A stretch of DNA of 31,916 nucleotides, taken from a virus. Shown piece by piece: positions 1 to 31,916 of the stretch. Under the pieces are notes generated by a model. The model saw nothing but the letters and a program-made list of their open reading frames with translations. It searched no databases and was not told the origin of the DNA. The position numbers were made by a program, and so were the translations under genes. The stretch lies in IMG/VR virus record IMGVR_UViG_3300013126_002175, positions 1-31,916 of that record. One strand, given 5' to 3'. Numbering within the stretch: the first letter of the stretch is position 1; every line of letters begins with the position of its first letter.

Positions 1-1322
1 GAACATGGCGTGTATTCAAAGATGGAAAAGCAGTGGCAGTAGCAGGTCCTTTCAAGAGCAGAGAAGAGGCTGCGGCTTGGATAAAGAAACAAAAGCAAGG
101 TGTGGCGGAGGCAAATTCACCGGAAGAGTTTCTCAGTCAAATAAGAAAATTAGCCGGCACTAAACAAAAATTTAAGGTTGGTGACTGGGTAGTCATCGAC
201 CCCAATGAAACATCGGGGTACGCAAGTAGCGGTATGACAGGCCGAATAACTAACTTATACAACGATGAAGGCGAAAAAATGGCTGAAGTTGCTGTAGGCG
301 GTGCTAGTGGAATACAGAAGAAAATGAAATTAGGAGGTGGTGTCTTCGGTCCCAAGGGTATGGAACTAGACCTAGGGAAAGGAATTCGCAGTGCAGGAAC
401 AAAAACTTCGGTCCCGTTATCACTTTTACAAAAATTTGATACAAGTATGGATGAACAAGGTGTGGCGGAAGGTAAGCGTATTCCAAGAAAGCCTGGACAA
501 CCAGCCAATAGTAAAAAACATAGTGACTTATACACAGATGAAAATCCTAAAGGCACAATACATGGTTTAAAGTTTGCCACAATAGAAGATGCTAGAAAAA
601 GTGTTAGTAAAATTAGAAACAGTGGTCGTAGCCATGCTCATAAAATTCAAGCAGCAGTAGCTATGGAGCAACGAGCAAAAGCAGCAGGTAAAACTGAAGC
701 AGCCAGTGTTTACAGAAAGTTTATTAACAGTATGAAAAAGAAAACTGATGAATCACAACTTGATGAAGCTTGTTGGAAAGGCTATCATAAAGATGGAATG
801 AAAACCATGTTTGGGAAAGAATATCCAAATTGTGTAAAGAACAAAAAGAAGAACAAAAAGAGTACAAACGAGTATAAAGAATTAGGCAAAAGTGATAATG
901 AAAAAAGAAAGATATTACTTGCCCAAATTAAAAGATTTAAAGATAATGGCATGTTAAGAGCAGCACAAGATGCTATTCAAACATATAAGTTATTATTTCC
1001 AACAGAAAAAGTTAGTGAAAGACAAAATTGTCCTGAATGCGGTGGTGCTATGTATGAAGTATCACTAATGAATGAAAAAAAAGATGCTTGTTATTATAAA
1101 GTTAAAAGCCGTTATAAAGTATGGCCTAGTGCTTATGCTAGCGGAGCATTAGTAAAATGTCGCAAGAAAGGTGCTAGTAATTGGGGTAACAAGAGTAAGA
1201 GTAATGAGGGACAAATTTATAGCACAGGCGGTGGTGCTGGACAATCATATCGTTATTACACTCCTAAAGACAATTTAGGCGAAAGCAATATCATGGCTGG
1301 AATACTGGGACAAAAAAAATGA
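1..1322 (+). CDS. Modular structural-type phage protein, 5' end cut by window edge
   Basis: The frame is open to the left edge (in frame from base 3), so the N-terminus lies outside; the first internal start-like codon is a GTG at 33. The visible protein looks like a string of small modules. First comes a segment ending in a QGVAE motif, then a basic/Gly-rich module, then a second QGVAEG motif. Next is a Lys-rich module with an AHKIQAAVAMEQRAK stretch, and a Cys module containing CWKGYHKDGMKTMFGK. The last part is a Zn-ribbon-like CPECGG followed by a YKVKSRYKVWPSAYASGALVK block resembling DUF5872. I know such modules from T4-like cyanophage and pelagiphage proteins of unproven, probably virion-associated, role. 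The stop overlaps the next gene by 4 bases (ATGA). Function is not assigned. Confidence 0.8.
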   Translation, partial: TWRVFKDGKAVAVAGPFKSREEAAAWIKKQKQGVAEANSPEEFLSQIRKLAGTKQKFKVGDWVVIDPNETSGYASSGMTGRITNLYNDEGEKMAEVAVGGASGIQKKMKLGGGVFGPKGMELDLGKGIRSAGTKTSVPLSLLQKFDTSMDEQGVAEGKRIPRKPGQPANSKKHSDLYTDENPKGTIHGLKFATIEDARKSVSKIRNSGRSHAHKIQAAVAMEQRAKAAGKTEAASVYRKFINSMKKKTDESQLDEACWKGYHKDGMKTMFGKEYPNCVKNKKKNKKSTNEYKELGKSDNEKRKILLAQIKRFKDNGMLRAAQDAIQTYKLLFPTEKVSERQNCPECGGAMYEVSLMNEKKDACYYKVKSRYKVWPSAYASGALVKCRKKGASNWGNKSKSNEGQIYSTGGGAGQSYRYYTPKDNLGESNIMAGILGQKK

Positions 1323-2497
1323 AAAGTAAAGAAATTATAGTTGAATCAGTAAAACCAGTAGATCCTACTTATAGAACTAACCCTGACAAGCCTCGTCAAC
1401 CACCAACACATTTAAGCCAAACTAAAAAACCTGATCCAGCAGCAAAAATAAGTTTCGCTCATGAGTTAGAAAAGTACAAAAGATTACCTGAAGATAGTGA
1501 TAAATGTCCACCAGCAACACAAGATATTTCACTCAATCTAAAGAACAGACAAAAAGCTATTGATGAATATGGATATGGGCCACTCAATCCTAGTATGCCT
1601 AATTTAAAGTTTTGGATTAAAAAAGCTGAAGAATGGAACCTAGACACTATTGATGAAGCTAAAAGTAGTTTATGTGGTAACTGTGCTGCGTTTGATATAA
1701 AAGAAAAAACATTAGATTGTATAGCTAGTGGTATTGGTGGTGACACAGAATCAGCGGAAGATGTAATTGACGCAGGTGAACTTGGTTATTGTAGATTCTT
1801 AAAGTTTAAGTGTGCTAGCAAGCGTACTTGTGACGCTTGGGTAACTGGTGGTCCATTAACTGATGAAAAGATTGATGAAGAATTTCACACAGGTGGTAGT
1901 AAAGGATTACCCTCACCAACTACTTATGAACAAGAATATAATCAATACAAGAAAAAAGGTAGTTATAGAATTACAGCAATGACTTATGAGGATCAAGCTC
2001 AAAAGGATTTGCCAAGCCTTGTTATCAATTTTTATAGAGAGAAACTCCCTAAGTTTAGTAAAAAGCCTGTAGATAATTATGAAGAACTAAGCCAAGAATA
2101 TTTAAACAAAGTTGATGGTGAGTTTCAAGAGGAACTTGAAAAAATTATACAAGTGGGTAAAAAGAATCCTTATTTACAAGGTGGTATAATTACTACTATA
2201 GGCGCACTACTTGCTGGTGGTATATTAAGTTTTGGTAGTAATTATGAATTAAGCCCAACACAAACTAATATTATGTTACAGGGTATATTAAACACTGTGA
2301 TACCTACTCTAGTTAGTAGAATTAACGGGCGTGATTGGAAAGATACAATTAAGTATACATTAGCAAGTGCTGGTACTGGAGTTGGTATAGCTTCATTAAC
2401 AGAAAAATGGAGTCAAAAATACAAGAACAGTATAAATTGTAGTAATCCAAAAGGATTCAGTCAGCGTGCCCATTGTCAAGGAAGGAAAAAGAAATGA
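1319..2497 (+). CDS. Cys-rich (HiPIP-like cluster) phage protein with C-terminal hydrophobic segment
   Basis: This 392-residue protein starts in a 4-base overlap with the preceding gene. The N-terminus is Pro/Lys-rich. A central block, roughly residues 80-180, has CGNC at about 119-122 followed by four further cysteines ending in a CDAW motif, a spacing reminiscent of high-potential iron-sulfur proteins. A Gly-rich hydrophobic stretch near residues 285-305 could span a membrane. The extreme C-terminus carries a SNPKGFSQRAHCQGRKK motif that recurs in marine T4-like phage proteins. Metal or cluster binding is inferred from cysteine spacing alone. The role is unknown; position before lysis genes suggests a late, perhaps virion, protein. 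Confidence 0.8.
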   Translation: MKSKEIIVESVKPVDPTYRTNPDKPRQPPTHLSQTKKPDPAAKISFAHELEKYKRLPEDSDKCPPATQDISLNLKNRQKAIDEYGYGPLNPSMPNLKFWIKKAEEWNLDTIDEAKSSLCGNCAAFDIKEKTLDCIASGIGGDTESAEDVIDAGELGYCRFLKFKCASKRTCDAWVTGGPLTDEKIDEEFHTGGSKGLPSPTTYEQEYNQYKKKGSYRITAMTYEDQAQKDLPSLVINFYREKLPKFSKKPVDNYEELSQEYLNKVDGEFQEELEKIIQVGKKNPYLQGGIITTIGALLAGGILSFGSNYELSPTQTNIMLQGILNTVIPTLVSRINGRDWKDTIKYTLASAGTGVGIASLTEKWSQKYKNSINCSNPKGFSQRAHCQGRKKK

Positions 2498-2544
2498 GAG
2501 ATTTTAGTTTTTATTGGAATAGAAAAGGATATCCGAGGTAAATT

Positions 2545-2988
2545 ATGTTAGCAGATACACTTAAAACATTATTGGCAACAAGCTATGCTTTTGTAATTAA
2601 AGCACAAAATTTTCACTGGAATGTGGAGGGACCAGATTTTCCTGAGTACCACAAGTTCTTAGGAGATTTATATGAAGAAGTGTATGATAACGCTATTGAC
2701 CAAACGGCTGAGTACATTCGTGTTCTTGGAGCTTATACTCCTGGCAGCATTAGCCGTTTCGCTGAGTTAAGTCAGATACCTGATCAAACAAAAATCCCAC
2801 GAGCAGAATTAATGTTTGCTGAATTAGAACAAGATAATCAAAAAATTGTTGATATGTTAAAACAAGCCTTTCATGTGGCAGAAGAATCTGATGAACAGGG
2901 TATAGCAAACTTTATAGCAGAAAGAATTGATGCTCATGGTAAGCATGGTTGGATGTTACGTAGTATATTAAAGAAAGACCGTGCTTAA
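2545..2988 (+). CDS. dps: Dps-family DNA-binding ferritin
   Basis: This 147-residue protein matches the usual Dps length. It carries the Dps ferroxidase signature: NFHWNVEGPDF with H24, a second histidine H36, and the D52/E56 pair in an IDQTAE helix. Dps proteins form dodecamers that oxidise and store iron and bind or shield DNA from peroxide damage. Phage copies are occasional host-derived genes and may protect DNA or manage iron during infection; the exact use here is inference. The stop codon shares one base with the start of the endolysin gene, so the two are translationally linked. A weak SD (GAGG) precedes the ATG. Confidence 0.93.
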   Translation: MLADTLKTLLATSYAFVIKAQNFHWNVEGPDFPEYHKFLGDLYEEVYDNAIDQTAEYIRVLGAYTPGSISRFAELSQIPDQTKIPRAELMFAELEQDNQKIVDMLKQAFHVAEESDEQGIANFIAERIDAHGKHGWMLRSILKKDRA

Positions 2989-3701
2989 TGCGTTTTGTAG
3001 AGTTTGATCCTAAAGAACAAGTTGATGAGGGCCTTAAAGATTTAGCAGCAGCAGGTCTATTATCATTTGGACTATTAGGTTCACCTACACAAGCACAGCA
3101 AGGTGTACTACCACTAGACATAAAACAAAAACAAGCACAGCAACAACAAATAGCACAACTAAAAAAACAGGTAATTAAAAAGCCTGTAGTTAGTAGACCA
3201 TTTAATGAAATTGAAAAAGTATTAATATCAGTAGCAAAACAATCAGGCATTAAGGGTGTTGAACTAGCACAATTTTTAGCACAAATGGCACATGAGAGTT
3301 GGGACTTTAAAAAGATGCGTGAGGTACCACAAGGTAAAGGATACTTTAAAAAGTATGATCCTAAACACGCTCCAAAGACAGCAAAGATATTAGGCAATGT
3401 CAAACCAGGCGATGGAGAAAGATTCAAAGGTCGTGGTTTTATACAACTTACTGGGCGTGATAACTATAAAGCAGCAGGTGATTATTTAAATATTGATTTA
3501 ATTAAAAATCCTGAATTAGCAGCAAAACCTGAAATAGCAGCAAAAATAGCATTATGGTATTGGAACACCAGAGTAAAACCTAATGTAGATAATTGGGCTG
3601 ATACTAAACAAGTAACTAGAAAGATTAATCCAGCATTAAAAGGTTTAGACGATAGACACGAAAACTTTAGAGAATATCTAACATTATTACAAATAAAATG
3701 A
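2988..3701 (+). CDS. GH19 (chitinase-like) endolysin
   Basis: This 237-residue protein has an N-terminal extension (about residues 1-70) with a hydrophobic stretch at 18-36 followed by Gln/Lys-rich sequence. A glycoside hydrolase family 19 catalytic domain follows. The MAHES motif carries the catalytic glutamate, and the GRGFIQLTGRDNY block and the C-terminal INP..GLDDR segment are typical of phage GH19 lysozymes, which cut peptidoglycan glycan strands at lysis. The N-terminal hydrophobic segment could act as a signal-arrest anchor, which would let the enzyme reach the periplasm without a classical holin; that is inference. The stop overlaps the next gene (ATGA). Confidence 0.92.
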   Translation: MRFVEFDPKEQVDEGLKDLAAAGLLSFGLLGSPTQAQQGVLPLDIKQKQAQQQQIAQLKKQVIKKPVVSRPFNEIEKVLISVAKQSGIKGVELAQFLAQMAHESWDFKKMREVPQGKGYFKKYDPKHAPKTAKILGNVKPGDGERFKGRGFIQLTGRDNYKAAGDYLNIDLIKNPELAAKPEIAAKIALWYWNTRVKPNVDNWADTKQVTRKINPALKGLDDRHENFREYLTLLQIK

Positions 3702-4228
3702 TTAATGAAGCAAGTCCAAACAATTTTAACGGTAGTATTAGTAATGAACAATTACTAAGCCGTGTTTGGATGAGTAGAAAATTACGAGAAACAAATATAC
3801 CAATTAATAATTGTATTGTCTTGGGCAGCTGGTATGGGATACTTCCATTTGTATTAAAGAAATTAAACAACATTAAAAAAATATACGCAAACGACATAGA
3901 TAGTAAATGTATAGAAAAAAGCAAAAAGATTAATCCAACAATAAAACATATAATAGGTGATTGTAATCAACTCAAATATAAAAATATAGACTGTGTTATT
4001 AATCCCAGTGTTAATAATATTGTTGATAAGGGTTGGTTTGAAAGTATACCTAAGGGAACATTATGCTTATTACAGACAGAAGACATTGAAGTAGAACATG
4101 GCTGCCCAAGCAATAACAAAGAAATGTTAAATCAATACCCATTAAGTAAAATATTATATAGAGGAAAATTAAATACAACTGATGATTTTGAAAACTTTAC
4201 ACGTTATATGATAATAGGAATAAAATAA
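3698..4228 (+). CDS. Class I SAM-dependent methyltransferase-like protein
   Basis: This 176-residue protein is predicted as a Rossmann-fold methyltransferase relative. A motif I-like VLGSWYG (about residues 42-48) is followed by a hydrophobic strand and an acidic NDID motif (about 66-69) that could bind the SAM ribose. A GDCNQL segment then matches motif III. No canonical DPPY/NPPY follows; an NPSVNN stretch occupies that position, so the substrate is not predictable. It is encoded in a chain with endolysin and thermonuclease (ATGA overlap upstream, 1-base overlap downstream). Whether it is an active methyltransferase is uncertain. Confidence 0.7.
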   Translation: MINEASPNNFNGSISNEQLLSRVWMSRKLRETNIPINNCIVLGSWYGILPFVLKKLNNIKKIYANDIDSKCIEKSKKINPTIKHIIGDCNQLKYKNIDCVINPSVNNIVDKGWFESIPKGTLCLLQTEDIEVEHGCPSNNKEMLNQYPLSKILYRGKLNTTDDFENFTRYMIIGIK

Positions 4229-4662
4229 TGAAAACAATAATAACAATATTTGCCTTACTAATAAGTTCAGTTGTATTTGCTCAAAAGACACCGCAAGGTG
4301 TAACCTATGATGCTAAAATCGTTAGAGTAAATGACGGAGACACTGTAGTTATAAGTGCTACATTTTTACCTCCCCCATTAAAACCTGAATTAGCAGTAAG
4401 AATATTTGGTGTAGATACACCTGAAAAAGGATTTCGTGCTCAATGCCCACAAGAAGATAAGCGTGGTAAAGATGCTACTGCGTTTACTAAAAATTCTGTA
4501 GCTAAGTCTACTAAACATCAAGTCATTATATATGGTTGGGATAAGTTTGGTGGCCGTATTCTTGGTGATATGATATTAGATGGGTATAGTTTACGCACAC
4601 TATTAATTTCAAATAATTATGCTAGAGAATACTACGGAGAAGCTAAACAAAGCTGGTGTTGA
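4228..4662 (+). CDS. Exported thermonuclease (staphylococcal nuclease-like)
   Basis: This 144-residue protein has a clear signal peptide (residues 1-18, cleavage after VFA). The SNase domain follows, with RVNDGDTV (Asp36/Asp38, calcium site), VRIFGVDTPE (Arg58 and Glu66, matching SNase Arg35 and Glu43) and WDKFGGR (Arg110, matching Arg87). All catalytic residues are therefore present. The enzyme would cut DNA or RNA in the periplasm or outside the cell, perhaps clearing host DNA released at lysis or incoming competitor DNA; the role is inferred from the signal peptide. The gene starts at the stop of the methyltransferase-like gene. A second reading frame overlaps its last 44 bases. Confidence 0.92.
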   Translation: MKTIITIFALLISSVVFAQKTPQGVTYDAKIVRVNDGDTVVISATFLPPPLKPELAVRIFGVDTPEKGFRAQCPQEDKRGKDATAFTKNSVAKSTKHQVIIYGWDKFGGRILGDMILDGYSLRTLLISNNYAREYYGEAKQSWC

Positions 4663-4798
4663 TACTAGTTGGTATTTTATTGTATACCATATGATATGGT
4701 ATACATTACTTACATTATCGTTAATCTACTTTGGACTAATAAAAACCCTAGGAGTTTTATTCCTAGGGTTAATTTATTTAGCATATACACAAGGTTAG
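4619..4798 (+). CDS. Possible 59-aa two-helix membrane protein, overlapping the thermonuclease end
   Basis: A 59-codon ORF starts at ATG 4619 in another frame inside the thermonuclease gene and ends at TAG 4796-4798. The N-terminus (MLENTTEKLNKAGVDTSW) is polar. The rest is two hydrophobic stretches separated by a short IK turn, ending YLAYTQG. This is the shape of a small inner-membrane or holin-like protein, and it lies beside lysis genes. Against it: no convincing SD precedes the ATG, and the ORF spans a perfect palindrome and the terminator hairpin. The last bases overlap the convergent gene. I consider it plausible, not proven. Confidence 0.45.
   Translation: MLENTTEKLNKAGVDTSWYFIVYHMIWYTLLTLSLIYFGLIKTLGVLFLGLIYLAYTQG
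4682..4704. repeat. Perfect 11-bp inverted repeat (GTATACCATAT-G-ATATGGTATAC)
   Basis: Two perfect 11-base arms surround a single central G, just after the thermonuclease stop. The one-base centre makes it poor as an RNA hairpin loop, although a shorter stem with a larger loop could form. It looks more like a two-fold symmetric protein-binding site, or a second transcript-end structure upstream of the terminator. It also lies inside the candidate small membrane ORF. Confidence 0.7.
4744..4770. terminator. Bidirectional intrinsic terminator between convergent genes
   Basis: A perfect 10-bp stem (AACCCTAGGA with TCCTAGGGTT) encloses a 7-base loop. On the minus strand it is followed by a run of five T, giving a classical terminator for the DUF4337-like gene. 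On the plus strand the following bases are AATTTATTTA, a weaker T-rich tail. It sits between the thermonuclease end and the convergent gene end, where a shared terminator is expected. Confidence 0.8.
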
Positions 4799-5316
4799 AA
4801 TGGTAACCACATCCATATAGCCTGACTAACTATTACTGATCCAACTGCTCCAACAATAGCACTTACCCAAAACATTGGCATACTAACAGCTAATATACTA
4901 GCAGTTAATAATACAATCGCTATTTGTAATATACTACCACCCCAAGTAAACCATGGACTACGCTTTTTAGCATCATCACGCTCTGCTTCCAGCAATTTAG
5001 CTTTTTCCATAATCTCTTTTTTATCATTATCCATACGCTCTTTTTCAGCCATAAACTTTTCTTTATTAGCTGGGATTTGTGTTTCAACCGCGTTAATTTC
5101 ATATAATACGCCACGAACATTTTTAGCTTGATACCAGGCCCACATATTATTTGCTTGAATTGTATTGTTTTGTATTTTACTACTATTACTACCGCCAATC
5201 ATTGTGTTAATAGCTAATAATGCGGCTAAAAATATAATAACGAATCCTGCTTTGTCTTTGATATTTGCCTCTTTTTCACTTCTACTTAGAGGTTTTACTT
5301 CTGGTTTATCAGACAT
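4795..5316 (-). CDS. DUF4337-like membrane protein
   Basis: The first ATG of the frame is at 5331, but an ideal SD (AAGGAG, 5328-5323) lies just downstream of it. That points to the ATG at 5316 as the real start (MSDKPEVK), giving 173 residues. The order is a basic N-terminus, a TM helix (about residues 25-43), a central charged coiled coil beginning with an ANNMWAWYQAKNVRG motif, and two C-terminal TM segments ending in WMWLPF. This matches the DUF4337 family of bacterial membrane proteins of unknown function. It is the only minus-strand gene in this part of the window and has its own late-type promoter and terminator. A role in the envelope or in superinfection is speculative. Confidence 0.85.
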   Translation of the reverse strand: MSDKPEVKPLSRSEKEANIKDKAGFVIIFLAALLAINTMIGGSNSSKIQNNTIQANNMWAWYQAKNVRGVLYEINAVETQIPANKEKFMAEKERMDNDKKEIMEKAKLLEAERDDAKKRSPWFTWGGSILQIAIVLLTASILAVSMPMFWVSAIVGAVGSVIVSQAIWMWLPF

Positions 5317-5341
5317 TTTAGTCTCCTTCATGATATAGTCA

Positions 5342-5349
5342 TATTTATC
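5342..5349 (-). promoter_or_regulatory. T4-type late promoter octamer GATAAATA (minus)
   Basis: Read on the minus strand the octamer is GATAAATA, one base from the T4 late consensus TATAAATA. It lies 26 bases upstream of the preferred ATG at 5316. Transcription starting about 6 bases after it would leave a short leader holding the AAGGAG ribosome site. Confidence 0.55.
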
Positions 5350-5361
5350 TACCCATTTCTT

Positions 5362-5369
5362 AATAAATA
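5362..5369 (+). promoter_or_regulatory. T4-type late promoter octamer AATAAATA (plus)
   Basis: The sequence TAATAAATACTAC resembles the T4 late promoter and its downstream context. It lies about 47 bases before the Asn-rich protein start at 5417, with an AAAGGGA ribosome site between. With the minus octamer at 5342-5349 it forms a divergent late promoter pair. Confidence 0.55.
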
Positions 5370-5416
5370 CTACAGAAATAAGTCTCTAAAAAATAATAAA
5401 ACTGAAAGGGATACTT

Positions 5417-6889
5417 ATGAAGAAAATAGCAATATTGTGGGCATTACTCTTAACTACAAATGTAATTGCCCAAACTGCCACAAGTACACAAAGCACAACA
5501 GGTGGTACCACTACAAGTAATACAAGTATTATTAATAATGGCACATATGATGGTGGAAGAAGTTTGGTTGATACAAACTCAACTAGTAACAGTACCAGTT
5601 CAGTAACTACTAACAACAATAGTATTAGCACAAGCACAGCTACAAGCACAAGTACGGTAAATAGCACTAATACTAATAATAACAATAGTAGTAGCATAAG
5701 TACTAATATTAATACTAATAACAATGTACAAAGTGGCACAGCTACTAATATAAACAACAACAACTTATCAGGAAGTGTTACCTATACCAATAATAACAAC
5801 AATGTAAATAGTGGGACGATGACATATAACAATAATAATGTCAATACTGGGACACTGAATTATAACAACAATAATACTTCAACCAGTACCAGCACTGTCA
5901 ATAATGTTAATTCAGGAACACAAACATTTAATAATGTTAATACAGGTGATATGACTAATCGTAATATATCCAATGTAACATCAACAAACACAAATAATAA
6001 TATTAATTCAGGAACACAGACATTTATTAATCAAAGCACAATAGGATCAACAAGTAAAAACGAGAATATCAACACTGGAACAATGACATATAATAACAAC
6101 AATGTTAGTACAAGTAATAATATTAATAGTGGAACAATGACATATAATAACAACAATGTAAGCACTAGTACAAATAATGTTAATCAAACAGGTGACATGA
6201 CCAACCGTAACATTAACACGGTAACTAGTACAAATAACAATATTCAAACTGGAGATATGACTAATCGCAATATTAATACGCTAACAAGTACAAACAATAA
6301 TATACAAACTGGAGACATGACCAATCGTAATATAAGTAATACCACAGCAACATCCACAAACACAAATAATAATATACAAACTGGAGACATGACCAATCGC
6401 AATATCAATACCAGTGTAAGTAGTAGTTCAGCGACTAATATTAACAATAATAATAGTCAAAGTGATAATCGTAATGTTAATATTCAAACTGGTGATATGA
6501 CTAATCGCAATATCAATGATACAACGATTACACAGAAAGTAATACAACCTCCTCCAACAGCGATTGCTCCAAGCATGATGAGCGGTGGTAGTCCTGACTT
6601 ATGTACAACAGGAGCTAGTGGTGCTGTACAAACACAGTTGTTTGGTATGAGCATGGGTGGCACACAGCGTGATATGAATTGTGAAAGATTAAAACTTAGT
6701 AAGACATTATTTGACATGGGCATGAAAGTAGCAGCAGTTGCTACTATGTGTCAGGATCGCAGAGTATTTGATGCTATGATGATGGCAGGCACACCATGTC
6801 CATATGAGGGTATGATTGGTGAACAAGCTAAAGAGGGTTGGTTTAAGAACCCAGAGAAAATGCCTAAACCAGTAAAAGACAATGGATAA
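5417..6889 (+). CDS. Exported Asn/Thr/Ser-rich repeat protein, amyloid- or fibre-like
   Basis: This 490-residue protein has a signal peptide (residues 1-18, cleavage after VIA). Residues from about 20 to 370 are very low complexity, dominated by Asn, Thr and Ser. They contain degenerate repeats of two kinds, SGTMTYNNNNV and TGDMTNRNI, the latter partly at an exact 20-residue period. Such repeats suggest a beta-solenoid or curli-like fibre; related phages are known to carry curli-assembly genes, but no curlin consensus is proven here. The last about 105 residues form a different, Met- and Cys-rich domain with four cysteines (in DLC, MNC, TMC and TPC). The gene overlaps the next by 8 bases. It probably acts outside the cytoplasm; function is unknown. 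Confidence 0.85.
   Translation: MKKIAILWALLLTTNVIAQTATSTQSTTGGTTTSNTSIINNGTYDGGRSLVDTNSTSNSTSSVTTNNNSISTSTATSTSTVNSTNTNNNNSSSISTNINTNNNVQSGTATNINNNNLSGSVTYTNNNNNVNSGTMTYNNNNVNTGTLNYNNNNTSTSTSTVNNVNSGTQTFNNVNTGDMTNRNISNVTSTNTNNNINSGTQTFINQSTIGSTSKNENINTGTMTYNNNNVSTSNNINSGTMTYNNNNVSTSTNNVNQTGDMTNRNINTVTSTNNNIQTGDMTNRNINTLTSTNNNIQTGDMTNRNISNTTATSTNTNNNIQTGDMTNRNINTSVSSSSATNINNNNSQSDNRNVNIQTGDMTNRNINDTTITQKVIQPPPTAIAPSMMSGGSPDLCTTGASGAVQTQLFGMSMGGTQRDMNCERLKLSKTLFDMGMKVAAVATMCQDRRVFDAMMMAGTPCPYEGMIGEQAKEGWFKNPEKMPKPVKDNG
5942..6514 (+). repeat. Coding repeats encoding TGDMTNRNI (six copies)
   Basis: Copies begin at 5942, 6188, 6248, 6308, 6380 and 6488. Copies 2, 3 and 4 are spaced exactly 60 bases apart (20 codons). 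The codons vary (GGT/GGA, GAT/GAC, AAT/AAC, CGT/CGC), so the protein repeat is conserved beyond the DNA. Asn-rich SGTMTY units occur before and between them. Confidence 0.85.
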
Positions 6890-8873
6890 GAACTATAATT
6901 ATAAACATACCAAAGGCTTTATAGTCTTTATTTTTGTTACTATACTAATGGCGTTAGTAGCTGTATACGCACAGGTTCCAAATAGCTATACTACCAATTT
7001 AATTAACAATACAACAACAGCAAATAATGTAAGCTCAACATGGCAAAACGCAGGTACAATTAATCAGCCAATTACATGTTGGGCACCTGGTGATCCTGGT
7101 TATTGTGGACCCAAACCATATGTGAATGCTTGGGAAGGCCCAAACACAATTAATTTTAGTTATGGTATGACTGAAATTTATCAAATGGTCAACATAGGTA
7201 AAGCACTTCCCAATAACGGAACAGGATTAGTTAATACAGGATATATTTTTAGTTTTTTAGCAAAAAATGGTAATGGTTGGGATGATGGCAGACAAGATAT
7301 CTTAAAAGCACAAGTTACATTATATGGTCCAAATAATGTAAAAGTTTTAGAACAACATAGTTATGATTTAAACAGTGTTTTTAATTGGACTAATTTTTCA
7401 TATAATGTCAATTGGAGCACCACAAAAGTTGGATATCGTGAAAATCAAGTTGGTAATGTAAAATTTGGGTTTTATGGTATGGATAATAATTATTGGGCAG
7501 GTCCATATGGACCAGAAGTAACCAATATATCTTTTCAACTAAAGTATAAACCTGATCCTTGTGTTAAAAACCCACTCTTTAGTCCAGAATGTCCTAAATT
7601 TCAAGAGGAATTAAATAAAAATTTATCATCCAATTATAATACTGAACCTACATATACAAAAACAGAATTCGAACCTAGCAAATTAGATGACAATCATGAT
7701 CCAAAAAAAGAATCAAATTTTGCTATGGGCGAAAAAGAAGAGGGTGTATTTGTACATGAAGATGAAAGATTCACTGAACCAACACACAATAGACTAGATA
7801 ATTTAGAATTCGCATTGACAAAGATATTTGACGCACAAGCCAGACAAGAAGAACAATCATTAGATATAGCTAATACTGCTGTATCAAAAACAGAACAACA
7901 AACAAAAGAAGTTGTACGCAATGCTGAACAACGAGTTCGTGAAGTAGTAAATCAACAATTTAGAGATATTGAAAATATAAAACCACAACTATTGACAGAA
8001 CAAACAAAACAAAATAATACAAGTCTAGAAAGTATTTTTAAAGGACCTGAAAATTCAAGTAGTGTGACACAATTTCAGTTGCAGGGAAATCAAAACACTA
8101 GTGTCGTTACAATTTTACAGGACAATAAAATACAGAATAACCAACAAAGAGAACAAACTCAAGTAAGTGTAGTAAGACAAGGGCAACAAATTCAACAGCA
8201 AAATAACAATAATAAACAAGATACTGAATTTAAATTTGAACTTAAGAATGAACAATCAAAACAATATGAAACTGTGTTTGGCACAGTTAATAACAATCAA
8301 ATACTTCCTAGTGTGGCAATATATGCCCCATTACAAAACACTATTGTAAGTCCTCCGAACATACAACAAATTATTACACCAAATATTGAGGTTACTGTTC
8401 AACCTGTTATATTGGCACCAAGACCAGAATCTCAAATAAATTTACAATCTACTGTGCCTATTATAGATATTGTTAAACCAAACATAGAACAATTTCAACC
8501 AAGTAAGCCCATACAAAATGTTGATATTCCAATAATAGCATCAAACTTTTTAACAAATAAGGCTGATCCACTTAACGAAATCTTAGAACCAAAAACTTTT
8601 ATTAAAACAGAAAACAAGAATGAAGAAAAAACTCAAACAGTAAAAACTAATGTAGTTGATAATGATGTAGCAGGGAATGTTAGCATACAAACTATTGCTG
8701 TATCACCAGTTGGATTTAATCAATACACAAACTTTATATTGCGTGATGTGGCTTTTTACGCACCAAAAGAAATATATCGTGGTCAAAGAACAGTTGATAA
8801 CAACAGAGCACTTAGAAACTTAGCAAGTGATAGACTTCACCAGGACATGGTGAACCAACAATATAGGAGGTAA
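6882..8873 (+). CDS. Large membrane-anchored or exported protein with central coiled coil
   Basis: This 663-residue protein has an N-terminal hydrophobic segment (about residues 13-31) after a basic KNYNYKHTKG stretch, so it is either a signal peptide or an anchor. Residues about 60-225 form a Gly/Asn/aromatic-rich domain with a WAPGDPGYCGP motif and an INFSYGMTEIYQMV block, probably a beta-sandwich. A DPCVKNPLFSPECP cysteine motif follows. Residues about 300-380 are a charged coiled coil, then long Gln/Asn-rich and hydrophobic stretches. The gene overlaps the Asn-rich protein by 8 bases, suggesting a joint role at the cell surface. Its last codons (QQYRR-stop) double as the AGGAGG ribosome site of the next gene, and this end is repeated near 9436. 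Confidence 0.82.
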   Translation: MDKNYNYKHTKGFIVFIFVTILMALVAVYAQVPNSYTTNLINNTTTANNVSSTWQNAGTINQPITCWAPGDPGYCGPKPYVNAWEGPNTINFSYGMTEIYQMVNIGKALPNNGTGLVNTGYIFSFLAKNGNGWDDGRQDILKAQVTLYGPNNVKVLEQHSYDLNSVFNWTNFSYNVNWSTTKVGYRENQVGNVKFGFYGMDNNYWAGPYGPEVTNISFQLKYKPDPCVKNPLFSPECPKFQEELNKNLSSNYNTEPTYTKTEFEPSKLDDNHDPKKESNFAMGEKEEGVFVHEDERFTEPTHNRLDNLEFALTKIFDAQARQEEQSLDIANTAVSKTEQQTKEVVRNAEQRVREVVNQQFRDIENIKPQLLTEQTKQNNTSLESIFKGPENSSSVTQFQLQGNQNTSVVTILQDNKIQNNQQREQTQVSVVRQGQQIQQQNNNNKQDTEFKFELKNEQSKQYETVFGTVNNNQILPSVAIYAPLQNTIVSPPNIQQIITPNIEVTVQPVILAPRPESQINLQSTVPIIDIVKPNIEQFQPSKPIQNVDIPIIASNFLTNKADPLNEILEPKTFIKTENKNEEKTQTVKTNVVDNDVAGNVSIQTIAVSPVGFNQYTNFILRDVAFYAPKEIYRGQRTVDNNRALRNLASDRLHQDMVNQQYRR

Positions 8874-8876
8874 TAT
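8839..8876 (+). repeat. Left copy of 38-base repeat flanking the Tim44-like insert
   Basis: This segment encodes HQDMVNQQYRR-stop and contains the AGGAGG ribosome site for the gene at 8875. A diverged copy lies at 9399-9436 (HQEMVDQQYRR-stop) before the next gene; 31 of 38 bases agree by my alignment. The two copies bracket the GC-rich insert. Confidence 0.8.
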
Positions 8877-9321
8877 GGAAATAGTCAATACAAATTTTAA
8901 ATCGTTCACACAGCATTTAAAGCATGTTGCTTTGAGTTTTGCTATGGTTTTTGCGCTTGCGACAGCAGGTCTTTTCAGTGCCGACGCCGAAGCGAGCAAA
9001 CGTCTAGGGTCAGGTGGCTCCTTGGGGAAGCAATCCTCGATTGCCACTCAAAAGCAGGCTACGCCGCCTCAAGCTGCACCCTCTCAGGCTCCTGCCCCTG
9101 TAGCCGCCGGCTCCCAAGCAGCAGCCCAGTCGCAACGTAGCCAATGGCTTGGCCCGATCGCCGGTCTGGCAGCGGGCTTGGGGCTTGCTGCCCTTGCATC
9201 GCATTTTGGCTTTGGTGAAGAGCTTGCAAACTTCATGATGATTGCGCTCTTGGTGATGGCAGTTTTATTCATTATTCGCATGGTGATGGCAAGACAACAG
9301 GCGGCTAACCAAGGCGGCTAA
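8875..9321 (+). CDS. Truncated Tim44-like membrane protein of bacterial host origin
   Basis: This 148-residue protein has a signal peptide or anchor (about residues 18-40), then KRLGSGGSLGKQ, a Pro/Ala/Gln linker and a QWLGPIAGLAAGLGLAALASHFGFGEELANFMM block. It ends with a TM segment (LLVMAVLFIIRMVMARQQ). This is the N-terminal layout of Tim44/TimA-like proteins of Betaproteobacteria; the C-terminal Tim44 lipid-binding domain is absent. From about base 8990 the DNA is strikingly GC-rich, unlike all neighbours, while the first 100 bases are phage-like, so a host fragment seems fused behind a phage-like start. A 13-bp tandem duplication brings in the stop at 9319. Whether the short product works is unknown. 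Confidence 0.82.
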   Translation: MEIVNTNFKSFTQHLKHVALSFAMVFALATAGLFSADAEASKRLGSGGSLGKQSSIATQKQATPPQAAPSQAPAPVAAGSQAAAQSQRSQWLGPIAGLAAGLGLAALASHFGFGEELANFMMIALLVMAVLFIIRMVMARQQAANQGG

Positions 9322-9325
9322 CCAA
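9300..9325 (+). repeat. Exact 13-bp tandem duplication causing a frameshift
   Basis: The unit GGCGGCTAACCAA occurs twice in a row (9300-9312 and 9313-9325). Thirteen is not a multiple of three, and the second copy brings TAA into frame. With one copy only, the reading frame continues through 35 more codons to the TAA at 9431. Confidence 0.9.
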
Positions 9326-9433
9326 GCTTCATCAGCCTCAGCACAACCTGATTGGGCGGTCGCGGGCTCGCAGCAGGGCTATGGTCAGGACGCAAGACAT
9401 CAAGAAATGGTAGACCAACAATATAGGAGATAA
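9322..9433 (+). other. Disconnected 3' coding part of the Tim44-like gene
   Basis: With one copy of the 13-bp repeat removed, the Tim44-like frame reads on as QAANQASSASAQPDW, then a Gly/Gln-rich tail, and ends HQEMVDQQYRR-stop. The base composition stays GC-rich until about 9392 and then returns to phage-like. This tail repeats the C-terminus of the gene ending at 8873. It is probably untranslated in the present frame unless ribosomes or slippage restore it. Confidence 0.7.
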
Positions 9434-9436
9434 GAT
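9399..9436 (+). repeat. Right copy of 38-base repeat flanking the Tim44-like insert
   Basis: This diverged copy of 8839-8876 encodes HQEMVDQQYRR-stop in the repaired Tim44-like frame and carries the TAGGAGA ribosome site for the gene at 9435. Confidence 0.8.
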
Positions 9437-10088
9437 GGGCGAGGAAATTAAAAATGTCAATGCAAAAATTGACGAAGCTGAAGCAGCAGTTAAAAAATAT
9501 GCCAGCAAAGATACTGTAATTAGTATTGGTGGTTATGAATTTACACCAGCCAAACTTATGGTTGCTGCTACATTATTATCAAGCGCATTAGGTGGTTTAT
9601 ATGGTGTGTTTGAGGTATATAAAGATTATATGGGTATGAAGAAAAAGATTGCTGAATATGTTAGCCCAGACTTTACTGAGTTTGATAAACGATTAGCAGT
9701 GATTGAAGAAAACATTGCTAAAACAAGTAAAGCTGTACAAGAGGGTAGTGATAAAACAGCAGAATACACACGAGATATTAAGAATGACTTAAAGAGTGAT
9801 ATCCGTCGATTAGAAAAGGTTGTTGAGAATGTAGAAAGTTATAACAAACAACAACAAAGAGAAATTGATAAAACTGTTACTGAAGTAAGAACAGAGGTTC
9901 GTGCTATTCAAAAATCTGCTGATGCTAGTATGAATAGTGCTACAAAAGAAATGAACCGTATGGCTGCTGAAAATACCAAAGCAATTGCTACTAATAATAA
10001 GGAAATTGATAGTAGAATGAAAGCATTAGATAGAAAGATTAATGAGGATTTGAAAAAAGCATTGGATAATCCATTAGCCAACAAATAA
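9435..10088 (+). CDS. Membrane-anchored coiled-coil protein
   Basis: This 217-residue protein has a short polar N-terminus and a hydrophobic segment at about residues 37-58 (AKLMVAATLLSSALGGLYGVF). A long charged helix follows, from about residue 66 to the end, with strong coiled-coil character (DLKSDIRRLEKVVENVE, EVRTEVRAIQ). It would sit in the inner membrane with a long cytoplasmic or periplasmic rod, or be a virion protein. The ribosome site TAGGAGA lies in the repeat just upstream. I recognise no family. Confidence 0.8.
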   Translation: MGEEIKNVNAKIDEAEAAVKKYASKDTVISIGGYEFTPAKLMVAATLLSSALGGLYGVFEVYKDYMGMKKKIAEYVSPDFTEFDKRLAVIEENIAKTSKAVQEGSDKTAEYTRDIKNDLKSDIRRLEKVVENVESYNKQQQREIDKTVTEVRTEVRAIQKSADASMNSATKEMNRMAAENTKAIATNNKEIDSRMKALDRKINEDLKKALDNPLANK

Positions 10089-10099
10089 ATAGGAATAGT

Positions 10100-10279
10100 A
10101 TGAAATATTTTATTTTATTAGTTACTTCATTATTAGTTAGTTGCGATAGTCATTATCGTTATCCATGCCAAGATCCTACAAATTGGGAAACACCAAGATG
10201 TAAGAAACCAATATGTGATATCAGTAAAGATTGTCCTGAACATATATTTAAAGAAGATGTTAAAAAGGAGTGTAAGTAA
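10100..10279 (+). CDS. Small Cys-rich lipoprotein (59 aa)
   Basis: A 59-codon ORF starts at ATG 10100 and ends at TAA 10277-10279, sharing one base with the next ATG. The N-terminus (MKYFILLVTSLLVSC) is a typical lipoprotein signal with the lipobox LVSC at residues 12-15, so the mature protein would start at Cys15 with a lipid anchor. Five more cysteines follow in a short tail (YPCQDP, PRCKKPICD, DCPE and EC near the end), implying disulphides outside the cytoplasm. A weak SD (AGGAAT) precedes it. Small lipoproteins near lysis genes can be outer-membrane spanins or superinfection-exclusion proteins; neither is shown here. Confidence 0.8.
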   Translation: MKYFILLVTSLLVSCDSHYRYPCQDPTNWETPRCKKPICDISKDCPEHIFKEDVKKECK

Positions 10280-10647
10280 TGCAGGATCAAATTGATAAAT
10301 TATTACAAAAAAATGATGAACCAAAAAGGAGTGTAAAGGGTGAAAGATATACAGAAAATGAACTCATGGTACGGCTTAAGTTCATTATTGGGTGTTGCTT
10401 GGCCTTCACTCTTATTGGGATTGTGTTTACAGTTCTTTACAGTATTATGTTTGTCACTCAGCCTCTTAATGCTATTTCGCCAATAGATCAAAAGTTCTTT
10501 GAGTTAATTATTCCTGTAGCAACATTTTTATGTGGAACACTAAGTGGTATTATGTTAGCTGGTACTGGTAAAGAAGCAGCAATGGCTGGGGCTGCTGCTC
10601 AACGACAAGCTGATAAAGATGCTAAAGACAAGAGTGAAGGTAAATAG
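10279..10647 (+). CDS. Two-TM phage membrane protein
   Basis: This 122-residue protein has a charged N-terminus (about 1-30), TM1 at about 34-56 (KFIIGCCLAFTLIGIVFTVLY), a short loop with SPIDQKFF, TM2 at about 74-93 (LIIPVATFLCGTLSGIMLAG), and an Ala- then Lys/Asp-rich tail. The layout would suit a holin or an accessory membrane protein, but I recognise no holin family. Its start overlaps the lipoprotein stop and an AAGGAG ribosome site lies inside the lipoprotein end, so the two are co-translated. Confidence 0.8.
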   Translation: MQDQIDKLLQKNDEPKRSVKGERYTENELMVRLKFIIGCCLAFTLIGIVFTVLYSIMFVTQPLNAISPIDQKFFELIIPVATFLCGTLSGIMLAGTGKEAAMAGAAAQRQADKDAKDKSEGK

Positions 10648-10654
10648 ATAAATA
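10647..10654 (+). promoter_or_regulatory. T4-type late promoter octamer GATAAATA
   Basis: The octamer begins at the last base of the two-TM gene and lies only 5 bases before the ATG of the metallopeptidase gene at 10660. If it is used as in T4, transcription would begin at or next to the start codon, giving a leaderless mRNA. Confidence 0.45.
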
Positions 10655-10659
10655 TTTAC

Positions 10660-11364
10660 ATGAGAGCAAGTGAATTTTTAACAGAAAGAAAAAAATCAAA
10701 ACGCAGGGCAAGAAAGCTTAATAAGTATTTCTTCCCTGGTTATGCTTATTATGGTGTAGGATCTAGTGATTCAGGTGACGCCGGTGGAGATGGTGGTGGC
10801 GAAAGTATGTATGAATCACCTGAGCTTGAACTAGCAAAACGATTACCAAGTTTAGCTAAACACAACTATAACACGATTGATAAGCTTATGAGACAAATAA
10901 GCAAACGCCATAAAATAACTGGTAAAGCATTACATGACTTGTTTGTTAAAAAATATAAAGCAACACCAGACAGTTGGATTAAGAATAAACTTGATGAATC
11001 AACAGTTTATTGTGACTTGAAAGATGAAGTTGAAAAGTTTGCTAAATGGTCTGCTAAGATTCTTAAACTAAGTGAAGTACCAAAAATAGAATTAAGTATG
11101 GATACCGAAGAAGCACAACATGGACATCATACAGGTAAACATACACACGGAGAGAATAGTGTTTGGGTATATGCTAAGAATCGTAATCTTGTTGATATAT
11201 TACGCACAGTATTCCATGAATTGGTACATGTAAAACAAGGTGAAGATAATAGAATTAAACCAGGATCAAGTTATCCAGGAAGTCCTATTGAAGCTGAAGC
11301 AGATATGATGGCTGGAAAATATATTAAGATATATGGCGAAAAAAATCATCATATATTCCAATAA
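10660..11364 (+). CDS. Zincin-type metallopeptidase-like phage protein
   Basis: This 234-residue protein begins MRASEFLTERKK, an N-terminal style common to proteins of T4-like marine phages. A Gly/Asp-rich linker (about 35-50) follows, then a helical region, and from about 118 a C-terminal domain with HELVH at residues 186-190 and a downstream EAEAD (Glu211/Glu213). This is the HExxH...E zinc-protease (gluzincin-like) pattern; all metal-binding residues are present. A His-rich HGHHTGKHTHG segment (154-164) precedes it. It may process virion or host envelope proteins; the substrate is unknown. No SD precedes the ATG. Confidence 0.8.
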   Translation: MRASEFLTERKKSKRRARKLNKYFFPGYAYYGVGSSDSGDAGGDGGGESMYESPELELAKRLPSLAKHNYNTIDKLMRQISKRHKITGKALHDLFVKKYKATPDSWIKNKLDESTVYCDLKDEVEKFAKWSAKILKLSEVPKIELSMDTEEAQHGHHTGKHTHGENSVWVYAKNRNLVDILRTVFHELVHVKQGEDNRIKPGSSYPGSPIEAEADMMAGKYIKIYGEKNHHIFQ

Positions 11365-11661
11365 TCACTTACTTAATTCATCAAACGTTTTAACAATACT
11401 TAATACTGTCGGGTCATGATCTTTATGATATGGATTTGGTAGTGCTTGCCATTCATTCTCATCTACATCACATGTAATTAATAATTCATATTTGTGACCA
11501 TCACTAGTATATAATTCAATAGTTTCTAGACCAACAACTGATTTACTTGTTTTTATTAGTGCCTCACCAAGTTGTTTTAGTGCGTCACGTTCACCAATAA
11601 TATAAGCACGACCATTTGGTTGGTCATGATTCTGCATATGTAATCTACTTTTCTTTAGCAT
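11365..11661 (-). CDS. Uncharacterised 98-aa protein, last gene of the minus operon
   Basis: This 98-residue protein starts with a few bases of overlap with the end of the amidotransferase-like gene. After a basic N-terminus it has an alpha/beta pattern (RAYIIGERDALKQLGEALI, then IELYTSDGHKYELLITCDVD) and ends DPTVLSIVKTFDELSK. I recognise no family. Translational overlap suggests function with the two upstream genes. It ends exactly where the convergent metallopeptidase gene ends; I see no terminator hairpin between them. Confidence 0.75.
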   Translation of the reverse strand: MLKKSRLHMQNHDQPNGRAYIIGERDALKQLGEALIKTSKSVVGLETIELYTSDGHKYELLITCDVDENEWQALPNPYHKDHDPTVLSIVKTFDELSK

Positions 11662-12311
11662 TCCATTAGTGTCTTTGTAAAATCTAATAATAATTTGTGG
11701 TGATAAAATTCATGCCACTTTAGTTTCATTTTATCATTAGTATACCAAGATTTCATGCTTTCTGGGTGACAACCTATCAATCCTATACGATTTTGTATTA
11801 CTGCCATAGGATCACTATTTTTATAACGTGCTACTGGGTAATAATACTTGTCACTACCTAAAAAGGTACACCCATCATAAAAAAACATATCAACTTGTTC
11901 AGCATACCAATATACTGGAACAGTTGTTGCGAATGAACGCTTTATTCCTGATCTTGGTCGTTTGATGTATTGTACAACATCAAATCCCTCAACAATATCA
12001 AAGTAATGACTTCCTGCCCAATAAGCACCCATACAAATGCCTAAGTAATGTACTCCACGTGCTATTGCGTCTTGTACATAATACTTGTTGTCTCCAATGT
12101 ATTTGTGAAAGGTTTCGCTATCACCAATACCACCTGGAAATGCTATAATATCAGCACTTTTAAATATCCTACCATTAAAATCTTCTTTACCAAAAAATTC
12201 AATATCAAAACTACTATATAGTGCTTCATACATACCAACACTACATTGGGCACTACATTCTGGATGATTCAGAAACAATGCCATTCTTGGTAGTGCTTTT
12301 TTACGTGCCAT
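11655..12311 (-). CDS. Class I glutamine amidotransferase-like protein (BPL_N-like)
   Basis: This 218-residue protein has a flavodoxin-like fold typical of class I amidotransferases, with a possible full triad. The nucleophile is Cys93 in LGICMGAYWAG; His182 and Glu184 lie in GCHPES. An AFPGGIGDSETF stretch (about 57-68) supplies the oxyanion region. The sequence resembles the biotin-protein-ligase N-terminal (BPL_N) branch more than GuaA or PurQ. No acceptor domain is fused. Its start directly follows the stop of the polymerase-like gene. Amidotransferase domains linked to QueC occur in phages that make amidated 7-deazaguanines, so a role in base modification is conceivable, but adjacency to a polymerase argues equally for another function. 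Confidence 0.8.
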   Translation of the reverse strand: MARKKALPRMALFLNHPECSAQCSVGMYEALYSSFDIEFFGKEDFNGRIFKSADIIAFPGGIGDSETFHKYIGDNKYYVQDAIARGVHYLGICMGAYWAGSHYFDIVEGFDVVQYIKRPRSGIKRSFATTVPVYWYAEQVDMFFYDGCTFLGSDKYYYPVARYKNSDPMAVIQNRIGLIGCHPESMKSWYTNDKMKLKWHEFYHHKLLLDFTKTLMEC

Positions 12312-13979
12312 TTATAATAGTTCTTTCAATTTAAATTTCTTGTGTTTTTTCACTGTAACATATTCAGCATTGTTTTTGTAGCCTAGTTTACCCACACCCC
12401 AAATAATTGGTTGGTCGTGAAAACTTATCGCTTTGTCTAATATCACATCCAAATATCTATTATTACCTGTTCCAATCGTTACAAATGTTATATATTCTTT
12501 TGGTTTACTTTTGAATACACGATAGTTAGCAACTAATCCACAAAACTCAACCTCTCCTGGTTTACGGATTTCTGTACAAACTGGAATAAAGTTCTTACTG
12601 TGCCAATGCCCATGAGTTAGTAATTCATCAATCTCATTACCCTCATATATACTATTTACCGCACCTGCTAATTTTGCCTCATGATGATATACCCAACGAC
12701 TATAACTACCTTGACAATGTTTTAATGTTGCTTCCCAAAATTTTGTAGGATTATGTGCTTTCTGATAAGCAATAGCCCATATCAATCTTCCTAAGTTAAT
12801 AGCGTGGGCACGACACAATCCAAAATTACTGAGTTCAGTTAATGCGTAAAAGATTTCTTCCTTGTTCTCATGGTTGCCAATCAAGTCCATAAACTCAAAG
12901 ATTTTTTCTTCATTACGTTTGGCAAAGGCACGACGCCACATGTCAGCTTCATAATGATTACAATCTAATAACTTACTAATCAACATAATAGCATCATCTT
13001 CAAATACAATGGTATTGTCAAACGTGTCTTTGCTCCAATCACGGAAAAAACTTGCTTTGCGACGACCTTGTGTAGCGACTGGTCTAATCAATGCTGTGGC
13101 TAATACACAATCTTCACGCTTGGTTGGTTTGATTGCTTTGAATAACCTACGCATTGCTGGACTCTCGGCTTGTGTCACGCCCAATACATTTCCTGTACGC
13201 AATAACTCTATTGTCTTTGCGTCATATTCGGGATAGTCTAATAAGTTCATATTGGGTTCAATTTCGTAAAGTTGGCTTAATCCACGATTAGCGAGAATAT
13301 CAATTTTAAAATGTTCTAAATCTTCAATTTCATATTTGTCCAGTAATATTTGATTTTCATTATTGATTAAGCTTTTGGGCACACTTCTATCAAAGATAAG
13401 AATACCACCGCAATGTTTACTGATACAACGTTTTTTACCTAATAATTTTTTGACCAATCGTTTTGCTTCATCGGCAAATTGTGGGACAACTTTATCTAAG
13501 TCAATGTTTCTTGGAAGTTTGCCTGTTGCTCCATATCGTTTTGCTGCCTCACGAATAGCAGATTTTTCCTTATAGGTTACATAGTTACTCACACGTGCTG
13601 ATTGATTGGGCCAGTGTTTGTAGATGCGATTCATTACAGTTTCTTGTTGATAGTGCGGAAAATCCAAATCAATATCAGGTAAGTCATCACGTTTTGGGTT
13701 CATAAATCGTGCTAATGGGATATTTTCTTTGATTGGGTCAACATCACTAATGCCCAATAACCAACATAATAAACTACTACCTGCGCTACCACGAGTCATA
13801 TGTGGTATATCTTTGGTCAAATTAAGTATTTCAACTACCCGTAAAAAGTGTTTTGCGAATCCTAATTTTGCTATAATCTCAAGTTCTTCTTCTAAACGTT
13901 TTTCGTATTCAGTATTGTCTGGTAATTTTCTAATAAATTTACTAATTAAAATTTCTAATTCTTTATATCTACTTTCCAT
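12312..13979 (-). CDS. Family C DNA polymerase core (DnaE-like) without PHP domain
   Basis: This 555-residue protein corresponds to the catalytic core of bacterial Pol III alpha. A TRGSAGSSLLCWLLGISDVDP block (about 62-82) matches the alpha GRGSGAGSL motif. PDIDLDF holds Asp102 and Asp104, and FKIDIL holds Asp227, so the three catalytic aspartates appear intact. Finger-type segments follow: GVTQAESPAMRRL, LIRP, and a CRAHAINLGRLIWAIAYQKAHNP stretch like the alpha [21 protein letters not shown] region. The N-terminal PHP exonuclease domain is missing, and the C-terminal part is short (intact alpha is about 1,100 residues). It leads an operon with the amidotransferase-like gene and is divergent from the T4-like PolB. 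It may be a repair or specialised polymerase, or bind primers; this is inference. Confidence 0.85.
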   Translation of the reverse strand: MESRYKELEILISKFIRKLPDNTEYEKRLEEELEIIAKLGFAKHFLRVVEILNLTKDIPHMTRGSAGSSLLCWLLGISDVDPIKENIPLARFMNPKRDDLPDIDLDFPHYQQETVMNRIYKHWPNQSARVSNYVTYKEKSAIREAAKRYGATGKLPRNIDLDKVVPQFADEAKRLVKKLLGKKRCISKHCGGILIFDRSVPKSLINNENQILLDKYEIEDLEHFKIDILANRGLSQLYEIEPNMNLLDYPEYDAKTIELLRTGNVLGVTQAESPAMRRLFKAIKPTKREDCVLATALIRPVATQGRRKASFFRDWSKDTFDNTIVFEDDAIMLISKLLDCNHYEADMWRRAFAKRNEEKIFEFMDLIGNHENKEEIFYALTELSNFGLCRAHAINLGRLIWAIAYQKAHNPTKFWEATLKHCQGSYSRWVYHHEAKLAGAVNSIYEGNEIDELLTHGHWHSKNFIPVCTEIRKPGEVEFCGLVANYRVFKSKPKEYITFVTIGTGNNRYLDVILDKAISFHDQPIIWGVGKLGYKNNAEYVTVKKHKKFKLKELL

Positions 13980-14011
13980 ATGTGTGCCTATTTAATGTGC
14001 CATAAGTGAAA

Positions 14012-14019
14012 TATTTATT
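14012..14019 (-). promoter_or_regulatory. T4-type late promoter octamer AATAAATA (minus)
   Basis: On the minus strand the octamer reads AATAAATA, 33 bases upstream of the family C polymerase ATG at 13979. A short leader with a weak AGG ribosome site follows. This would place the minus operon under late control, in contrast with the sigma70-type promoter facing the other way. Confidence 0.45.
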
Positions 14020-14059
14020 GGATAAATTTACCATAAGCAAAAAAGATTACGCAAAATGT

Positions 14060-14088
14060 TTGACTTATTACACAAATCATTATATACT
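14060..14088 (+). promoter_or_regulatory. Sigma70-type promoter of dsbA-like/polB genes
   Basis: TTGACT (14060-14065) and TATACT (14083-14088) are separated by exactly 17 bases. This is close to the bacterial consensus and needs no phage factor, so it suggests early expression. The dsbA-like start with an AGGAGA ribosome site lies 21 bases downstream. Confidence 0.8.
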
Positions 14089-14109
14089 AATTAAACTATA
14101 GGAGAAATT

Positions 14110-14367
14110 ATGTCACGTACCTTTACCGGCGAAGCAAAAACCAAACTTACACAGCTTATTAACGAAGGTTGTGCTGTTATGCATGAAATTGAAACACTAC
14201 AGGGTGGATTAACAGACACAATCAAAGCAGTAGCCGAAGAACTTGAAGTAAAACCTAGTGTGTTGAAAAAAGCTATTCGTGTGGCACATAAAGCTAATTT
14301 AGGCGCAGCAAATAAAGAACACGAAGAACTTAATGAAATTTTAGAAACTGTAGGTCGGGTACTTTAA
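14110..14367 (+). CDS. dsbA: DsbA-like double-stranded DNA-binding / late transcription protein
   Basis: This 85-residue all-helical protein resembles T4 DsbA (89 residues) in length and pattern: an N-terminal helix with INEG, a central IKAVAEELEVKPSVLKKAIRVAHK segment and an acidic EEL-NEILETV end. T4 DsbA binds double-stranded DNA and affects late promoters. In T4-like phages it is often next to replication genes, and here it is directly followed by polB with a one-base overlap (TAATG). The ribosome site is AGGAGA. The family call rests on the general pattern and context, so it is moderate. Confidence 0.7.
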   Translation: MSRTFTGEAKTKLTQLINEGCAVMHEIETLQGGLTDTIKAVAEELEVKPSVLKKAIRVAHKANLGAANKEHEELNEILETVGRVL

Positions 14368-17075
14368 TGTCATATATTGACGCAATACACGATAGAGATA
14401 GTGATAAAATCTTTGTCGTAGAACGCACTACAGAAGGAATTCGAACTTATAAAGAGTATCCTACAAATTACACTTTTTACTATGCCGATCCTAAAGGTAA
14501 ATATCGTAGCATATATGGAGATAGCGTACAAAAATTTAGTACACGTAAACGTAGTGAATTTGAAAAAGAACGCCGTATTCACAGTAATAAAAAACTATTT
14601 GAAAGCGATATTAACGTAGTATTTCGTTGTCTTAGTGAAAACTATCTTAAAGCGGAACCTCCTAAACTTCATACCTGCTTCTTTGACATTGAGGTAAATT
14701 TCGATCCTGAAAAAGGTTTCAGCCCAACTAGTGATCCATTCAATCCAGTCACTGCGATTAGTATGTACTTGTATTGGTTAGATCAACTTATCACACTGTG
14801 TATTCCTCCCAAACATATGAGTCAGGAAACAGCAAATGATTTGACAAAAGATATACCTAATCTGTTACTATTCAATAATGAGATTGAAATGTTTGAAACA
14901 TTCTTTCAACTTATTGAAGATGCTGATGTACTAACTGGTTGGAATAGTGAAGGATACGATATTCCATATATGGTTAATCGTGTGACACGTATTATGAGTA
15001 AGGATGACACACGTAAGTTTTGTTTGTTAGGACAGATTCCTAAGCCTAGAGTATATGAACGATTTGGTAAAGAAGAAACAACCTTTGACTTAGTTGGTCG
15101 TATACATATGGACTACTTACAATTGTATAAAAAGTATAACTATGAAAGCCGTCATAGCTATAGCCTTGATGCGATTGGTGAAATGGAAATAGGAGAAAAC
15201 AAAACACAGTATGAAGGTACTCTTGATCAATTATATAACAAAGACTTTGTAAAGTTTTTAGAGTATAATCGTCAGGATACGATGTTGCTTGTTAAGATTC
15301 ACAACAAGCTTAAGTTCCTAGATTTGGCAAACGCACTGGCACATGAAAATACAGTGTTGTTGCCAACAGTCATGGGCAGTGTTGCTATGATTGAAATGGC
15401 AGTAATGAATGAAGCACATGAACGTGGTATGGTAGTACCTGATAAAAAAAGAAAGGAACATAATGATGAACAGCAAGCGGCAGGTGCCTTTGTTGCTACG
15501 CCCAAAAGGGGTATACACGAATATGTCGGAGCAGTTGACATCAACAGTCTTTACCCGTCAGCGATCCGCGCTCTTAACATGGCGCCAGAAACCATTGTTG
15601 GACAAGTCAGACAAACTCTCACAGACCAATACATGAGAGAAAAGGGTAATAAACTTGCCCGTGAAAAGAAATATTACAAAGAAGGGGATGATGATGTTAC
15701 TGGCGCTATACTATGGGAAGGATTGTTTGGTAGTTTAGAATATACTGCTGTGATAAATCGTGAGCGTGGTACTATGCTTACACTTGACTATGAAGATGGT
15801 CGTAGTATAGAAATGAGTGCTGCTGAGATATGGAAACTAATCTTTGACAGTCATAACCCATACATACTAAGTGCTAATGGTACTATATTTCGTTATGATA
15901 TGGAAGGTGTTATTCCAGGTTTATTGTCACGTTGGTATAGTGATCGTAAGGTAATGCAGAAAAAACTAAAAGAATCAACCACACATGAAGACCGTGAGTA
16001 TTGGGACAAACGACAACTTGTACGCAAGATTTTGCTTAACAGTGCTTATGGCGCACTATTAAATGAACATTGTCGTTTTTATGACAAACGTATTGGTCAA
16101 AGCGTTACACTAAGTGGTCGTCAAATTGTTAAACATATGATGAGCCATATCAATCAAACTATCACTGGTGAATATAATCACGAGGGTCAAGCGATTGTAT
16201 ATGGTGATACAGATAGTTGTTACTTCAGTGCGTATCCTATTCTTAAGCCACAGATTGATGTTGGCGAACTTGAATGGAATAAAGACTTATGTATACAATT
16301 ATATGACAATATTGCTGAACAAGCTAACGATAGCTTTCCTAGTTTCATGGAGAGTGCTTTTCACACTACAAGAAAACATGGTGAAATTATTAAAGCTGGT
16401 CGTGAATTAATTGGTGATCGCAGCATCTTTATCACAAAGAAGCGTTATGCTATTAATATCTATGACAAAGAGGGTAAGCGTAAAGACACAAAAGGTAAGT
16501 CTGGTGATATCAAAGCAATGGGTCTTGACTTGAAACGTGCTGATACTCCTAAGTTTATTCAGCAATTCTTAATGAACATTTTAGAGTTAGTACTTGCTGG
16601 TAAACAAAAAGATGATATCATAGAAATTATTAAAGACTTTAAGCGTAAACTTAGCGAACAAGATAGTTGGACTAAAGGTAGCCCCAAAAGTGTTAATAAA
16701 CTAACGTATTATGGTGACTTAGAAAAAAACAGTAAAACTGGTAAAGCAAACATGCCAGGACATGTTCGTGCCGCATTAAACTATAACTATCTACGTAAAG
16801 CAAACAGTGACAACTACAGCATGAAAATCGTTGATGGAATGAAAGTTATTGTATGTAAACTGCGTAGTAATCCACTTAACTATACAAGTATTGCGTATCC
16901 AACTGATGAGTTAAGATTACCAAAATGGTTTTGTGAATTACCATTTGATGATGCTGAAATGGAACGCACATTAGTTGATGAAAAGATTGAAAACTTACTT
17001 GGTGTATTGAAGTGGGACTTACGTAGCAATACTGACACTAGTTCTACGTTTGACGAATTATTTGATTTTGGTTAA
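14367..17075 (+). CDS. 43: Family B replicative DNA polymerase (T4 gp43-like)
   Basis: This 902-residue protein matches the length of T4 gp43 (898). The 3'-5' exonuclease is intact: FFDIEVNFD (Asp107, Glu109), LTGWNSEGYDIPYM, and YNRQDTMLLVKI. Polymerase motif A is VDINSLYPSAIRALN (Asp391), motif B is KILLNSAYGALLNEHC (Lys554 to Gly562), and motif C is YGDTDSCYF (Asp614, Asp616). The enzyme copies the phage genome with the clamp encoded 80 bases downstream. No intein or intron interrupts it, although polymerase genes are frequent hosts for such elements. The start overlaps the dsbA-like stop. Confidence 0.97.
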   Translation: MSYIDAIHDRDSDKIFVVERTTEGIRTYKEYPTNYTFYYADPKGKYRSIYGDSVQKFSTRKRSEFEKERRIHSNKKLFESDINVVFRCLSENYLKAEPPKLHTCFFDIEVNFDPEKGFSPTSDPFNPVTAISMYLYWLDQLITLCIPPKHMSQETANDLTKDIPNLLLFNNEIEMFETFFQLIEDADVLTGWNSEGYDIPYMVNRVTRIMSKDDTRKFCLLGQIPKPRVYERFGKEETTFDLVGRIHMDYLQLYKKYNYESRHSYSLDAIGEMEIGENKTQYEGTLDQLYNKDFVKFLEYNRQDTMLLVKIHNKLKFLDLANALAHENTVLLPTVMGSVAMIEMAVMNEAHERGMVVPDKKRKEHNDEQQAAGAFVATPKRGIHEYVGAVDINSLYPSAIRALNMAPETIVGQVRQTLTDQYMREKGNKLAREKKYYKEGDDDVTGAILWEGLFGSLEYTAVINRERGTMLTLDYEDGRSIEMSAAEIWKLIFDSHNPYILSANGTIFRYDMEGVIPGLLSRWYSDRKVMQKKLKESTTHEDREYWDKRQLVRKILLNSAYGALLNEHCRFYDKRIGQSVTLSGRQIVKHMMSHINQTITGEYNHEGQAIVYGDTDSCYFSAYPILKPQIDVGELEWNKDLCIQLYDNIAEQANDSFPSFMESAFHTTRKHGEIIKAGRELIGDRSIFITKKRYAINIYDKEGKRKDTKGKSGDIKAMGLDLKRADTPKFIQQFLMNILELVLAGKQKDDIIEIIKDFKRKLSEQDSWTKGSPKSVNKLTYYGDLEKNSKTGKANMPGHVRAALNYNYLRKANSDNYSMKIVDGMKVIVCKLRSNPLNYTSIAYPTDELRLPKWFCELPFDDAEMERTLVDEKIENLLGVLKWDLRSNTDTSSTFDELFDFG

Positions 17076-17082
17076 ATTGCTG

Positions 17083-17111
17083 TTGACTTCAGTAATAAAT
17101 TCCATTATAAT
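17083..17111 (+). promoter_or_regulatory. Sigma70-type promoter of the sliding clamp gene
   Basis: TTGACT (17083-17088) and a perfect TATAAT (17106-17111) have a 17-base spacer. A late-like CTAAATA follows at 17127-17133. The clamp ATG at 17155 has an AAGGAA ribosome site. An early host-type promoter plus a possible late one would suit a clamp, which in T4 serves both replication and late transcription. Confidence 0.85.
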
Positions 17112-17154
17112 ACACAATGTTATTACCTAAATATACACATACAAAAGGAATATT

Positions 17155-17877
17155 ATGAAAGATTATTTATTAGATTTAGTTCAACATACACATGGATTGG
17201 GCGTGATTGAACTTGTAAAAGTTATTGGTACTAAAAAATCCACTGAAATTCTTGCTAAAGCAGAAGATAAGTCAGTGATTGTGTTTGGTACTTTTAATAC
17301 TGTTATCCCAGATTTTGATGGGGTATTTGGTATGCCCAATCTAATCAAACTAAAGACTATTCTTAGTTTCGATGACTATGATGATAAAGCTGTTATAAAA
17401 GTATTGCGTAATGATGAAAATGAACCTCAAGCAATTTATTTTGAAACAGGGAATAAAGACTTCGCTAACACGTATCGTTTAATGAAAAAAATCATTGTAG
17501 AAGAAAAAGTGGGTGGTGTAAGTTTTAAAGGAACGACTTGGGATGTTGAATTTGAGCCAACTATTGCTAGTATTATGCGATTAAAGAAACAAGCGAGTGC
17601 TAACAACGATGAACTTACTTTTACAACTAAGACAGAAAATAATGACTTAAAATTTTACTTTGCAGATCATAGTACACATAATGGTAACTTTGTTTTCCAA
17701 TCAGGGATTAAAGGATCATTAACAAAAGCATGGCGTTGGCCCGTAAAAGTTTTTGTAAATATTTTAGATTTGCCAGGTGACAAAGTATTGCGTTTTAGTG
17801 ACAAAGGTGCTGCTGAAATTACTGTAGCAAGTGGATTATCAACATATCGTTATATCTTTCCAGCACAAGCAAAATGA
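17155..17877 (+). CDS. 45: DNA polymerase sliding clamp (T4 gp45-like)
   Basis: This 240-residue protein is the size expected for a trimeric T4-type clamp (228 in T4). The C-terminal block KAWRWPVKVFVNILDLPGDK followed by a strand ending TYRYIFPAQAK is characteristic of gp45 relatives. The protein encircles DNA, tethers PolB and, in T4, activates late promoters together with gp33 and gp55. It has its own promoter, separate from polB. The gene overlaps the next by 4 bases. Confidence 0.88.
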   Translation: MKDYLLDLVQHTHGLGVIELVKVIGTKKSTEILAKAEDKSVIVFGTFNTVIPDFDGVFGMPNLIKLKTILSFDDYDDKAVIKVLRNDENEPQAIYFETGNKDFANTYRLMKKIIVEEKVGGVSFKGTTWDVEFEPTIASIMRLKKQASANNDELTFTTKTENNDLKFYFADHSTHNGNFVFQSGIKGSLTKAWRWPVKVFVNILDLPGDKVLRFSDKGAAEITVASGLSTYRYIFPAQAK

Positions 17878-18236
17878 TAAAGTATATCGCAGGCGGACAA
17901 TATATCAATGTCATGGGCGGTAGCACTAGTTACCCTTACATCAACATGAGTAATCCTAGCACAGGTATGCTTCGTTATAATGGAAACAATCAGAACTTTG
18001 AAGTATATGATGGTAATAGTTGGATGATTCTACCTGGTAATTCAAGCAGTGTTGATTTGAATAATGATGCTAAAGAATTACTTGAATGGACTAGGGCAAA
18101 ACGAGCAGAAGAAAATTATTACAAACAAAAATACAAAGACAATCCTGCTATACAAGACTTGGTTAAACAACGTGAAGATATTGATAGCAAGATTAGTATG
18201 ATAACAACTATACTACGTGAAGAAGTAAAAGTCTAA
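17874..18236 (+). CDS. Uncharacterised phage protein with C-terminal helix
   Basis: This 120-residue protein overlaps the clamp by 4 bases. The N-terminal half is Gly/Tyr/Asn-rich and beta-like (GGQYINVMGG, GMLRYNGNNQNFEVYDG), resembling repeats seen in tail or neck proteins. The C-terminal half is helical and charged (ELLEWTRAKRAEENYYKQKY). I recognise no named family. Its location between clamp and DpdA-type gene gives no clear role. Confidence 0.72.
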   Translation: MIKYIAGGQYINVMGGSTSYPYINMSNPSTGMLRYNGNNQNFEVYDGNSWMILPGNSSSVDLNNDAKELLEWTRAKRAEENYYKQKYKDNPAIQDLVKQREDIDSKISMITTILREEVKV

Positions 18237-19774
18237 TGGAACAAATTGATTTAAGTAGTCAACAAAATCCTGATTGGGCATTGTTCTTACCTGCTATTAG
18301 TAGTTTTTATATTAGTGGATTGGGCAAGCAGCGTGAAGGTGAGCAATACTTTGATACTAACAGAATACCGGCAGGATTTAATAATGATGTTGAATGTCTT
18401 AATTTCTTAAACAGTAAACAAGGATTGTTTACATACAAATGGGGACTATATAGTGCTGGTCATGCCAATCTTGATACTAGTGTTATTGATAACGCTGAGA
18501 GTATTGTAAGAAAACGTGAGAAAGGTACTTTCTTATTAGGTGATAGTGGTGGTTTTCAAATTATGAAAGGTCAATGGCCTGCTGATTGGAAAGACCCCAA
18601 CTGTCCTAAAGCAATGAAACAACGACAAAAGGTATTAAAATGGATGGATACATACATGGATTATGGTATGTGTTTAGATGTTCCTAGTCAAACATTACGT
18701 AATAAACATTTGTTGGATAAGCATGGTATATCAACTATTGAAGAAGCTGTACGGGCTACACATATCAATAATGAATATTTCATAAACAATCGTAGTGGAG
18801 ATTGTAAATTTCTCAACGTACTACAAGGGTTGACACATAAACAATCCGATGATTGGTATGATGAAATGAAGGTGTATTGTGACCCAAAAGTCTATCCTGA
18901 AAATCATTTCAATGGATGGGCATTCGGGGGACAGACGAAAATAGATATACATCTTACATTAAAGCGTATGGTAAATATTATTCACGATGGTCTGCTGGTA
19001 GAAGGTAAACACGATCTTATACATTGTTTGGGTACTAGTATATTAGAATATGCGGTATTGTTTAGTGATATTCAACGAGCCATTCGTAAATATCATAACC
19101 CAAAATTAGTCATTACATTTGATTGTGCTAGCCCGTTCTTTAGTGCTGCTAAAGGCCTTGCTTATTTCAATACAAATATTGAACATAATAAAAAATGGTC
19201 ATATAGTATGGAAAAAACTGCTGAAAAGAAAAGCTATGCTAATGATAGTCGTAAATTTCGGAATGCTGTAATACAAGATGGTATCCATAAATTATTTACA
19301 GACAGTCCTGTTACTGATAGAATGCTAGTTCGTGATTTGTGTTACAGAGGTGTAGGATTCATAGGACAACATGGTAAAGAAACAAAAACAAGTTGGGATA
19401 CATTAAGCTATACACTCTTACAAGCACATAATGTATACCAACACATTGTAGCAGTACAAGAAGCAAATCGTAGATATGAAAAAGGTGTTGTTCCTGCTAT
19501 GATTATGAATGATACTTTTGAACGTGTTGTTTTTAGTGAAGTTGTTGATGAAATTTTTAGTTTAAAAGACAGACAGAAAAGTTTAGCATTGATTGATAAG
19601 TATGATAGATTTTGGATGCAAATGAAATCAGGTAGTCAAGGATTTAGTGGTAAAAAAACTGTAAATGCTATGACTATGTTTGATGAATTATTTGAATTAC
19701 AAGAATCTTTACCTGAAGCAAATGATGAAATTTTAGATAGTGATGAGGAAATGTCAATAGTTCTAGGAGAATAA
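18236..19774 (+). CDS. dpdA: DpdA-type DNA 7-deazaguanine transglycosylase (TGT family)
   Basis: This 512-residue protein is a tRNA-guanine transglycosylase relative. LGDSGGFQIM places the general-base Asp at 103, NVLQGLT (about 194-200) matches the TGT VQGG strand, and VITFDCASP places the probable nucleophile Asp at 296. A late AHNVYQHIVAVQEANRR helix resembles the TGT HN...R helix. It is longer than tRNA TGTs and fits phage DpdA, which swaps guanine in DNA for a preQ0-type base and so protects phage DNA from restriction. The presence of FolE, QueD and QueE in the window supports this. The start shares one base with the preceding stop. Confidence 0.87.
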   Translation: MEQIDLSSQQNPDWALFLPAISSFYISGLGKQREGEQYFDTNRIPAGFNNDVECLNFLNSKQGLFTYKWGLYSAGHANLDTSVIDNAESIVRKREKGTFLLGDSGGFQIMKGQWPADWKDPNCPKAMKQRQKVLKWMDTYMDYGMCLDVPSQTLRNKHLLDKHGISTIEEAVRATHINNEYFINNRSGDCKFLNVLQGLTHKQSDDWYDEMKVYCDPKVYPENHFNGWAFGGQTKIDIHLTLKRMVNIIHDGLLVEGKHDLIHCLGTSILEYAVLFSDIQRAIRKYHNPKLVITFDCASPFFSAAKGLAYFNTNIEHNKKWSYSMEKTAEKKSYANDSRKFRNAVIQDGIHKLFTDSPVTDRMLVRDLCYRGVGFIGQHGKETKTSWDTLSYTLLQAHNVYQHIVAVQEANRRYEKGVVPAMIMNDTFERVVFSEVVDEIFSLKDRQKSLALIDKYDRFWMQMKSGSQGFSGKKTVNAMTMFDELFELQESLPEANDEILDSDEEMSIVLGE

Positions 19775-19776
19775 TT

Positions 19777-19986
19777 ATGGACTACCGTGATCAAATTCGT
19801 AGATTAACAGAAACACATCGTGTTATAGATGACCAAGTTAAACATTTAGAAATGATAGGGGCTGATCAAGCTAGAATAAATGAACTTAAAAAACGAAAAC
19901 TAATGTTTAAGGATGAACTAGCTAAACTACATAGATTACAATGGGAAGAAACTCATGAACGAACAGGATATAATGATGAAAGATAA
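19777..19986 (+). CDS. Small coiled-coil protein, DUF465/YdcH-like
   Basis: This 69-residue helical protein shows the DUF465-like pattern: ETHRVIDDQVKHLE, then INELKKRKLMFKDELAKL. It starts 2 bases after the dpdA stop, with a GGAG ribosome site. Members of this family are short helical hairpins of unknown function and are common in T4-like marine phages. It overlaps the next gene by 32 bases if that gene uses its first ATG. Confidence 0.75.
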   Translation: MDYRDQIRRLTETHRVIDDQVKHLEMIGADQARINELKKRKLMFKDELAKLHRLQWEETHERTGYNDER

Positions 19987-20455
19987 TTTTGATAGAACAA
20001 TGGTAGACCAACGAATAGAAGCATTACGTGATACACGTAACCGTATACTACAATCTGCTAAACGTATGATTTATATTAATTTTCAAAAAGAAGGTATTCA
20101 TAAATACCCAGCAGCACTGGAAGATCCAAATCTTAAAACAGGAGATGAATACGATGTTTCGTTTTTGGGCTACCCGCATCGTCATATTTTTCATATCAAT
20201 GTTAGTATTGAAGTATTTCATAACGACCGCGACATTGAATTCATACAATTCAAACGGTTTTGTGAGCGTCTCCTCAGTGAGGGGGTAGTTCAACTTAACT
20301 ATAAATCTTGCGAAATGATTAGCGATGACCTATATCAGCAAATCGCTAGTCGTTATCCAGAGCGTGATATCCATATCACTGTAAGTGAAGACAATGAAAA
20401 TGGATGCACGATTTATTATAACACAACTAAACCATATCAATCAATTAAAATTTAA
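19955..20455 (+). CDS. Uncharacterised conserved-type phage protein
   Basis: This protein has 166 residues from ATG 19955, or 160 or 159 residues from ATG 19973 or 19976; no start has a strong SD. The N-terminus is helical (VDQRIEALRDTRNRILQSAK). The middle is beta-rich (YPHRHIFHINVSIEVFHN) followed by an EFIQFKRFCERLL helix, and the end is beta (DIHITVSEDNENGCTIYYNT). It lies in the same transcription unit as dpdA. No function can be given. The bases around 19996 (ACAATGGTAGACCAACGAATA) resemble the QQYRR repeat at 9399-9436, which I take as chance. Confidence 0.75.
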   Translation: MNEQDIMMKDNFDRTMVDQRIEALRDTRNRILQSAKRMIYINFQKEGIHKYPAALEDPNLKTGDEYDVSFLGYPHRHIFHINVSIEVFHNDRDIEFIQFKRFCERLLSEGVVQLNYKSCEMISDDLYQQIASRYPERDIHITVSEDNENGCTIYYNTTKPYQSIKI

Positions 20456-20464
20456 GGAAATATC

Positions 20465-20671
20465 ATGGCAAAACCACAAGTAAAAAACAACAACTTCACC
20501 AACCAAATTTTTACTGATCTAGAGAAATATCTAGAGTTTTGTAAGGACTATGGGTACTACTTTGATGAACGTGACCTATATAAAGAACGTAGTAATGCTT
20601 GGAGACAATACACTAAACATGTGGCTGGTAAACCTGTAAAAAATATGTGGGAACAAGATGGAGCCAAGTAG
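20465..20671 (+). CDS. Uncharacterised 68-aa protein
   Basis: This small, basic and aromatic-rich protein contains FTDLEKYLEFCKDYGYYFDERDLY followed by AWRQYTKHVAGKPVKNMWEQD. The ribosome site is AAGGAAA. Its 3' end overlaps the cupin gene by 14 bases. Similar short proteins occur in T4-like marine phages without assigned function. Confidence 0.75.
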   Translation: MAKPQVKNNNFTNQIFTDLEKYLEFCKDYGYYFDERDLYKERSNAWRQYTKHVAGKPVKNMWEQDGAK

Positions 20672-21014
20672 GACTGAAAGACCTTGGGGGTTTTATGATG
20701 TACATTTTACACATTTACCTAAGGTTAAACTAAAAACACTTACAGTAATGCCAGGCAAAAAACTTAGTATGCAAAAGCATGAAAGTCGTGCTGAGTATTG
20801 GTTTGTTGCCGAAGGTGTTGCTAGTATCTATACAATAGACGATAATACACAAGAAAAGATATTGTTTGCTCATTATCCCGAACATCAACAAGCGTGGATC
20901 GCACGTAATGTTTGGCATCAATTATGTAATGAACAAGAAGTACCTTTAGTAATTATTGAAGTACAATATGGCGATCTTTGTGTAGAAGAGGACATTGAAA
21001 GACGTGATGCGTAA
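20658..21014 (+). CDS. Cupin, mannose-6-phosphate isomerase type II-like
   Basis: This 118-residue protein is a single cupin domain. RPWGFYDV and a PGKKLSMQKHESRAEYWFVAEG motif supply the cupin metal-binding pattern (His, His/Gln, Glu); PEHQQAWIARNVWHQLCN supplies the second cupin motif with its histidine. The closest known group is the C-terminal cupin domain of ManC-type mannose-1-phosphate guanylyltransferase/mannose-6-phosphate isomerase. It probably acts on a sugar phosphate or nucleotide sugar, in line with the glycosyltransferase gene that overlaps its end. Confidence 0.85.
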   Translation: MEPSRTERPWGFYDVHFTHLPKVKLKTLTVMPGKKLSMQKHESRAEYWFVAEGVASIYTIDDNTQEKILFAHYPEHQQAWIARNVWHQLCNEQEVPLVIIEVQYGDLCVEEDIERRDA

Positions 21015-22182
21015 ACTTTATTATATGGGGCTAGAGCCCTACAAAGCACGTTATACTCTACAGTTACAAGAGTGGAATCGTAGAGTATTTGAACAACGTA
21101 GCATTGATTATTTTATTGTTCCAGGTGATACACTTAGTAATGATAAAGCTATTGTAACTGGGCAAGTATTAGATGCTCATGGAAGAACATATTTTGGTAT
21201 GAGTCAATTAATGAACCTAATTCGTTATATGAAATTAGGTGAGTTGAATAGTGAGGACATTATCTATTTTGAAGATATGTTTCAACCTGGTATCGAAAGT
21301 CTTCCATACATACTAAATCAAATTGATGAACAACATCGTCCCAAAATCTTTGTACGTTGTTTAGCACAAAGTATTGACCCAGATGACTTTGTACACGTAT
21401 GGGGTATGGGAAAATGGATGGGTCATTATGAAAAAATGGTTGATAGTTTTGTAGATGGTGTATTGGCTAGCAATGAAGAAATGGTAGCACATATGCGTAT
21501 TGCTGGTTGGACTAGCAAAATCTATAATATAAGCGGACTAGCTTATGGAAAGAAAGAAGTTCTAAGTAGAGTAAATAGTATTACGCCTTTTGACAAAAGG
21601 AGTATGCGTGTAGTTTTCTCAGCGAGATGGGATCAGGAAAAACAACCTGACTTTTACATGGACCTGATTGAAGCTTGGCAAAACAACGAAGGACTTCCAA
21701 AAGTAGAATTCGCAGTATGTAGTGGGAGTAAGCTAAGATCAAACAATCAAAGTTATATGGAGCGCACATACAAGTTAGTAAATGAAGGTAAGTTAAAGTT
21801 ATACGAAGATTTAGAAAAGAATGACTATTATAACATTGTTAACGATAGTCGGGTAGTGTTTAATTGTGCGTTACAAGATTGGGTTAGTAATACAGTCAGT
21901 GAAGCGGATACACTAGGGTGTAATGTTTTGTACCCTGCTTATCGTAGTTTTCCTGAAACCTTCGCAAATGACCATGAACGTATGTATGTTCCATGGTCGC
22001 TAGATGATGTTATGTCAAAATTATTGCCTTTGCTAAGAATGGCACATAAAAACATTGGTAAAATCAGCGATTATACAGATAAAACTATTGATAGAATATG
22101 TGATATATTAGAAGGTAATGGTGAGCATATGCTACGAAATACTGTTGATTACAGAAAATATAATAGAGAGGCAAAGTACTAA
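21007..22182 (+). CDS. Glycosyltransferase (GT4-like)
   Basis: The frame can be opened at a TTG (20995), but ATG 21007 gives the natural N-terminus MRKLYYMGLEPYKARYTLQL and 391 residues. The C-terminal half has the GT-B pattern: RVVFSARWDQEKQPDFYMDL (about residues 199-218, donor-binding start), a KLYEDLEKNDYYNIV stretch, and a VFNCALQDWVSNTVSEADTLGC motif where GT4 enzymes bind the sugar nucleotide. Its partner at 29891-31222 has a related RWEEGKNPELFIDL motif. Substrate unknown; it may modify DNA, a virion protein or the host surface. It overlaps the cupin upstream by 8 bases and guaC by one base downstream. Confidence 0.82.
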   Translation: MRKLYYMGLEPYKARYTLQLQEWNRRVFEQRSIDYFIVPGDTLSNDKAIVTGQVLDAHGRTYFGMSQLMNLIRYMKLGELNSEDIIYFEDMFQPGIESLPYILNQIDEQHRPKIFVRCLAQSIDPDDFVHVWGMGKWMGHYEKMVDSFVDGVLASNEEMVAHMRIAGWTSKIYNISGLAYGKKEVLSRVNSITPFDKRSMRVVFSARWDQEKQPDFYMDLIEAWQNNEGLPKVEFAVCSGSKLRSNNQSYMERTYKLVNEGKLKLYEDLEKNDYYNIVNDSRVVFNCALQDWVSNTVSEADTLGCNVLYPAYRSFPETFANDHERMYVPWSLDDVMSKLLPLLRMAHKNIGKISDYTDKTIDRICDILEGNGEHMLRNTVDYRKYNREAKY

Positions 22183-23021
22183 TGAGAGTAGAGGATGAAA
22201 TTAAACTTGACTTTCGTGACGTACTAATCCGTCCAAAACGTAGCACATTAAGCAGTCGTAAAGAAGTTGATTTAGTTAAGTTTTACAAGTTTAAACATAG
22301 TCGTTATGAATACGAAGGTGTTCCTATTATGGCTGCTAACATGGATGGTGTTGGCACTATTAATATGACATTAGCATTAGCTCAACATAGGTTATTCACT
22401 TGTTTAGTTAAATCATACAACAACAATATTGATAATTTTAATAATTTTAAAATAGCTAAAAATAACTATGCGGTAAGTACAGGTACAAGTGATACTGATT
22501 TTCGTAACTTGAATACCATTATTACAGGCATAGGAGCACAATTTATATGTATTGACGTTGCCAATGGGTATAGTGAGCAATTTGGTGACTTTGTTGAAAG
22601 TGTAAGAGCACGTTGGCCAGATAAAACTATCATAGCAGGGAATGTTGTTACAGCAGACATGACACAGGAGTTAATTTTACGTGGAGCCGATATTGTTAAA
22701 GTTGGCATTGGTCCTGGCTGTTTTGCTTCGGGCCAAAAAGTTAAAACCGATAAAGGCTATAAAAATATCGAAGATATTAAACAAGGTGAAAAAGTTTTAA
22801 CACATACTGGTTCTTACAAAACTGTGACAAACACATTTAAATTTGATGATAAAAAATCGATAGTAGATGTAAATGGAATCAAAGCAACTCCCAATCACAA
22901 GTTTTATGTTTTACATAAAAAATATCGAGACATTGTAACAGATGATAATATTAATAAGTATGCAGAATGGGTTGAAGCAAAAGACTTAACAAAGGATTAT
23001 TTACTTTTAAAGCATAAATAA
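22182..23021 (+). CDS. guaC: GMP reductase N-terminal half fused to N-intein (split intein)
   Basis: Residues 1-179 (to base 22718) match E. coli GuaC from the start (DFRDVLIRPKRSTL, AANMDGVGT, CIDVANGYSEQF, GNVVTADM, VKVGIGPG). At 22719 the sequence changes to a 100-residue N-intein: Cys1 in CFASGQKVKTDKGY, a GEKVLTHTGSYKTV block and the block B motif TPNHKFYV, ending in a stop. It closely resembles the IMPDH-1 split intein from marine metagenomes and sits at the same GIGPG site. GMP reductase makes IMP from GMP with NADPH. This half alone lacks the catalytic Cys, so activity requires trans-splicing with the product of 23868-24470. Confidence 0.93.
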   Translation: MRVEDEIKLDFRDVLIRPKRSTLSSRKEVDLVKFYKFKHSRYEYEGVPIMAANMDGVGTINMTLALAQHRLFTCLVKSYNNNIDNFNNFKIAKNNYAVSTGTSDTDFRNLNTIITGIGAQFICIDVANGYSEQFGDFVESVRARWPDKTIIAGNVVTADMTQELILRGADIVKVGIGPGCFASGQKVKTDKGYKNIEDIKQGEKVLTHTGSYKTVTNTFKFDDKKSIVDVNGIKATPNHKFYVLHKKYRDIVTDDNINKYAEWVEAKDLTKDYLLLKHK

Positions 23022-23062
23022 CATTATAAAAGTTGCTATAGGAGTAGGATATAAAATCTAAA

Positions 23063-23887
23063 ATGTTTAAAAATTCTGTGGAAATTGTAAGATATGAAAA
23101 AGTAGGCAGAAATAACTTTGCTTACTTTAAAAATGGGGGAAAAATTTCTTCAGGTGATTTAGGCAGAATTGAAATCGAATGTGATAAATGCAAGTCGTTA
23201 AAACAGGTTGGTTTTAGATCAGCGTTATTAAAAAAGAAACATGTGTGCCAAAGTTGCAACAAAATAGGCAAAAGTAATCCCTTTTATGGAAAAACTCATA
23301 CACAAGAAACTATAAAGCGTCATTCTAAATATATGAAGGGTCGATTTGTTGGCGACTGTAATCCATTTTACAGTAAGTCTCATACAGAAGAAACTAAAGA
23401 AATACTTCGTCAAAAATGCGCTCATTATGGTGAGGATAACGGATTTTATGGAAAAACTCATACTGATGAGTTTAAAAAGAAACATTCCGAATTTATGAAA
23501 ACTATAGGAAAACGTCCTATAGAATATTACTCATTGATGGGCATAAAATCTGTTAATAGCAAGCCCAAAAAAACTAAAATAGAAAAAGCAACGGAACAAA
23601 AGTTACAAGAATCGGGTGTTAATTTTAAGTACAACTTCATTTTACAAAATAAAGCACAGTATGATTTTTTAATAAACGACAACATTGTATTAGAAGTTCA
23701 TGGAGACTTTTGGCACGGAAATCCCGAAGTGTATAGCACATTAACAGAACGACAAGAATATAAAAAGCAACGAGATTTTGAAAAACAAAAATTAGCAGAA
23801 GATAACGGATACAAATATCTCGTTATATGGGAATCACAAATTAAAAAAAATGACTGGAGTATTTTAGATGAAATTCGAATTAGTTGA
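23063..23887 (+). CDS. Vsr-like homing endonuclease inside the split guaC locus
   Basis: This 274-residue protein has an N-terminal zinc-finger-like CDKC...CQSC (about 38-71) and three NUMOD3-like repeats ([36 protein letters not shown]). The C-terminal nuclease domain has a [22 protein letters not shown] core, the pattern of Vsr-like (EDxHD) endonucleases. This family was described together with split-intein 'fractured' genes. The ribosome site is AGGAG (23041-23045). It would cut intein-free guaC alleles and drive spread of the whole insert. Its last 20 bases overlap the start of the C-intein cistron. Confidence 0.88.
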
Positions 23888-24470
23888 AATAGATACACTT
23901 GAAATTGAATCATATGACGGATACACATACGATCTTGAAGTAGAAGAAGATCATTCATATAACATAGATGGTGTGGTTGTTCATAACAGCGTGTGTACCA
24001 CAAGACTCGTCACAGGCGTTGGTTACCCGCAACTTTCTGCCATCATTGAATGTGCTGATGCTGCTCATGGTTTGGGTGGACATATTATTGCTGATGGTGG
24101 TTGTACCTGTCCTGGTGATGTTGCTAAAGCATTCGGAGCTGGCGCAGATTTTGTAATGTTAGGTGGTATGTTTGCTGGACATGACGAAGGTGGTGGTACA
24201 GTAGAAAATGGACGAGTTACTTTTTATGGTATGAGTAGTGAAACTGCTATGAATAAAAACCATGGTGGTGTTGCCGAGTATCGCAGTAGTGAAGGACGTA
24301 CAGTAGATATACCATATCGTGGTCCTGTTAAAAATACTGTGTTAGATATATTAGGTGGATTACGTAGCACTTGTACATATGTTGGAGCAAGTAACTTAAA
24401 ACAGTTGCCCAAATGTACAACATTTATAAGAGTAAATAGACAAGTAAATGATATTTTCTTAAGGAGCTAA
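23868..24470 (+). CDS. guaC: C-intein fused to GMP reductase C-terminal half (split intein)
   Basis: Residues 1-40 are the C-intein ([15 protein letters not shown], then [19 protein letters not shown]), with the penultimate His and terminal Asn needed for splicing. From 23988 the GuaC sequence resumes with the +1 Ser: [53 protein letters not shown] and a normal C-terminus. Joined to the first half this gives 339 residues (E. coli GuaC 347) with the catalytic Cys at about 182, three residues after the splice junction. A good SD (GGAG, 23856-23859) precedes the ATG, so it is translated independently of the endonuclease whose end it overlaps. Confidence 0.93.
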
Positions 24471-24472
24471 TC

Positions 24473-24697
24473 ATGCCACGTAAAAAAGTTGAAGAAATCA
24501 AACCAGTAGAACAATTTGAAGTTAATTGGGATAAAATAAAAGAACAAGTTAAAGAAGCACAAGAAATGGTAGATAAAGGTTTGGTTAAACCTGCCAAAAA
24601 ACAAGCAACTAAAGAAGTCAAAAAACCAGCAGCTAAAAAAGCAGCAACTAAAGAAGCAGCTAAACCTGCAACTAAAAAGTCTAAGCTAGCAAAATAG
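24473..24697 (+). CDS. Lys/Ala-rich basic protein, histone H1-like tail
   Basis: This 74-residue protein has a short N-terminal segment with FEVNWDKIKEQVKEAQEMVDKG and a C-terminal half of KKPAAKKAATKEAAKP-type repeats, like histone H1 or bacterial AlgP/Hc1 tails. The charge implies nucleic-acid binding, but no fold or target can be named. It starts 2 bases after the guaC C-terminal half, with an AAGGAG ribosome site, and is the last gene before a late promoter. Confidence 0.78.
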   Translation: MPRKKVEEIKPVEQFEVNWDKIKEQVKEAQEMVDKGLVKPAKKQATKEVKKPAAKKAATKEAAKPATKKSKLAK

Positions 24698-24705
24698 TAT
24701 AAATA
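24698..24705 (+). promoter_or_regulatory. T4-type late promoter octamer TATAAATA
   Basis: This is an exact match to the T4 late promoter core, overlapping the stop region of the Lys/Ala-rich gene. Transcription about 6 bases downstream would start right at the hairpin at 24711-24733, ahead of the GIY-YIG remnant and folE. Confidence 0.7.
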
Positions 24706-24710
24706 CATAT

Positions 24711-24733
24711 GTTAGAATATGATAGATTCTAAC
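24711..24733 (+). other. 5'-end hairpin of the predicted late transcript
   Basis: Two perfect 8-base arms (GTTAGAAT and ATTCTAAC) enclose a 7-base loop. The hairpin begins where a transcript from the TATAAATA promoter should start. No T-run follows, so it is a poor terminator; a 5' stabilising or regulatory hairpin is more likely. Confidence 0.6.
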
Positions 24734-24768
24734 TCTTTAAATCTCTATATAAGGAGTGAGGAACTTAT

Positions 24769-24882
24769 ATGTCACAATATTATGTATATGCGTATTTAAA
24801 TCCTTTAGAAATAGGAAAGTTTGAATCAAGAATTTTTTGCTTTTTGGCAAAACCATTTTGGTTTAGTATAGAGCACAACTAA
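24769..24882 (+). pseudogene. N-terminal remnant of a GIY-YIG homing endonuclease
   Basis: A 37-codon ORF with an AAGGAG ribosome site (24751-24756) reads MSQYYVYAYLNPLEIG, the typical start of phage GIY-YIG (Seg-like) endonucleases, which begin YYVYAYLNP..PG. The following residues keep a trace of the family (the F...F...PF spacing) but the GIY-YIG core is lost, and the frame stops at 24880. About 45 unassigned bases separate it from folE. It is best read as a decayed mobile gene; a functional short peptide is unlikely. Confidence 0.65.
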
Positions 24883-24928
24883 ACCCACATTTTTAAATCA
24901 TAAACAAATTTGAGTAAGGAGAAACAAT

Positions 24929-25615
24929 TTGAGCTTTGATAAAACTAAAGTAGATCCTATATTAGGAAAAAAAGTAAGAGAATATTTAATTAAAATGGGA
25001 GTTGAAACTCCTATTAATAATGAAGCACTTGCTGTAGAAAATAAGAAAAAAATTGATATTCTTGAAGATGCTTTTACAACTATATGGAAAACAGTAGGTA
25101 TGGATTTAAATGATGATAGCCTACAAGAAACACCAAATAGAATGGCCAAAATGTATATAAATGAGATATATTTTGGTCTTAAAGAAGAAAACTTTCCAAA
25201 GTGTACAACTGTAAATAATAAAATGAAGTACAACGAAATGGTGGTGGAAAGAAATGTCTCAGTTCAAAGCAATTGTGAACATCATGGTGTTATTATTGAC
25301 GGTCTTGCTACTGTTGCATATGTACCTAAGGATAGAGTTTTGGGTCTTAGCAAAATCAATAGAATTGTGGAATATTTTAGTAAGCGTCCTCAAATTCAAG
25401 AACGGTTGACTGAACAAATCTTTCACACACTACAATATATTTTAGATACTGAAGATGTTGCTGTTATGATTGATGCTCAACACTATTGCGTAAAAAGTCG
25501 TGGTGTAGAAGATACAGGTAGTTCAACTGTAACAAGTCGTTTGGGTGGCGGTTTCAAATCTGATATAGCAGTACGTAATGAGTTTTATAGTATTGCTAGA
25601 TCAGGATGTAAATAA
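24929..25615 (+). CDS. folE: GTP cyclohydrolase I
   Basis: This 228-residue protein is close to E. coli FolE (222). Diagnostic blocks are TPNRMAKMYI, the Zn site NCEHHGV with Cys and His-His, GLSKINRIVEYFSKRPQIQERLT, and HYCVKSRGVEDTGSSTVTS with the second Zn cysteine. It converts GTP to dihydroneopterin triphosphate, the first step to 7-deazaguanines (and folate). The start is a TTG with an ideal AAGGAG ribosome site 7 bases before. Given QueD and QueE downstream and DpdA nearby, its role here is most likely 7-deazaguanine synthesis. Confidence 0.96.
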   Translation: MSFDKTKVDPILGKKVREYLIKMGVETPINNEALAVENKKKIDILEDAFTTIWKTVGMDLNDDSLQETPNRMAKMYINEIYFGLKEENFPKCTTVNNKMKYNEMVVERNVSVQSNCEHHGVIIDGLATVAYVPKDRVLGLSKINRIVEYFSKRPQIQERLTEQIFHTLQYILDTEDVAVMIDAQHYCVKSRGVEDTGSSTVTSRLGGGFKSDIAVRNEFYSIARSGCK

Positions 25616-25875
25616 TGGACTATGGGAAAACTCCTGATACAATGGGCTATAGAAAACCTGATTTAGTTACTGCTGAAGTAAATATCTATTCAGCAATTAT
25701 AGAAGCAAATAGTCGTTTCAACGATGGATTCACACAGTTTGAAATTAAAAAAGACTTATACAGACTAAAGTGGATAATGGACGACTATTTTGCTAAAGCT
25801 CCTAAATTTACTGGCGAAGATGAATGGGTAGATAAAATGATGCAGAAACGTGTTATTGAGATACTAAAACGATGA
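25615..25875 (+). CDS. Uncharacterised 86-aa phage protein
   Basis: This protein starts at the last base of the folE stop. It is helical and acidic/aromatic: EVNIYSAIIEANSRFNDGF, then KKDLYRLKWIMDDYFAKAP and a C-terminal QKRVIEILKR helix. Similar small proteins sit next to folE and queD genes in T4-like marine phages as far as I recall, without known function. It overlaps the next gene by 4 bases. Confidence 0.75.
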   Translation: MDYGKTPDTMGYRKPDLVTAEVNIYSAIIEANSRFNDGFTQFEIKKDLYRLKWIMDDYFAKAPKFTGEDEWVDKMMQKRVIEILKR

Positions 25876-26063
25876 ATAGTGACGAAATCCTAAAAAGGAT
25901 GACCGAGTTAATGGGGCCTATTGACAAACAAATCATGATGTGCGATGATAACAAAGAATTACTCATGTTTGCTTGTGCTATGTTACAGCGTGTTACTGAA
26001 ATCTTTGACCAAGAACTCGGTGTAGATGGTCGCAAAAGAATGCTTGGGGATTTAATTAAATAA
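25872..26063 (+). CDS. Uncharacterised 63-aa phage protein
   Basis: This short helical protein (DEILKRMTELMGPIDKQIMM, MFACAMLQRVTEIFDQELG) overlaps the preceding gene by 4 bases (ATGA). About 80 bases of non-coding sequence follow before queD; they hold a weak TTAGAC-17-TATTCT promoter-like pair (26074-26102) and little else. Function unknown. Confidence 0.72.
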   Translation: MNSDEILKRMTELMGPIDKQIMMCDDNKELLMFACAMLQRVTEIFDQELGVDGRKRMLGDLIK

Positions 26064-26141
26064 GTATAGTGGTCTTAGACATTCATCCCACTTTAAATAT
26101 TCTGCATGTCATCAAACTTACTCAGCTTAAGGAGGCAAGAG

Positions 26142-26618
26142 GTGGCAAAATATATTAGTACAAAAACATATAGACAAATTGGTCCAGTAGCATACCGTCA
26201 ATGGCGTGCTGACAGTCATTGCAATCTTATACATGGTTACGCATTGAGTTTTCACTTTGAATTTGAATGTGATACACTTGATGCCCGTAATTGGTGTATG
26301 GATTTCGGTGGACTTAAAGACTTAAAATACAAACTAGAAGAATGGTTCGATCATACACTACTAGTAGCAACTGATGATCCACAACGTGAAGAATTATTGC
26401 GTTTAGGAAAGATTGGACTAGCAAAAATCACAGAAGTAGAAAAAACAGGGTGCGAAGGTATTGCTGATTTTCTCTACGAATATGTGAACACGATTTACTT
26501 ACCAGCTTTTGGCAGTGGTGAAGCAGAGCGTATATGGTGTAGTAAAGTAGAAGTCCGTGAAACAGATAGTAACATGGCAATGCGTGTTGGTCATCGTACA
26601 GATTATGAATATAATTAA
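26142..26618 (+). CDS. queD: 6-carboxytetrahydropterin synthase-like protein (QueD-like)
   Basis: The frame opens at ATG 26106, but a perfect SD (AAGGAGG, 26129-26135) is 6 bases before GTG 26142, which I choose as the start (158 residues, MAKYISTKTY). The QueD pattern is recognisable: catalytic Cys27 in SHCNLIHGY, DARNWCMDFGGLKDLK, the FDHTLLV Asp-His pair (70-71) and a C-terminal KVEVRET. QueD makes 6-carboxytetrahydropterin from dihydroneopterin triphosphate. The usual zinc set (an upstream His plus HGH) is altered: HGY replaces HGH and the only nearby extra His is His26. This phage-type variant should still be tested for metal binding. Confidence 0.87.
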   Translation: MAKYISTKTYRQIGPVAYRQWRADSHCNLIHGYALSFHFEFECDTLDARNWCMDFGGLKDLKYKLEEWFDHTLLVATDDPQREELLRLGKIGLAKITEVEKTGCEGIADFLYEYVNTIYLPAFGSGEAERIWCSKVEVRETDSNMAMRVGHRTDYEYN

Positions 26619-26626
26619 GGATACAA

Positions 26627-27814
26627 ATGAAAGTTGGAGTTATTGGGGCGGGTATTGCTGGTCTAACAGCAGCATACTATAGTGCCAAAGTTGGTCATGA
26701 AGTTTCAGTATACGAATATGAACCACACCCAGCAATGCGTTGTAGCTATGCTAATGGTGGACAAATTAGTGTAAGTAATAGCGAAGTATGGAACACTTGG
26801 AATAATATCGTAAAGGGTATTAAATGGATGTTCAAGAAAGATGCCCCTTTACTTATTCGTCCAAGCTTAGATTTTGATAAAGCATTGTGGTTAGCTAAAT
26901 TTATCTATCATACAGCAGTAAATGATCATGCTAGAAATACAGCATCAACAATTATAATGGGTATTGAAGCACGAAAGTTATATGATGAAATTTGTACTGA
27001 AGAAGGTATAGAGTTTTTTAGAAGTAATTGTGGGATACTACACATTTACAAAAATTACGATTATTTTAGTCAAGCACAAGACATTAAACCATTATACCAA
27101 GCAAATGGTTGTGAATGGGATATTATTGAAGATATTGACAAGTTACATGAGATTGAACCAACATTAAAAAATATGAGAGGTTTGATTGGTGGTATTTTCA
27201 CTAGTAGTGACTTTGTTGGTGATATACATATTTTTTGTACTGAGTTAGCTAATGTATTAAAAACAAAATATAATGTTCAGTTTCACTACAATAGCAAAAC
27301 ACTTAACTATCTGACTAATCCAAATATGTTAGATTACAAATTTGATAGAGTTATTATTAGCGCAGGTGTCAATAGTGTACAATTAGCTAAGAAAATCGGT
27401 GATAGACTTCCAATTTATCCAGTAAAAGGATATAGTGTTACTATTAATAGTAATGACTTAAATGGGTACAAAAAATTACCTGAAGTAAGCATATTAGATG
27501 ATGAGGCAAAAATTGTATGTAGTAATTTAGGTGGACGATTTAGAATAGCTGGCACAGCAGAGTTTGCTGGTGAAAATTATGATATTAGACATGATAGAAT
27601 ACAACCATTATTAAATTGGGCAAGAACAAACTTTCCTGATATTGATACGAGTAATTATAGTAGTTGGGCATGTTTGCGACCAATGACACCAAACATGATG
27701 CCCATATACACTAGAAGTAAACATAATAATAAAGTATACTATCATACAGGACATGGGCATTTGGGTTGGACATTGAGTCCTTATACAGCAAAATTATTAG
27801 TGAATCAATTATGA
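26627..27814 (+). CDS. dadA: DadA-like FAD-dependent D-amino acid dehydrogenase
   Basis: This 395-residue protein is an FAD oxidoreductase of the DAO family. The dinucleotide motif GAGIAG (7-12) opens a Rossmann fold ending in VYEYEPHP. The YANGGQISVSNSEVW segment and the IKWMFKKDAPLLIRPSLDF block match DadA closely. The C-terminal HTGHGHLGWTLSPYTAKLL is the FAD-binding end. DadA deaminates D-amino acids to keto acids and feeds electrons to the quinone pool. It lies between queD and the HNH/queE genes with an AAGGATA ribosome site. Its use to a phage is unclear: D-Ala from peptidoglycan is a possible substrate, a base-modification role is speculation. Confidence 0.85.
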   Translation: MKVGVIGAGIAGLTAAYYSAKVGHEVSVYEYEPHPAMRCSYANGGQISVSNSEVWNTWNNIVKGIKWMFKKDAPLLIRPSLDFDKALWLAKFIYHTAVNDHARNTASTIIMGIEARKLYDEICTEEGIEFFRSNCGILHIYKNYDYFSQAQDIKPLYQANGCEWDIIEDIDKLHEIEPTLKNMRGLIGGIFTSSDFVGDIHIFCTELANVLKTKYNVQFHYNSKTLNYLTNPNMLDYKFDRVIISAGVNSVQLAKKIGDRLPIYPVKGYSVTINSNDLNGYKKLPEVSILDDEAKIVCSNLGGRFRIAGTAEFAGENYDIRHDRIQPLLNWARTNFPDIDTSNYSSWACLRPMTPNMMPIYTRSKHNNKVYYHTGHGHLGWTLSPYTAKLLVNQL

Positions 27815-27823
27815 ATTTACTTT

Positions 27824-27831
27824 GATAAATA
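27824..27831 (+). promoter_or_regulatory. T4-type late promoter octamer GATAAATA
   Basis: The octamer lies about 10 bases after the dadA stop. A transcript starting about 6 bases downstream would begin at the GGGC arm of the structured segment at 27837-27901, then run into the HNH gene and queE. Confidence 0.6.
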
Positions 27832-27836
27832 TATTA

Positions 27837-27901
27837 GGGCGAACAGGAGTAGCTACCTTTCTGTGCCAATACACAGATAGCCCACCATTTACTTATTGGG
27901 G
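27837..27901 (+). promoter_or_regulatory. Structured 5' leader of the HNH gene; candidate RNA switch
   Basis: A perfect hairpin TCTGTG/CACAGA (27860-27865 with 27872-27877) is enclosed by GGGC/GCCC (27837-27840 with 27880-27883). The same CCCA bases (27881-27884) can pair instead with TGGG (27897-27900), next to the ATG at 27907 where GGGG is the only SD-like sequence. GCTA (27852-27855) and TAGC (27878-27881) could form a pseudoknot. The exclusive pairings look like a translational switch. It matches no riboswitch consensus that I can verify. Confidence 0.45.
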
Positions 27902-27906
27902 TATCA

Positions 27907-28677
27907 ATGTTAAAAGAAATATTAATTAAAAAATCACCTTTTCCAAACATAAATTATATAAACAAGTATATTTGTTTTATTGAAAAGTGTAAAATAAAAA
28001 AATTTTTTGGCAAAACAGAAAAACACCATATCATACCTAAATCATTCGGTGGGGCAGCAGGTTCAAACTTACTACATATGTCCCCTAGGCACCATTTTAT
28101 CGCTCACTTGCTATTAGCAAGGGCAACAGGGTCACCTAAAATGATAAAAGCACTTCATAAAATGGTATATTCTAGGACTGGATGTGTGAATAGGAATTAT
28201 AAAATTACCAGTAGAACTTATGAATATTTAAAATTAGAACATTCAAAGATTGTTAGTGCTTATTCCAAAAATACTGTGGTAGCAAAACATTTATTTACCG
28301 AAGAAATTAAAAGAATTCCTAAACAATTATTTTATTATTATAAAGGTATCTTGTATGAAGCAATAGCAAAAGACAGAAAGGATTCCATAAGCACGATAGA
28401 ACTTAAAAAAATTGCTAGTAAAAAACCAAGAATAGTAAAACAAGGTACAAGAACTAGGAGCGTAGCAGCATCTAAATATTCGTTTATTACACCCAAAGGC
28501 TATTGTGAAACAAGCAGAGACTTGTTAAAATTATATAAATCTTTTACAAGAAATACTTTACTATTGCTTAATGATGATTTCATAATAAGTCATAAATTTG
28601 CTAGTATTCATATTGATTTTAAAGACTATATAGGTAAAACACTTAAAGAAATAGGATTCACGAGAAAAACAAAATGA
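27907..28677 (+). CDS. Free-standing HNH homing endonuclease
   Basis: This 256-residue protein has an HNH nuclease core near the N-terminus: GKTEKHHIIPKSFGG (His40/His41), Asn54 in GSNLLHMSP, and RHHFIAH. The rest is Lys-rich, with a possible helix-turn-helix or modular DNA-binding tail (ITPKGYCETSRDLLKLYKS, a NUMOD1-like segment). It interrupts neither neighbour: dadA ends normally and queE is complete, so it is an intergenic mobile gene like T4 mob genes. Its stop overlaps the queE start (ATGA), so it sits tightly in the operon. Its A-rich start is unlike the flanking genes. Confidence 0.85.
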   Translation: MLKEILIKKSPFPNINYINKYICFIEKCKIKKFFGKTEKHHIIPKSFGGAAGSNLLHMSPRHHFIAHLLLARATGSPKMIKALHKMVYSRTGCVNRNYKITSRTYEYLKLEHSKIVSAYSKNTVVAKHLFTEEIKRIPKQLFYYYKGILYEAIAKDRKDSISTIELKKIASKKPRIVKQGTRTRSVAASKYSFITPKGYCETSRDLLKLYKSFTRNTLLLLNDDFIISHKFASIHIDFKDYIGKTLKEIGFTRKTK

Positions 28678-29525
28678 GCAAATTAAACTACACAGAACTT
28701 TTTTATAGTATACAAGGAGAAGGAAGATATCAAGGAGTACCTAGTATTTTTTTGAGAACATTTGGATGTAACTTCAGATGTAGGAATTTTGGTAGAAATA
28801 AAGATGACAGTTCCCACAATCAAGAAGTAATAACTATTATAAAAAATATTGACCACTATACAAAATTTGAAAACCTTCCATTGGTAAGCACAGGTTGTGA
28901 TAGTTATAGTTCTGTTTATCCTGAATTTAAATCTTTCGTCACCCATTCTAATACCGATAGTATTGTTACTAAAATTCTTGATTTATTGCCTACAGGGTAT
29001 TGGCAAGATGAGCATTTGGTTATCACAGGTGGTGAACCGTTACTAGGTTGGCAGCGTAGTTATCCTGACTTATTAAGTCATGAGTTTATGAGTGACTTAA
29101 ATCATATTACTTTTGAAACAAATGGTACACAGAAACTTAGTGATGATTTCTATAAATACCTACAAAGTTGGTTAAGTAATGGTGATCGTGAAATTACTTT
29201 TAGTGTGAGTGCTAAGTTACCAAACAGTGGTGAAAGTTGGAGTGACGCAATTAAGCCTGATGTTGTATGTCAATATCAAGAACTTGGTTACGCTTATTTA
29301 AAATTAGTAGTAGCAACTGAGGAAGATATTGAAGATGCAGACAAAGCAGACAGAGAATTCAGGACACAAGGATTTGTTGGGCCCACTTATCTTATGCCTG
29401 TTGGTGGTGTTAATAGTGTATATAATTTAAATACAAAAAATGTAGCACTAGCAGCCATGAAGCGTGGTTGGCGTTATAGTGCTAGACTTCAATGTGATTT
29501 GTTCAAAAACGAATGGGGAACATAA
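28674..29525 (+). CDS. queE: 7-carboxy-7-deazaguanine synthase (radical SAM), phage-type
   Basis: This 283-residue protein has the QueE layout: ELFYSIQGEGRYQGVPSIFLR at the start, the radical-SAM cluster, and the ITGGEPLLG SAM motif (117-125), then a FETNGTQ segment. The three cluster cysteines are not in CxxxCxxC. Cys32 and Cys36 lie in GCNFRCRNFG, and the third appears to be Cys75 in TGCDSYS, about 38 residues later, with an insertion between. QueE contracts the pterin ring to form 7-carboxy-7-deazaguanine, the precursor of preQ0. It is linked by overlap to the HNH gene upstream and to the small gene downstream. Confidence 0.9.
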   Translation: MSKLNYTELFYSIQGEGRYQGVPSIFLRTFGCNFRCRNFGRNKDDSSHNQEVITIIKNIDHYTKFENLPLVSTGCDSYSSVYPEFKSFVTHSNTDSIVTKILDLLPTGYWQDEHLVITGGEPLLGWQRSYPDLLSHEFMSDLNHITFETNGTQKLSDDFYKYLQSWLSNGDREITFSVSAKLPNSGESWSDAIKPDVVCQYQELGYAYLKLVVATEEDIEDADKADREFRTQGFVGPTYLMPVGGVNSVYNLNTKNVALAAMKRGWRYSARLQCDLFKNEWGT

Positions 29526-29707
29526 TGAGAGAAATAACTATAACAAGAAAACAATACGAAAGAATTAAACAAATTTTTGAAATGTATGATACACTTGACC
29601 AAATCAAACTATTAGCTAGTAATGATAATGGAATAGGTCAAACAACAAAACTAGAATTTTTTCCTAAAGCAATTTCATTGGATATCACTGATCACGAAAG
29701 TTGGTAA
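29525..29707 (+). CDS. Uncharacterised 60-aa protein
   Basis: An earlier ATG lies at 29513, but ATG 29525 overlaps the queE stop (TAATG) and has a GGGGA site 6 bases upstream; I prefer it (MREITITRKQYERIKQIFEMY). The protein is helical at its N-terminus and ends LDITDHESW. Family unknown. It shares its stop base with the next ATG. Confidence 0.7.
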   Translation: MREITITRKQYERIKQIFEMYDTLDQIKLLASNDNGIGQTTKLEFFPKAISLDITDHESW

Positions 29708-29904
29708 TGATTATTGGAAGAAAATTAAAATTTTTATTACTTCCAAGACAGTGTGAATTATCAAAAAAATTATTATGGCTTAAATTTGCCTATAAAGTTA
29801 CACATATGTATACAGGACCAGGTGATCCTGTTTTCATACACAAATATTACAGTAAACACGAGTTTTTGGTAAATAGATTAAAGGGCAACAGTGAGAACAT
29901 ATAG
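29707..29904 (+). CDS. Uncharacterised 65-aa basic protein
   Basis: The start at ATG 29707 is chosen over the upstream TTG (29701) because it overlaps the preceding stop. The protein is basic and hydrophobic (MIIGRKLKFLLLPRQCELSK, then LWLKFAYKVTHMYTGPGDPV) and ends in a Lys/Arg-rich helix. It overlaps the glycosyltransferase start by 14 bases. Function unknown. Confidence 0.68.
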   Translation: MIIGRKLKFLLLPRQCELSKKLLWLKFAYKVTHMYTGPGDPVFIHKYYSKHEFLVNRLKGNSENI

Positions 29905-31222
29905 TAAACGAATTGGCTTCGTCGTAAGCAGTCAAACATTAATACCTCATGGTGGTATTGGTCAGTTCGCTAAAAGTTTTTGTGAACTAATGGATACACA
30001 TAATGTTAAAGTAGATATTATATGTGACAAAGAACCAAAAGATAGTGAATTTGTAAAATCACTTAATGCTAAGATAATCTATCCAGCAACACCATATCTA
30101 TACACAAGTCATAGCAATATTTTTATGTATGGTGACACATATTGTTATGAGCGTATGGCAAATTTTCGTAATGCTATTATTAAAGCACTTGAGACAAACT
30201 TATATGATAGTTTTATCTGTAACACATATGAATCAATTCAAGTAGCTAGTACTATGGGTCTAGAAGATTGTATCCAAATAATAGGTTATACTCATTTAGA
30301 AAGTCAAATTTTTAAGGATACAAAAAATCCGTTCTTGGTCAGTACCAATGACATGATGCGTAAACAACTTGAATCTTATGGATTATGGGTGGGCACACAA
30401 AGTAAGTTCAATCAGTTATCTATGAGTAATGGAGCATGGCACCTTCCTATCCCAATTACAGAGCGTGGCTTACTAGAAGAACATCATAAGCCACGAGAAG
30501 GTGTATTGTTTATTGGTCGTTGGGAGGAAGGCAAAAATCCTGAATTGTTTATTGATTTAATTGAACAAACTAAGTTACCAGCAAAAGTAATGACCAGTCC
30601 AAATGGTGTGAAAAAATTTGAAGATCGCCTTAAAAAGATTGATGTACAATATGATATCCGTGCTAGTATAATTGGACAAGAAAAAGTAGACTTTATTACT
30701 AGTAGTAGAGTAGCATTCAATCCAAGTACAGTAGAAAGCTATGGTATGGCTTTTTATGAACAGCATATACAGTTACCCACAGTTGTGTTAGAAAATCAAC
30801 GCTGGACTCAGAACTTTGATAGTAATCATTTCTATACAGTCAATAAAAAGAATATGGCTGAAGTAGTTAAGGAATTATATGATAGTATGCCAAACAGTAG
30901 TGATTACTATAAACTAGGAAATTTAGAAAAACATGTTGCGATTGAAAATAACTTATTTCATAAATGGAATAGTTGTTTTAATGAATTTACCAGTAAACAA
31001 TCTAATAACAATACTGCTAAAATCTGTAATTTCAACACGGTACAGCTAAGTGATTATATCACAGCACTTAACAGAAATTTAATTTGTATTGATGATATAC
31101 GAAGTGTATTGACTAATAAACACAAGTTTCGTGTGATTTATACTGATAATGATACATGGTTAACAAAAGATCCTAACTTTGAACCAAACACAACAGAAGA
31201 AAATTTATTTGAGGGACTATGA
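29891..31222 (+). CDS. Glycosyltransferase (GT4-like)
   Basis: This 443-residue protein starts with GTG after an AAGGG site. The N-terminal domain has the GT-B acceptor pattern with a Gly-rich loop (PHGGIGQFAKSFCELMDTH, about residues 19-37). The C-terminal domain starts at GVLFIGRWEEGKNPELFIDL (about 202-221). A VAFNPSTVESYGMAFYEQ block (about 276-293) holds the E..(7)..E pair that binds the nucleotide sugar in GT4 enzymes. It is related in plan to the enzyme at 21007-22182. It overlaps a GalE-like epimerase gene (ATGA), suggesting a sugar-nucleotide pathway feeding a glycosylation step. Confidence 0.88.
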   Translation: MRTYSKRIGFVVSSQTLIPHGGIGQFAKSFCELMDTHNVKVDIICDKEPKDSEFVKSLNAKIIYPATPYLYTSHSNIFMYGDTYCYERMANFRNAIIKALETNLYDSFICNTYESIQVASTMGLEDCIQIIGYTHLESQIFKDTKNPFLVSTNDMMRKQLESYGLWVGTQSKFNQLSMSNGAWHLPIPITERGLLEEHHKPREGVLFIGRWEEGKNPELFIDLIEQTKLPAKVMTSPNGVKKFEDRLKKIDVQYDIRASIIGQEKVDFITSSRVAFNPSTVESYGMAFYEQHIQLPTVVLENQRWTQNFDSNHFYTVNKKNMAEVVKELYDSMPNSSDYYKLGNLEKHVAIENNLFHKWNSCFNEFTSKQSNNNTAKICNFNTVQLSDYITALNRNLICIDDIRSVLTNKHKFRVIYTDNDTWLTKDPNFEPNTTEENLFEGL

Positions 31223-31916
31223 AAAAAATATTGATAACAGGGTGTAGTGGATATATTGGTTCACATTTGTCTAAAATCTTAATGAAAGATTATGTAGTAC
31301 ATGGTATAGACAAGAATGATCCAACAGTAAATTTAAACTGGTTTCACAAAACCAATATCAACCATCCAATCATATTAGATGAAGAATACGATGTAATCGT
31401 ACACTTAGCAGCATTAGTTAATGTTGGGGAAAGTGAAAAGATTCCCATTATGTACTATATTACTAATACTAACGGTACAATGAATGTTGTCAAAAACATC
31501 AAATCAAAACACTTTATTTTTGCTAGTACTGGTGCTGCCGAACTATGCCATAGCCCATATGGAGTAAGTAAGCGTATGGCTGAAGATATTGTTCGTGAAT
31601 ATTGTACAGTACATCGTCCTATTCCATATACAATTTTTAGATTTTACAATGTGATAGGTGTTGATGGCATTAAACCAACCAATCCAGATGGACTATTTTA
31701 CAAACTATTAGAAGCTACAAGAACAGGCGAGTTTACAATATACGGAAAAGATTACGATACAATTGACGGTACTTGTTTGCGTGATTATGTACATGTACTA
31801 GAAATATGTAATGCTATTAAGCTTGCTATAGAAAGACCAAGCAATAGTATTGAATGTTTGGGACATGGCGTAGGATATAGCGTAAAAGAGATTGTAGAAC
31901 TATTCCAAGATGTTAA
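31219..31916 (+). CDS. NAD-dependent sugar epimerase (GalE-like), 3' end cut by window edge
   Basis: The open frame runs from ATG 31219 to the window end, so about 232 residues are visible of an expected 310-340. The extended SDR signature is clear: TGCSGYIGSHL (Gly8, Gly11, Gly14) for NAD binding, VIVHLAALVNVGES, the FASTGAAEL serine/threonine and the YGVSK catalytic Tyr114/Lys118, then RFYNVIG and CLRDYVHV, as in UDP-glucose 4-epimerase. It overlaps the glycosyltransferase by 4 bases and would supply its nucleotide sugar. The precise substrate cannot be read. Confidence 0.9.
   Translation, partial: MKKILITGCSGYIGSHLSKILMKDYVVHGIDKNDPTVNLNWFHKTNINHPIILDEEYDVIVHLAALVNVGESEKIPIMYYITNTNGTMNVVKNIKSKHFIFASTGAAELCHSPYGVSKRMAEDIVREYCTVHRPIPYTIFRFYNVIGVDGIKPTNPDGLFYKLLEATRTGEFTIYGKDYDTIDGTCLRDYVHVLEICNAIKLAIERPSNSIECLGHGVGYSVKEIVELFQDV

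Follow-up and report, generated by a model that had tools for sequence, protein, structure and literature searches.

How did a stretch of GC-rich DNA that reads like part of a bacterial gene come to lie between two AT-rich phage genes? The question is raised by IMGVR_UViG_3300013126_002175, a virus record assigned to a T4-like freshwater phage, all 31,916 nt (31.9 kb) of which make up the window analyzed here. GC content is 55.7% across positions 8896 to 9387, compared with 33.6% in the remainder of the window, and reaches at most 44.7% in any other sampled stretch of 492 nt. The initial annotation had recognized this abrupt change and had placed the segment at 8990 to 9392, reading it as recently captured host DNA encoding the N-terminal part of a betaproteobacterial Tim44-like protein. 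The segment is real, but its limits required revision: host sequence starts at 8896, about 95 bases earlier, and ends within 9383 to 9389. The captured DNA (8896 to 9389, plus strand) is about 494 bp long and corresponds to the 5' half of a tim44-like gene, with its right edge inside the overlap at 9383 to 9389. The two diverged repeats said to bracket the segment are also present, at 8838 to 8878 and 9398 to 9438, and are 83% identical over 41 nt.

A DNA polymerase of family B (PF00136) is encoded in the window; its top GenBank hits come from large phages, among them Sinorhizobium phage Phosso (49%) and Agrobacterium phage Atu_ph07. Homologs of the genes neighboring the insert are found on numerous IMG/VR contigs, with lengths of 330 to 356 kb in some cases. 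The family B polymerase coexists in the same phage with a minus-strand open reading frame (ORF; 12312 to 13979) encoding a 555-aa relative of the bacterial DNA polymerase III alpha/DnaE core (E = 1.4e-49, far under the curated cut-off). An IMP dehydrogenase/GMP reductase gene (22182 to 24470) is carried in two ORFs and is interrupted by intein-like halves, Hint_2 ending the first ORF and Intein_splicing starting the second (neither reaches the cut-off); a free-standing NUMOD3 ORF (23063 to 23887) lies between them. We take this arrangement to resemble a "fractured gene" split intein. Genes for GTP cyclohydrolase I and for QueD-like and QueE-like proteins (24929 to 29525) suggest 7-deazaguanine synthesis. 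The ORF at 18236 to 19774 contains a TGT-like motif (DSGGFQ) recognized by eye; family and PDB searches returned no match for it.

The insert is bordered upstream by a gene for a 663-aa protein to which no function was assigned (6882 to 8873, plus strand) and downstream by a gene for a 217-aa protein with a coiled coil and an N-terminal hydrophobic segment (9435 to 10088, plus strand), which shares 48 to 87% identity with IMG/VR relatives among the matches listed. Relatives conserve the C-terminal module of the upstream gene, which typically reads SDRLHQEMVDQQY(R or LP)R-stop and is normally located just before the homolog of the 9435 gene. In a hand count of 65 distinct relative loci, the module directly preceded this homolog in 42 (an empty site), was separated from it by extra sequence (a slot) in 21, and was not recognized in 2; the comparison with insert-free relatives proposed in the initial annotation thus found the flanking genes adjacent in most loci. 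None of the 65 carried two copies of the module. The slots are mostly occupied by small ORFs that have a single transmembrane-like stretch (as judged by hydropathy, about 16 of the 21, 1 of these by eye). In one relative (L105, from about 4670 to 5001 onward), a slot ORF with TEEEQ repeats is seemingly in frame with the 9435 homolog, as a slot gene fused to its neighbor.

The source of the GC-rich DNA was sought in bacterial genomes, one per species. The nearest relatives of the ORF were found in the metagenome bins "Betaproteobacteria bacterium K_Offshore_40m_m2_080" (genome G001, contigs L002 and L008) and "Burkholderiaceae bacterium AM_0233" (G002, contig L005), with nucleotide identities to the insert of 96% over 170 nt (L008), 93% over 184 nt (L005), and, counting gaps, 89% (L002). 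Across ungapped codons 8 to 141, the insert matches the freshwater genome G001 at 381 of 402 nt (94.8%; dS 0.125, dN 0.032), whereas the phage flanks share only about 69 to 79% identity with their own best-scoring relatives. The donor gene lies between ubiE (PF01209) upstream and an SCP2-domain gene downstream, and its L002 copy ends in a Tim44 domain (PF04280, E = 1.8e-19) that lies outside the captured half; homology to genes with this C-terminal domain bears out the earlier identification of the fragment as Tim44-like and betaproteobacterial. Among 74 searched genomes of the donor family, the whole stretch was matched by G001 and, as far as the end of its contig, by G002; a third genome (G043) matched at 75% over about 60% of the stretch, and the others matched short parts or nothing. 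With L005 and G043 as outgroups, the codon differences between the window and G001 were assigned to the window branch in 10 cases and to the G001 branch in 8, with 2 ambiguous (codon 141, with one window base and one ambiguous base, was scored as a window-branch difference). Since the differences are split over both branches, the fragment falls inside the range of variation seen in the donor group, and its capture is recent. Sequence comparison demonstrates a host origin for the fragment, which also supports its proposed use as a clue to the host, a small betaproteobacterial family, provided that the donor is the host of the phage. The donor contigs themselves break within the captured gene: L002 (1 to 127) and L008 (3056 to 3182) overlap exactly by 127 nt at their ends, and the L005 contig also terminates in this gene. 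Such a branching assembly graph could reflect strain variants or additional phage-borne copies.

At the left seam, the window (AGGAGGTAATATGGAAATAGTCAATACAAATTTTAAATCG) was compared with the relative L100 (AAGAGGTAATATGGAAATAGTTAATACAAACTATACAGC, which opens the small ORF MEIVNTNYTALLHVILFIFGLW) and with the host (TCGCGATTTAAATCG). The window is identical to L100 up to about 8894, save one silent base, and identical to the host from 8896 on, a pattern that places a phage ribosome binding site (RBS), start codon, and seven codons ahead of host codon 9, in frame. The seven phage codons stand in place of the first eight of the host. This phage-derived start (8875 to 8895, plus strand), ATG plus codons 2 to 7, encodes MEIVNTN and matches the slot gene of L100, which codes for a small membrane protein. 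The Shine-Dalgarno sequence AGGAGG (8865 to 8870) lies inside the first copy of the module.

The right seam joins host sequence to a second copy of the module. Copy 1 (ASDRLHQDMVNQQYRR-stop; 8823 to 8873, plus strand) is the upstream gene's own C-terminus, of the ASDRLHQ type, and matches L083 (ASDRLHQQMVDQQYRR) at 43 of 51 nt. Copy 2 (GQDARHQEMVDQQYRR-stop; 9383 to 9433, plus strand) is of the GQDAKHQ/AQDARHQ type and matches both L095 (GQDAKHQEMIDQQYRR) and L105 (AQDARHQEMIEQQYRR) at 43 of 51 nt. The two 51-nt copies agree at only 4 of their first 15 nt, and this mismatch, together with their separate nearest relatives, assigns them to two different allele types of the C-terminus encoded by the upstream gene. 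Comparison of host (GGCTATGGTCAGGCGCAGCAAAAT), window (GGCTATGGTCAGGACGCAAGACATCAAGAAATGGTAGAC), and phage L095 (AGCCTAGGCCAAGACGCAAAACACCAAGAAATGATAGAT) locates the seam at the overlap GGTCAGG (9383 to 9389), which is exact in the host and matches GGCCAAG of L095 at 5 of 7 positions; the host frame crosses it in phase with copy 2. The parental phage alleles were not recovered, and the nearest sequences, L100 and L095, are relatives rather than parents.

The resulting chimeric ORF (8875 to 9321, plus strand) encodes 148 aa in one reading frame, with a phage N-terminus followed by the host-derived part: the phage codons lead into a hydrophobic, signal-like segment, an Ala/Pro/Gln-rich linker, and two hydrophobic helices. 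It is 92% identical to L002, and the helix region WLGPIAGLAAGLGLAALASHFGFGEE is common to both. Pfam gave no match above cut-off, PF04280 included, since the capture did not extend to the Tim44 domain, which the ORF lacks; NCBIfam and PHROGs gave nothing convincing. A 13-bp tandem duplication (AGGCGGCTAACCA twice; 9299 to 9324, plus strand, with units at 9299 to 9311 and 9312 to 9324), missing from the host gene and missed in the initial annotation, shifts the frame and creates the stop at 9321; minus the duplication, the frame would continue into copy 2. The linker also differs from that of the metagenome bin by 12 nt, which leaves the frame unaffected. The product should be translated, and its location may be the inner membrane, as judged from hydropathy and an AlphaFold model of low confidence (mean pLDDT, 59.9) that was used for helix positions only.

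These features are very probably explained by a recent, possibly transient capture of betaproteobacterial host DNA through illegitimate recombination during a mixed infection. The high identity to bacterial genomes, the absence of any relative of the fragment among GenBank phages, and the retention of both AT-rich neighbor genes in relatives without the insert all agree with the recent capture first proposed, and a search for the same gene at phage-like divergence in many phages found no such conservation. A T4-like freshwater phage would have taken up about 494 bp of the chromosome of its betaproteobacterial host. On the left, this piece continues in frame from the RBS, initiation codon, and seven codons of a phage slot gene; on the right, it is joined across GGTCAGG to a module of a different allele type from that of the intact upstream gene. 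The seams may have formed by microhomology or blunt-end joining, with host DNA serving as a link between two phage genomes. T4-type phage replication is rich in recombination, which makes such a joining of host and two phages plausible. The original ORF would have run in frame into copy 2 and would later have been shortened by the 13-bp duplication. Its product, probably translated from the strong Shine-Dalgarno sequence and placed in the inner membrane by the host hydrophobic helices, would do the job of the slot gene or, more likely, be transient under weak or no selection.

Other origins of the bracketed insert fit less well. Two copies of a 41-nt repeat with 83% identity could have arisen if the end of the upstream gene was duplicated in one phage and host DNA later replaced the material between the copies, as the initial annotation had suggested as one route. 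We consider this improbable because the copies belong to two allele types, agreeing poorly at the module starts and having their nearest matches in different relatives, and because no relative has the two-copy arrangement; the joining of two phage alleles is the likelier course. Insertion of a mobile element with target-site duplication was rejected, as the repeats are only 83% identical and are of two allele types; the insert encodes neither a transposase nor an endonuclease, and inspection of its ends revealed no terminal inverted repeats. The insert structure, with both seams and the 13-bp duplication, is known from a single contig, and the donor contigs also break in this gene with an exact end overlap, which indicates a region that is hard to assemble, so that a chimera of phage and bacterial DNA made during assembly or library preparation must be considered. 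It is very improbable: exact matches between the host gene and the window sequence on either side reach at most 9 nt, too short for the usual k-mer join; the fragment has its own substitutions, the duplication, and the linker difference; and both seams are in phase and coincide with a slot already known at this gene boundary. An old Tim44-like gene common to phages has next to no likelihood. A full-length gene of this kind is present on a T4-like contig with a gp23 capsid gene (L199), but its identity to the window ORF is only 39%, compared with about 95% between the window fragment and a bacterium, and Tim44 matches were found in 0 of the other 31 related phage records.

Within the preferred reading, recent capture from a bacterium, the host helices could have replaced the usual inner-membrane protein of the slot under selection. 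The transmembrane-like ORFs in about 16 of the 21 slot-bearing relatives are consistent with such recruitment, as are a left seam that preserves the RBS, start, and frame of the phage, a right seam that was in phase before the duplication (a 1/9 chance for both), and a helix core free of replacement changes on both the window and G001 branches. Set against these are the truncating duplication, a slot that is empty in 42 of 65 relatives, and a short window branch with about 6 replacement and 4 silent changes, a near-neutral ratio compatible with weak selection and neutrality alike. Recruitment is possible but doubtful, and a neutral or transient insert is more likely. Slightly more tentative is the view that the slot is a site of interchangeable small membrane proteins, at which a host anchor welded between two phage gene ends represents a phage gene at birth.

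The insert can be compared with other bacterial genes in phages. Like the "morons" or auxiliary genes of tailed phages, it is host DNA of odd base composition at a phage gene boundary and is absent in relatives; unlike them, it is very recent, consists of only part of a gene, joined in frame on the left and, before the duplication, on the right, and is flanked by two phage allele types. With betaproteobacterial PF04280 proteins, encoded between ubiE and an SCP2-domain gene, the ORF shares a signal-like N-terminus, the linker, and the conserved WLGPIAGLAAGLGLAALASHFGFGEELA helix region, but it lacks the Tim44 domain and has phage N-terminal codons. IMG/VR scans with the ORF, the host alignment, and the L199 Tim44 sequence recovered no copy of the window gene and only one distant relative, L199 (IMGVR_UViG_3300010885_037991). 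Its Tim44-like gene (1570 to 2409; PF04280, E = 9e-16) is likewise in a T4-like phage but is complete and near gp23 (PF07068), lying 1.1 kb past it and next after a GIY-YIG/NUMOD3 endonuclease gene. This gene apparently represents a separate acquisition; it has only 39% identity to the window ORF and no close IMG/VR relative by pattern scan. Complete or partial Tim44-like genes have therefore probably been acquired by T4-like phages on two or more occasions. GenBank Tim44 matches in records named Acinetobacter phage MD-2021a were rejected as phage examples, as they sit among lysA, dapF, radA, and other chromosomal genes and look like bacterial contigs submitted under a phage name; one such record (CAKLQF020000019.1), which also carries pdxB and fdhD, looks like a mislabeled chromosome contig. 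Among the papers listed in a literature search, judged by titles and abstracts, none dealt with phage-encoded Tim44.

The capture of host DNA by phages is a known process. In the present example of host DNA uptake, the two junctions are resolved nearly to single nucleotides, and the donor gene, the unoccupied site, the slot gene, and the allele types on either side can all be seen. The insert links an uncultured group of T4-like phages to a small betaproteobacterial family as its probable host and indicates a slot at a gene boundary where small membrane proteins come and go.
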